This document shows positions 1 through 64,000 of a stretch of DNA of 64,000 nt, in pieces (positions within the stretch are counted from its first letter, which is position 1; each line of letters starts with the position of its first letter). Below the pieces are notes generated by a model. The model was given only the letters and a program-made list of their open reading frames with translations, was not told the DNA's origin and did not search any database. Both the position numbers and the translations under genes were made by a program. The stretch comes from Echinarachnius parma (lineage: Eukaryota; Echinodermata; Echinoidea; Clypeasteroida; Echinarachniidae): positions 1-64,000 of the forward strand of contig JBAMJV010004337.1 in the NCBI GenBank assembly GCA_037951105.1. Reading direction: 5' to 3'.

Positions 1-545
1 ATTCGAGGCAATTAATTTCAATTTATACATATTGAAGAAATGTGATTGTTATTCGGGCTAACAATCTCCGTACCGCCCCCTGGTGAAATTGCCTTCAAAC
101 CCTTGTCCACGGTCAATATATAACCAATACCCACCGAGACCTTTTTATAGGGTTGTCAACCCGTGCAAACCCGTTACTCACGTGATAATGTTTTATCATT
201 GTTATGGATCATTTGGAATTGCAATTAATACATGGGAAGTACCCGATCAATTAGCTAGTGTCAGTCCTGGCTAGTGTTCATGGCTGTAGCAGCCGAAGGA
301 TGCTAGAATGTATGATTACTTTGATAAAATATAGCAGGGTTAGAGAATCATAGCAAACTCGCTCACTGGCTATACCATTATACTTAGCTTAGGGGAAATA
401 ACATGAACATTGGTGAACTTTTCGTAAACTTATCATTCGTCCCTCATTTGCCTTAGCCTCGGGTGACACTAACCACCAATGTATAACTGTTGGTGGTATA
501 TCAATTATTCTAGCTCATTTGAAGTCAGGTGAAGCCTCCCACCCC
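1..545. other. Intergenic stretch, no gene seen
   Basis: No exon-like segment with splice sites is visible. The short open frame near 83-274 has no recognisable domain and looks like chance. Confidence 0.5.
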
Positions 546-862
546 TCTACATACACACACACATACCCACATACACACATACAACTACAAACACACACTC
601 ATACACCTACAAACACACACACATACACCTACAAACACACGACACATACACCTACAAACACACACGCATACACCTACAATCACACATCACACATACACCT
701 ACAAACACACACACATACACCTACAAACACACACACACATACACCTACGAACACACACGCATATACACACGCACGCACGCACGCACGCACAAAGACACAC
801 ACAAAAACACACCGACGTGCACGCAAACTCACACACACACACACATGCACGCACACACACAG

Positions 863-901
<39 letters not shown>

Positions 902-917
902 CACACACGACACACAT

Positions 918-948
<31 letters not shown>

Positions 949-976
949 CACACACACAGACACACGCACGTATATT
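546..976. repeat. (CA)n-rich microsatellite
   Basis: About 430 bp dominated by CA dinucleotides, with interspersed ACACCTACAA units in the first half (an 18-20 bp higher-order period around 590-740) and short TA and GCAC patches. Open frames on both strands here translate to His/Thr or Cys/Val repeats and are artefacts of the simple sequence. Confidence 0.95.
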
Positions 977-1089
977 TTGTCTCTCCCTGGGCCTACTCAT
1001 AGTTTCTCAAACACAAAATTGTCAGACGCACCGTTCACTTTGCCAAAAACCACTATCTAACCCTGGGGGTCGGGGTTGAGGGGTCCTTG

Positions 1090-1985
1090 GTAACCGAGAC
1101 AAGCACCCCCTTGTCTCGAACGAGAGGGCAGGGCGCTGTGGTTTGAGGTCATAAGTGGCTACGAAAACTTGACAGTAAAACACAAATATATCGTAAACAT
1201 GATAAAGCACCTGCGCTGTTCTAGTTGTGTATTATGTGTATTGTGTATTGATGGTTTATATAGTGACCTCGTGACACTGAACGGACACAATCAAAGCGCA
1301 GTTACGCACAGGTGAAAGCAATTATTAACCCATACCTACTCATAATGCCAATGGTGTACCAGAGAGGTGGGAGACTTCCCACCTCTCTGGTTGTACCATA
1401 GACCTACATCGAATACAGTTTTCTCTGCGATGTCTTTGTTGAGGGTAGGAATAATGTATAGCAGTAGTTTGGACAAGCGTCCCTTGTTTTTGCCAAGAGA
1501 AAGTAGCACTGCGGTCTTGAGTCACAAGTGGTCGTGAAAACCTGACACTTAATACAACCCGAATAAAAGTACTTGCACTGTTCGTATTTTTCTATTGTAT
1601 ACCGATTCATTGTTTATGTTTACTTTATATGCATATTCTTTGACATTGTGCAGAAAACATTATACGGTTACTTGATCGTTGATGTCTAGGTGGAGTTGAC
1701 AGGTGAAAATAAATGACACAAAATCTCAGTATGGTACTCCCCCCCCCCCCCCCCCCCCCTAGTCCGCAACTGAACGTGTATGCATGATAATTCACTGCTC
1801 AGAAGGCAGGGTGGGTGCAGGGGCGGATGGGGTGGGGGCTTCTACTATTAAGCCAGGACAAGTAGCAGCAGTAGCAACCCTTGTTTTTTTCTCTCTGAGA
1901 AGGCGAGTCGCTCCGGGCTTCACAAGTGGTGGTAAAAAGTGACACTAACCTCTCAAAAGGGTTGTAACAATTTACAGCGGTGGGC
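1090..1985. repeat. Three diverged tandem units, about 390 bp period
   Basis: Related blocks lie near 1095-1210, 1475-1600 and 1875-1985. Each has a CCCTTGT start, a run like GTCACAAGTGG about 50 bp later, then AAAA(C/G)TGACA and a block ending in a tyrosine-poor AT stretch. Identity is partial, so this is an old duplication. A near-perfect palindrome at 1351-1396 (arms reading CCAGAGAGGTGGGA) lies between units 1 and 2, and a C-homopolymer at 1739-1759 lies between units 2 and 3. No coding potential seen. Confidence 0.5.
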
Positions 1986-2690
1986 ACTAACGGAAGCTTG
2001 TAGTATTTTGAATTTGAATAAGCCCTTTAGTCTTCATTTGTCACTTTGGGGTAAAAACAAAATGACATAATTCTTGAAATGTAACAGTGACCGGGCGATT
2101 GAGAACATACATATTCAATTGTGCGAGTCCAATTTACAAACCTCACCGATCGCTCGATACACAAATCCATGCATGTATCACCACTAATTTGAGTCGTACA
2201 AACCCCTAGATGTACTCTCGTCCCCTTTGGGTATAAGAGTATATAATAACACAAAATATTGTTTGAAATGTAATAGTGTGTAATTGATGGATGGGCGACA
2301 AGACGACAGAAAACAATTGGCACATTTACCTCCAAACAACATTCACAATATTACCTCGAGGGTACAAAATGTTCTCTTCACTCATGACAAATTATAATGC
2401 TCGAACAGAACTATTATTATAGCAAATTTAAGGCTCCCAAAATGCGATAAGACTGGAACATTTAAAGGACAACGTAAACCTGGCAAATTGATTGCTTACA
2501 CTTTTCGAGAATGCATTGGAGGACTAATTAATAAATTGTAGGGTTTCCCTGACCTTTAAACAATCAAACGTATTGATTTTTGTTTCCTTTTCTTCTCGTA
2601 TCTTTTGGGACATAGCACTGATGACTGAGTTATACGGTCAAATTCCATTATACTTTCATCAATTATCGTTTGTTTCCTCCAAAGCCAACA
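1986..2690. other. Intergenic, weak internal duplication only
   Basis: Two similar blocks (about 2035-2095 and 2220-2300) share the order TTTGGGTA-, ACAAAAT-, GAAATGTAA-, GGGCGA. No exon, RNA gene or intact transposon is recognisable. Confidence 0.4.
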
Positions 2691-3064
2691 TTAAAGGGAC
2701 TTAGTAACATTGTCCAAATCCTCAAATCAATTGGAATTCTAGCGGTTCCTCATACCTTGTTGTATTCGAATAAAAGCATGGGACAGGTTTCAGTTTTTCA
2801 ATTTCCATTTCGATCAAAAGATATTTATAATTGAACTGTTCAGATGTTAAATTATCTCGGGATCTTTTAAGCCTGTGTACAAAGTAAGTGCAATGAGTAT
2901 AAGTAAATATCACTTTTCATTTTCGCTCATTTCTCGGCCAAATAACATCCAATTAACTTGAAATTTCACACATTACTTTGTGGACATATCAGATACCCAA
3001 TATACATTTTATTAACCAGGCATCACTTTTTGCACTTGTCAACAAAGTTACTAGATCCCTTTAA
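2691..3064 (-). mobile_element. MITE-like element, family C (TTAAAGGGA ends)
   Basis: 374 bp bounded by TTAAAGGGACTTAGTAAC on the left and GTTACTAGATCCCTTTAA on the right, an imperfect terminal inverted repeat. Related copies occur at 20778-21159, 36409-36785, 43415-43765 and 46640-47016. No coding capacity, consistent with a non-autonomous DNA transposon. Internal landmarks shared by all copies are TTTGTACAC.GTT, GAGCGAAAATGC and AGCGGTTCC. Confidence 0.75.
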
Positions 3065-4346
3065 TGTAAACTTGTGTTACCTCAAAATTCAGATTCGTTT
3101 CAATGTTTCATTTTGTTAGTGTAATACGGTAATCTGTTAGTACTGGGACAAGTTTTCAAGTTCAGGTTTCACGTACTGTAACCTGTACTGTAACCCTAGA
3201 AGTATACATATTTACAATGGTTAATCAAGTAACTGTATACTTAAAAAAACAGTCCATGGTCTTCGTACAATGACGTGGTATTTACAATTATCGAGTCATA
3301 TCTAATGTACTTGACATAATTGTTACGTCACATCTACGTCACCTGCAACCCTTGACATTATTTGGGACAGATTAGGCCTATACATGTGTAGTTGAATTAT
3401 CTTTGGTCGTTTTGGCGTCCATTCAAATTGAATATTGACGTTGCCGATAAATAGATCAGGGCGCAGCTAGCTCAGATGGGGTGGGGGGGGGGGGGGGGCG
3501 CGGGGGGGGGGGGGGGGCTAACGGAAATAAAACATTGTGTCACGTTGTGTCACAGTGTTAAAACACTGTGTGCATAAACCCTTTTAATTTGGAGATTTGC
3601 CATAGTTTCAAGTGTCAACTTCATTACACAGTGGCAGGATAATGAGGCAAATCCGTGAATGTCTTCTAATATCAGAGTGCAATAAGTATGTTCTTTCTTC
3701 TCTAAATAACTAGCATGCCAGGTTATTTATTAGTGAAGAATGCATGTCAAAATATGTTTGACCGATAAAGCATGTCCATTCCAATTATCAGTGGCCAGGA
3801 CAATTTAATGAAGTCTGATAGATAAATTGATTGTAACGATAATGAATCCAGTAATTGTAAACATGACTGATATGTATTGATACCATGGTTATTTCAAAAT
3901 CGCTGTAATACGACTAAGATATTCGGTTTTTAAACAAAGTGGGTGTTTTTTTTTCGACATTAAAGTGATCCATTAACTGTACAACCAAAATCCTTTGTCG
4001 TGGCCGTTGGTAACACAAGAATGAAAAGGGTTGTGAGTTTCGAATGTCTCCATAATCATGGATATATTTAAGGTTGAATTTGTGAGCGTCTATAGACGGT
4101 TTCCGACGGTAGTCAAGAGTATCTTGAATTCGGATACTCAATCGTCCATAGTATCCGAATTCGGATTCTTCATGCGAACGATCGGGTTAAAATAGACATT
4201 GATTTGATCTGTTTTCACTAGTAAACTGTATTCTTTTTTTATGAAATTCTACACATCATGCTCAAGAATCGTACAGTGGAATTGGTATATAATTGAAGTC
4301 TCAAACAGTATTTTTTGGGAAATATCACTATAATAAAACTCGATGC
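3065..4346. other. Intergenic with G-homopolymer
   Basis: No gene seen. A broken run of G (about 3481-3518, interrupted by a GCGC) is a G-quadruplex-prone and assembly-fragile tract. Confidence 0.5.
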
Positions 4347-4907
4347 TTAAAGGGATAGTTGAGTTTCGGTAAAGAGAGTACAGTTTTGGTCAACTGAATT
4401 TTAGTTACAAAAACTGCGCCATTACATAACAAACTAATAGTTATAACTCCACCATGCTCGAAAGGAATACAAAATTACAAATGACTAAGTAAAAAGCCTG
4501 TTATCATTATAAGAGCCGTTAAAACTCAAGAGGGCGCTCTCTAAAAACTCATTGATTTCAACCATTTAAAATAAAAATGTGAATGGGATGTTTTGTTGAA
4601 ATAGGGATTAGATAAAGAGATAATCAATAACTATTTAAAACCTCTTTGTAAATTGTTGAAAAGAGGAAGCATTTTATTTATTTTTTTACGGCTGGTCAAA
4701 ATTATCGAATTATTGTGGGGTCCCACAAATATTACAACTGGTTATGTTTATGTATATTTCAGCATTTATGAACTGATTTGATAAAATTAAGTTTATTATG
4801 TTATTAAAATTGTATGCTCTTTCAATTTGACACTCAGTTCTTTCATTATCTCACACAAAATATTGTGTGTATCGCCCTCTATACCAAAACTTCAACTATC
4901 CCTTTAA
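4347..4907 (+). mobile_element. MITE-like element, family A, copy 1
   Basis: 561 bp with terminal inverted repeats starting TTAAAGGGATAGTTGAG and ending CTATCCCTTTAA. Characteristic internal order: ACAGTTTTGGTCAA, GAGGGCGCTCTCTAAA, GGGGTCCCAC at the centre, then GCGCCCTCTATACC. Other copies lie at 6909, 17529, 28973, 29739, 34854, 39523, 45777 (partial) and 59766. No open frame, so non-autonomous. Confidence 0.85.
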
Positions 4908-5204
4908 ATGTATGAGTGAACAAAGCGATACTTCATGATCACGTAGACGGTGTCCTCCCACCTCTCTGATGTAATTCTAGTCAGGGTAACCATGGTAACA
5001 ATGGAACTAACATTTCATAAGAAGGGGTTTACAAGTGCTGGAAAGTAACTATGTACTTATTATTATTATCCATGCATGTTTTCTCGCAGAATCGGGCGAT
5101 TTATCCCCCGAAAGGGCAATCAAGTTAATGAAACACAAAATCAAAGCCAATATAGCCCTTATAAATGTAAATTGAGTTTCAATGACACAAAATTTACTTT
5201 ATAA

Positions 5205-5948
5205 TATTTAGATGCTGGCTGGCATGTTTGGAAAGTATACAGTCACCCAAAATAGGAATCACAAGGCATAGCTCATCTCCGTGTCACCTTTCTCTACACA
5301 CCTCTACTGCTTATTTTAGCACCCATCGCCTAATATTTTGGATTGCAAACCTGCTACGCACTAAGCCCCCCCCCCCCTCCCACCACCATACCTCCAAAAC
5401 ACCTCGCCGGAATCACAAGTAAATACTTTTCTAACAGACGAACAGCAAATAATCCTTACAAATCTACGTTGAGTTCATGCAAACAACATTCAATGTTCTA
5501 TTTACTTCATATGTAGATGCTTGCTGGCAGTTGGAACAAAAGTATATATACAGTCACCTGAAATAGGTATTCCAAGGGCATGGTTCATCCCATTTCTCCA
5601 TACACCTCACTGCTTATTTAGCACCGTCTCCTAATCATTGGATTGCGAACCTGTGAAACACTAAGTTCCCCCCCCTCCCCCTCCTTCCAAAACACCTCGG
5701 CGAATGACAAGTAAATACTTTTCTAACAGACGAACAACAAATAATCTATATAATCTACGTTGAGTTCAATGCAAACAACATTCAAAGTTTACTTCATATG
5801 CTGGCTGGCAGGTTGAAAAAATGTATACAGTAAACCTGAAATAGGTATCCCCAAGGCATGGTTTATCCCCATTTCTCCACACACCTCACTGCCTTATTTA
5901 GCGTCCGTCTAATCATTGGGATTGCGAACCGGTGTAACACTAATTAGA
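5205..5948. repeat. Minisatellite-like tandem array, about 300 bp x 2.5
   Basis: Three successive units begin near 5211, 5515 and 5800 with a block containing GCTGGCTGGCA (or GCTTGCTGGCA). Each continues through a TATACAGT block, CTCACTGCTTATTTAGC, GGATTGCGAACC, a C-run (units 1 and 2) and AGTAAATACTTTTCTAACAG. The third unit is truncated after GCGAACC. No coding sign. Confidence 0.8.
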
Positions 5949-6908
5949 AGATGTCCGGGAGGAATTTAGGGATTACTTATTGCGCACGTGATCTAGCGCC
6001 GACAGATCGACCTGCGCGGTACCGGTGTGACGGGGATAAGTGTCCAAGTGTCCAGGACCAATTCAATCAAGGGATATCTGTCCAAATCGCTCCATGCATG
6101 CATGAATTGTGCGTGTGTCACGTTTAAAAGCAACGTTCCGTGGCATATTCAATTTTGTTTTAATCAAGTTCATTTTATTTAATTAACATACGCAAACGTT
6201 TACGTTATATGAGTGACGGCATGTATTAGTTGGTGCGTAGTATGTGTGAATAACTGTTTGTTTGATTGTCCGTATGTATGTTGGTATGTTTGTGTTTGAG
6301 TGTGTGTTTCTGTGTGTATGAAGGCTAGAAAGTGGACAAAATAAGATTTTAAACTGTCCGAATTACGTCATAGTCAATTCCCTAGCTGGACACTTTATAA
6401 CCGTGTTACGCCGCGGACAACATTAAATATGCTCAGATTTGGGTATGACGATTGTTTCACCAGAAAAAAAGAGTAATAACAATAATCGCCCTCAACATTA
6501 TTCTCGTGTGTCCCTAATACAACGAAATATATGCATTTTTTGTGAATAAATGACAAGGAGATCTGATTGTAAAATGTATCACTTGACGTATTATCGGACT
6601 CGACTATGCACATGGAATATAATCAACATAAATATGACAGTGATTAATCCAATAGCCATAATGTTTATTGTGGGACCGTTCTCATATAGGCTGTCAGATT
6701 TCGTACATTGTTAGGTGACATGGAGGTTCATGCCATCAAATCTAAACCAGGGCTTGGCACTCTCTGTTCACTATATTGAAACTTCCCCATAATAATTATT
6801 CATAGATCGTCAGTCGTAAACCCCGTCGGAATGTATTAATCTACCTCTTCTTTGTAAAGATGGTACAATTGGAGTAGCGTCCGGACGACGTCCGCGTAGC
6901 AACCAATC
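5949..6908. other. Intergenic, nothing recognised
   Basis: A GC-richer patch near 5980-6060 does not show splice-flanked coding structure. The rest is AT-rich unique-looking sequence. Confidence 0.4.
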
Positions 6909-7468
6909 TTAAAGGGATAGTTGAGTTCTGGTAAAGAGAGTACAGTTTTGGTCAAACTGATTTTAGTAAGCAAAACCTGCACCATTACATTACAAACTAA
7001 TAGGTATAACTCTACCATGCTCAAAAGAAATACAAAATTACAAATAACTAAGTAAAAGGCCTGTTATCATTTTAAAAAGAGCCGTTAATACTCAAGAGGG
7101 CGCTCTCTGAACACTCATCGGTTTCAACCATTTAAAATAAAATATTGTGAATGTGATGTTATGTCGAAATAGTGATTAGATAGAGAGATTATCAACAACT
7201 ATTTAAAAAGCATTTTTGAAAATTTTTGAAAAAAGGAAGCATTTTTACATTTTTTTAACGGCTGGTTCCAAATTGTCTAATAATTGTGGGGCCCCACATT
7301 TATTACGAATGGTTATGTTTATGGAAATTTCAGCCATTTCTGAACCGATTTTGATCAAATAAAGTTCATTATGTCTTTAAAATTGTATGCTCTTTCGAAT
7401 TTGACACTCAGTTTTTCATTATCTCACAAACAATATTATTTTGAGTAGCGCCCTCTATACCAAAACTC
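6909..7468 (+). mobile_element. MITE-like element, family A, copy 2 (3' end interrupted)
   Basis: Starts TTAAAGGGATAGTTGAG and runs through the family landmarks to GCGCCCTCTATACCAAAACTC, then the right inverted repeat stops after CAACTA. It is replaced by a 38-bp palindrome (7469-7506), so the terminal TCCCTTTAA is missing. Confidence 0.8.
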
Positions 7469-7508
7469 AACTAACAGTTTCTCAAGTTAAAGAACTTGAG
7501 AAACTGTT
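7469..7508. repeat. Short perfect palindrome
   Basis: Arms AACAGTTTCTCAAGTT and AACTTGAGAAACTGTT around a 3-6 bp centre. It sits exactly where the right end of the neighbouring family A element should be. Confidence 0.8.
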
Positions 7509-7539
7509 ATAGCAAGGATCGAATCCTCGGCCTTGTAGG

Positions 7540-7800
7540 CGCCCCCCCCCCCCCCCCCCCCACTTTTGAAAGTGCAGGGGATTTTCCCCCTCACTTTTTG
7601 TATATATTTTACATTATGTATGTTTCATTCCATAGCAATTACACGACATAATGTGGAAATTATGTGTCAGGTATGCACCAAATCGCACAATTTCACACCA
7701 ACAAATGGAAAGCTCCCTACTGTGGGAGGGTGTGTCTCCCTCCCGCTCGGTCGCTTCGCTCCCTTACAGTGTCCCCCCCCCCCCCCCCCACGCACACCCT
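7540..7800. repeat. C-homopolymers with a dispersed GC-rich repeat
   Basis: C-runs at 7543-7561 and 7771-7789 bracket a block (about 7690-7770) containing CTACTGTGGGAGGG and CTCGGTCGCTTCGCTCCCT. The same block occurs inverted near 23330-23440, 48770-48850 and 49085-49165, so this is an interspersed repeat with an attached G/C run, not a gene. Confidence 0.7.
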
Positions 7801-8820
7801 TTTGAGGAGCTGTTGACCCCCTTGCAAACGCTACCAGGATCTTGGTGTCGCTTTGCGATTACATCTTGCCCCTGCATTAGGTGACAATAAGAAATACTTA
7901 TGTAGTGCCCCCGTATAAGTTGTATCACATGCCATTGTTATTATACATGCTTTCCAGTGTATCATTGAGTAGTCTAGTTATAACCATATTTATCAGTGTT
8001 GTTGTTCAGAACTCTAGTTGGGGGCGCTATAGGGGGTGAATAAAGTTCAACTCGGTCTAAACTAGACTAATGATGGAGGCGAGTTTGATAGGACAACTGC
8101 AACATACTAGTAACTATGTTGTGAAACAAAACCAATACAGATACTGGTAACGGATACTAGACAAGTGCGGTCGGATATTGGGCATTTCCCCTGCAAATTT
8201 TCCAATAATCGGGACAATTATACAGTACAATCTAGTTATTGATCATCGACCGGCAAGCCCATATCAGTTACACTGTTTTTCGCCGAATAATTTGAGGAAG
8301 AAGGGCGAGGAAGAAGTAAACTAGTGGTTGAAGATGAATGAAAAAAAGGAAAGAAAAACAGTAAATGGAGCACTTTATCGTGATTAAAACGGAATTTCAT
8401 TATCCATAACACGGATTCTGCAGATATCAAAACAAAAAGAGTTTTTGTTTATGTTCTTTACTTTTCTGAAGAAAGAAAACCTTCCCATAAACAGTAATAT
8501 TAGGGTAAATACACACAAACTTTCGTAGTATGAGATCTTAAAGGTGATTAAGCGTGGGGATGCTACACAGCGGGTCGCCATTCTGAACTAGGCTATTTCG
8601 TACGCACTGCATAAAACTGATCCAATGTGCACTACGCACCGTGCGCAAGATGGCAGCGCGCATACGATTTACAAATCCGAACAACCTTTAACCTTTTCAG
8701 GATAACAGGTACAGTAACAGGACGAGAGTCGAACCCAGGATCTTCCGTGTATAAAACGGATTCCGCTAAACCCGGATCCAAGAAGAAGTCTGTCAAAAGT
8801 ATGTACCGAGATTCTAATAT
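7801..8820. other. Intergenic, nothing recognised
   Basis: Open frames at 8236-8581 (-) and 8627-8877 lack domain signals and splice context. Confidence 0.4.
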
Positions 8821-8966
8821 GGGTGTTGCATAAAGATTTGCGAGAAATCGACCGCAAAAATGCGCCTGAATGCGCAAATCTTACCATCTCGTATTCGCGT
8901 ATTTTCTAGCTTGCGTTTAATCGCAACTTTGAATAATGTTAAAAGCAACTCTTTATGCAACACCCC
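8821..8966. mobile_element. Fold-back element, family D (hairpin), copy 1
   Basis: GGGTGTTGCATAAAG at the left and CTTTATGCAACACCC at the right, with imperfectly complementary inner arms (GCGCAAATC, TTGCGATT/AATCGCAA type). The whole 146 bp can fold on itself. Family D copies share GTTGCA-GAAAGAG-TGCAATCGATTG arms; others are at 20505, 27091, 57283 and, split by a MITE, 34805-35505 and 39480-40170. Confidence 0.7.
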
Positions 8967-9790
8967 CTTGCATGGTCCTTTTATGTTAAGACTTTCCATA
9001 AGGCTATAGCCACTAATGATTTTTTGTATAAAATTAAGAGGTCTGACACAGAATTATGTAGTCTTTGTAATTTAATAAAGGACTCCATTCAACATTATTT
9101 GGTTGAATGTACAGTTGTTAATCAACTTTGGAAGTGTTTGGAGAAATTTTTGAGTTCCAAATTGGGGATCCAAGTACAGTTTTCACTCTTTCAAAGAATG
9201 TTTGGGTTTAATAAAGAGCAAAATAATTATGTGTGTATTAACTTCTATCTTTTATGCACACGATTCTATATTTATCGTTGTAAATTTAGTAAGGAGAAAC
9301 CCAAATTTCAATCTCTTCTTTCTTTTTTTAAGTTAAAAATAAAATATAAATCAGAATACCTGATTGCTCTCAAAAAGGATAAGATTAGACAACATTTTCA
9401 AAAGTTTGTATTTGAGTTATGATGTTAGAATGTGTATGTTTCCAGTAAGCTAGGATTAGAGTTCTCATTTAAAAATGTTCTTTGATCCAGTTCATAGAAA
9501 ATGCATTGTACATGTTATACGCATGTATTACATTGTTGTAGCCTGGCCCGCAGGATCTCCACAGACGCCTCCCGAGGTGTCACTCGCTTGCTTTATTGGT
9601 ATAATTACTGCAATACCCGATACCTGCGGGTCAGCACATAATATTACGATACTGTATTTGTTTCAGTGACCGCACCCTTTTGTTTTTGTTCTTGTTCTGT
9701 TGTAAATATGTTCATAACATTTGTTGTACATATGTTATTTTGTTCAATAAAAACACAAAGAAAAAAAAAGAAAAAACACCCCCTTGCATG
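8960..9790 (+). mobile_element. 5'-truncated LINE (L1-Tx1-like) with target-site duplication
   Basis: An insertion of about 0.8 kb flanked by a perfect 15-bp direct repeat, ACACCCCCTTGCATG, at 8960-8974 and 9776-9790. The body (8975-9775) encodes the last part of a reverse-transcriptase protein, ending with a stop at 9420-9422. It contains a C-x2-C-x8-H-x4-C knuckle (CSLC ... H ... C) followed by VVNQLW, the usual C-terminal zinc motif of L1/Tx1-type elements. The 3' end carries AATAAA and an A-rich tail. Only about 148 codons remain, so the copy is dead on arrival. The insertion landed in the right arm of the hairpin element at 8821-8966. Confidence 0.88.
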
Positions 9791-11060
9791 ATGTTTTCCA
9801 TTGGGACTCCAATCGCAATTGCATTATTTCAACAGCCTGAACAGTGGATGTCAATGGAAATTTACAACAACAAACTCACTAGATTTGTCAATATCGGGCC
9901 ATGACTGCACGATCTGTGTCGTCAGCGTCACCACCTGTTCAAAATATAACAACTAGATAATCAAGATTGTAAAGTAATTTTCGATGGCGAAAATATTGGC
10001 GAATTTGTAAAGATGGGAAGTGAGGATTATTAAAGTGACAATGCCTACTGACCAGTGACCTTTACCTAGATGACCAAGTGGTCATTTATAGAACAAGTAA
10101 ATCTCGGTTGTCTGTAGCAATTTGATTCACAAACACCATTATAAAACTGATTATGATGAGGGTTATGGCTTCGAGACTCGCTAAGCAAAATATCTGAAAA
10201 CATATTCTTTATAGTAATGTTCTACATGAGGGTCGTAGATTCAACACTTGAGTACTGACCATTGACCTTCAACTATGGATGACCAAGTGGTAAGTAAATC
10301 GCAGTTCGAGGTTCAATTTCAATTATCAAATCGTTTATTTAACTATGAAATGAATAAGTATATGATCAAGATACATTTAAAATGGTTGTCAATTCTTTAC
10401 TAACTCAGCTGAAAACATGATGATGTATATGTTTTTTCTCATAAGGTCGTAGATTCGGAACACATCAACTAGTGACAATTCCTTATAATTCGTAAGCAAT
10501 GAGGAATTAGACCTTGATGAAGTCGAGTGATTGACAATATTAGCTTTCGCCAAACGCATAGTGAAAGCGGTCAAATTTGTTGATGTGAAATTTTGCCAAC
10601 TTTATTAAAATGGGAAGTTGGGATTATTGTGACAACGGCTGACCAATGACCTTCAACAAGATGACCAAGTGGTCATTTATAGAACAAGCGAATCTTAGGT
10701 ATCCACAGTAATTTGATTTCTCAATTTCTTTATGTCAAGCCCGCTTTCCCACTAAACAAACATACTGACATGCTGACAGACGACTCACAAATTATTATAT
10801 ATTTTTTGTAATGGTGTAATCAAACACGCTGTACATACAAACAAACACACACAACAACAATTCATACATGTATACATCCAAACACACACACATACACATG
10901 CACCATGTAGCCTACGAACACACATAATATACGCAAGGAATTCTGGCACAAAATCAAGAACAAACAATCACAAATGATGAGCAATGGTATTGACTTTGAT
11001 GACGAAGTGGTCATTTTTAAACAAGTGAATATGAGATGTCGTTAGCAATTATTATGCAGA
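9791..11060. repeat. Irregular repeats with 'GATGACCAAGTGGT' core
   Basis: Blocks near 10010-10150, 10245-10320, 10600-10720 and 10995-11055 share TGACC(A/T)TTGACCTTCAAC-like text, GATGACCAAGTGGTCATTT and AACAAG(T/C)GAAT. Spacing is uneven (230-390 bp), suggesting an old tandem array broken by indels. A short CA tract lies at 10835-10925. No gene recognised. Confidence 0.45.
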
Positions 11061-11555
11061 AGAGTTGATTTTCAAGTATAATAACGAGGTTGGGTACAAT
11101 GGGAAAAGCTACTGGGGGCTAGGGCTACAGAAAGGGGGACAAAAGGAATCGGGGCCCCCCTCCATTTTTTAAAATTTCAATAAGTATAATTCAATATTAT
11201 CTATTTCGACCAAATTAACGTTATCGCTGAGGTATACCTGACCCTCTGAACCTTTGGGGAGATGGGGGTGGCGTTTCGATTATCTTTTTTGTTTGGCTTG
11301 TCAGGTGAAACAAATGTGCCCCCCTCACGAAAATGCATGGCCCCCGGTATCCCCACTCCCAAAAAAAACTGTGAATGACTGTCCCCAATGCCACTGGTAA
11401 CGCACGCCGAAGCTTGCCGTTGACCAGTGATGAGCATCAGGAAGCAGGTGAAAAGATCGGGAAGGAAGACGGGGGAGGGCGAGACAGTGAAGCTGCTGCT
11501 GCAGTGAAGGGGCTGTCACACATTCATGGTGCCAACATGGATGACCACGGTTCGA
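11061..11555. other. Intergenic, GC-richer, no gene recognised
   Basis: Overlapping open frames on both strands at 11201-11633 come from raised GC content. No domain or splice-bounded exon found. Confidence 0.35.
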
Positions 11556-11840
11556 CGGTCCGGGGTCATCCAGGGTACTCCGTGTTGTGTCCGGGATGTT
11601 CCATGTTGCCTCCGGCGTGATCCTTGGGCGCACCGGGGAAAATTATACCTGCACAATTTTCACCCCGGACGTCCCCAGATGAAATCATTCCGCGTTGGTA
11701 CCGTGTTGGCACCGTGGACGTCCGTGTAGCCACCGGGAGCTCCGTGTTGAGACCGGCGTTCTCCGGGGACCAAAGTTCTATTGTTCAGCTCATCCGTGTT
11801 GACGTGAATGTCCGTGTTGAATCCGTGAATATGAAGTCCC
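11556..11840. repeat. Degenerate 15-bp minisatellite (TCCGTGTTG-type), array 1
   Basis: Repeated words TCCGTGTTG, ACCGTGTTGGCACCG and TCCGTGTAG recur at multiples of about 15 bp. Because 15 is divisible by 3, open frames on both strands survive through the array; the - strand frame shows pentapeptide-like repeats such as DVHGANTV. I read this as satellite-driven, not a gene, though a repetitive protein exon cannot be fully excluded. Confidence 0.6.
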
Positions 11841-12214
11841 CGTCTTCTCCTTCTGTCCGTTCCCTCTTCTCTGATTTCATGTTCTCGCAAGATGAGAGTT
11901 TTTGCAACAAGTACTTTTATCTTCATGATGTTCACCAGCAGAAGCATAATTTGAAGATTATCTGGAGTATTTTCCATATTTGCCACGGGCGTAGCGACTT
12001 ACGTAATACCTATTCAACTGGGGGGATGAATGAATAGATCACCCCCCCCCCCCCCCCAGTTGAATGGGTATCAATGACATGTCTACGCCCGTGATATTTG
12101 CTCTATAAAGATGCAGAAAGTAACATTAACCCTTTTATCCAGTGTCTACAGAGACAACGCACAGTCAACACTCCGAATATGCCGGGAGAAAACTAATTGA
12201 AAAGACACGTGCAA

Positions 12215-12498
12215 TAGCAGTGCGCTCCGGGTTCACTCCGGGTTCACTCCGGCGACGTCCGTGTTGCTTCCGTGCTTATTCGTGTAGGCACCGTACTTCT
12301 CCGTGTTCACACCGGCGCTCGATCCGGGCTCTTCCGAGGCTCTCCGGGTGCACTCAATGGTTCTCCGGCAAGGTCCGTGCATGCTTCCTTGCTTATCCGT
12401 ATACACACCGTACTTCACCGTGTTCGTACCGTACTTGGACCGTACTGACACCGGCACTCGATCCGTGGCCATCCGTGTTGGCACCGTGAATGTGTGAC
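12215..12498. repeat. Degenerate 15-bp minisatellite, array 2
   Basis: Same words as array 1 (TCCGGGTTCAC, TCCGTGTTG, ACCGTACTT(C/G)), again with a period near 15 bp. The - strand frame encodes five-residue periodic text such as KYGVYTDKQGS and KYGAYTNKHGS. It is separated from array 1 by about 375 bp of AT-richer sequence that includes a C-run at 12043-12058. Confidence 0.6.
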
Positions 12499-12562
12499 TG
12501 AAGCTTGAGCAACAGGTGCAGTAGTCAAGGGGGTGTTGCACAAAGAGTTGCAATAAGAGTTG

Positions 12563-12634
12563 CAATCTGTTGTTGTTGTTGTTGTTGTTTAGTTTGGTGG
12601 CAATCAGTCAAATCTGACTATTGTTGCCAATTGC
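12563..12634. repeat. Left member of an inverted-repeat pair
   Basis: TTG triplets, then GGCAATCAGTCAAA and TTTGACTGATTGCC-like halves forming a small palindrome at 12594-12630. The reverse complement of the whole block recurs at 15139-15197. Confidence 0.6.
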
Positions 12635-12875
12635 TTTTCTATTGATTTCATCTTCACATATTTTAAAAATATTATACAATTTTATATATCATCAACAAAT
12701 TATTTCTATGGCACCGCTAAAATATTGCGATATTTCATTTTTTTTTTCTTTTCTCCTACCTTATTATGAATATTACTTTTATAAATTATACAAAAATATA
12801 ACAATTTTCCTTATTTCAATAACAAAGCCCACCTCTCACATCGGGACTCCCGCCACATATGTGGAAGTGGGCCTC

Positions 12876-13278
12876 TTATAGAGTGGTGGAGTGTGATGTC
12901 ATAAATGATGTCATAAACATTTTTTTTAGAATTTTCAAATTTGGACTTCATTTTCAGAAAGAACATAGCAAATAATGTCCAAATACCGAAAATCAAAGGA
13001 ATAGGTTACGTATTGGCTGAGATATGCCCATCCGAATGATTTTTTTCCCAATAGGCAATCAGTGTTATAGTGCACTGGTTCATAAATTCAGTGCACTATA
13101 ACACTGATTGCCCATTGAAGTAAAATTCATTCGGATGGGCATATCTCAGCCAATACGTAACCTATTCCTTTGATTTTCGGTATTTGGACATTATTTGCTA
13201 TGCTCTTCCTGAAAATGAAATCCAAATTTGAAAATTCAAAAAAAGTGTTTTTATGATGTCATGGCTTCTGTACTCTAT
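12876..13278. mobile_element. Long fold-back MITE, family F, copy 1
   Basis: About 400 bp, almost fully self-complementary. The left arm includes CATTTTCAGAAAGAACATAG, CAAATACCGAAAATCAAAGG and GGCAATCAGTGTTATAGTGC. The right arm gives the reverse complements, around a loop at about 13078-13092. Ends read TATAGAGTGG and TACTCTATGG. A second copy lies at 52960-53258. Confidence 0.85.
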
Positions 13279-13534
13279 GGTCAAAACGATCCTCTTACAA
13301 CACGTAATTATAATAGTATAATAATAAAGCAAAATCAAACGCAACAAATATATTCATAAATAAACACTATTTTAAAGCTACTAATGAATTATCGCAATAT
13401 GCATTTATTGCTTCCTTCTTCTTAATAAACTAATTCTTAAACAAATTAGTGCAAGCATTTCGTGGGCTTATTTTGTGCATGTTAGTGCAAATACATAATA
13501 CATGGTATACCTTTGTCTTCTGAGATAATCGATT

Positions 13535-13645
13535 GTAAAGTTGCGATTTATAACAAGTCAGAACGTGTAACTGAAATGCGCAAATCTGATTGGTTCAAAT
13601 GGTTCATTAATTGATCGATTGCAACTCTTTCTGCAATACCCACAA
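13535..13645. mobile_element. Family D hairpin fragment
   Basis: Contains GATTGTAAAGTTGCGATT, AAATCTGATTGGTTCAAATG and TCGATTGCAACTCTTTCTGC, matching one arm and the loop region of family D hairpins. The opposite end may be the GGGTGTTGCACAAAGAG block at 12533, with the intervening kilobase inserted later. Confidence 0.5.
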
Positions 13646-14746
13646 AATTGAACGGAGGTGAATGTACATTTATGTGTCTCCTTTTGCCCCTTTTGCGCAA
13701 AAATTACAATAGCACGCTTTTGGCCACTAGATGGCGACAGACCCCACAAAAACAACAGAGATCCATTATATTAGCGATATGCTTGTAGTATGGACATGAT
13801 GGAACAGATTAATCTCGTCGATAGGAATTGTGGTGTTTGCCGCCATCTAGCGGGCTAAAAGCGTAGGGGTATGGATTAGTTCGGCAGAGTCCAAACTGGA
13901 CAACCATGTACCCTACTGCACTTATTGTACGGAGGGTGTCAGGCCAATCTTTGCAACTACACGATGATCAAGTTTTCGTTTAGAGTTTAGAGTTTGTTTA
14001 TTTCATCACCGTAACAAACAAAAAAGCCTGCTGAATTAAGGTAGCAGGAGTTGCGCAATATTCATTCAAATATTGATACAACCTCAACAATCATGAAAGC
14101 AAACAGATAATAAAGTGTTTTTTTTTTATTGAATTTGATTATATCTACTGTTTTGAACTTTTATTTTAGAGGAAAAAAATTGTCCCATATTGGTGTCTAT
14201 ATATAGGTGTCATATATAGGTGTCTGAAAAATGTAGTGAAAATGGTATTTTAAAGATATTTAGGCACGTGCCTCTCTCTTCCTCTAATAATTTGCGTGCT
14301 CCACTATACGTCCGACTCCGCTAAGCCACTGGGTGAATACTTTGATCTGGAATAATGAAGGGTTAGGACGGGGTATAAACATGGACTATGTTGTGCATTA
14401 ATGTATTTTAGGTACTATTGTTCTTTGAAGGAAAAATGGCGTAAATAAAGGGTGTGGATTTTTCTAAAAACTGCACACTAAACCCAATTAAAACTTCGCT
14501 TGTAGCTTGATAAAGGAGAAACATTGTGAGCGTTATGAAAGGTGCAAACTTTAAATGAACTTGAGTTAGGGTTATATTGTATGTTTTATGTATATAATAT
14601 ATGCTTGGTAATTAAAAGAAAATTATATTGATATTGAAATGTTAAGCATAAGTGGCGGGAGTCCCTATGCGAGACGTAAGGTGTGTGTGTGTTATATAAG
14701 TAGGTTACTTTTGTTTAAAAAAATATATATATACTATATACACACG
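13646..14746. other. Intergenic, possible LINE 3' tail remnant, otherwise nothing
   Basis: At 13985-14040 a tract rich in GTTTGTTTATTTCATCACCG resembles the reversed 3' end of CR1-type LINEs; this is a weak match. No exon seen. Confidence 0.3.
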
Positions 14747-14818
14747 GTCCCCGTGGCCTAGTGGTTAAGGCATCGGCGTTCCAAGCCGGAGACCCAGGTT
14801 CGAGTCTTGGCGGAGACC
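14747..14818 (+). tRNA. tRNA-Gly(UCC)-like gene or tRNA-derived repeat head
   Basis: A 72-nt cloverleaf can be drawn. Acceptor GTCCCCG pairs with CGGAGAC (one C-A mismatch). D-stem GCC/GGC encloses TAGTGGTTAA. The anticodon stem is TCGGC/GCCGG with loop GTTCCAA (anticodon UCC). T-stem CCAGG/CTTGG has loop TTCGAGT. Internal box A (TGGCCTAGTGG) fits the Pol III consensus and box B (GGTTCGAGTCT) nearly so, and a TTTTT terminator follows at 14821-14825. The acceptor mismatch and C discriminator are unusual for Gly, so a pseudogene or SINE head is the main alternative. Confidence 0.62.
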
Positions 14819-15641
14819 AATTTTTCGACCAGTGCCTTTTTTCATTTGGTGGATTAAAAGGAGGAACATTGCTTATTAAGCTACGCCTACTATTATTCTT
14901 CCTTCTCAATCATTTATGATTACTCCTTGCAATTATTTATATATTGGAAGAAACCGAAGCTGTATGTATTAGTTCACTTCTCGCTTATATACTATATACA
15001 GTATATATAATTATATCGTGATATTCAGAGTGGTGCCATATGGTTTCAATTTGATTAAATATGAAGTATAGTTTTGAAGAAAACAAATAAAGAAGAATAG
15101 ACCCCCAAAAAGAAAAGAAAATTAAAGAGAATTTATATTGGCAACAATAGTCAAGTTTGACTGATTGCCATAAAATAATAACTAGAACAACAACGTTAGT
15201 ACTGTCTTTATTAGTATGATTTCCTATTACAACAAAAGGTGAAATGAATTATTAAACGGCGTTCTAATCTACTCTGTAAATATAGGCGTCTTTGTCTTGC
15301 GACCTGATGAACGGTTACGATATAAGTGCAGATCTACTTCGGAGCGATGACATATAATGTCAGATAACCTACTAACGTACGCTTCAAAGGCGTCTTCCTT
15401 TCTTCTGGTTGCCTTTTTGGTTAAAATTCGCACAAATTCATCGCAACGACGAATAGAGGACGACGTACTATAATTTACTGTTCAATAAGGTGTCTTCTGA
15501 TTGGTTGAACTTCGCGCAGATACTTCACAGCAACGAGTGGGGGATAATTCGTACATAACTATTATTAAAAGAATCGTCTTCTGTCTTCTAATTGGTTGGA
15601 ATTTGAACAAATACGGCGTCCAATGTGAGATAACTACTATT
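14819..15641. other. Region downstream of the - strand exon (probable 3' UTR) and flank
   Basis: On the - strand an AATAAA (reading TTTATT on + at 15207-15212) lies about 430 nt after the stop codon of the exon at 15642-15793 and is a plausible polyadenylation signal. Degenerate repeats of TTCTGATTGGTTG(A/G)A occur near 15490-15680. The block 15139-15197 is the inverted partner of 12563-12634. Confidence 0.35.
15139..15197. repeat. Right member of an inverted-repeat pair
   Basis: TTGGCAACAATAGTCAA, TTTGACTGATTGCCA, then AACAACAACG: the reverse complement of 12563-12634 with few differences. The two blocks enclose about 2.5 kb. Confidence 0.6.
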
Positions 15642-15793
15642 CTACTCTTCAATAAGGCGATTTTTTCCTGCTGACTGGTTGGATTTTGCCTGGATACACA
15701 GTGCGGTGATAAGGAGGAGCACATTTATGCAGAGAAGAGCCCCAATGAAGACGAATGCCCAGGAGTATGAAGATGTCCAGTCCTCGAATTTGC
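15642..15793 (-). CDS. Candidate terminal exon of a multipass membrane protein (SLC16/MFS-like?)
   Basis: Read on the - strand, a strong acceptor (long T/C tract ending CTTCCATAAG, AG at 15795-15794) is followed by an open frame of 49 codons and a TAG at 15644-15642. The first two exon bases complete a codon (phase 2). The peptide starts KFEDWTSSYSWAF, continues with one hydrophobic segment of about 21 residues (FVFIGALL ... LLLITALC) and ends in a polar tail (AKSNQSAG ... LIEE). The D-x-T-x-S-Y-x-x-(A/S)F-x-x-x-GALL pattern recalls the last transmembrane helix of monocarboxylate-type transporters; that assignment is inference from a short stretch. No upstream exons were recognised between here and 20 kb. 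Confidence 0.5.
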
Positions 15794-15908
15794 CTTATGG
15801 AAGAAGGATAAAAAAAAGAGAGGGAAATAAATTATGATTAATTTTATTATAAATTATGATAATAGTGTCATCTTTAATTGATTAATGTGGATAATGTAAC
15901 GCTCAGAG

Positions 15909-16331
15909 CACATATGTGACCTTACACCACAAAACAACCAATAAGTCGGGGAAAATGATTATGCTGATTTTCACATTATATTGCAGTAGAATTCATTACC
16001 TTTAAAATGGTATATAATTTGTCATATCCAGACAATACAAACCCTATGAAAATTAGCGCCAAAGATTTGGAAAATGGCTAAAGCAGTTTTAAAATATGGG
16101 AGAAACGGGCCACTTCCAAAATTGGAGTCCATTCAAGCGATGTCTACTGATAATTTTTTATCGCTGAAAAAAACATATTTAAACATGATTTCTGACGATC
16201 AAAATTTCACAGAAGGCAGATGAAGATTAAGATTTAAAATCCTGAATCTCATATTTTAAACCAAATTTGGCTATTTCAGCTAATAACAGAGAAACTAACG
16301 GTCGTTTTGTGGTGTAAGGTCACATATATGC
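15909..16331. mobile_element. MITE-like element with TGTGACCTTACACCAC ends
   Basis: Terminal inverted repeats of about 28 bp: CATATGTGACCTTACACCAC on the left and the complement GTGGTGTAAGGTCACATATA on the right. 423 bp, no coding capacity. It lies about 115 bp upstream of the - strand exon, in what would be its intron. Confidence 0.85.
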
Positions 16332-16763
16332 TGTTAGATTAATTCGTTGGTTTTGCTTATTATTAATTTTATTGATGCGTGAAATTGTCTTCATCGCCAA
16401 TGTTGTGATGGAAATAACAATGTTAAAAGGCAAGTATGCTCTGTGAAAATTCAGTTTGGATGCGTCCATACGAACATTCGTGAAGATTCAACAGGCCAAA
16501 TGAAGTCAAACCACGTCACACTTCCGGTCACCGTGGTTGCAGAGTCGTGACACCAATCAATCATGGCGAAGGCTCCCTTGACTTGATAAAAAGTTATATT
16601 CGAGACTTCAATCATTTATCAGATCATCGTACGATTCGGTTAAATGATGTATGAGAATGCACTGTTTACCCGATGCTTAGTGAAAAGATGAACATATGTT
16701 AGATGTTATCACTACTGATTTGACTACAATCGGAAAGCGTTTCAGCCTTTCAGTTCTAGCCTA
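16332..16763. other. Unassigned spacer
   Basis: A GC-richer stretch at 16450-16620 has an open frame on the - strand (containing GAFAMIDWCHDSATT), but no recognisable domain or good donor site. I do not call it. Confidence 0.3.
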
Positions 16764-17076
16764 TACAGGGTGGCCCAAAACCAAGGGCGTCAACAGCTTC
16801 CCAAAATATAGTAACAAAATGATTATGTCCATCGGGTAGGGTGTCTTTTCCAATGAAAAACAATACCAAGAACAGTAAGTTTGGTCGTGTAGTTTTTTGT
16901 TTTAGGGCGCTGTGAGTGACACTATGTCAGGATCCCATTTACATGGTGTCACTCACAGCGCCCTAAAACAAAAACTACACGACCAAAATAACTGGTCTTG
17001 GTATCGTTTTTCATTGGAAAAGACACCCTATCAGATGGACATAATAATGTTGATACTATATTTGGGCAGTGCCCCG
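16764..17076. mobile_element. Fold-back MITE with mariner-like ends
   Basis: Starts TACAGGGTGGCCCAAA and ends TTTGGGCAGTGCCCC. The centre is a long hairpin, with TTTTAGGGCGCTGTGAGTGA pairing with its complement 25 bp later. Ends of the TACAGGGTG type next to TA are typical of Tc1/mariner non-autonomous derivatives. Confidence 0.75.
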
Positions 17077-17528
17077 TTCCGTTTTGTTGTTGTTGTTTTT
17101 TTTGGGGGGGCACCATGTATTGAAGTCCTGAATTGTACAGTAGGTTTTTTCCTATTTTTTGCAATCTACTTTATAAAATTAATTACATGAAAATTAATGT
17201 AAATTGTGCAACAGGACCACGCCTAACAAAACTATACACTCTTCATCTATTGTTTTCTTCAATATGAATGATTCCACGCAATACCTTTTGAATTATTCAC
17301 AATAAAAAGTGCCAAAAGATCATGTCTTTACCACCCAGTGTTTGACACTATCCGCATTTCATTTGATTTTGAGCTAATAGCAGCTGATCGCAGGGGTGTG
17401 TGACTGTCCCATTACGAGAACTTGTTGGACCATGGTTGGACCAAGGAGTTCCTGGTACATCCTTGATTGAACATAGCAATTATAGACCAATCCGGTTTCA
17501 AGTCTACATCTGCCATAACTAGGGGGCT
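17077..17528. other. Unassigned spacer
   Basis: On the - strand a short ATG-initiated frame (MADVDLKPDWSI..., about 17414-17517) ends after 34 codons. It has no domain and no supporting donor, so it is only noted. Confidence 0.3.
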
Positions 17529-18094
17529 TTAAAGGGATAGATGAGTTTTGGTAGAGAGGGCGCTACACAAAATATTTTTTTGCGAGATAACGAAAAACTG
17601 ATTGTCAAATTTGAAAGAGCATACAATTTTAATGGCAGAATAAACTTTATTTTATAAAAATCGGATCAGAAACGGCTGAAATATCCATAATCATAACCAT
17701 TTGTAATAAATGTGGGGCCCCACAAGTATTCGATAATTCTGAACCAGCCGTTAAAATCTGTTTTAAATGCTTCCACTTTTCAAAAATTTACAAAAGAGGT
17801 TTTTAAATGGTTGTTGATTATCTCTCTATCTAATCACTATTTCAACAAAACATCACATGCACAATATATTATTTAATATGGCTGAAACCAATGAGGGTTT
17901 AGAGAGCGCCCTGTTGAGTTTTAATGGCTTTTTTTTTTAATGATAACAGGCTTTTTAATCAGTCTTTTGTATAATGTTTTATTCCTTTCGAGCATGGTGG
18001 AGTTATAACTACATTAGTTTGTGCAGGTTTTGGTTATTAAAATTAAGTTTGACCAAAACTGTACTCTCTTTACCAGAACTCAACTATCCTTTTA
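17529..18094 (-). mobile_element. MITE-like element, family A, copy 3 (reverse)
   Basis: Begins TTAAAGGGATAGATGAG with the GAGGGCGCTACAC landmark next to it, i.e. reversed relative to copy 1. Centre GGGGCCCCAC; ends ACTCAACTATCCTTTTAA. Confidence 0.85.
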
Positions 18095-18179
18095 ATTGGT
18101 GAATACCTCTTTTTTTTTCTTTTCTTTTTTTGACTTGTCAAGTGAAAATGGTATAATCATATACGGGCAAAAAGTGCCC

Positions 18180-19345
18180 TTATATACGCACATGATCACC
18201 AGCACTACAACTACTAGTAGTAGTACCACCACGCCACTATCCGAATCACTTCTATACAACTAAGAGCAATAATAACACCATCCACTGGCGTCTATTTTGA
18301 GTTACATGTATTTATCCCCCCACCCCCCCCCCCCCCACCCCCCCCCCCCCCCCCCCCCACACACATCACTAACCAGTAACAGCTATAACAACTACATAAC
18401 ACCACCACTTACAACAGCACTACCCACAACACCACACGCAGCTATCCACTACGCTAACCTTACCACTACCACCGCATATATCATAATTGCCAGCAACAAA
18501 CCGTAACACCACGCACTCCTCTACCCCCACACCCCAATTGCTACTACAAATACCATCAATAACAACTACTAACCACTACCACCACAAATACTATAACCAC
18601 CAGCAACAAAAAGTACCATCACGGACCCCCCCCCCCCCCCCCCATCACTAACAGCTATAACAACTACATAACACCACCACCAACAACAGCACTACCCACA
18701 ACACCACACGTAGCCATCCACTACGCTAACCTTACCACTACCATCGCATATATCATAACCATCAGCGCCTCTGCCAGCAACAAATAGTATCACACGCACC
18801 TTATCCCTCCACCCCAATTACTATACCGCCATCCCTCCACCCCAATTACTACTACAAAATTATAACATCAATAACAACTACCTACCACCACCACCACCAC
18901 CACTACCACATGCAGCCACGCACATGCAGCCAACATCAGTAGCACCGCGGATGTCGCTACCACTCTTACTATTAATTACCCTAACAACTCCACACATTCA
19001 ACACCACCACTACTATCAACAACACCACCACCACCTCCACCAACACCACCACCACCACCACTAACCACCACCACCACCACCGCCGCCACCACTACCACCA
19101 CCACCACCACCACCACCACCACCACCACAACAACAACAACAACAACATGCAGCCATCCACTACGCTAACTTTACCACTTCCATCACAAATACCACAATTA
19201 CCAGCACCACCAACATCAACATCACTTAGCCTAAATCCGCCATGACCATTACTTCCAAGTACAATTATACAACCAACCATAACACCTCCACTACATTCAA
19301 CACACCAACATTACCACTACCAAGTACCAACACCACCACAATATG
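18180..19345. repeat. ACC/CAC-rich simple-sequence region with C-runs
   Basis: More than 1.1 kb of near-pure A/C/T pyrimidine-biased sequence rich in ACCACC and AACAAC, with C-homopolymers at about 18318-18358 and 18627-18643. Long blocks repeat inside it: TAACAGCTATAACAACTAC and CAGCTATCCACTACGC-type text occurs near 18375-18480, 18650-18740 and 19150-19180, so parts duplicated as larger units. Strong purine/pyrimidine strand asymmetry; no gene. Confidence 0.85.
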
Positions 19346-20100
19346 GCTTACGATTTTACCAGCTTAGTAAGTTCTTCATCGTTTTTGTATAGTTGAATGC
19401 GTACGTGTTCTCGCTCACTAAACTGTGCAACTGATCATTCCACGCCTCCTTGCTGTTTGCCAGTGGCGTAGCGTGGTCGGTCTGATTGGGGGCACACACG
19501 TTATTGGGTGCACACCTTATGTATTTTTAAATGATAGATTTTGCCCCTTTTATGGGTATGTTTTATGCTTTAATTCATGTTGTATGGTTACACGTTTATC
19601 ATATTTGTCAAAGCATTGGGGGGGGGGGGGGGGGGGGGGGGGTACGCCCCCCACCCCGCGGCGCCACACAACTGGGTGTAGTGTATGATACTTTGAGCGC
19701 GTGACTTGTACGTTGGACCCATTTGTGTGGCAATAATGGATTGACTAAAAGTCATGTGATGGTACTGCATGTTGTCAGTAGCTAAATATAAAAATCGGTC
19801 ATTACGAATAATTGTGCATGTACATGTATTATCAATTGGCGTAATTTTGTTTTGTTGCGTGCACGTATACCATGTATGTCTGTTCTTCTGCGGTTCGACG
19901 AATATAATTATATTGCATTGGTTGTACCGTTGTAGTTATCTTCAAGCTCTCTGCACCAACAGTGGTATATATTGCAGTGGCGGTTTGTAACGTAAAGTAA
20001 AGGAGTAAAACAGTGCTCACGAGCTCACTAGCGATTTAAAAGAGGGAGGATAGCTTCTAGTTTCTTCTTGACTCCAAAGGATTGTGGAATTAAACCGAAA
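19346..20100. other. 5' flank of tetraspanin gene 1
   Basis: Contains a dispersed repeat with the phrase GTGGCGTAGCGTGG and a G-run (19618-19641). Immediately upstream of the ATG, GATTTAAAAGAGG (about 20032-20044) is a weak TATA-like candidate about 60 nt before the start codon. The start codon context AAAATGG is favourable. The transcription start is not determinable here. Confidence 0.35.
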
Positions 20101-20169
20101 ATGGCGGTCGAAGGCTGTGGCCCGAAATTGGCAAAAATGCTTCTGTTCGTATTCAACTTCCTTCTTCTG
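20101..20169 (+). CDS. Tetraspanin 1, exon 1 (start, first half of TM1)
   Basis: 23 codons from ATG in AAAATGG context to a GTGAGT donor. The peptide begins MAVEGCGPKLAKML and turns hydrophobic. The short basic stretch (PKLAK) just before TM1 and the N-terminal Cys6 (possible palmitoylation) are normal for tetraspanins. The first exon of gene 2 starts similarly (MVAGIGAKLAKLL). Confidence 0.9.
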
Positions 20170-23100
20170 GTGAGTATAAATGCGTATACGATATCAGATT
20201 GTAACCTTATGGTACTTGGGGGAAATGTCTGAAGATAAATGGCAAGACTGTTCAGTTCGGAGGTGATGCTTGCATGTCGAGTTCAAGTTCAAGTTGATCT
20301 TCCACATTCACAAAATACATTTACAATACATAATAATGTAACATTGTATAATCAATATAATATATTATAATAAATACAAAAGAACATTTATTTACAAAAT
20401 ATAATAAATCGTTTTCTAGTTAAAACTAAGCCATTCATGCAGGACTGGTTAAAACTCGGGATAGAGTCTATGTAATACATGTTATAGCAAAAACAATCAG
20501 TCCTGGGCCCCGTTGCAGAAAGAGATACAATCGATTGTAAGTTACGATTGATCGTAAGTCAGACAATTTACGCGTTTCAACCAATCAGATTTGCCCATCT
20601 AGAACACGTGATCTGACTTACGATCAATCGTAACTTACAATCGATTGTATCTCTTTCTGCAACGGGGCCCTGAACGGGTTACTAATAGTTTGGTATAATA
20701 AAAAAAAAACCTTTAGCGAAAAATAATGAGGTACATATATGAACATAACTATATGCTTTTGTGTTTGTATGAAAATGTTAAAGGGATCTAGTAACTTTGT
20801 TGACATGTGCAAAAAGTAATGAATGGTTGATGCAATGTATATTGTTGTTATCTCATATGTCCACAGGGTATTGTGTGAACATTTCAAGTCAAATGGACAT
20901 TGTATGGCCAAGTAATGAGCGAAAATGCTAAGTGATATTCAGTAACTCACTGCACTCACTTTGTACACGGTTTCAAAACTCTTATTATTCTTATCTGAAT
21001 ACTTCGATCGTACATATCTTTGTAACCAAAGGGAAATTTGATAAACCGAAACCTGTCCCATGATTTTATTGTTAATACGAATACAACAGTGTATGAGGGA
21101 ACCGCTAGAATTAAAATTTTATTTTGAGGATTTGGACAATGTTACTAAGGCCCTTTTAAACGTAGAAGATAATAGATTAAAAACATGCAATGTCGAGCAG
21201 TCGAGGCGAGACAAATCATATTATACCTCTTTAAAGATTTAAAAAAAAAGGGTATAATAGATATATAAAATCAAATTCCATGTACTATTATGTATAAACT
21301 ATATATTAAATTTGTTCTCGATACACACGTCGTTAATCGATATTTGTATATTACCTGCTAACTATTATTATGGAATACTGCTGATTAAGACATTGTAACC
21401 GTAATGTATATTTTCAGAATCTATATAATATGACCATCAAAAGTCAATATGTAATCAAAATAAAAAAAATTGATAGCCTATGGGTTATATGAAAATAAAG
21501 TCGTTGTTTTGCTTTGTATAATGTCCAGTCATTCCTTTTCATTTCATTATTAACACATTTCAATGATGAATTACTAAAACACGTCCCATTGTAACTTGCA
21601 ATTAAGGTATATGTGGATTAATTGTATATAAGTCAATTTAAATAATTATACCGTTGCTCTGAATTGTAAATAATTATTTATAAATGCAGTTTAATGATTT
21701 TTGTTAATAATCCTACCTATATATAAATACACAAGTATTATTATCAAAATATGAATTCACATTTGTAATTTTGAAATGTTTTTTTTTTTTACAATATGTG
21801 TATCAGAAATAGAGCAGGTGTCATTTTAGCACTGTCAAGTACCATGCGTCAGTTTCTTTGTAGAGATAAACCTATACATGGTTACAATGCACTATATGCC
21901 ACAAGACAGTAGTAATTAATAATTAACTGCATTGTCAAATAGGGCCTTTAGTCATGACATGTACAAAGTCCGGAATGTATTACGTAATACAGAGTGTCCC
22001 AGAAAAAAAAACGAAACCGGATTTCATGGCAGAAATTGTCTGTCATAATGAATAATTTCTTTGATGAGATATACATGAATGGAAAGCTCTGTTTCACTTC
22101 TTTCATTTGATGTACAACTTATGGCACATAATTCACGTATGACTGAATTAGAACAATGGAAATTGGTGTTACCAAAATTCCATTTGCACGCAGAAATTGC
22201 AAGTTTGGGTGAGTTTTTAGGGTAGTAAACGTACTTATTTGGAAAAAAAGACAAACACTGCATAAAAACTCATAGTTTTATCTTTCATATGACACCTCAT
22301 GCACACAAAATAAACGATGTATGCCAGAGAACAAGTACAGTAAAAACATGCCTGATTTCTGCCCAAATGAGTAGATAGTTGAGTAAGAATCGCTCAGCTT
22401 TCCTGACTTAGCAGCTGACAATGGACTTGATGTATGAGTGAATTTACACAAACATGGGGATCAGGGAAAACATGGGAAACATGCTAGATCAGGAACGTTA
22501 CTAATTTGGGCTGAAATCAAGCATGTTTTCATTGTACTCGTTCTCTAGCATATATCATTTATTTTTTAATCAGGAGGTGTCATATAAAAGATAGAAATAT
22601 GAATTTTTATGCGGTATTTGTCCTTTTTCAAAATATGTACGTTTACTACCCTAAAAACTCACCCATATTAGCAATTTCTGCGTGCAAATGGAATTTGGGT
22701 AATACCAATTTCCATTGTTCTAATTCGGTCATGCGTGAATTATGTGCCATAATATGTACATCAAATGAAAGACGAGAAACGGAGCTTTTCATACATGTAT
22801 ATCCCATCAAAGAAATTATTAATTATGACAGAAAATTTCTGCCATGAAATCCAGTTTCGTTTTATCTGGGACACACTGTATATTACAAAGTTCGAGCAAC
22901 TTTGACCTCCCTCTAATAAGTAGGCTACCACAGGGGCGCCGATCCGTTTTTGCGATTGGGGGGGGGGGGGCGAAATTTGAAAAAAAATTCCAGAGTGACC
23001 ACTGAGAGACCTAAAAGCCCCACATTGGCATGCCCGGAAGTTTTATTTTGCGCTCATTGAAAGTGTCTTGATGGCTCGAAGACCTGACTTTGGGGGGCAC

Positions 23101-26100
23101 CCACATTTGGGGACAATAATGGGGGACCAGGGGGCGGAGCCCCCGTAAGCTTTTAGATTTCAGACATTTAAAATTGTATAAAATAGTGAACCTACTCGTA
23201 ACGTATTTTTAAAGGGCATAGCGAGGAAAAGATTGAGCCTTGCATGAGATGGATCGACGTGATCCTGTATACTATAGAGCCATCGATATAGTCTAGGGCA
23301 TTACTACGCAAGGGCGTCAACAACTTCTCAAAAGTGGAAGGGAGACATTGCGAGGAAGCGAAGCGACCGAGCAGGGGAGGGTGTGGGAGGGGGTGCCCTA
23401 ACCCTAGGGTGCCCCCCTCCCACAGTAGGGAGCTTTTGTATTTTTGGGCGTGAAATTGTGCGATTTGGTGCACACCTGAGACAAAAATTTCACGTAATAT
23501 GAAGTATATAAGATGGAACCAAATATACATAATGACAAAGGGAGGGGGACAATCTCCTCCACTTTCAAATGTGGGGGACATGATATTCCAATTCGATTTG
23601 CGTTCAGCGCATATGGACCGAATTGACTGAAATATATATTTCAGATTATTTCATTTTCTGTGACGGTGTGCTATCTATAGATGAGGGTTTAATAAACTTC
23701 GTTTGAGGTGTGCGTTTGAGAAATTACACTGCCCAACTCATTTCGAAAGGTGAGTTCCCGCAACCAAAATGAAACTTGCAATATGAGAAACTGTATGCGC
23801 GCGAAGCTCGCGGCAAAAAAGAGATTTACAGTCCTTTTCAAACTAAAAAACGGCTATTTTGAAGATTAATTATTGATAAATGTGTCTTTCCACTCTTTGG
23901 CATTATATCACTCGATTTTGTCTTCCTCATTTTCGGAATTATTGGGGGGGGGGGGGGGGGGAAATGATATGTTCGACCCCTAATATTTTCATTGGGGGGG
24001 GGGGGGGGACGACTGCCCCGGCCCCCCACCCTCCCCCCCCCCCCCCCCCAGGATCGACGCCCCTAGGCTACCCTGAAAATGGGACCGAAATTTAGTGAAA
24101 TTTCGGTCTCATAGAATGTTCACCTCAATACAGCATCAATGTTTTAAATCATAATTCATATATAGTAGCCTAAAGTTATGTAAATCTTTAAAATGTAAAA
24201 TGCAGTAGTACACTTGAGGTAATTTCCATCCTTTGTTTCATCCTCTTCCAGGCTTTGAAGAAGATGAGTAAGTTCGTCTGTATGCTGTCATGTTATTACT
24301 TACCTTGTACAATGTTTTGATTGGAATGGAGAAAACATTTTCAATGTAAATTTCAATTGTATTTGTTTAGCTAGCCGGCGCCGCCCTTCTCGGTGTCGGG
24401 TCCTACGTGATGGTGAAACAGGATCAGTACGAAGAACTCTTCTCTACAGACAGCATCGTGATCGTCTCCGGGATCACCATCGGCGTCGGCTGCTTCACCT
24501 TCTTCATCAGCTTCTGCGGCTGCTGCGGGGCGATGAAGGAGAACGTTTGTCTGCTCAAATCGGTAAGAAAAGAAATGGACAAATATTAATTTGTGTTCTG
24601 ATGTATGTATTGTTTGTATTCAAAGCTGAATATAGGCATTTTCCGTGAAGGGGTCCATCAGTGGATAATATTAATGAATTGATAAATGTATAAACATAGT
24701 AAATAATTATTTGATTGATTGATTGATTGATCGAAAAATTAGGAGAAATGAGGGATAATAAATTACTAAGTCGATAACTATCTGAACGAATATATTAATT
24801 AACACATATGATCGGATAAACTGATTGATTCATGTACTAGTAATGATGACTGAATGGAAAATGGTTATAATAAGTTTATGCACCAATCATTCCAGGCAAA
24901 GTGTTGGTTTAGTATACCCTTCAATATGTGAAATCTGAATTTGTAAGGAAACCGAATCTGGCAAAATTAAAGAGAACAATACGCAAGACGCGATTGTTGT
25001 TGTTTTCTGGTTAACTTTGTTTGAAATGTTATTATACAATTGTAAAAGCGAAACTACGCATTGATGCTTAAGAATCCCCACGTTATCGACAGTTATCTTC
25101 AGCTGTGTTTGTCGATGGTCGTGCAGATTATACATCGACATTCAAGGACAATTATATTATAACCATAAAACACGACTTTGTACCGCCACATCCCTGACAT
25201 CTAATATATATCACGTGACCTTTAAAATATAATGAGATCATTATCATATTATCAAGTTCTGCACGATCTTGGCCGATCTTGTCCAAACAAACAGAATGCC
25301 ATATTACTGAAATTAAAGGCCTAACTAGTATATTGAGATTGTAAAGCATTTAGAAATGATTACATATCATTTGATAGGCGTTATATAAATGAAAACAGTA
25401 TTATATAGCACTTCATAATTTGTGTGTGGATTCGATCATGCAAAATATGAAAAATATGATAATTGTACGATAATGGTTATTATTGTTGTCCGTAAGAATA
25501 ACGATGAATAGCTAGTCCCTATTATATAAAGCGCTATACAATGTGCGCATATTATAATCTCGTTTCTTGGTATTCATTTTTGCTATTTGTACATTAAATG
25601 TACACTAATATACTATAACGTAATGTCATTTTAACCTTTGTAGTAAAACGTTAATATGACGAATAAATGTTGTTCATTTTGTTTTCTACAATTTTCCTCT
25701 GTTTAGTACTTCGCATTCATTCTTCTGATCATCTTACTGGAGATCGTGGCCGGAATCATGACATTCGTGTATGCAGATGAGGTAAGTTAAAACATATTTC
25801 CTCTATTTAGTTAGAGTTTCAAATCACTTAATCTTATGTCAATCTGTAAATTGGCAACATAATGAGATATGAAAAACCTTAAATCACTAATGACTTATTT
25901 AAGTTAGAGCACATTACGTTTGTTCTTGTGTACCTAACCTCGTTAATGTTCTGCCATATTAAAAACGTTCAAAGCGCAAAAATTTAAGAATAGACTCAAA
26001 TCACAACGCATAGATCATTCAAATTGGCAATTTCGCGATGAATTATCTTACTTATTATTGAACATAAGACATAAACTCGTGTCCACCTATGTTGATGCTA

Positions 26101-29100
26101 TCATAAAGAGAGATACAATTTTAGGACATAAGTGGTTGCCAGTTTTTTTTTAGCAAAGCAGTGATTGAAATTGTCTACAAATTAATATTCACGCCCTGTG
26201 GTTTTAGCCATTCCCGTCAGAGATACTATTAATTATGGCAACAGTGTTATTACATAATTATGAGGGTAAATACATTGAGTGTGTGTTTTGTTTTGTTTAA
26301 AGAACCCTGTCAAAGTTGTTGGCAACATCTCTGACACCGGTCTCCAAGCCTTCAAGTCTCCAAAGGCCGCGTACATAGGTTCCTCCTATCGAACACGTGA
26401 TTGTTAATTTTGGGTTTAATTGTTACCATATATTTTTTAATTGTGATCCTTTTATTTGTATTTGAGCTGCAGTGAATCACTTGATTGGCCTTCCGGAGCT
26501 TCACCAAGGCTCTGGTGGGCTATTGTTCGCAATTGCATTCTATATAAAGAAGAGAAAAAAGGAAAAAAAAGTATCAGTTAATTAAATTTGTATTGGTCTT
26601 TTTAATTGAATGTCACTTCCACGTGATAGTGATTAAATGAGGAAAACAGTGAAAAACGGAAACAAAGTATGATTATAGACTTTATTACCAACATTAAAAC
26701 TAACCTTATCTTGGAGCTGTATGTACACAATGTTATAAGATAAACGAAACGTGGTAAGCCGATAATGACAATGACTGGTACTATTATGACGGACCATTCG
26801 TGACGTCAATGGTCAAAACCCGGGGTCAAGTTTGCTGTGTAATGTCCTTAATTATGATAAAAATAATAATAATTTATCATATTTGCAGGCCAGCCTTTAA
26901 GCGCTATTATTAGTCTAAACGTTGAGTAGTATACTGAGTTTCATCTGCAAAATAATACTGTCAAATAAACTGTAGTTCAAAATATTGGCCATATCTCAGA
27001 TTATTTTCTAAAAAGGGATTAGATTGTTGCAGTTTTTTATGTAATTTTAACAATGCAGTAACGTTTAAATCTTAATCTGATATACGAACAGGGCCCGTTA
27101 CAGAAAGAGATGCAATCGATTGTCAAGTTGTAATTAATTGCTACTCAGATCATGTGACTAAATGAGCAAATCTGATTGGTTCAAATGCGTAAATTTTTCA
27201 TAGACTTGCAATCATAGAGTTGTGTTTTCCTATATACAACTCTATGCTTGCATTTGAGTGCAACTTTACACTAGAGTGTACCTCTGCTGCAACGGGGCCC
27301 TTATCTACAATTAATAGCAAATTAGTTCCTGATCAATTCCGAATACAAAGGGCATTTTACAACGGTCTGGTTTTCTTTCGTGACAAGATGTGCAATTATG
27401 AAATTAGGTCGGCATGAATCATTCTTTACGACTTCTGCTTTCGATTCAGTGTAATAAAGACGATTAAAGTAATCCATTAACTTTACAAGATGTTTCCAAA
27501 TATGGTTGCCTTCAATCATATACATGTACCAATATCACCAGAACGATATTGGTGGTCTATCATTCTTCAGAATAATGTGTGAAAGTGACTTAAAAAAGAG
27601 CAATGTTTAACCTTGTGAAAAGAGTGACAATGTATGTCAAAGTGTATTACCTACTGCACATTGGTTTTGACTGCAATCATACAGCGTTCCGGAACGGTTT
27701 TTAATTCAAGCATAATTACGTTCATAATTAGGGAGACATTTAAAAAACTAAAACCCATTTCATGTTTGAGTTTTTGCTATCATAGCCAGAAAATAATGTA
27801 CAAGGGAAATGTGAAACTCCAAGTGATTTCACTTGAATTTGACAAAGTTTATGGATCACTTTAAGACAAACAATACATGATAGAGAATAGTCAACAATCC
27901 GGGAATTTCATAAGCGTAACCAGAGATAGATAAATGAGGGCGGCCGGTCTCAACAGTGGTGCTGTGCATAAATTCAAGTGAAATATGTTTACGAAAGTGG
28001 CCACATTTCGTATTGCAGCCAGGCTATTGTTTAGTTTGCGCAACCTCCCTCAAGTGATCACAATCATGTTCTCTGTTTTCTTTGACTGATATGGGGAAAT
28101 CAATTACTTGGTATTGTTTACACCCTATCCCCTCCTCATCTTCACCTTAGCTAAGACTAATATGTAATTATAATATTCAATGTTTATTTCACACAAAAGC
28201 CACATTTTAAACACACATATACGAAATGATATCATAATAAAGTAGAAAGAAAAACATACAACTATAAGGATGAAAAGGAAGTACATTAGTTTCAAACAAT
28301 GATGGTTTAACATTTTCTTTCATGACATGTTAAAAAGTGTTGACGGTGCCGCTATCCCGAGTGTGAGAGGATAGTTGAATTGACTTGACTTAAATTGAAT
28401 TGAATTGAAATCGGTATATTATTGAATTAAACGTATAATTATATAGAAGCTTGATTGCTGAATTGCGTACACTTTTACAAAGGTTATAAACAAAATAAAG
28501 AAAAAATTGTGAGATTCTCCGCCTAATTATTGTTTGCATAATTATGTTGTTTTCTTTATTGATACAATTTTCACTAGATCGAGAAAAGTATGAAGACCGG
28601 AATGACAAACGCCATCCACGAGGATTACGGGTCGAAGTCGAAGAGCGGAGCCACCGAGGCCGTTGACGAAGTGCAGAAAACCGTAAGACGATGTCGATAC
28701 AAATTTGGGGAAATGTTGTTAATCAACTCATCTTTGATCTTTGATCAGTTTATTTGCTCATATAGCAGAATATCCACTGATTACTGGCGTATAGCTAGGG
28801 GACTCCTGGGCTCGACCCCCACCCCCCCCCCCCCCCCAAGGCTTTTTGGACCCCTTCAGAGGCCCTAAGACAGGCCCCAAATGGCTCGCGCTTAATGCGC
28901 TCGCAGATTGGAGCGCCCCTTGGATATTACTGGCTACACCACTGCCACTGATTATCAGCAACAGTTCCTGGTTTAAAGGGGTAGTACAGTTTTGGTAAGG
29001 CTGAACTTTAGTAACCAAAACCTGCACAGTAACATTACAAACTAACACTAACAGTTATAACTCCAAGATGCTCGAAAGGTGTATACAAAATTACAAACGA

Positions 29101-32100
29101 CTAAGTAAAAAGCCTTTTATCATTTTTAAAAAGAGGCATTAAAACACAAGAGGGCGCTCTCTAAAAAACATTGGTTTCATCCATTTTTCATACAAAATTA
29201 TGCATGTGATGTTTTGTTGAAATAATGATTAAATAGTGAGATCATCAACAACTATTTAAAAACCGCTTTTGAATTTTTTTGAAAAAGTGTAAGGATTTTT
29301 TTTTTTAAATCATCGAATAAATCTGGGGCCCAGATTTATTACGATAAAATCTATATATTGAACCGATTTTGACCAAATAAAGTTTATTCTGCCATGAAAA
29401 TTTCATGTACTTTCAAATTCGACACTCAGTTTTTCATTACCTCACAAAAAATTGTGTTGTGCAGCGCCCTCTCTACCAAAACTGAACTACCCCTTTAAAC
29501 TTGAACCTTGAACCGTGATAAGATTATCCATATAGCAGCGTACTGGGGAAGCTGAGCTATTATATAACGTAGTATGACAATTCATTCTGATTTTATGTTA
29601 TTATTGTTATCATTATGGCACAATCATGAAAGATTCGACTCGAGTGCTATACGGAGCCGCGGACTATTTCATGAACAGTATTCCGTGCTGTCTTCCGACT
29701 GCATCAACAAAGATGTATTAAATCGGTTTGACATCGTTTTAAAGGGATAGTTGAGTTCTGGTAAGGAGAGTACAGTTTTAGTGAAACTGAATTTTTGTAA
29801 CCAAAACCTGCATCATTACATTACAAACTAATAGTTATAACTAGAAAGGAACACAAAATTACAAATGACGTAGTAAAGATCATGTTATCATTCAAAAAGA
29901 GCCGTTAAAACGTAAGAGGGCGCTCTCTAAACACTCATCGGTTTCAACCATTTTGAATAAAATATTGTGCATGTGATGCTTTGTTGAAATAGTGATTAGA
30001 TAGAGAAATAACCAACAACTATTTAAATACCTATTTTGTAACTTTTTGAAAAGAGGAAGCATTTTTTTGAATTTTTAACGGCTGGTTCAAAATTCTCTAA
30101 TAAACCCGGGGCCCCGGGTTTATTACAAATTGTTATATTTATGGATATTTCAGCCGTTTCTGAACCGATTTTGATCAAACAAAGATGATTTTATTGTTTA
30201 AATATTATGCTCTTTCAAATTTTAAACTCAGTTTTTCCATTACCTCACAAACCAATTAAGTAGTCTAGCGCCCTCTCTACCAAAACTCAACTTTCTCTTT
30301 AAGCAGTTCCAGATGGATAAGTTACCGTATAAAGTTTGGTATAATGAGTGAAGAACAACAAAGTTCATGCACAGACTGCAATCTATTACAACCAAATAAC
30401 AGTACTTGGAAACGCCCCACACACATAAAATGAAAAAATATGCTTACCTTAATATACCTACAACGTAAACGAATATATCATAAATAAGATGTTGATGTTA
30501 AGATTTGGACAAAAAAACTGTTTTTAAATTGACTAATTGAACATTAATAGGTTCTAAAATAAGACGATCGTTGACAAAGTTCAATTTAACCGCGTGCGGA
30601 ATCTCGTCTACGCTAAGTACAAAAGATTATGCTAGCGCGCGGTATACTGGCTTGTCGATATCTCCAGCCCATCGGCGCGGACAGGTGCGAACGGGCGGTG
30701 AATTTAGGCCATATTTCCCTGGCAAACATTGGATTTCCTCTAATATTGCTGCATTTAACGATACTAAGGTTCGGATGTTACCACACAAGTCCCTTTTTAT
30801 ACTTATCCAATAATATTGATCAATTAGTTTGGCCAATATAGGCTAGATGTTTTCGGTATACACTTTCCCAATACTGTTATTTGGCTTTAAAGTGTTCTAA
30901 GTCTTTTTATATCGTTTTTTTAAATAAGAAAACCCTGGAATGTTAAGAATTTAACTCTTTAGTTAATTTCATCATTTTATGTGCGTCTTGTTTATGTATG
31001 TCTTTACGTATTAAATTCCTTTTTATATTTTTAATTTCATGAGTATCGTAATTTGTTGCGTAATATTATTTGTAATCATGATTATTATATTTAACAGTTC
31101 AAGTGCTGCGGAGCGTCCAACTATACAGACTACATGTTGTCCCAGCATCTGGAAGCCAACAAGTCAGTCCCCGCATCCTGCTGTAAGGACCCCACGGACC
31201 CGACCTTCTGCCAGCTAGGCCCCAAGGGCCAGCCGATCAACACATACCTTGTTTGGTCCAATGTAAGTATATCGTGGCTGGAATACCTCCTAGGGAGCGA
31301 CGAATGTGCACATTGTGTGCAGGAATGATTGCACAAAAAAAACGCTATGATATTCATGTGAACAGAATTGCGCTATATCAAATAACCGTTAGTATTATTA
31401 GTATATTATACGTATTATACAGAGTGTTCCAGAAAAAACGAAACCGGAATTCATGGCAGAAATTTTCTGTCATAATGAATAATTTCTTTGGTGAGATATA
31501 CATGAATGAAAAGCCCTGTTTCTCTCCTTTCATTTGACGCACAACTTATGGCACATAATTCACGTATGACTGAATTAAAAGAATAGACTTTGGTGTTACC
31601 AAAATTCCATTTGCACGCAGAAAAGTTTGTGTGAGTTTTTAGGGTAGTAACCGTACTTAGTTTGAAAAAGGACAAGGACTGCATAAAAATTCATATTTTT
31701 ATCTTTATAAATAAACGATGCATGCCAGAGAACAAGTACAATGAAAACATGCCTGATATGCCCAAATGAGTAGATAGTTGAGTACGAAGTCGCTCAGCTT
31801 TCCTGACCTAGCAGTTGACAATGGAATTGATGCATGAGTGAACTTACACAAACATGCTAGATCAGGAAAGTTACTAATTTGGGCTGAAATCAAGCTTGTT
31901 TTCATTGTACTTGTTCTCTGGCATAAATCATTTATTTTTAAATCATGAGGTGTCATATTAAAGATACAAATATGAATTTGTATGCCGTGTTTGTCCCTAT
32001 ACAAAATAAGTACCTTTACTACCCTAAAAACTCACCCCCAAAACTCACCCAAACCTGCAATTTCTGCGTTCAAATGGAATTTTGGTAACACCAATTTCCA

Positions 32101-34018
32101 TCGGAAATAATATCGCTAGTGATATTCGTTTGTCTCGCAATGTATGGTCAAACTAGGAATCTAAAAGATCATGACGTTTCATGTGCCGCTGCAACACTTT
32201 GTCAAATGATATTATCTAATGTAGACAATCGGTATTTATGCTCTACCGTGGCTCCCAACGCAGAATCTCACATAAGCGAGCACGTACCCGATAGGTAAAA
32301 AACGGGCGGCATTGATTGGCCGGTGCACACGGGCACGCAACCAATCAACGGGACACTGGATCGGTCCGCCTACCGAACCAGCGTACGATACGTCGCCATG
32401 ACACTCCCCTACAATCCGGCCCCCCACCAATTTCCATTGTTCTAATTTAGTCATGCGTGAATTATGTGCCATAAGTTGTACATCAAATGAAATGTATATC
32501 TCATCAAGGAAATTATTCATTATGACAGAAAATTTCTGCCATGAAATCCGGTTTCGTTTAATCTGGGACACTCTGTACAGGCGACCGAGCGGATTAAAGG
32601 GGATAGCTGCAGCCCATTGCCTCTTATCACTGGCATAAACAAACAAATTACATATGAATAGTTCAATTACAATCCGCTAATCGCAGATTTATTTGGTGTG
32701 ATGAAAGTATACCATGGTTATGAACATTGAAAGTTAATAACTATAGTCGTACAAGGAGGGACCTATTGAAAGGTTAATTGAAATTGACGATAAATTTATT
32801 TTCATTTATAAATCTCAAAGAACCTACACATTGAACAATAACAATTGCACTTTTGATGAAAAAGAAACATTTAGCTGTGAGTAATTGTAAATAAAGAAGT
32901 TATATGCAATCTCCGATAGAATGTTATTTGTCATGTTGAGATAAAGCTCTCAATCATGTAATACAAAGTATTATCTTTCTTTTATTGTGATTAAGAGAAG
33001 GCAAAGAAAATAGTATAATTAAAACAAGAAAATAATATAATTAAAACAATAACATATTTTCTTAATATCTTCATTGTTTTCAGCAGGGGGTATCGCAGTT
33101 ATAATTATCTCGTATCGGTTTAAATGTATTTATCGGTGTTTGCTTTGTAAACTCTTCAAATATTGAGTTGAAGATTGAAATTGACAATAAATGTATTTAT
33201 TTTTTGTCTCCAGGGATGCGTTGAAGAATCGATCAGCTCGGTCAAAGACCACTACTGGATTCTGGCGATCGTCATACTCTGTCTGCTGGTATTTGAGGTA
33301 AATAATGATAAAGAAAATCATAATAATAATAATAATAATAATAATGAAATATTAGTATATTTTGTTTATATAGCCCACCATAGCATTTTTACAGCTTTAG
33401 GGGGTCAATCAAATGGTCAACTGCATTTTACTCTAAAAGTGTATTTAAACAGAAGAAGTATCAATACTAAAAATAAAAGAAAATTGATAGGAGGTGAGCA
33501 TAATGCTTGGCCTTTGACAGATTGAAGACTTTTGGTTGTTATGTCGCCAAAAATATGATCTGGAAGAGTGTTCCATGTTCGAACATATGGAATGGCGAGT
33601 GCGTGGTCTGGCAAGGATGTGCTGTACCTAGTCACACGCAGTCTTTCCAGAGCTGGATGAATTATACATTAATAGTAATAGCAGTTATAATAATTATGAT
33701 AATAATAACAATAATACATTATTCTAATAATGATTATAACATCAATAATAATAATACTGAGTTCGTTATGTTTGCAACAAAAAGGGATACACAATATGTC
33801 AAATTAGCTTCATAACCCTTGCTGTTTTGGTATTCATCTTTATATTGCCTTCTTTCTATTGGGTATTACGTTATAGTTGGGAGGGGAGGTACGTAGATAT
33901 TTGTTTGTTCTTTTTATAGAGCTATCTGCTTCATTTTGATTAATTCTTTCAGATCTTCACAATGATATTCGCCTGCTGTGTCATCAACGGTATCCAGAAG
34001 GGATACGAATATGTTTAA
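20101..34018 (+). CDS. Tetraspanin gene 1, CD63-like (complete, split)
   Basis: Seven exons: 20101-20169, 24371-24562, 25707-25781, 28578-28682, 31098-31262, 33214-33297 and 33953-34018, all flanked by AG/GT and all multiples of three, so every intron is phase 0. They join to 251 codons plus stop (CD63 is about 238). Layout: short cytosolic N-terminus; TM1 about residues 13-38; small loop; TM2 about 53-77 ending FCGCCGAMKEN; TM3 about 88-110; large loop about 111-220; TM4 about 218-241; tail NGIQKGYEYV. The loop has CCG (150-152), SCC (174-176), C185 and C204, six cysteines as in CD63, and sequons at N155 (NYT) and N168 (NKS). CD63-type proteins sort between plasma membrane, endosomes and lysosomes and recruit partner proteins through the loop; the Y-x-x-V tail fits AP-adaptor sorting. 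Alternative last exons exist at 34346, 38609 and 39006. Orthology to CD63 versus a related paralogue is inference. Confidence 0.92.
20505..20670. mobile_element. Family D hairpin element, copy 2
   Basis: Near-perfect palindrome of 166 bp: GGGCCCCGTTGCAGAAAGAG on the left and the complement on the right, inner arms ATACAATCGATTGTAAGTTA and complement, and a loop containing CAACCAATCAGATTTGCC. Long, well-preserved arms imply it is young or recently gene-converted. Confidence 0.9.
20778..21159 (+). mobile_element. MITE-like element, family C
   Basis: TTAAAGGGATCTAGTAACTT on the left; AATGTTACTAAGGCCCTTTTAA on the right in inverted order. Internal landmarks match 2691-3064 in reverse orientation. 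Confidence 0.75.
21988..22880. mobile_element. Mariner-like fold-back element E, copy 1
   Basis: Starts TACAGAGTGTCCCAGA and ends TCTGGGACACACTGTA, with long inverted arms of about 270 bp each (e.g. AAACGAAACCGGATTTCATGG and its complement ATGAAATCCAGTTTCG). TA at both ends fits a Tc1/mariner target duplication. No transposase frame. A second copy is at 31428-32577. Confidence 0.85.
22925..24065. repeat. G/C-run-associated dispersed repeats
   Basis: Includes GGGGCGCCGATCC plus a G-run (22958-22969), the GAAGCGAAGCGACCGAGCAG block (23350-23440) with ...CCCTCCCACAGTAGGGAGC, further G-runs at 23944-23960 and 23993-24008, and a C-run at 24033-24049. The blocks are shared with 7.7, 48.8 and 49.1 kb. 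Confidence 0.7.
24252..24267 (+). other. Candidate 16-nt microexon in intron 1
   Basis: The text TCCTCTTCCAG|GCTTTGAAGAAGATGA|GTAAGTTC has a pyrimidine-rich acceptor and a consensus donor 16 nt apart, 103 nt upstream of exon 2. Inclusion would shift the frame of everything downstream, so it could only act as a non-productive isoform or be a coincidence. Confidence 0.3.
24371..24562 (+). CDS. Tetraspanin 1, exon 2 (TM1 end, small loop, TM2, GCCG motif)
   Basis: 64 codons, acceptor GTTTAG, donor GTAAGA. Encodes the end of TM1, the small loop KQDQYEELFSTDS, TM2 and the intracellular turn CGCCGAMKENVCLLKS. The CCGA-x-K-E-N turn after TM2 is a family hallmark, and its cysteines are usual palmitoylation sites. 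The exon is exactly as long as exon 2 of gene 2. Confidence 0.92.
24563..25706 (+). other. Intron 2 of tetraspanin 1
   Basis: 1144 bp, AT-rich, with a short (GATT)n run near 24711-24733. No other feature recognised. Confidence 0.6.
25707..25781 (+). CDS. Tetraspanin 1, exon 3 (TM3)
   Basis: 25 codons, acceptor GTTTAG, donor GTAAGT. Peptide YFAFILLIILLEIVAGIM then TFVYADE: a hydrophobic helix with the conserved Glu of TM3 (LLEIVAG) seen in most tetraspanins. Confidence 0.92.
26302..26575 (+). mobile_element. Possible LINE 3'-end fragment
   Basis: After TTTGTTTAAAG a codon-like stretch (NPVKVVGNISDTG...) runs to a TAA at about 26405, then a 3' tail with GGCCTTCCGGAGCTTCACC and an A-rich end. 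It lacks a donor site and is not needed for the tetraspanin, so I read it as a degraded retroposon end. Family unknown. Confidence 0.3.
27091..27300. mobile_element. Family D hairpin element, copy 3 (diverged)
   Basis: GGGCCCGTTACAGAAAGAGA on the left, CTGCTGCAACGGGGCCC on the right, inner TGCAATCGATTG and CATTTGAGTGCAACTTTACA. A smaller palindrome (ATAGAGTTGTG...CAACTCTATG) sits inside. Confidence 0.75.
28578..28682 (+). CDS. Tetraspanin 1, exon 4 (first part of large loop)
   Basis: 35 codons, acceptor TCACTAG, donor GTAAGA. Peptide IEKSMKTGMTNAIHEDYG followed by SKSKSGATEA and DEVQKT: the helical stem of the large extracellular loop leading to the CCG motif in exon 5. No cysteine, as expected. 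Confidence 0.9.
28973..29498 (+). mobile_element. MITE-like element, family A (subfamily 2)
   Basis: TTAAAGGGGTAGTACAGTTT on the left, AACTGAACTACCCCTTTAA on the right. This GGGG/CAGTTT variant is shared with 34854 and 39523 and differs from the GGGATAG/GAGTT variant elsewhere. Confidence 0.85.
29739..30302 (+). mobile_element. MITE-like element, family A, young copy
   Basis: TTAAAGGGATAGTTGAGTTC to CTCAACTTTCTCTTTAA. The interior is almost the same letter for letter as 59766-60328, including the deletion of CTCCACCATGCTC and a central GGGGCCCCGGG palindrome. Confidence 0.88.
31098..31262 (+). CDS. Tetraspanin 1, exon 5 (CCG motif, loop cysteines)
   Basis: 55 codons, acceptor TTAACAG, donor GTAAGT. 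Starts FKCCGASNYTDYM, very close to the CD63 family pattern FKCCG-x-x-NYTD. It then has PASCCKD, one more Cys (TFCQLG) and ends TYLVWSN. These give the disulphide cysteines of the large loop and the sequons at N155 and N168. Strongest single piece of evidence for the CD63-like assignment. Confidence 0.95.
31428..32577. mobile_element. Mariner-like fold-back element E, copy 2, with nested insert
   Basis: TACAGAGTGTTCCAGAAAAA on the left and CTGGGACACTCTGTA on the right, with long inverted arms as in 21988-22880. The right arm is interrupted by an insert at 32102-32424. Confidence 0.85.
32089..32437. mobile_element. Unclassified 323-bp insertion with 13-bp target duplication
   Basis: The direct repeat CACCAATTTCCAT occurs at 32089-32101 and 32425-32437; the uninterrupted copy at 22708-22720 confirms a single copy before insertion (CCAATTTCCATTG). 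The insert is GC-richer (ACGGGCGGCATTGATTGGCC near the middle) and has no open frame of note. A 13-bp duplication points to a retroposon or similar, but no A-tail or tRNA promoter is clear. Confidence 0.7.
33214..33297 (+). CDS. Tetraspanin 1, exon 6 (end of loop, TM4 start)
   Basis: 28 codons, acceptor GTCTCCAG, donor GTAAAT. Begins GCVEESISSVKDHYW, the conserved GC-(V/x)-E-x motif with the last loop cysteine (C204), then hydrophobic ILAIVILCLLVFE entering TM4. Confidence 0.93.
33953..34018 (+). CDS. Tetraspanin 1, alternative last exon 7a (tail GYEYV)
   Basis: 21 codons plus TAA after acceptor TTCTTTCAG. Peptide IFTMIFACCVINGIQKG then YEYV: end of TM4 with two membrane-proximal cysteines and a C-terminal Y-x-x-V. 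CD63-type tails end in a similar G-Y-E-x-hydrophobic motif that acts as a lysosomal/endosomal sorting signal. Confidence 0.9.
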   Translation: MFTMIFACCVINGIQKGYEYV

Positions 34019-34345
34019 TAAGCTTCTATACAGCGTGTTCAAGGATCTGCTGACCAAAAAAGAGAGTTGAGATCAAACACAGCCCCTGAGTCATCATAAA
34101 TATCTTTGCTTTAAACACAACGAGAGACCAACACTTTTTAGATTAGATCCGTAATCGTTCAAATATGGTTGGTCAACATAATGAAAGTTTATATTGCCTA
34201 TACAGTATATACACACGTTATTCTAGATGTACATTTTAAAGGTCGATTTCCCTGTGTTTTCTATTGGGAGGACTTTTTGTTGTTGTATTATCTTCTTTAA
34301 AGAGCTATTAGCGTAAATTTGCTTCACTCTGGTTTGTTCCTCCAG

Positions 34346-34411
34346 ATCTTCACGATGATATTCGCATGCTGTGTCATCAACGGGATCCAGAAGGGATACG
34401 AAACGGTTTAA
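34346..34411 (+). CDS. Tetraspanin 1, alternative last exon 7b (tail GYETV)
   Basis: 21 codons plus TAA after acceptor GTTCCTCCAG. It differs from 7a at three silent third positions and in one codon, TAT to ACG (Tyr to Thr), giving GYETV. Flanks are also related to those of 7a (GAGCTATTAGCG before; TAAGCTTATACAG and AAAGAGTTAGAATTAAACAC after), so it arose by a local duplication of about 390 bp including 3' UTR. Confidence 0.85.
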   Translation: MFTMIFACCVINGIQKGYETV

Positions 34412-34853
34412 GCAGCAACATGATAAGCTTATACAGAAACCTGTACCAAAAAGAGTTAGAATTAAACACAGCTCAACAAAACATATACGAAGTATAATAT
34501 GCTTTAATACAAACCCAATGCATAAAAGAAGTAAAATTTACATTACATAATTATGCAACTTGTTTATGAAATCAAACATAATTTGGTGTCTGGACCATGA
34601 TCAACCGGTTGCAGTTCATTCGCTTGTTGCAATCAAGGTAGTTTTATGAATATAATGCCATAGACAACAGCGTTTGATCGTAAGTTTGCGATTGATTGCA
34701 ACTCAACCTTTCAATACAATTTGATTGATTGCAACTCAACCATTAAATGCATTTTTATTTGGGTACTATCCATTGATTCCAACTCGAGTATGTTCATGAT
34801 GTTATAGGGCCCAGTCCTGGGCCCCCGCTGTAAAAGTTGAAATCAATTGCAAT

Positions 34854-35387
34854 TTAAAGGGGTAGTTCAGTTTTGGTAGAGATGGCGCTGCACAACACAA
34901 TTTTTTTTGTGAGGTAATGAAAAACCGAGTGTCGAATTTGAAAGAACATGCAATTTTAAGGGCAGAATAAACTTTATTTGATCAAAATCGGTTCAGAAAT
35001 GGCTGAAATGTCAATAAATATATCCGATCGTATTTATTTGGGCCCCAAATAAATACGATGATTTTTTTGAAAAAAATTTAAAAATGCTTACACTTTTTCA
35101 AAAAATGTCAAAGGCGGTTTTTAAATAGTTGTTGATGATCTCTCTATTTAATCATTATTTCAACAAAACATCACATGCATAATTTTGTATGAAAAATGGA
35201 TGAAACCAATGTTTTTTTAGAGAGCGCCCTCTTGTGTTTTAATGGCTCTTTTTGTTATAATGATAACAGGCTTTCTACTTAGTCGTTTGTATTTTTGAAT
35301 ACCTTTCGAGCATGGTGGGGTTATAAATATTAGTTTGTAATGTTACTGTGCAGATTTTGGTTACTAAACACTGTACTACCCCTTTAA
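34854..35387 (-). mobile_element. MITE-like element, family A, nested in a family D hairpin
   Basis: TTAAAGGGGTAGTTCAGTTT at the left and ACTGTACTACCCCTTTAA at the right, reversed by landmarks. It interrupts a family D hairpin whose arms remain at 34805-34853 and 35388-35505. Duplicated with its host as 39523-40056. Confidence 0.88.
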
Positions 35388-35975
35388 GAAATATACGCAT
35401 TTGAACCAATCACATTTTGCACATTTAGTCACATGATCTGACATGCAATTAATTGCAACTTTACAATAGATTGCATCTTTTTCTGCAAAGGAGCTCAGAA
35501 CGGGTTAATGCAATAGGCAGCAAGGCGGGGGCAAACAATTAAGTCTACCGTCTACACAAAATAATCCACAAAATTACACTTTTGAATAAAGCGATGATAT
35601 CAAATATCCAGAATGGTTGATAAAAAATTATCTCGAATCGAAACATATCATATGTACATAACGGTTGCTGTCCGTGGTGGGTGGATTATGATTTCATTAG
35701 GAAACATAATAAGTGTCTTGATTACAGTTACAGTAACAAACTAATGCTCATGATAGATTAGCCTACTGGTTTGGGTCTTGAAGTCATTTTAGAAAATTGT
35801 TTATCAATATTATGTCATGCTTCTTAGTTACTGGCAAGAATATTAATTTGATGATATTGTGAATTATTATGTGATACTCTAAATATGGAACTTGACGGCT
35901 ACTTAGTCCTATACGAATTGATATAAATATATGATATTTGAATTACATGTATGTATTATATTTGTTGATTCTGTA

Positions 35976-35981
35976 AATAAA
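35976..35981 (+). terminator. Candidate polyadenylation signal for exons 7a/7b
   Basis: AATAAA about 1.57 kb after the exon 7b stop, in CTGTAAATAAAGCAT. Another AATAAA is at 35585-35590. No canonical AATAAA lies between exon 7a and exon 7b, so a transcript ending in 7a would need either this distant site or a variant signal. Confidence 0.3.
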
Positions 35982-36375
35982 GCATAATTTGTGCGTTAGT
36001 TTTTCGTTGAAAAATTACTCCAAAAATTACTGTTGTATTGATGTAGAAATAATTAACATACAAAACGGCTTACGTATACACCTAAGAAACTTTAGTGTTC
36101 ATCTTCATCTTTCTAAATTTGTTCCATACAAAATTGTTAGGTTGAATCAATTGTATTTGATCAATTTTAAATCACTTAAAAAATAACTTTTAAAAGCTTG
36201 CATGCTTGTTTCGATTATTGTTGTATGATTTCGTATTTATTTAATATTACAACAATGTATAAATTACGTCCGGATTTTGTAATTGCACCGTTGATATTAA
36301 AATTGATCGAATAAAAATCCAGTATTTTGTGTAATCTTGAATTTGTAGTTGTACGAAGTTGATAATAACAGTAGA

Positions 36376-36957
36376 CACTGTAGAAATAAAGGTTCAACTT
36401 TGCACCCTTTAAAGGGAGCTAGTAAATTTGTTGACATGTGCAAAAATTGATGAATGGTTGATACAATGTGTAGTGTTGTGATTTGATATGAGTATTGTGA
36501 GAACATTTGTAGTTGAATGGACGTCTTATGGCCGAGTAATGAGCGAAAATGCAAAGTGATATTCACTAACTCATTGCACTGACTTTGTACACGGTTATGA
36601 CTATCCAGTGGATAGTTAGAAATATGAACATATCAATCGTAAATATCTTTTTTAACAAAAGGGAAATTTGAAACCGATCATATAAACATGTCCCGTGCTT
36701 CTATTGTTAATACTAATACAACAAGGTAAGAAAGAACCGCTATAGTTCCAAGTAAGTTTTAAGGATTTGGACAATGTTATAATAGAATCCTTTGAGGTCT
36801 GCACTCTACGGGATGCACAAATGCACCCGTATGTTGCATGTTTGCACCCTATAGGATGCATACCCCATGCCCAATGTGGGGTGCAAAAATGAACCCTTAA
36901 GGGTGTTGCTATTGTAGCAGCTTTAGGGTGCAAACTTGTACTTCATTTCTTAGTGTG
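36376..36957. mobile_element. TIR element carrying a family C MITE
   Basis: Outer inverted repeat CACTGTAGAAATAAAGG...TTTGCACCCT (36376-36408) and AGGGTGCAAACTTGTACTTC...TAGTG (36924-36957). Inside lies a family C copy (36409-36785) and a block of TGCACCC/GGATGCA words. Absent at the matching place in duplication copy 2, so inserted after the segmental duplication or deleted from copy 2. Confidence 0.65.
36409..36785 (+). mobile_element. MITE-like element, family C
   Basis: TTAAAGGGAGCTAGTAAATT, then GTTGACATGTGCAAAAA, GAGCGAAAATGC, TTTGTACACGGTTATGAC, to ACAATGTTATAA. Family C landmarks are in the same order as 20778-21159. Confidence 0.7.
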
Positions 36958-38034
36958 TGAAGTATTTTTCCTCACATTGATTTATTTCAGTATGTAGGCC
37001 TATACGTAATATCCGTGATTATCCGGTCCTCTTGCTACTTCAAATGATATAGGAAAAGTGCAAATTTGACCATAGAATGTAAATTGAGAACATCCGAAAT
37101 GATGCGCAAATGTTTGTTTGTAGTTATTTCAGTGCCACCAATATTCAACATCCTGACTCAAATCAAGTTATTAGCGTCTATAAGATGCTAACAAATAATA
37201 ACTAACTTAATAATCGTATTATGACATATTATCACTGCGTCGCTAAAACAATCAATTAATAGTTGAAGCTGAGGAAGGGGACAAACAAGGCAACGAGAGA
37301 AATGAGTGGCAAAGGGATTTCGATGAGTCAGAACCAACATTTTAAGAAAATAAACTAAAATGGAGTTACAATTTGTTTAATTATTCGATATGTTAGGCAG
37401 TGAGGGGGGGGGGGGGGGGGGGCACATAATTCTTCATGCGGTAATTGCCACCTGTCCCTGCTCCCTCATGCCTGCGTCACTATAATTATAGCTACCCGGT
37501 TACCTCTAACATTCGTAGGTTTTTATATGAAAACATGAATACAATAACATTTATAGTCTTATATGTTCAGTTTCTAAGTAGTTATCATGAAGTAAATGTT
37601 TAAGTTGAATGCACGCCAAACCCTCAAAATATCAAACAATAACAACAACATTTCTCCTATTTGATTTCAATTAACGCCCTCATGCGTCCTAGTTTGATAG
37701 AACTAAGTGACGTGTTCCTTTAAATAGTCTAGAGAGGAGTGTCAATACAGACATTTATTTTTATAATTTTGTTTGTTTACTAATTATTAACTAATATCAA
37801 TCATTTATTGCGCTCATCTGTTTTTCTATGAATCTTCCACCTTGACGAGTACATGCTAATTTTCAAAGTAATCCATTAACTTCATAATAATGTTACCAAC
37901 AGTGATATTTGAGACTTCAGTCATATACAAATATAATACGTGTGGTTTGCGGTTGCACCATGTGAGATAATAATAAGAATAATAATAACATACGGTATAT
38001 GTATATTTTGTTTACGATGCAACCGTGAGCAATA
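36958..38034. other. Right part of duplication copy 1 and junction
   Basis: Unique-looking AT-rich sequence with a G-run at 37405-37421. The junction with copy 2 lies about 37850-38035, next to an (AAT)n tract. No exon 6 copy is found before exon 7c. Confidence 0.45.
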
Positions 38035-38608
38035 GCCCACCAGAACATTATTACAGCTTTAGGGGGTCAATCAAATGGTCAACTGCATTTTACTCTAAAA
38101 GTGTATTTAAACAGAAGAAGTATCAATACTAAAAATCAACAAAATTGATAGGAGGTGAGCATAATGCTTGGACTTTGACAGATTGAAGACTTTTGGTTGT
38201 TATGTCGCCAAAAATATGATCTGGAAGAGTGTTCCATGTTCGAACATATGGAATGGCGAGCGCGTGGTCTGGCAAGGATGTGCTGTACCTAGTCACACGC
38301 AGTCTTTCCAGAGCAGGATGAATCATACATTATTAGTAATACAAGTTATAATAATTATGATAATAATAACAATAATACATTATTCTAATAATGATTATAA
38401 CATCAATAATAATAATACTAAGTTCGTTATTTTTGCAACAAAAAGGGATACACAATTATGTCAAATTTGCTTCATAACCCTTGCTGTTTTGGTATTCATC
38501 TTTATATTGCCTTCTTTCTATTGGGCATCACGTTAGTTGGGAGGGGCGGTAGATATTTGTTTGTTCTTTTTATAGAGCTATCTGCTTCATTTTGATTTAT
38601 TCTTTCAG

Positions 38609-38674
38609 ATCTTCACAATGATATTCCTCTGCTGTGTCATCAACGGAATCCAGAAGGGATACGAATATGTTTAA
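38609..38674 (+). CDS. Tetraspanin 1, alternative last exon 7c (tail GYEYV, Ala to Leu)
   Basis: Acceptor TCTTTCAG, 21 codons plus TAA. It differs from 7a in GCC to CTC (Ala to Leu in TM4, residue 237) and GGT to GGA (silent). Reading frame and splice site are intact. Use requires skipping 7a and 7b, a 5.3-kb intron from exon 6. Confidence 0.75.
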   Translation: MFTMIFLCCVINGIQKGYEYV

Positions 38675-39005
38675 TAAGCTTCTATACAGCGTGTTCAAGG
38701 ATCTGTTGACACAAAAAAAGAGAGTTGAGATCAAACACAGCCCCTGAGTCGTCATAAATATATTTGCTTTAAACACAACGAGAGACCAACACTTTTTAGA
38801 TTAGATCCGTAATCGTTCAAATACTGTTATGGTCAACATAATGAAAGTTTATATTGCCTATACAGTATATACACACGTTATTCTAGATGTACATTTTAAA
38901 GGTCGATTTCCCTGTGTTTTCTATTGGGAGGACTTTTTGTTGTTGTATTCTTTTCTTTAAAGAGCTATTAGCGTAAATTTGCCTCACTTTGGTTTGTTCC
39001 TCCAG

Positions 39006-39071
39006 ATCTTCACGATGATATTCGCATGCTGTGTCATCAACGGGATCCAGAAGGGATACGAAACGGTTTAA
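39006..39071 (+). CDS. Tetraspanin 1, alternative last exon 7d (tail GYETV)
   Basis: Acceptor GTTCCTCCAG, 66 bp identical to exon 7b. The flanking intron and 3' sequence differ at scattered positions, so the exon is better conserved than its surroundings. Confidence 0.75.
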   Translation: MFTMIFACCVINGIQKGYETV

Positions 39072-39522
39072 GCAGCAACATGATAAGCTTATACAGAAAC
39101 CTGTACCAAAAAGAGTTAGAGTTAAACGCAGCTCAAAAAACATATACGAAGTATAATATGCTTTAAATACAAACCCAATGCATAAAAGAAGTAAAAGTTA
39201 CATTACATAATTATGCAGCTTGTTTATGAAATCAAACATAACTTTGTGTCTGGACCATGATCAACTGGTTGCAGTTCATTCGCCTTTTGCAATCAAGGCA
39301 GTTTTCTGAATATAATACCATAGACAACAGCGTTTGATCGTAAGTTTGCGATTGATTGCAACTCAACCTTTCAATACAATTTGATTGATTGCAACTCAAC
39401 CATTAAATACATTTTGATTTGGGTACAAGACCCACTATCCATTGATTCCAACTCGAGTATGTTCATCATGTTATAGGGACCAGTCCTGGGCCCCCGCTGT
39501 AAAAGTTGAAATTAATTGCAAT

Positions 39523-40056
39523 TTAAAGGGGTAGTTCAGTTTTGGTAGAGAGGGCGCTGCACAACACAATTTTTGTGTGAGGTAATGAAAAACCGAGTGT
39601 CGAATTTGAAAGAACATGCAATTTTAAGGGCAGAATAAACTTTATTTGATCAAAATCGGTTCAGAAATGGCTGAAATGTCAATAAATATATCCGATCGTA
39701 TTTATGTGGGCCCCAAATAAATACGATGATTTTTTTTTGAAAAAAATATAAAAAATGCTTACACTTTTTCAAAAAATGTCAAAGGCGGTTTTTAAATAGT
39801 TGTTGATGATCTCTCTATTCAATCATTATTTCAACAAAACATCACATGCATAATTTTGTATGAAAAATGGATGAAACCAATGTTTTTTAGAGAGCGCCCT
39901 CTTGTGTTTTAATGGCTCTGTTTTTATAATGATAACAGGCTTTCTACTTAGTCGTTTGTATTTTTGAATACCTTTCGAGCATGGTGGGGTTATAAATATT
40001 AGTTTGTAATGTAACTGTGCAGGTTTTGGTTACTAAAAACTGTACTACCCCTTTAA
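39523..40056 (-). mobile_element. MITE-like element, family A (duplicate of 34854 copy)
   Basis: Same ends and nesting as 34854-35387, with a few substitutions and small indels in A/T runs. It marks the MITE insertion as older than the segmental duplication. Confidence 0.88.
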
Positions 40057-40644
40057 GAAATATACGCATTTGAACCAATCACATTTTGCACATTTAGTCA
40101 CATGATCTGACATGCAATTAATTGCAACTTTACAATAGATTGCATCTTTTTCTGCAAAGGAGCTCAGAACGGGTTAATGCAATAGGCAGCAAGGCGGGGG
40201 CAAACAATTAAGTCTACCGTCTACACAAAATAATCCACAAAATTATACTTTTGAATAAAGCGATGATATAAAATATCCAGAATAGTTGATGAAAAGTTAT
40301 CTCGAATCGAAACATATCATATGTACATAACGGTTGCTGTCCGTGGTGGGTGGATTATGATTTCATTAGGAAACATAATAAGTGTCTTGATTACTCTTAC
40401 AGAAACAAACTAATGCTCATGATAGATTAGCCTACTGGTTTGGGTCTTGAAGTCATTTTAGAAAATTGTTTATCAATATTATGTCATGCTTCTTAGTTAC
40501 TGGCAAGAATATTAATTTGATGATATTGTGAATTATTATGTGATACTCTAAATATGGAACTTGACGGCTACTTAGTCCTATACGAATTGATATAAATATA
40601 TGATATTTGAATTACGTGTATGTATTATATTTGTTGATTCTGTA

Positions 40645-40650
40645 AATAAA
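40645..40650 (+). terminator. Candidate polyadenylation signal for exons 7c/7d
   Basis: AATAAA in the duplicated equivalent of 35976, about 1.57 kb after the exon 7d stop; a second is at 40254-40259. Confidence 0.3.
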
Positions 40651-41130
40651 GCATAATTTGTGCGTTAGTTTTTCGTTGAAAAATTACTCCAAAAATTACT
40701 GTTGTATTGATGTAGAAATAATTAACAAACAAAACGGCATACGTATACACCTAAGAAACTTTAGTGTTCATCTTCATCTTTCTAAATTTGTTCCATACAA
40801 AATTATTAGGTTGAATCAATTGTATTTGATCGATTTTAAATCACTTTAAAAATAACTTTTAACAGCTGCATGCTTGTTTCGATTATTGTTGTATGATTTC
40901 GTATTTATTTAATATTACAACAATGTATAAATGATGTCCAGATTTTGTAATTGCACCGTTGATATTAAAATGATAAAATGAAAATCTAATATTTCGTGTT
41001 ATCTTGTTTATTATAGCTGTACGAAATTGTTCATAAAATGCACTTAATTTTTGTTCACAGTCACATAAACACTGAAGTGTTATTCTTCATATTATTCTTG
41101 CCGGGTTGGCAAGGTTATACCATTATAGCC

Positions 41131-41347
41131 TAGTCCCACTGCACCGTTTCTCCTTCCGTTTCATATCCGTCCATAATGTATCGAAACGGTCAGTATCTAG
41201 CAAATTTTGGAGTTCCATGACGTTTCGTTTCACGCGACAAAGTATCCTATCCGAACTTGGTCCGCATCATATCGTTTCCTGCGAGTACCTTCCGGATGTC
41301 AAACAGATAGGAAATGGAAGGAGAAAGGGTGTAGTGGGACAAGGCCA
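41131..41347. mobile_element. Small MITE, GCCTAGTCCCACTG ends
   Basis: 217 bp with ends CCTAGTCCCACTGCACCGTT and AGGGTGTAGTGGGACAAGGC, and inner CTCCTTCCGTTTC against GAAATGGAAGGAG. Only in duplication copy 2. Confidence 0.75.
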
Positions 41348-41366
41348 TTAGACAGCGGATTTCAGG

Positions 41367-41809
41367 TTAAAGGAACTAAAGAATACAACGTACTTTGGCA
41401 CTTATTCCATAGTTGATGACTTGTAAAATAGGTCTGCCGAAAAAAAACTCCATGAAAATAAACACAGTAGTGATTTTAGACTAATTTTCTGATGCAAAAT
41501 CTCACTTAGCAGCCAGTTTACGCCCCACCCACATTTAGGGTCCAGAATCGGCAGCGTGATTGACATGTGATTGACAATTCATTGGCTTACGTCATCTACA
41601 GAATTTAGTTCATTAGTCTGTTCTTTAGATGACGTCACATTTTGGCGATTTAAAAGGGGCGTTCCCAGGACAATTAGATATTTACTAACTAGCCCAAAAT
41701 TGATTGATTTCATGGGAAATGACTGTCAAATTCTTTTTCTTGAGGAAAAATTACGTATAGAGAGCCTAATTGTGAAAATTAGGTCATCTAGACGCTGTAG
41801 TTCCTTTAA
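41367..41809. mobile_element. MITE-like element with TTAAAGGAACTA ends
   Basis: Left TTAAAGGAACTAAAGAA, right GTAGTTCCTTTAA: a 12-bp terminal inverted repeat ending in TTAA. 443 bp; one open frame at 41571-41852 (+) is probably chance. Only in duplication copy 2. Confidence 0.6.
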
Positions 41810-42930
41810 GAGGATCAGGGCAGTGGACAGATTTTTATTGTTCGGTGTTTGATATTTGAAATTTTAGATTCTGTTATATAAAAAGTAAGGTACTGTTTGG
41901 CGTTAATAATTTGTATAAATTTAATGCAACGCCAAAATGTTAACAACACCAACAACAGCTACATCTTCCCATTGATTTATTTCAGTATGTATAAGCCTAT
42001 AATACGTAACATCCGTTGATGTCAGGTCCTCTTGCTACTTCATATAATAGGAAAAGCGCAAAATTGATGAAAATTGAGAACTTAAATGTTTGTTTTCAGT
42101 TATATATTTCAATGTCACACATATTCAACATTTTGTGTACCTATAATATGTACATTTAAGTATGCAATGACTCGATTCAAGTTATCAGCGTCTGTAAGAT
42201 GCTAACAATTAAAAACTAATATAGAAATCTTAATATGAATACAATTAATTATCGTGGCAAAACCGTGTTTAATTTCAACTTAATGTATGAAGTACATGAA
42301 GGATGGGAGGCAAAGAGAGAAAGGAGTGGAACCAAAAATATAAGGAAATAAGCTAAAATGGAGTTAACTCAATTTAGCAGTATTCGATGTTTTTTCTTAA
42401 ATTGTCCATAATTGTTAGGCAGTGAGGGGGCAAATAAAATCCGCATGGGGGTAATTGCCATCCACTCCCCTGATAACCTGCGTCGCTAGCGTACCCTTAG
42501 CTCAAAGTTCATATAATTACATGATTGCATACCATTTATAGTTTGTTTAAAGGCTCCGTTTTGAAGTAATTGTTACCATGAAGTAAATGTTTACTTTGAA
42601 TGAATGCCAAACCCTCAAAAGAACAACATTACCAACCGCCACATGCTATACCCATGGTCTTTCTTAATCATGTCTTCCATTGGGCTCACATTTGATTTCA
42701 AATAACGCCCTCATGTGTTCTCATTTGATAAAACCAGAGAGTAAAACAAGTTCCCAATCCTGTCTTCCCACCTCTCTAATAAACTAGGTGCGTTGTTCCT
42801 TATATTCCACAGAGGAGTGGCAACAGTGACAACATTTGGTTTCTTCTTTGTTTTCCACAAATTATTAACTGATATTGATCACTTGTTGCGCTTATTTGCT
42901 TTGCTGTGAATGGTCCACATTTGAGAGTCC

Positions 42931-43414
42931 TAATCTTTACATTAACAGATAAGTTATGATATATTCTTTCACATGGTTGGTGATAAAAGCGTATTTTTCA
43001 GTTCTTGTGTGTGGGGCTTTTCCCAGTACTGTCGTTTTGCTTTGATAAGACGTCACTAGGTGAGAGGTGATCCACAATGAAACGCGGCTGTCGATGATTA
43101 GCTAAACATGATGTTAATATGATTTATCATTGAGGTTCAAGTACATGACATGTATAGTTATATTTCTGGATCCTCTTAAGACAGATAAAGATAACCACAA
43201 CATAGTGCACTTACTTACGAGGCGGAGGCTAGATTGTTGGTCCCCCTTTCCCATTCCAACCCCGAGACTTTGCAATACACCACTCTGCTAATTGGGGCAA
43301 AACCGTCCCATCTTCAGACAAACTCAGCAATTAAATTCCCACCTCGTGTTGGTCAAATCACTTCAATTGCTGGGTATGTCAGCTTATGTTTTGTTGCAGA
43401 CAAGAGTATCTCTT
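42931..43414. other. Intergenic, nothing recognised
   Basis: No exon, repeat landmark or RNA gene identified after the end of the duplication. Confidence 0.4.
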
Positions 43415-43765
43415 TTAAGTGGTCTAGTAACTTGTTTGCCATGTGCAAAAAGTGATGAATGGATAAAATGGATAGAATGTATAATGTTGTGATGTGATAT
43501 GTCCACCGAGTTATGTGTGAAAATGTCACTTTAAATGGATATTGCATGGCCAAGTAGATGGGCGAACGTGCAAAGTGGTATTCGCTAACTCATTGCACTG
43601 ACTTTGTACACGGTTATAACTTTCCAGTGGATAATTTAACAATCTGAACACTTCGATCGTAAATATCTTGTGAACAAAAGGGATATTCGAAAAATCGAAA
43701 CCTCTTATATGCTATATTGGTAATACGAATACAACAAGGTATGAATGGACCATTATAGTTCGATT
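43415..43765 (+). mobile_element. MITE-like element, family C (degraded)
   Basis: TTAAGTGGTCTAGTAACTTG, GTGCAAAAAGTGATGAATGG, TTTGTACACGGTTATAACT, ending near GACCATTATAGTTC. End repeats are eroded. Confidence 0.65.
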
Positions 43766-43769
43766 ACCG

Positions 43770-43920
43770 GAAAGACACAGTGTCTCACAGTGTGAACACA
43801 GTATGAACCCACTGTGGTTCACATTATGAACACAATGTGTAGACTACAGTGTGATCACACTGTGAACACGTTGTGAGCACAGTGTCACCACAGTGTGATT
43901 TTGCCGCACACAGTGTTTAA
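43770..43920. repeat. CACAGTGTG palindrome cluster
   Basis: Multiple ACACAGTGTG, CACTGTGAACAC and GTGATCACACTGTG words in both orientations over 150 bp. The same vocabulary occurs at 57165-57270, 57450-57650 and 59230-59320. Confidence 0.65.
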
Positions 43921-43979
43921 AATAGTATAGCAATATTCAGTTTGCCTTCATGCCCCAACACACTCGCACACAGGTACAC

Positions 43980-44224
43980 ACACATACTGTTCGTAAATAC
44001 ATTCATGCATATACATACATACATATATACATACATACATACATATATACATACATACATACATACATACATACATACATACATACATACATACATACAT
44101 ACATACATACATACATACATACATACATACATACATACACACACACATACATACATACATACACACATACATACATACATACATACATACACACATACAC
44201 ACATACATACATACATACATACAT
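43980..44224. repeat. (ACAT)n microsatellite
   Basis: About 245 bp of ACAT/ATAC repeats with some CACA variants. It abuts the 3' end of the LINE on the - strand, so it may have grown from the element's own tail. All open frames here are repeat artefacts. Confidence 0.95.
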
Positions 44225-44990
44225 TTTTTTAAATTCAGTTTATTGACAATATAAAAAACAGCCAAAGGAAAACAAAAAAGGCAGAAGCCCAAACAAAGGT
44301 CTGTTTCCCTATACACATTTAAAATCAATAAATACAACAAGTATATAAATGATTATTGCATAATAATATTTACAACTTTACAATTAAAACATATTTGAGA
44401 ATTATAAACACTCCTCAGTTAACCAGTATAATAGCTATATATATGTAACTTCGGTGCCCTTTTAAAAGATATAAGGGAAGGGCTATTTATAATATGCTGT
44501 GGAAGTTTATTCCGGTCACGAGCTGTATTTACATGTACATAAAATGAGTTAATATAATAATCTGTTCTAGCAAATGGTACATTTAATTTCAATGAATGGT
44601 CATTTCTTCCAATCCTAGATGCATATATAAATTTGTGTGTAGAGTTTACAAGCATCAAGTTATTTTGTAATTTATAACAAGCAACCAATCTATAGTACAA
44701 TCTTCTTTTTTCTAAGGTACGTAGTCCTATTTGATTTAATAAATGTTCATATGAGGTTTCGCAATCGTTACACATCATCCTAACGCACCGCTTTTGAATA
44801 CGAAAGTATAATTCTATGACTTTCACAGTGTGGGTCCCAAGCAATACAACAATATTCTAAGCGTGATCTTATGATAGCTTCATACAGTTTCTTTAAAATA
44901 TGTGGGGGACAATTAACAAATGATCTTCGTAACACACCTATGAGCTTATTACAAACTTTATATAAACAATATGCCAAGATACTTTTCAGT
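44225..44990 (-). mobile_element. 5'-truncated CR1/jockey-like LINE fragment
   Basis: Two overlapping - strand frames (44977-44780 and 44844-44419) together give the C-terminal part of a reverse-transcriptase protein. It includes RSRLEYCCIAWDPHC, then a second frame with IQKRCVRMM, LRTLEKRRLYYRLVACYKL, HSLKLNVPFART and RDRNKLPQHI. This order (R-x-LEY-x-x-x-x-W; L-x-x-RR-x-x-x-RL; W/RN-x-LP) is typical of the post-RT region of CR1/jockey-type elements. A frameshift separates the frames, so it is inactive. The 3' end reads AATAAACTGAATTT, then A-run and (ATGT)n. Confidence 0.82.
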
Positions 44991-45776
44991 GTGCGTTAGA
45001 TCTAATTTATATCCATTCAATTCATAATCAAAATCCATTACATTACTTTACTATGTAGATACATACGTACATAAACACTTCCGGCGTCTTCTTGTAATAT
45101 ACACCCACCATCTTCATATTAGCTGGGGCTAAGGTTATGTCGAAATTCCGTCGAAATACCAAGATATCGAACCTAAAATTAATTATTAACACTATTAATG
45201 AATGTCACCTCGTCATACATTGCCAAAGTCACGCCATACACATATTGAACAAGATTACATCTACATTTAACATCTCTTACTCATTCGATTGTAATTTAGG
45301 CCTATACATTACAGGTACATGATTTCGCCGTATCACCAGTATTTTATAGAGGTAAAATGATACGTGAATTTTTAGTGCCTCGGGGGATTTACCAACACAG
45401 TTAATACTAACTTTGTTTCATGAGATGTCTTGTGAAAAATAATTCCTATGGCACCAGATAATAGTTATGTAGGTTATAGGTCCAACGAAATGCTGTCATC
45501 GCACATACAAGATATAGGACATTGTTTAGACGCCCTCTCCGTGATGATAACTAGTGATCTATGCTATTTTAGGGTGTGTTTTATCTTGTCTGTTTTACCC
45601 CAATAATCAGCGTTTTGAGACGTGTTTCGCACTATTGTTTTGGCATGATCAAGATAGCCTGAAATACATTTCAACACGCTAATAGTGGGTTTAACTGAAG
45701 AGGGTAGACATTTTCTTGGTTACTATCACATCAACAAATATTCCAAGAGATACAAACATGCAGATAGATATTATGT
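44991..45776. other. Intergenic, nothing recognised
   Basis: AT-rich, no support for exons or RNA genes. Confidence 0.4.
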
Positions 45777-45910
45777 TTAAAAGGGATAGTAGAGTTTTGG
45801 TTTAGAGGGTGCTTCAAAAAATATTGTGAGGTAATACAAAACCAAGTGCAAAATTTGATAAAGCACACAAATTTAAAGACAAAATAAACTTTGTTTGATT
45901 AATATCTATT
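45777..45910 (-). mobile_element. Family A MITE fragment
   Basis: TTAAAAGGGATAGTAGAGTTTTGG, then GAGGTAATACAAAACCAAGTG and AAATAAACTTTGTTTGAT: the first 130 bp of a reverse-oriented family A element; the rest is missing. Confidence 0.7.
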
Positions 45911-46323
45911 CACATACAGCTTTAATATATTGTATAAGGTGTAAATGATTAGAAATGTATGAATTATTCGTGATAACAGCTTCGATCCATAACCGTATGG
46001 AACTATTATAAGTATCCATGATCGAGATGATGACAATTTTCTTCGTCTTTGCTAGTGTTTACTCACCGTTACTAGCAACACTGATGGGCTCAGCAACGAT
46101 CTAGTCTTTCCCGCCCCTTTTTTTAGATGACGTCATGATTTGAACAGCAAATGCTTTTCTAATGTTGTACCCTGTTCAACAATCATTTGGCCTACTAGTT
46201 CGTAAACGAATTAAAATTAATTAAAGGAAAACAAAACGCTAAAATGTTCGCTTACTGTTTCTGATAATTGCATATATTTCCTGTCACTTCTAGTCAATGT
46301 TTTTGAAACAACAATTGACTGAC
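45911..46323. other. Intergenic, nothing recognised
   Basis: No supported feature. Confidence 0.4.
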
Positions 46324-46512
46324 CACTGGAGGCTGCCATGTTTTCCAACGATACCACATGAAACGCCATCTGAGCGCAGCTAATAAAAGCGGGTTATGTA
46401 ACGGCTGTTGTTGAATCTGCTGCTGTGTCAGATGTTACGTAACCCGCTTTTGTTAGAGCCAATCGAATGACGTTTCATGCGGTACCATTGGAAAACATGA
46501 CAGCCTCCAGTC
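46324..46512. mobile_element. Fold-back element, 190 bp
   Basis: Left arm ACTGGAGGCTGCCATGTTTT...AAAGCGGGTTATGTAAC; right arm GTTACGTAACCCGCTTTT...AAAACATGACAGCCTCCAGT. Loop about 30 bp. Arms about 75-80 bp with scattered mismatches. Confidence 0.8.
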
Positions 46513-46639
46513 AAAACAGATGGCAGTGGTTTAATAAAAACAAATTATTTCCCTTATTAGTGATATGCAAGATGACAAAACACGACTAGAACTGACGGGA
46601 ATTATTCACTTATCTGTAACAGTATTGCGAAAATCACAG

Positions 46640-47016
46640 TCATTAGTAACATTGTCTAAATCCTCAAAATCAAATCGGAATTCTAGCGGTTCCCTCATAC
46701 CTTATTGTATTCCTATTAACAATAAAAGCATATGGGACAGGTTTCAGTTTTTCAAATTTCCCTTTCGTTAAGAAGATATTTACGATTGAATTGTTCAGAT
46801 GTTAAATTATCCACTGGACCACGAAAACCGTGTACAAAGTGAGTGCAATGAGTGAGTTTCACTCTGCATTTGTGCTCATTACTCGGGCATATAACGTACA
46901 TTTGACTTGAAATTTTCACACAACACCCAGTGAACATATCAGATAACAACAATATACATTGTATCAACCACTCATCACTTTTTGCACATGTCAACAAAGT
47001 TACTAGATCCATTTAT
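46640..47016 (-). mobile_element. MITE-like element, family C
   Basis: TTAGTAACATTGTCTAAATCC on the left; AACAAAGTTACTAGATCCATTTA on the right; same orientation as 2691-3064. The outermost TTAAAGGG is eroded on both sides. Confidence 0.75.
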
Positions 47017-47236
47017 GATGTTACTGTCATGAGGGTTTTCTTTTCTGACTGACGTGACGGACAGACGTCTATGTACAAACAGCAATACGAATGTATTCTC
47101 CGGGAACATCAAAATGGCCTTCAAAAAGTTCCAAAATGTTTGTAAAATATAATATTGTGAATATAAATTCGACGAGATTTAATCGGAATTCACCCTGACA
47201 TACCTGAACGTAAGGCAATAATATTCGATCTACTGT

Positions 47237-47700
47237 ATCCCTGATAGCAGACACTGGTAAAAATTACGTCAAATTTACGTCATTTTACGTCGGGTACGTC
47301 GTCTTAACGACGTCTTAAATTAACGTCAAAAAGTGAAGATTTTGCACCCGCGTTTACCGTGATATCGACGTCATATTTTGACGTGATATTGACGTATTTT
47401 TTTCCGAAAAGGCGTCTTTATGACGTCTTTAAGTCGTCAATTTGTACCATTAATTACGTTATTAAGACGACATAAAGACGTCTTATTGGTCAATATAAGA
47501 CGTGATTTTTACGTATTGATTTGACGTGATTTTCAAGTCGTGTACGTCGTCTTAAAGACGTCATAAATTCACGTCAAAAAATGAAGATTTTGCACCCGCG
47601 TTTCACGATATATAGACGTCATATTTTGACGTGCTAACGACGTCTTTTTATGATGAAAAGACGTCGTATTGACGTCATATTTTGAAGCGATTTTTACATT
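47237..47700. mobile_element. ACGTC-rich element, truncated copy
   Basis: Begins ATCCCTGATAGCAGACACTG like the full element at 49426, then about two 248-bp units with the shared block GTGAAGATTTTGCACCCGCG (47333; variant at 47581) and many GACGT/ACGTC words, then breaks into AT-rich sequence. One perfect TGACGTCA at 47670-47677. Confidence 0.8.
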
Positions 47701-48069
47701 ATTAATAATTAAAAAATTGAGATGGTTATGTCTTGTAGTATATTCAACAGTCAACAGTTTTATAACATGTAACACTTAATCCTATCCTATTCCTAAATCC
47801 TAAACCTATCCTATCCTATAACCTACGTCTAACACCTTACTGATCAGTTGTCGTATAGGTTCCGTATATATATCCCGCTTCTTAGTATGTGAGATTTAAA
47901 TGGTTAGTATTGACTGTTTAGTATTTCAAAGAGTTGATGCCTAAATAATTAATTTGCAAATCATGTTGAAAATATTAAAAACAGGTTGGTATTTATATTA
48001 GTTTTAATATCTGCAAAAACAAGATCATAATAACAATGTTTTCAATGTAAATAGTTATAAAAATTGGAA
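47701..48069. other. Spacer, nothing recognised
   Basis: AT-rich with CCTAA/CCTAT-like words at 47780-47825; no supported feature. Confidence 0.4.
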
Positions 48070-48575
48070 TTTTACTTTGCACTCTAATGCGATTGTTTAT
48101 AATCGATCATGAATGAATCCTGTATCCATTAGACCTGAAGACGTTAATCATAAGTCCTACTGTATTTTCTATTGTTATTTATGTTCTAAAAGGTTTCTTT
48201 AGAAAATTTAGCAATATTACCACCTTGGGATCATTGGGTTATTTCCACTTTGATACGATCGTTTATAATCGATCATGAATTATTCCTGTAGGCGATCCTA
48301 TTATGTTGTAGACGTTCATAAGTCCAATATTTGTTTGTTTGTTTTTACTCATGTTCTAAAGGGATTCTTTAGGAAATCTAGCAATATTACCACCCTGGCA
48401 TCATTGGGTTATTTCCACTTTGATACTATCGTTTATAATCGATGATGAATTATTCCTGTAGGCGATAATAGGTTGTAGACAGTCCAATATTTGTTTGTTT
48501 TTTCTCATGTGCTTAAAGGTTTCTTTAGATAATTTAGCAATGTTACCTTGGCAACATTGAAAATTTGTTGTAGAA
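48070..48575. repeat. Tandem array, about 168 bp x 3
   Basis: TTTATAATCGATCATGAAT recurs at about 48096, 48262 and 48432, each followed by CCTGTA, AGTCC(A/T)A, CATGTTCTAAA, GG(T/A)TTCTTTAG, TTTAGCAAT(A/G)TTACC and ATTGGGTTATTTCCACTTTG. Confidence 0.8.
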
Positions 48576-48619
48576 TTAGCATTATACAGATAATCAGCTA
48601 AATTGCATATTTGTTTTAT

Positions 48620-49425
48620 TAGGTCAGAGGCAGGCGCGCCGGAAGCAGTTTTGGATTGGGGGGGGGGGGGGGGGCAAAACCCCAAGGGGGCTCACAATTT
48701 TGGTGTGTATAGGGGCTCATGCCCAACCACACTCTGGGTTGCCAAGTTTGAGCCAGAGGTGAGAATGAGACATTGCGAGGGAGCGAAGCGACTGAGCGGG
48801 GGGAGGGTGTGGGAGGGGGGTGTCCCCCCTCCCACGGTAGGGAGTTTTTGCATTTTTGGACTTGAAATTGTGCAATCTGATGCATACCTAGATAGGAAAT
48901 TCGGCTGTATTTGGGAAAGCGTGATATGATTTGATCGACCAGAAAGTTTTAATATATTTTTCACGTAGAAAACAAATAATTGACACACTAATAAATATGT
49001 ACCCCAAAACACACACACACAACACAACATAAACCATAATTATGCAACATTATGTATGATCCAACAACACACTGCCAATAATGAGTCCCGATGGAGCGAA
49101 GCGCCTGAGGGCTGGGGCAGGGAGGGAGGGGGATGGTTTGGGAGGGGGTATCCCCCTCCCACGGTAAGAAAGATTTTGCATTTATGAATTTGAAATTGTG
49201 CAATCTGGTGCATACCTAGATAGGAAATTCGGGCTTAAGATTAACTGCATCTGGGAAAGCGTGTTATGATTTGATATATTTTTCACGAAGAAAGCAAATA
49301 ATTGACGCACTAATAAATATGCACCACTCCCACATAAATATTGTATTTAGTGTCATACACAGTTCCAACATAAACCATATATGGCTTATGTATGATCCAA
49401 CAACATGGCCTACAGCCAATAATGA
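48620..49425. repeat. Two tandem units (about 340 bp) of the GAGCGAAGCG repeat with a G-run
   Basis: A G-run at 48658-48674 follows CGCGCCGGAAGCAG. Then unit 1 (about 48770-49080) and unit 2 (about 49085-49425) share GAGCGAAGCG, GGGAGGGGG...CCCCCTCCCACGGTA, TTGAAATTGTGCAATCTG, CTAGATAGGAAATTCGG, AAATAATTGACNCACTAATA and ATGTATGATCCAACAAC. The element at 49426 starts exactly at the end of unit 2. Confidence 0.75.
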
Positions 49426-52008
49426 ATCCCTGATAGCAAACACTGGTAAAAATTTACGTCGTTTTTCGTCGTGCACGTCGTCTTAAAGACGTCTTAAATT
49501 CACGTCAAAAGTGAAGATTTTGCACCCGCGTTTACCGTCATATAGACGTCATATTTTGACGTGAAAATGACGTATTTTTTTTCCGAAAAGGCGTCTTTAC
49601 GACGTCTTGAAGACGTCGAATTTGTACCATAAATTACGCCATTTAGACGACATAAAGACGTCTTATTGGTCAATATAAGACGTGCTTTTTACGTCTGGAT
49701 TTGACGTCATTTCCACCTTGTGTACGTCGTCTTTAAGACGTCGTAAATTCACGTCAAAAAGTGAAGATTTTGCACCCGCGTTTACCGTGATATAGACGTC
49801 ATATTTTGACGTGATAATGACGTATTTTTATCCGAAAAGGCGTCTTTATGACGTCTTTAAGTCGTCAATTTGTTCCATTAATTACGTTATTAAGACGACA
49901 TAAAGACGTCTTATTGGTCAATATAAGACATGATTTTTACGTATTGATTTGACGTGATTTTCACGTCGTGTACGTCGTCTTAAAGACGTCATAAATTCAC
50001 GTCAAAAAGTGAAGATTTTGCACCCGCGTTTACCGTCATATAGACGTCATATTTTGACGTGATAATGACGTATCTTTTTCCGAAAAAGCGTCTTGAAGAC
50101 GTCTTGAAGACGTCAATTTGTACCATAAATTACGCCATTTAGACGACATAAAGACGTCTTATTGACGTCATAAAAAGGTCGTCCATACGCCAAAAATAAT
50201 TGTTTAAATGTCTTTGAAAGACGTCATAATCACGTTGTAATAACGTCGTCTATACGACAAAAAATAATTGGAAAAAATGTTTTTTAAAAGACGTCACAAT
50301 GACGTAATGAAGTCGTTCATACGACAAAAAATGATGGCAAAAACTAGTCTTGTAAAGACGTCATAATGACGTCTTAATATTGTCGTGCGTACGACACAAA
50401 CCTTAATGGCAAAAATGGTCCTTTCAAAGACATTATAAAGACGTCATTATAAAGCCTTTTATACTACAAAATAAATACTTCAAAATTATCTTTTAATGAC
50501 GTGATACTGACGTCGTTTTTACATTCTTAATATGACGAAAAAGCATTGGAAAAATGGTCTTTGAAAGACGTCACAATGACGTTGTAAAAAGGTCGTCCAT
50601 ACGACATTAAATGATGGCAAAAACTAGTCTTGAAAACACATCATAATGACGTCATATTAACGTCGTCGTACGACACTAACCATAATGGCAAAAATAGTCT
50701 TTAAAAGACATCATGAAGACGTCAATTTTAAGACTTTTTTATGACAAAATAAATAGTGAAAAAATGGTCTTTGAAAGACGTCAACATGACGTAGTAAAAA
50801 GTTCGTCCATACGACAAAAAATGATGGCAAAAAAACTAGTCTTGAAAAGACTTCAAAATGACGTCGTAAAGTGGTCATCCATACGACAAAAAATGATGGC
50901 AAACAATAGTCTTGAAAAGACGTCAAAATGACGTCTTAATAATGTTGTCCGTAGGACACAAACCTTAATTGCAAAAATGGACTTTCAAAGACATCATAAA
51001 GACGTCGTTATAACGTATTTTATACTACAAAATAAATACTTAAAAATAATCTTTTAATGACGTGATAATGACGTCGTTTTCACATCCTTAATATGACGAA
51101 AAAGCATTGGAAAAAATGGTCTTTGAAAGACGTCACAATGACGTTGTAAAAAGGTCGTCCATACGACAATAAATGATGGCAAAAACTAGTCTTGAAATCA
51201 CATCATAATGACGTCGTATTAACGTCGTCGTACGACACAAATCATAATGGCAAAAATAGTCTTTAAAAGACATCATCAAGACGTCAATTTGTAGACGTTT
51301 TTATGACAAAATAAATAGTGGAAAAAATGGTCTTTGAAAGACGTCAAAATGACGTAGTAAAAAGGTCGTCCATACGACAAAAAATGATGGCAAAATAGTC
51401 TTTCAAAGACATCATAAAGACGTCGTTGTTACGTCTTCTATACGACAAAAATAAATACTGAAAAAGTGATCTTTAAATGACGTAATATTAACGTAATTTT
51501 TACGTCCTTCCATACGACAAAAAACAATTGGAATATGGTCTTTGAAATACGTCACATAAACGTCGTAAAAAGGGCGTCCATACGACAAAAAATGATGGCA
51601 AAAAATTGGTCTTGAAAAGGCGTCAAACTTACGTCTTTATAGCGTTATTGATACGACATAAACCCGTATGGCAAAAATGGTCTTTAAACGACATTATAAA
51701 GACGTCGTTATCATGTCTTCTATACGACAATAATACATTCTTAAAAATGGTCTTTGAACGACGTTATAATGACATCGTTTTTACGTCTTTCCTACGACAA
51801 AAATAAATAGTGGAAAAATGGTCGTTTAAAGATGTTATAATGACGTCAATTTTACGTCTTTTATACGACATAAGTCATCATGTCAAAAATGGTCTTTAAA
51901 ATACGTCATAATGACGTCGTATTCTGATCGTTTGTACGACATATGACGTGTTTACCAGTTTACGACCAAATTAAGACGTCATAAAGACGTCAGTCTGCTA
52001 TCAGGGAT
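49426..52008. mobile_element. TIR-bounded 2.58-kb non-coding element built of ACGTC repeats
   Basis: Ends ATCCCTGATAGCAAAC and GTCTGCTATCAGGGAT form a 16-bp inverted repeat with one mismatch. The left third (to about 50180) is made of 248-250 bp units marked by GTGAAGATTTTGCACCCGCG (49511, 49761, 50009). The rest consists of units of about 70-75 bp with the frame GTCTTTGAAAGACGTC, ATGACGT, GTCGTCCATACGACAA, ATGATGGCAAAAA. A higher-order unit of about 560 bp is visible (50432-50750 resembles 50990-51305). GACGTC is a palindrome and recurs throughout on both strands; perfect TGACGTCA (CRE consensus) at 49702, 50163, 50647 and 51841. No protein frame of interest. CpG density is high against an AT-rich surround. 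Confidence 0.85.
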
Positions 52009-52959
52009 GTCCCATTTGGTTTATATTTAGATCATGATACCTTAAATGTGCACCTGTAGTGTGTCAGATATTGCCCAAAATGACATTTGAGACTTCAATC
52101 CGGTACCAAAATCATTGTAAGATATGTCCGAATGATGTGTGAAAGTTTCATTGAAAAAGAACACAGCTTTCTTGGTTTAAAAGGCGAAAATATGCGTCAG
52201 CTTTTACAACGGACGTTTATGAGGCTTATGACCGTTAATTAACGCTTTTGAGCTGAATGATAGATATCGTCATACTAAAGGGGCATTTGAAAAAATCTAA
52301 CCCTATTTTATTCTTCTCTTACCATAAGCTAAACAACACGGTAGAAGAGAAACGAGGAAGCTCCAAGTAATTTTCGTGGAGTTAGACACTTAACAGGCAT
52401 CCCTTTAAACTACTATTTTCCCAACCCAAACTTGACCCTGACCTAAAACACAACCCGAATAATCATAACCCCTCAATGTATTTCTAATTACCAATCGAAA
52501 ATTCGAAAAAGGCAGAAGTGCATGTGTTGACCAACATGACCATGCGACAAGTTAACCAATTATGTTTTAATACCCACTTCTCTCATCCACTTCCCTTTCC
52601 ATAGAATGTTTTAATGTCAACAAAATAATGTTCATTTGTTCCCTTCCATGTTAGAATTGTTAGAATCAACAAATTAGTCAAATCAATGAATGGTTGCTGG
52701 GCAGCAGTAGTATTGTCAAAATTATATTCTACTATACGATAAACACTCAGTATTATCTATGTAAAAACAAATAAAGATGCTGCAATGCACGCGCAATTTG
52801 AGTGTCTTATCTATACGTTATGACGTTTACCAGGAGGAGGGACGTGGGCGCGACTAAGAAAACAATTATAGCCAAAGTTTGTTCACGTTTGCCCACTATG
52901 GCGTATCCAGAATCGACCCACGTGGGGGCAACGACGGGAACAAGGATTTCCTTGAGGGG
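52009..52959. other. Intergenic, nothing supported
   Basis: An open frame at 52802-53200 (+) crosses into a fold-back element, so it is not a gene. No other feature. Confidence 0.4.
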
Positions 52960-53258
52960 TATAGAGTACAGAAGCCATGACGTCATAAAAACACTTTTAC
53001 TTCAATGGGCAATCAGTGTTATAGTGCACTGGTTCCTAAATTTAGGAACCAGTGCACTATATCAAAACACTGATTGCCCATTGACACAAAAAAAATCATT
53101 CGGATGGGCATATCTCAGCCAATACTTAACCTATTCCTTTGATTTTCGGTATTTGGACATTATTTGTTATGCTCTTTCTGGAAATGAAGTCCAAATTTGA
53201 AAATTCTAAACAAAATGTTTATGACATCATTTATGACATCACACTTCACCACTCTATA
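52960..53258. mobile_element. Long fold-back MITE, family F, copy 2 (left arm shortened)
   Basis: Same centre as copy 1 (GGGCAATCAGTGTTATAGTG, loop CTAAATTTAGG, complement) and full right arm (CATATCTCAGCCAATAC, TTTGATTTTCGGTATTTGG). The left arm outside the centre is only about 50 bp, showing an internal deletion. Ends TATAGAGTAC and CACTCTATAG. Confidence 0.85.
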
Positions 53259-54800
53259 GTATAGTTTTACAGACTGTGTCGAATAGACTGTAATATGTTA
53301 ATATATTCTGTATACATTTAGGACTTAGAGGAGGGTGATGGGGGCACCCGACGGTGTCGGAGGCAAGGATGCCCACACGGGGATGTATAGCCCCCTCCTC
53401 CCATTACGTATACCCTCATTACTTAGTCGGGTCGGCACTTATCATACTAGCACGACTCACAGAGCGATAATAAAAACGTCATACCACTACAATCGTTAAT
53501 TATAAATTCCACTTCGACGATTAGCTAATAACTAATTCCCAGTATATGCAATGTGTAATTATTAATTATATATTTTCTTTATGTTCTGTTAGATTTATGC
53601 TATATAATTATTGTCATGAATTAAGTTGAAGTTTCATATTTTGTATAGCCTGATATAATGCTAGTTTTATAGTGTATATTATTATCATTGAATTGTAAAG
53701 CGCATTGAGACCATGTATAATGCGCTATATAAGCACCATTATTATTATTATTATTATTTATAATGACAGGTTTATGCGATTTTAGTGATATCATTGTTTT
53801 CCAATTCGACTTGTATGACATTACTAATCAATCTGTATCAATTTGTATGATTTTATCAACACACTTCCTTCTGGAACTTGCGCCAAAAAAAAGGTCCCCA
53901 CCAAGAAACGATAAGAGGACCATCATTTTAAAACAAAATGTAAATTAATGATGAATAACAAAGTGTTTGCATTTATTTTTTCACAAGGAAAATGCATTTT
54001 ATGTCGGAAATGGTGGTAACATTTTGCATTCTCATTATTGATTCATTAAGAAGAAGACTAATTGAGCTGTAAAATACTTCAAACAAAGCAAGTGCACGAA
54101 TCAGTCTAATAAAAACATTTTTCATATCAAACATACTACAAAATATAGAGGCTACATTGTGAAAAATAAGAATTTGGGCTAAATGTAGAAATTTATCATC
54201 ATGAAAGAGGCTCCATTTCGAGTTCTCTATTCCAATTTAAGAAAAGTACGTTTGTTTAGTATGTATATCATATTTTCTAAGGGGCCATACTATTCACATA
54301 CGTTCTTGAATGTACCTTCACAATCTTAATTTTCATGATTTTAGGCATTCAACATTGATAACAAATATGCGATATGGCATCTAATTCGCATACTCCACTC
54401 CTTATCATTAATAGCACGACTACAACATAATGATCACGAACCGTGCCTGCCAAATAACCAAAGATTAACCAAGTCTGCCCCTGCCTATCTTTGACATGTT
54501 TGCTCCATGTGTCGCATGAGCTCATCGATTAGATGTTTGTCAATCATTAACGATTAAAATAAATGGAGCCCGCCTAGTTAATCATCGTGATACTAGATAA
54601 CATATTCATAAGAGTCGGTTAAATTATCTACTAATTAAACTTAGATACACGTATTCAACGCATACACACCCACGTTACATGGAGACAGCAATTTCTAGCC
54701 GTATCTACAACAGATAAACTAGTTTACTCAGGTATCCGTCTGATCTCGCGGCGCTAGCATCATTTGGAAGAAAATCTCGTCGATCCGGTGGAAGTTATTT
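53259..54800. other. Intergenic upstream of tetraspanin 2
   Basis: At 53690-53760 the text GTAAAGCGCATTGAGA...GCGCTATATAAGCACC(ATT)n is the widespread invertebrate retroposon tail type. The rest is AT-rich and unassigned. Confidence 0.45.
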
Positions 54801-54801
54801 T

Positions 54802-54822
54802 CCAATAAAAAGGACTATAAAG
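54802..54822 (+). promoter_or_regulatory. Candidate core promoter of tetraspanin 2
   Basis: TATAAAG at 54816-54822, with CCAAT at 54802-54806 just before it, about 84-90 nt upstream of the ATG. A start site about 25-30 nt downstream (near 54843-54850) would leave a 5' UTR of about 60 nt rich in TTCTTC/CTTCTT. Inferred from sequence only. Confidence 0.4.
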
Positions 54823-54905
54823 CCTTCGTCAGTCATCATTTGATTGCTTGATTCTTCTTTGATCTCCATCTGTCGTCGTAAATCCGTCCAGGAACGTAAT
54901 TCAAA

Positions 54906-54971
54906 ATGGTGGCTGGAATCGGAGCCAAGCTTGCAAAGCTGCTTCTCTGGATCTTTACTTTCGCACTATGG
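54906..54971 (+). CDS. Tetraspanin 2, exon 1
   Basis: 22 codons, ATG in AAAATGG context, donor GTAAGA. MVAGIGAKLAKLLLWIF then TFALW, parallel to exon 1 of gene 1 but one codon shorter. Confidence 0.88.
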
Positions 54972-57900
54972 GTAAGAACAAAATAAATGTTAATATTGAT
55001 TAAGTATTATGTTTTTAATATTAAATAATAAATGTATTTGTAATATATGTGATACAATAGCAAAACGGAAAAAGATAAATTACCGGCCAGACAGATATTT
55101 GGCACGTATTAATGAGTGAGATAGAATTATATAATTATGTTTAATTAAATATTTTGATATCATCAATTCAAAATGAATTAATACATAATCTGTAAAGTAT
55201 ACATTATAAATTCATGTCAGATACGAATCAGCTACTTTTCAAAATTGTTGTCATAAGTATGTAAAGCATAATTCACTTTAATGATTTTAGTACGGAGTAT
55301 AAACGCTATTCTAGACTCGATATCTTCTTTGATTGGTGGATTTCCCTAAAAGAATTGCCTTGACAAAATGCAGCATTTGTTATAATCTACAGCAAACAGG
55401 TATAATTTTGCAAGTTACGATCATCCTCCAAGAAGGAAAGAAAAAAAAGAGAAGAAAATAAGTAAAAACATGTCCTATCCATGAAACCGGATGAATAAAT
55501 CGCATTTCAAAACTTTCTTTTGACTAGATTGCTGGCCTAATCCTCGTCGTCGTCGGTGCCATCGTCCTTGCCGACCAGGACGACTATACGGACATCTTCG
55601 GGAGTCAGAACATCAAGGTGTTAGCCGGGGTGACCGTCGGCCTCGGTTGCTACGCGTTCCTCGTCGGGTTCGCCGGTTGCCGCGGCACTTGTAAAGAGGG
55701 CACTGGCTGGCTTAAAGTAGTAAGTAATATGTGCTGTGCTCCTGAAAATGCAACAAAGCGTTGAGCTATCATTTATTACAGTGATTCATCAACTTTATAT
55801 CTAAGCCTTGGATCATAATATACCACTATAATCGGAAGATTCTTCTGAATAAAGTGTGAACGTTACATTAAACAAAAACACTGTTTATAGGTTTATTCCT
55901 AGTGACAATTTTGAAAATGAATGTCATAATTTATCCCATACTGCCCATTGGTTTTGACTGCAATAGAAAAGCGTTCTGGAACGCCTGTCAATTCAATCAT
56001 AAATGTCTCCATAATTAAGGGAAGTTAATAGATCACTTTAAAAGTTTAAAGGACAATGAAACCCAAGCAAAATGTTGCTTTCATATACTTGAAGAGATTA
56101 GGAGGAATAATCTCTGAAAGTTAGAGCATAATCAGGCAAAAACAAGAAAACTATGGCTCTTTGAAGATGTCCATTTATTCCTATGGGGAACTCAAATTGG
56201 CAACGCACTCTGATAAGTGTGTGGACTACTCCCTATATATGTTTTGTACACAAATGTTCCCATTTTTACAGTTTTTTTCATAGTCACACTTTTCCATTCC
56301 CCCAACTATGTATAAAAGCATTCTACAAAACATATGTTGAACTCAAACGAAGGGTAAACATAAACTTTGAGAAAATTGAGCAAAATTGAAATTTTATGTA
56401 CAAAATGTATGGGGAGTAGTCCACAACTTTGCCAGAGTGCGTTGCCAATTTGAGTCACTCGTATAAATAAATGGCTCTTTTCAAAGAGCCATAGTTTTCT
56501 TATTTCTTGGCCGATTGTGCTCAAATTTTCAGGGACTATTCATCATAATAGTGTCTTATAGTGCATACAACAATTTGTCTGGATTTCATTGTCCTTTAAC
56601 TTAGTGATCGCGTCATCATGAAATAAGAATGTGTTTTAATTGAAGATGATTATGATGAGGTTGATGATGATGATTATGATGATGATAATGATGATGATTC
56701 ATCCATGATTCTAATTTAAATTAGAAAATAAATTAACCCGTCAATTAGACTACAACATCAATTAGACGACAATTTGAATTCATTAAAAATCATTTTAAAT
56801 CAAAGTGGTTTGTTCAATATTTTACTGAACTTGAAGATGCCTGCAAAAAAAGAAGGACACTATCTTTTAAATCAGGTCAACTACAACTTTATACGCCACA
56901 TTATACATTATGACGTCATGTATACTCGAATCTCAAGCTGTTGTTGTTTTGTTGTCATGGAAATGATATCGGGGATAGGCAAGCTGCCAAAAGGGTGTGA
57001 ATCGGCTGAAACAAAAAGCTTGTGAACGTTTGATGAGCAATCGTTTAGAGACAATCACGCACACATCATTCGGGCTTAGATTGTCTGATCAAGTATTTGT
57101 TCTGGGACGTGGTTATGTCATGATTAGTTTAGTGAGCAGATAAATTGGCAGGTTGTCCTTGTCCAGGTGGCTCACAATATCTCACAAGGTGAACACACTG
57201 TGATTACAATGTGATGCATCATGTGTTCACAGTGTGTCACAAGTAGGACATACGTATAATACACTGTAAGCCCATATCATCTGGGTCCCGTTGCAGAAAG
57301 AGATACAATGTACAATTGTAAATTACAATTGATTGTAAGTCAGACATTTCGCGCGCTTCAACAAATTAGATTTGTGCATTTAGAGCAAATGATCTGACTT
57401 ACAATTAATTTTAACTTATAATCGATTGTATCTCTTTCTGCAACGGGGCCCTGGTGGCTCACAAGGTGAACACACTGTGAGTACAAAGTGATGCATCATG
57501 TGTTCACAGTGTGTCATACGTAGGACTTACTTTAATACACTGTAATTTAACCTATGGATTATGTGTTGTCAGTGGAGTGTAATTTGAACACATTCAGAGC
57601 ACCCTGTGATCACACTTTGGTCGCACTGTGAGCACATCGCACAGTGGGCCAGAACCGCCTCAAAGTGTACCAAAATTCATTACTCATTGAAGAAGGTTAA
57701 TGAAGTTCCTGGTTAAAGGACCTAATGGGTTTTCAGACCCATAGAATTCGATGGGAGTATTTTCAGATCCGTGTGACGTCATCAAAATACTGTTTTCTGA
57801 TTGGACAAGGCAAATATTCATTGTAACACATAGACAGATTCATATAACACGTATTAGTGGGACTTATAAGGGATTTCTGGACCTAAGAAACACAATTGGA

Positions 57901-60900
57901 GCAATTTCAAATTTCTCTGACGTCATTAAAATACTGTTTCTATTGTAACACATGGCAGATTCATATTTCACTGATAAGTGGAACTTTAAAGGGGTTTCTG
58001 GACCTAACAAATACAGTGGGAGCATTTTCAAATTTCTCTGACGTCATCAAAATACTGTTTTCTGATTGGACAATGCAAATATTCACTTGTAACACATAGA
58101 TGGATTCATATTTCACTGATTAGTGGAACGTATAAGGGGTATCTGGACCTAAGAAACACAATTGGAGCATTTTCAAATTTCTCTGACGTCATTAAAATAC
58201 TGTTTTCTGATTGGACAAGGGAAATATCCATTGTAACACATAGACAGATTCATATTACACTGGTTATAGTGGAACTTATAAGCGATTTCTGGACCTAAGA
58301 CACACAGTTGGAGCATTTTCAAATTTCTCTGACGTCATCCAAATACTGTTTCCTGATTGGACAAGGCAAATAGTATTTTGATGACGTCAGATAAATTTGA
58401 AAATGCTCCAACTGTGTTTCTTAGGTCCAGAAACCCTTTAAAATTTCCACTAATCAGTGTAATATGAATCTGACTATGTGTAACAATTAATCTTTCCCTT
58501 GTCCAATCAGAAAACAGTATTTTAATGACGTCAGAAAAATTTGAAATTGCTCCAATTGTGTTTCTTAGGTCCAGAAACCCCTTATAAGTTCCAAATTCAG
58601 TGTTATATGAATGTGGTTTGCCTGCGTATGAGGGTATGCGCACGGCGCGCTCTTCTATCGCATGAAAAGATTTAAGCAAAAAAGGGCGATTTAGGCCAAA
58701 AAAAGGCGAACATGTGGTTGAAAAATTAGTATTTACTCAAAAAGTGGCAGACAAAATTGGTATCAGAGTAAAGCATAGATTATAAGGAAGGCAATCATGT
58801 TATTTTTAGCGCAGCAATCGACAGCAATGTGGACCATTTTTGCGCATGAAAAAAAAAAAGATTTTCTCCCATTATTTTTTTGTTTCTGCTAAACATAAAT
58901 TCCGACATGACTAATAGTTTGGCTTTAAAATGTATCATTACTTAGAATAACTATTGTAAAACTTGCATTTCAAATTTTAAGTGGATTAAGCAAGCCGTTT
59001 GGCAAAAATCATGACAAAAACGCAATATTGCATTTAACACAATGTGTTCCCTAAAATAAACATTTCCGGACTTTGTGAAGAAAAATGACCCATTTTAAAT
59101 AAATATCTAGAAGAAATATTGCTCGGAGATGTTCTACAGGTTGTAATATTTGCTTAAAACATGAACAAAAGCAATTTCATTTCCATGACCAGGTCGCTAT
59201 TTTGGCGCACTTTTGCTCACACTTGGCCCACGATGCATCGTGAGTGCATTGTGATATATCCTGTGTTCATAGTGTGTCACAAGTATAACACACTTACAGC
59301 ACATTGTGAACATAGCATAAGCACGCACTATTCAGCACATAATTATATTGAATGATGATACTTGGTCTACCATGGGCGTCGATCACGGGGGGGGGGGGAT
59401 GGGGGGATATATCCCCTCCAATATTTCAGGTGGCCTGTATTATTATCCCCCCAATATTTGGGGTTCAAAAATACATAATAACAGTGAAATAAAGGAGCAC
59501 TACCCCCTCTCATTCATAATGTGAAAGTTGTTACTATAGTACCACTTTTGATAGTGCTAAACTGCCCAAATCCAAAATCTTCCTGGTGATGCGCCCCCTG
59601 GAACCCCCATTAAGGTTATTTCACCCAGTCCCGGCCCTGTACTCATTGAATAGTTTTATTCAGGACTTCTCTCTTTGCACACTTTAGGCGATTCTGGCCC
59701 ACTGTGCGTCGGCGCTCCGCTTACTAAAATTGAGCTGACTATTCAATAGTTAACTGTATTTCCTATTAAAGGTATAGTTGAGTTCTAGTAAGGAGAGTAC
59801 AGTTTTAGTGAAACTGAATTTTAGTAACCAAAACCTGCATCATTACATTACAAACTAATAGTTATAACTAGAAAGGAACACAAAATTACAAATGACGTAG
59901 TAAAGATCATGTTATCATTCAAAAAGAGCCGTTAAAACGTAAGAGGGCGCTCTCTAAACACTCATCGGTTTTAACCATTTTGAATAAAATATTGTGCATG
60001 TGATGCTTTGTTGAAATAGTGATTAGATAGAGAAATAACCAACAACTATTTAAATACCTATTTTGTAACTTTTTGAAAAGAGGAAGCATTTTTTTGAATT
60101 TTTAACGGCTGGTTCAAAATTCTCTAATAAACCCCGGGCCCCGGGTTTATTACAAATTGTTATATTTATGGATATTTCAGCCGTTTCTGAACCGATTTTG
60201 ATCAAACAAAGATGATTTTATTGTTTAAATATTATGCTCTTTCAAATTTTACACTCAGTTTTTCATTACCTCACAAACCAATTAAGTAGTCTAGCGCCCT
60301 CTCTACCAAAACTCAACTTTCCCTTTAACATATAGACAACATCTTTATTTTTGGATATTACAAATCCCAAAGCTTCCGGGGGCTCCGCCCCCTGGACCCC
60401 CAATAAGCTTCCCAATGTGGGTATCCCTTGACTTATTATATTCAGGGTTCCATCAGGATGATTGCCATCTATGTATCTATCAGGCTAAAGTTCATCCATA
60501 CTTGGACAAAGCCCTCTCATAACATGATGCTTGCAATATGCACTTAATAATCTTCCAATTTCTAAAAAGCTAAATCAAAAGCTAACTAACTAACGAATAG
60601 TTAACTGTATATTTACATATAGACAACATCTTTATATCTGGATATTACAAATCACAAAGCTTCCGGGGGCTCCGCCCCCTGGACCCCCAATAAGTTTCCC
60701 AATATGGGTATCCCTTGACTGATGCTATTCAGAGTTCCATCAGAATGCTTGCAATGTATCTATCAGGTTAAAGTTCATCTTGGACAAAGCCCACCTCATA
60801 TCATGATGATTGCAATGTGCACTTAATAATCTTCCAATTTCTAAACAGCTAAATTCAAAGCTTTTTGGGCCCCCTATCCCCCCCCCCCCCCCCCCCCACC

Positions 60901-63900
60901 CTCAGTCATAAAAACCCGGGCACGCTGGTGGATTGTCGCTTCACTCCCTCGCCAGACATGCCAGAGATGGTCAAAATGACGTTTCATCCCCCCCCCCCCC
61001 CCCCCACCCCCAATGGCGAGAAGAAATCGACGCCCTTGCGGTCTACTAATTGGATGATCGCTCTTTTAAAAAAAAAACGTACATGATCAGCCATGACGTC
61101 ATATTGGATCAATTACTAATGCGCCAAGTCTACATGTGAATAGGGCGTGGGCGGAATCAAGCTGTTGATTTTTTGTTTGCAGTTGCTTGAGTAACATTGT
61201 TTTGTATTTATTTCTTGTTAAACGGCATGGTCCCAATTATTTAGCAAAATCTTTAGCTTTTCAGGGGTCCCACCTACATAATTCTATTTTTTGAACGTTG
61301 TAAATATTGATTATCTTGTTTTAATTATGAGATGATTACGATGGGTTTCATGGTGTTGCCGATCACTTGATGAAGCTTCCGGTGGCACTATGTTGTGGTT
61401 CTGAAAGGAACTGTTACCATGGTTACAAGAGAGAGAGATGGAGAGGAGCTGGTAGATGAGAATATGGTTGAGTAAATGAAATGAAATTAAAACTATGAAT
61501 ATTGATGTTGTTCTTTGCAGTACTGGGCCCTGACGCTGATCATCATCCTGGCCGAGATCGCCGTCGGGATCGTTGCCCTGGTCTACAACGACGAGGTACG
61601 AACTAATTTCCGTTATAATGTTTTGTTTTCATTATTTGATTTGTATTTATTTATCTCCACCAATGGGGTGAGGGGTGGGGTGGCCATTTCAACACAAGCT
61701 GGTATTCAAAGGGTTTCCATACAATAAAAATGCATAAATTATAAGCATTATACCAATACAGACAATATAATATATTACCTAAATATGATTTTAAAAATCG
61801 CACAAGAAAGAAAGAAAAAAAGATCTCAGAAAAATAAAAGAATCCCTGCATGTGAAAGTTGATTTCAGTCAATTACAATACATCATTTATAATCTATCAT
61901 TTGAACATAAAACAAAAACACTCCACTTGCTTGCTATGAGGATTTAAAAAAATTAAAAACAAGCTTGTTCAAACCATGGTAACGGGATCAATTTTGATGC
62001 CAAAAATTAATTTGAAGATTAATTATTTGTCTTATTATTCAGTCTGTCAAGTAATAAAGTGTAGATATAATGAATATTATAAAACATGTCAAACAAATTT
62101 GGAAGAACCTTTAATTCCTTCTCATATTAAAACTGTTATTCATGATTAAAAAAAAGGTTGTAGATACATTTATAAAGTTCTTTTAGGAGAAACAAATTGT
62201 TTGTCACTAATAAGTTCAAAGTGGGAACGATATTTGAATTATAATTTACAATCTGTATTAATACAAAAGTATAATGTTATGATATTTCGTTTTACTCCAG
62301 TTATTAGTTTGAACTCCTTCAGTATAAGATTTTAAATAGAATCTTATTTTTAAATAAACAACTTTTTAGGATTAAAATTGTAAACAATGAACAATTTTCA
62401 TTTTGTAAAAAAGAACTTGAAGATATAGTACATTTCTTTTATGAATGTGAGATTAGTAGAAAGATTTGGAATGACACTTCAAATTGGATTTATGAAAGAA
62501 CTCAAGTTCGAATTTTGTTTAATTTACAAAACGTAATTTTTGGCTTTGAAGATAAGAGAAATGATGCTCTTAACTGTATTGTAATTTTAATTAAACAACA
62601 GATGTTTATTTGTAAACGGAATAACATAGTTCCACTTTTTGATACATTGAAAAAAAAAGTTTTACAATATTATAAAGATGAAAAATATATGTTATGCATA
62701 TCTGGAATGGAGAGACATTTTAATGTTAAGTGGCAGTTGCTACAATTGTTGTTTGTATAGAAAGATTAATTTGAATTTGTTTTATGCTCATGTATTTGAT
62801 TTGTTTTATGCTCATGTATTTGATTTGTTTGTTTATGTGAAGATTAATAAATAGCCTGTGGAGGGCTCAAAAATTTGAAGAAAAAAAAAAAAAAATGATA
62901 AATTATGGTTAACCCGTTCAGGACGGACTGATTTTACTACAACATGTATTATCCATAGACCTAAGCCCGAATATTTTCGGGACTAGTCCTGAACGGGTGA
63001 ATTAAACCACTTTTTGTATGGAAGGTCGTGTAAAAACCTTCACATCAATAAACATAGTTGTATGTATTATATAGGTTTTGCCGGCTAATTTTAATTATTT
63101 TGTCAGGCAATTTCATATTTGCAGCATTCAATTTCAACCAATCCGTGCTTCCATCGAAATATCGTCATTAAAAATTCATTTTGGCCGGTGAAACCTATAG
63201 TAAATTAAGTAATTCTAAGTTTTAAATTTAAAAATGTATTGTTTAGTAGTTTCAAAGGCCAAGCTATGTTCCTTTATATGTTTAACGAATGAGAGGTGAA
63301 CGTGCGGCCCTCCAGAAAACAGTTGTCATTTTTAACCATGGGTTTAATTTTAACCCTTTGTGGATCCCAACCATTTTTCAGCGAAGAATGAAGACTTATT
63401 AGTGAGAAGGTATCGAGATAAGCTGTTGTTTTTCGCATACTATATGCGAGTATTTACATGTATAACATGTTGGGATTAAAGTAGGATTCAATGATTACAT
63501 ACAGTTTGTAATGTCATTCAGTAATTTTGCAAGAAAGTGAAAAGCGTTTGTATGAAACACAAATAAAAATGATTCGCTTTTATTTCAAAATGAGTCATAT
63601 CAATAGTAAAATAAGAATATGGCGATCAAATAAACATCTGTTCAAAAACATTGTTTTATTCCCCTTTGACACGTATGTTGTTTTATTTCAACTTAAGTGT
63701 AAATTTCAAGAATTTATTCCTCTCAATTATGTTTTGCTGCTTTTTTGTTTATTAATGTACCCATTTTTAAAGTAACTGCTATGCATATTGTTGTTTTATG
63801 TAAAACCAGATTTACGCCAGCATGTCCAAAAACCTGAAAAGCACGATTGAAACCGACTACGGAAATGCAACCGCCGTCACTGACGGAGTTGACAGCTTGC

Positions 63901-63908
63901 AGATGAAG
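54906..63908 (+). CDS. Tetraspanin gene 2 (first four exons; continues past the window)
   Basis: Exons 54906-54971, 55528-55719, 61521-61595 and 63810-63908, all phase 0, giving 144 codons through the first part of the large loop. Exons 2 and 3 have exactly the lengths of exons 2 and 3 of gene 1 (192 and 75 bp). TM1 (LLLWIFTFALWIAGLILVVV), small loop DQDDYTDIFGSQN, TM2, turn AGCRGTCKEGTGWLKV, TM3 with the conserved Glu (ILAEIAVGI). The CCG motif and later cysteines would lie in exons beyond 64000. It is a tandem paralogue of gene 1, same strand, about 15.8 kb downstream of exon 7d. Which tetraspanin subfamily it belongs to cannot be fixed without the loop. Confidence 0.88.
54972..55527 (+). 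other. Intron 1 of tetraspanin 2
   Basis: 556 bp, GTAAGA...TTGACTAG, AT-rich, nothing else recognised. Confidence 0.65.
55528..55719 (+). CDS. Tetraspanin 2, exon 2
   Basis: 64 codons, acceptor TGACTAG, donor GTAAGT. End of TM1, small loop, TM2 and turn. The turn reads GCRGTCKEGTGWLK where gene 1 has GCCGAMKENVCLLK: the second Cys of CC is Arg and the E-N is E-G, so the palmitoylation pattern should differ. Confidence 0.9.
56046..56599. mobile_element. MITE-like element with TTAAAGGACAATGAAA ends
   Basis: Left TTAAAGGACAATGAAACCCA, right GGATTTCATTGTCCTTTAA, with inner inverted blocks (CTATGGCTCTTTGAAG/TTCAAAGAGCCATAG; TTGGCAACGCACTCTG/CAGAGTGCGTTGCCAA). 554 bp, no coding capacity. Confidence 0.88.
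57165..57545. repeat. Two CACAGTGTG units flanking a family D hairpin
   Basis: Unit 57165-57270 and unit 57450-57545 share GGTGGCTCACAA, AAGGTGAACACACTGTGA, TGATGCATCATGTGTTCAC and AATACACTGTAA. The hairpin (57283-57452: GGGTCCCGTTGCAGAAAGAG and complement) lies between. Confidence 0.75.
57713..58650. repeat. About 145-bp tandem array ending in inverted units
   Basis: Direct units carry TCTGACGTCATNAAAATACTG at about 57773, 57917, 58038, 58183 and 58329, with TGATTGGACAAGG, GTAACACATAGACAGATTCA, TCTGGACCTAAGAAACACA and GGAGCATTTTCAAATTTCTC. From about 58375 the same unit continues on the opposite strand (ATGACGTCAGA at 58380 and 58525), making a large fold-back. Confidence 0.8.
58651..59215. 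other. Unassigned intronic sequence
   Basis: AT-rich, no feature supported. Confidence 0.4.
59360..59660. repeat. GGGCGTCGATC + G-run dispersed repeat
   Basis: CATGGGCGTCGATCACGGGG followed by G-run and GATATATCCCC...; later GCGCCCCCTGGAACCCCCA. The same opening phrase occurs inverted at 24050 and 61020. Confidence 0.6.
59766..60328 (+). mobile_element. MITE-like element, family A, young copy
   Basis: TTAAAGGTATAGTTGAG to CTCAACTTTCCCTTTAA, nearly identical inside to 29739-30302. It interrupts a tandem repeat unit whose uninterrupted sister is at about 60600-60625. Confidence 0.88.
60329..60862. repeat. Tandem pair, about 280 bp
   Basis: CATATAGACAACATCTTTAT, AAAGCTTCCGGGGGCTCCGC, GTTCCATCAG, CTATCAGG.TAAAGTTCATC and CTTAATAATCTTCCAATTTC recur in the same order at 60330-60600 and 60616-60862. 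Confidence 0.8.
60878..61030. repeat. C-runs with AATCGACGCCC dispersed repeat
   Basis: C-runs at 60879-60897 and 60988-61003, followed by GAAATCGACGCCCTTGCGG, the inverse of the GGGCGTCGATC repeat. Confidence 0.6.
61521..61595 (+). CDS. Tetraspanin 2, exon 3 (TM3)
   Basis: 25 codons, acceptor TTCTTTGCAG, donor GTACGA. YWALTLIIILAEIAVGIVA then LVYNDE, aligned with YFAFILLIILLEIVAGIMT/FVYADE of gene 1. Confidence 0.92.
62100..62895 (+). mobile_element. 5'-truncated LINE (L1-Tx1-like), frameshifted
   Basis: Frames give ...YIYKVLLGETN...SSKWERYL, then after a frameshift QYKILNRILFLNKQLFRIK, FCKKELEDIVHFFYECEISRKIW, and an open frame to a stop at 62758-62760. It is the same protein region as the fragment at 8975 (knuckle C-x3-E...H-x4-C, first CxxC degraded). 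A 3' UTR with a duplicated TTTTATGCTCATGTATTTGA leads to an A15 tail at 62881-62895. No target duplication was recognised. Confidence 0.82.
62922..63000. mobile_element. Small hairpin element
   Basis: AACCCGTTCAGGAC on the left and GTCCTGAACGGGT on the right, about 79 bp in all. Confidence 0.7.
63001..63809. other. Unassigned intronic sequence
   Basis: No feature supported in this AT-rich stretch. Confidence 0.4.
63810..63908 (+). CDS. Tetraspanin 2, exon 4 (start of large loop)
   Basis: 33 codons, acceptor AAAACCAG, donor GTAAGA. IYASMSKNLKSTIETDYG then NATAVTDGVDSLQMK: aligned with exon 4 of gene 1 but two codons shorter, with a new sequon (NAT). The CCG exon should follow after 64000. 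Confidence 0.87.
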
Positions 63909-63978
63909 GTAAGACAAACAAGGATATAAATATCGTTTCTTTTTACTCTATTTTAAAAGTGTGTATACGTAGACAATA

Positions 63979-64000
63979 ATTTATTTATTTATTTATTTAT
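63979..64000. repeat. (TTTA)n at window end
   Basis: Five TTTA units run to the last base; the array probably continues. Confidence 0.85.

Follow-up and report, generated by a model that had tools for sequence, protein, structure and literature searches.

We find that exon 6 of a CD63-type tetraspanin gene, here called gene A, is followed in the window (the whole stretch of DNA analysed, 64,000 nucleotides) by four intact terminal exons, 7a to 7d. Our best explanation, to which we give a probability of about 0.55, is that 7a and 7b would act as competing last acceptors, that 7c and 7d would be spares, and that the tract holding them would be subject to gene conversion. Judged from the sequence, the arrangement resembles a choice between two exons, with surplus copies beside them, more than a four-way switch that has been preserved.

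Gene A and its terminal exons

Gene A is modelled as a complete CD63-type tetraspanin with seven exons and six phase-0 introns. Exons 1 to 6 each hold whole codons with AG/GT borders, and are listed with their identity in another contig that is colinear over this region (C4515; the contig of the window is C4335).

20101..20169, + strand: exon 1, MAVEGCGPKLAKMLLFVFNFLLL, with ATG and a gtgagt donor; 98.6% identical in C4515
24371..24562, + strand: exon 2, TM1 end to TM2, PF00335 match, AG/GT borders; 100% identical in C4515
25707..25781, + strand: exon 3, TM3, AG/GT borders; 98.7% identical in C4515
28578..28682, + strand: exon 4, start of the large extracellular loop, diverging between contigs; 82.9% identical in C4515
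31098..31262, + strand: exon 5, large extracellular loop with the CCG motif, hyperdivergent; 74% identical plus indels in C4515
33214..33297, + strand: exon 6, loop end and TM4 start, AG/GT borders; 97.6% identical in C4515

The protein matches the tetraspanin domain PF00335 over residues 12-242 (182.5 bits against a cut-off of 32.1; E 1.2e-53), and its best match among PDB sequences is Tetraspanin-7 (E 5.4e-24), with the CD63 antigen entry at E 2.4e-6. The CD63L group is defined, in the covered part of its source, by introns 1-6, all in phase 0, and by loop cysteines in the pattern CC-CC-C-C (PMC2650405). Gene A resembles this group in having introns 1-6 in phase 0 and no others, in a model built from DNA alone and compared with the definition by intron number and phase, and in six loop cysteines of the same pattern in its translation (CCG, SCC, FC, GC). 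The GYxx-hydrophobic C-terminal lysosomal signal of CD63 proper is present as a predicted motif, GYEYV or GYETV. Domain, phase-0 introns and cysteine pattern together bear out the preliminary description of a CD63-like gene. Unlike these relatives, gene A has its last exon in four copies, whereas the neighbouring tetraspanin showed a single one in our scan, ending KGEDFA.

33953..34018, + strand: terminal exon 7a, IFTMIFACCVINGIQKGYEYV and stop; intact counterpart in C4515 at 25081
34346..34411, + strand: terminal exon 7b, IFTMIFACCVINGIQKGYETV and stop; intact counterpart in C4515 at 25473
38609..38674, + strand: terminal exon 7c, IFTMIFLCCVINGIQKGYEYV and stop (Ala to Leu); counterpart in C4515 at 29767, intact and with Ala
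39006..39071, + strand: terminal exon 7d, identical to 7b; counterpart in C4515 at 30164, cut by a deletion and reading IFTMIFAYIYEV and stop

Each of the four spans 66 bases, with an AG acceptor upstream and 21 codons followed by TAA, and the 18 bases before the acceptor hold 13 pyrimidines in 7a and 14 in 7b, 7c and 7d. The preliminary description of four intact last exons with these elements proved correct, and its view of them as switchable is supported as anatomy, since they are homologous terminal exons in tandem, each with an acceptor and a stop of its own, as in a cassette. As had also been described, four codons distinguish 7a from 7b, three of them silent and one a replacement (TAT to ACG, Tyr to Thr), while 7b and 7d show zero differences and give the same peptide. 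The generalization that coding differences are mostly silent holds for 7a and 7b, but it had passed over the Ala to Leu change (GCC to CTC) that, with one silent codon, separates 7c from 7a. The proposal that the cassette changes the end of TM4 as well as the tail was overstated, as a single tail residue separates 7a from 7b.

The tails of 7a and 7b, GYEYV and GYETV, are one residue apart within a kept GYxxV signal. The difference lies at Tyr+2, which also counts as P-1 if the terminus is read as a PDZ-type ligand. At most, the choice between 7a and 7b would tune endosomal sorting; if both exons are used, they would represent a natural one-residue swap inside a CD63 sorting signal. The GYExV tail of gene A is similar to that of CD63, given as GYEVM in the covered passages of two sources (PMC5297682; PMC7704260).

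Duplication and apparent homogenization

The offset between the pairs 7a/7b and 7c/7d is about 4.66 kb, in agreement with the preliminary description, whose nested order of duplications is also supported. It had placed the start of the second duplication just after exon 6; by BLAST the repeat starts 72 bases 3' of that exon, beyond an AAT microsatellite at 33301-33345.

33370..36368, + strand: homogenized 3-kb tract, copy 1, with 7a, 7b, candidate poly(A) signals and a dispersed repeat
38032..41036, + strand: homogenized 3-kb tract, copy 2, with 7c and 7d
36969..37871, + strand: old tail of copy 1, two aligned pieces 65-70% like 41964-42945
41964..42945, + strand: old tail of copy 2, aligned to the copy 1 tail

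The two copies of the tract are 96.0% identical over 3018 columns, and the tail pieces far less so (36969-37646 against 41964-42636, 65%; 37724-37871 against 42802-42945, 70%). A run of 25 sites private to copy 1 of the window extends from 34166 to 35077, spanning 7b (P=0.0005 in 20,000 shuffles of 68 sites), and a runs test gives P=0.0016. Because the tails beyond the tract are only 65-70% alike, and because the site pattern is of the conversion type, the 96% similarity between the pairs looks better explained by homogenization of the 3-kb tract, with gene conversion indicated as the process. We therefore set aside the idea that the duplication is young, as the tails suggest an old duplication with a homogenized front; alternatively, a recent copy of the 3 kb only could possibly have been inserted beside an older tail repeat. 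The split between 7a and 7b appears old as well, since their flanks align weakly (16-20% mismatches with gaps, against 27% for a shuffled upstream flank).

The second contig and selection on the copies

When the 7a-7b region was searched against the DNA of the whole genome, four places were found, all four scored, two in each of the two contigs, and both exon pairs stand in the same order in each. In C4515, exons 7a, 7b and 7c are intact and 7d is destroyed, with a net 112 bases missing. Between 33360 and 36300, 19 sites group each copy with the same-numbered copy of the other contig, and the two alternative groupings have one site each. C4515 is probably the other haplotype, although it is possible that it is a recent paralogous block instead of an allele. 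A point against allelism is that among 27 tetraspanin matches only gene A has a second contig at equal score, so that doubling is not a general feature of the assembly.

Having the region on two contigs of one assembly provides a test of selection on all copies, as the preliminary description had it, and here that claim is not supported. Not only is 7d dead in C4515, but the replaced residue of 7c in the window is absent from its counterpart there, and between the pairs no excess conservation of the exons over the surrounding tract was found (3/132 differences in the exons against 79/2787 in the rest of the tract; P=1). The comparison of silent and replacement change that had been proposed earlier, run for 7a and 7b, leans to silent change on six base changes in 66 (dS 0.39, dN 0.046; Fisher 4/12 vs 2/51, rounded, P=0.0099). 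Set against their flanks, the two exons give borderline values, with P 0.081, 0.154 and 0.046 when the flanks measure 60, 100 and 150. These figures weakly suggest constraint, and only in the older 7a/7b pair; gene conversion could itself keep 7b intact.

Proposed use of the terminal exons

We suggest that an ordinary seven-exon CD63-type tetraspanin would have had its last exon duplicated locally long ago, giving 7a and 7b, that the pair would later have been copied within a tandem block of about 5 kb, and that the first 3 kb of this block would have been kept alike by gene conversion. The donor of exon 6 would then face 7a and 7b as competing last 3' splice sites, and these would be mutually exclusive because each ends the message, with its own stop and no exon after it. 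Of the four poly(A) hexamers searched (AATAAA, ATTAAA, AGTAAA and TATAAA), several copies lie downstream of each pair and none falls inside either pair; other signals could still act there.

35976..35981, + strand: candidate poly(A) signal AATAAA for 7a and 7b, picked by its GT-rich context; one of eight AATAAA between 7b and 7c, the first at 34966
40645..40650, + strand: candidate poly(A) signal AATAAA for 7c and 7d, counterpart of that at 35976; one of eight AATAAA between 7d and 43200, the first at 39634

Exons 7a and 7b would presumably share a downstream poly(A) site, so that a 7a message would carry unspliced 7b in its 3' UTR. Exons 7c and 7d would be reached only by read-through of that site, which would leave them as spares, little used or silent, and one of the two dispensable. 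Some use of copy 2 is possible, given an intact 7d in the window and an intact 7c in both contigs. Competing RNA structures as a possible selector were set aside for the 7a/7b region; the three pairs of inverted repeats of at least 12 bases in 33290-34420 all have AT-rich arms.

Alternatively, a single terminal exon, most likely 7a as the nearest, could serve all messages, with 7b, 7c and 7d as duplicates that play no part and owe their intact state to youth and gene conversion. The loss of 7d in C4515, the signs of homogenization with no conservation excess between the pairs, and the single residue separating the 7a and 7b proteins all speak for this. We nevertheless hold this to be possible but somewhat improbable, given that the 7a/7b split appears old from its weak flanks, that in each contig both exons have open frames and good acceptors, and that their differences lean to silent ones. 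More generally, duplication with gene conversion can yield an intact-looking exon cassette.

The four-way cassette of the preliminary description, selected, regulated and mutually exclusive, and varying the end of TM4 and the tail, draws on four exons in the window that have open frames and good acceptors, and on two tail types plus a third peptide from 7c. We consider it unlikely, as the peptides of 7b and 7d are identical, C4515 has lost 7d, the 7c change is missing from its counterpart, and conservation is no higher in the exons than in the tract. It is very improbable that the second pair is an assembly artefact of uncollapsed haplotypes, which the 96% identity of the pairs and the presence of the region on a second contig might suggest. 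Because C4515 has the same duplication, with both pairs in the same order, we reject this reading; the 19 sites that group like copies and the old diverged tails also argue against it. We favor competition between 7a and 7b, with 7c and 7d as spares.

Comparison with known systems

In the portion of the source covered, human Tspan6 isoform 3 acquires an alternative C-terminus and a changed end of TM4 by exon skipping (PMC6773723). The splicing proposed here would likewise change the end of TM4 and the C-terminus, but in Tspan6 an internal exon is skipped and half of TM4 lost, whereas in gene A homologous last exons would be swapped and TM4 would stay whole. The terms "last exon" and "terminal exon" are both absent from that paper. 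Homologous terminal exons, or clusters of them, duplicated in tandem and mutually exclusive, are described for Drosophila pip and for the 3' variable regions of PGRP-LC in the covered part of PMC9013439. Gene A shares the tandem of homologous terminal exons; unlike in those genes, its pairs, known from DNA alone, sit inside a larger block that appears to undergo gene conversion, its terminal exons are 21 codons long, and the inverted repeats in 33290-34420 have AT-rich arms only. Tandem last exons in a tetraspanin were not found in the titles and abstract openings of the listed matches on alternative or duplicated last exons.

Divergent extracellular loops in two adjacent genes

A stronger oddity than the terminal exons adjoins them. 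In loop exons 4-5, dS between the two contigs is 0.36 in gene A, where the other exons have 0.02, and 0.41-0.68 in the neighbouring tetraspanin, where the other exons have 0-0.16. In gene A, exon 4 has dS 0.17 and dN 0.15, and exon 5 dS 0.51 and dN 0.23, with frames open in both contigs. This resembles a long-balanced recognition locus.

The closest other relative found, C4261:52090-52245 (third of seven matches), agrees with the loop of C4515 at 31/52 residues and with that of the window at 24/52. Its 3.2-kb surroundings, compared as DNA with both contigs, match only at repeats and at a piece near 41.7 kb, with no match at the exon, and a recent third-gene donor of the divergent loop was therefore set aside; an undetected donor is possible.

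We tentatively raise, with more doubt than confidence, a two-gene tetraspanin recognition locus, in which ancient balanced haplotypes with divergent loops (with a compatibility, gamete or immune role) would be joined to a terminal-exon cassette of gene A that evolves by conversion and deletion and sets surface-protein recycling. Tetraspanins were not found among the listed matches in the allorecognition literature, and the covered passages of PMC7018956 and PMC9265791 hold no such link. If the loop divergence is a balanced polymorphism, tetraspanins would be candidates for self/non-self or gamete recognition in this animal. A COX1 match with 12 in-frame TGA codons is consistent with an animal mitochondrial code, and indicates nothing beyond that. 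In the covered part of PMC10012309, the large extracellular loop of schistosome TSP-2 is hypervariable within the species, across provinces. In both cases the loop is far more variable within a species than the remaining protein, but the parasite variation is spread across provinces, whereas here it lies between two contigs of one genome and in two adjacent genes.

The tetraspanin gene and its four last exons

Gene A is predicted to be a complete CD63-type tetraspanin on C4335, the contig containing the window (142.5 kb, out of 14,790 contigs in a 1.2-Gb assembly). In the gene model, built from sequence only, every exon has GT/AG borders and whole codons. A PF00335 profile match covers protein residues 12 to 242, the closest solved relative by sequence match is Tetraspanin-7, and intron phases and loop cysteines agree with the CD63L group as defined in PMC2650405.

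Exons of gene A (window, forward strand; C4515 is a second, colinear contig of the assembly)
20101-20169, exon 1
24371-24562, exon 2
25707-25781, exon 3
28578-28682, exon 4, large extracellular loop (C4515:22722-22820)
31098-31262, exon 5, large extracellular loop (C4515:23372-23545)
33214-33297, exon 6
33953-34018, terminal exon 7a (66 bases, as are 7b to 7d)
34346-34411, terminal exon 7b
38609-38674, terminal exon 7c
39006-39071, terminal exon 7d

The window does contain the four last exons of the preliminary description, all intact, 7a and 7c terminating in GYEYV and 7b and 7d in GYETV, with 13-14 pyrimidines out of 18 at their acceptors. When 114 kb of C4335 and the whole 72 kb of C4515 were scanned with the 21-residue peptide, the former gave all four and the latter three intact ones. 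The scan also picked up one more distant exon at C4335:70682, within the neighbouring tetraspanin gene B, and a weak minus-strand match at C4335:2271, apparently a chance one; no last-exon match came from the other 28.5 kb of C4335. Another tetraspanin last exon, at C4486:22865, ends in SEYEVV. The cassette would be a known kind of arrangement, tandem terminal exons, in a new form and with putative expression. A tRNA gene lies at 14747-14818 (Rfam RF00005, 56.5 bits).

Neither the 7a-7b interval nor the 7c-7d interval holds any of four common poly(A) hexamers. AATAAA occurs eight times between 7b and 7c (34966 to 37349) and eight times between 7d and 43200; by their GT-rich context we favour 35976 and its counterpart 40645 as candidate poly(A) signals. 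In the simplest working model 7a and 7b would compete for the exon 6 donor, their messages would share a 3′ end, and only read-through would give access to 7c and 7d. We infer expression, poly(A) use and any sorting effect of the cassette.

Eight copies of a dispersed repeat, each about 500-570 bases long, are spread over the two strands of the window:
4347-4908
6908-7473
17528-18095
28983-29503
29739-30302
34852-35368
39521-40038
59766-60328

The copy in intron 4, at 29007-29503, has the opposite orientation to those following 7b and 7d (85.8%), and could therefore pair with them in the transcript; there is no copy at the corresponding C4515 position.

Age, probable homogenisation and selection

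Apart from numerous insertions, C4515 (71.9 kb) runs colinear with C4335 between about 9.8 kb and 70.1 kb. Since both exon pairs are also found there, the second pair is not an uncollapsed-haplotype artefact. In a four-way alignment of the duplicated tract (2803 ungapped columns, 33360 to 36300), 19 sites group each copy with its counterpart in the other contig, and the other two groupings are backed by one site each, so that the duplication predates the split of the contigs. Among the 40 of 2414 candidates that were scored, 42000-43200 occurs full-length twice, in C4335 and C4515, at 100% identity; the remaining 38 are a short repeat. We read C4515 as the other haplotype. It may instead be a recent paralogous block, and against allelism none of the others among 27 tetraspanin matches is paired across contigs like gene A. 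Across 40146-45153 one substitution and eight gap columns are all that separates the contigs; about 10 kb away they differ by 11-30%. A GACGTC-rich minisatellite (70-base units, about 25 copies) occupies 50150-51921, and the stretch holding it, 47.2-52.0 kb, has no C4515 match.

The likeness of the two exon pairs looks like the product of homogenisation. The tails outside the 96% tract are 65-70% alike, and a 25-site run private to the window's copy 1 (34166-35077, spanning 7b) is unbroken by copy-separating sites (P=0.0005, 20,000 shuffles; runs test P=0.0016), as expected if copy 2 overwrote copy 1 in C4515.

The proposal that selection maintains all copies is not supported. In C4515, 7d is destroyed: two bases stand in place of 39028-39141 (net loss 112) and the remnant translates as IFTMIFAYIYEV followed by a stop. 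7c has an Ala to Leu change in the window that its intact C4515 counterpart lacks, and between the pairs the exons show no more conservation than the remainder of the tract (differences at 3/132 vs 79/2787, P=1). Weak constraint shows between 7a and 7b, which lean towards silent change (dS 0.39, dN 0.046; 3.75 silent and 2.25 replacement changes; Fisher on rounded counts, 4/12 vs 2/51, P=0.0099), with three of the six base changes falling in a single codon (TAT to ACG). Their exon-versus-flank comparison is borderline, given P values of 0.081, 0.154 and 0.046 at flanks of 60, 100 and 150 bases. The observation of the preliminary description is confirmed and its interpretation partly supported.

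Hyperdivergent loop exons

The hyperdivergence of the loop exons is a stronger oddity than the cassette beside it. Identity between the contigs is 97.6-100% in exons 1, 2, 3 and 6 of gene A but 82.9% and 74% in loop exons 4 and 5, which have in-frame indels and stay open in both contigs. Joint dS is 0.36 for exons 4-5 (0.17 and 0.51 separately) vs 0.02 for the others (P=3.5e-6 for silent divergence, rounded counts). Contig divergence changes by degrees: from 0-1.5% at 24.1-26.7 kb it rises to 5.5-18% over 27.4-28.9 kb and to 11-30% at 30.9-31.3 kb, then falls to 4-6% at 32.6-33.5 kb and 2-4% at 33.5-35.9 kb. Most of 29.0-30.9 kb lacks an alignable counterpart, and the loop exons sit at the top of this gradual peak.

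Gene B, downstream of gene A (54906-63911, last exon C4335:70682-70747, extending past the window end; C4515:43903-69789), is likewise hyperdivergent in its loop, with 21/36 residues of exon 4 and 28/51 of exon 5 identical between contigs, and dS of 0.68 and 0.41, vs 0-0.16 in exons 1, 2, 3 and 6 (P=5.3e-5, rounded counts). Its last exon was not found by the peptide scan in C4515, which ends near there.

Long-term balancing selection leaves a gradual divergence peak, and the gene A loop exons are a candidate for such a balanced polymorphism. Ancient introgression and paralogous conversion are alternative sources of the divergence, as is C4515 being a paralogue. Diversifying selection is not supported, because dN is below dS in the loops of both genes. 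A third tetraspanin loop exon, at C4261:52090-52245, shares 31/52 residues with the C4515 loop and 24/52 with that of the window.
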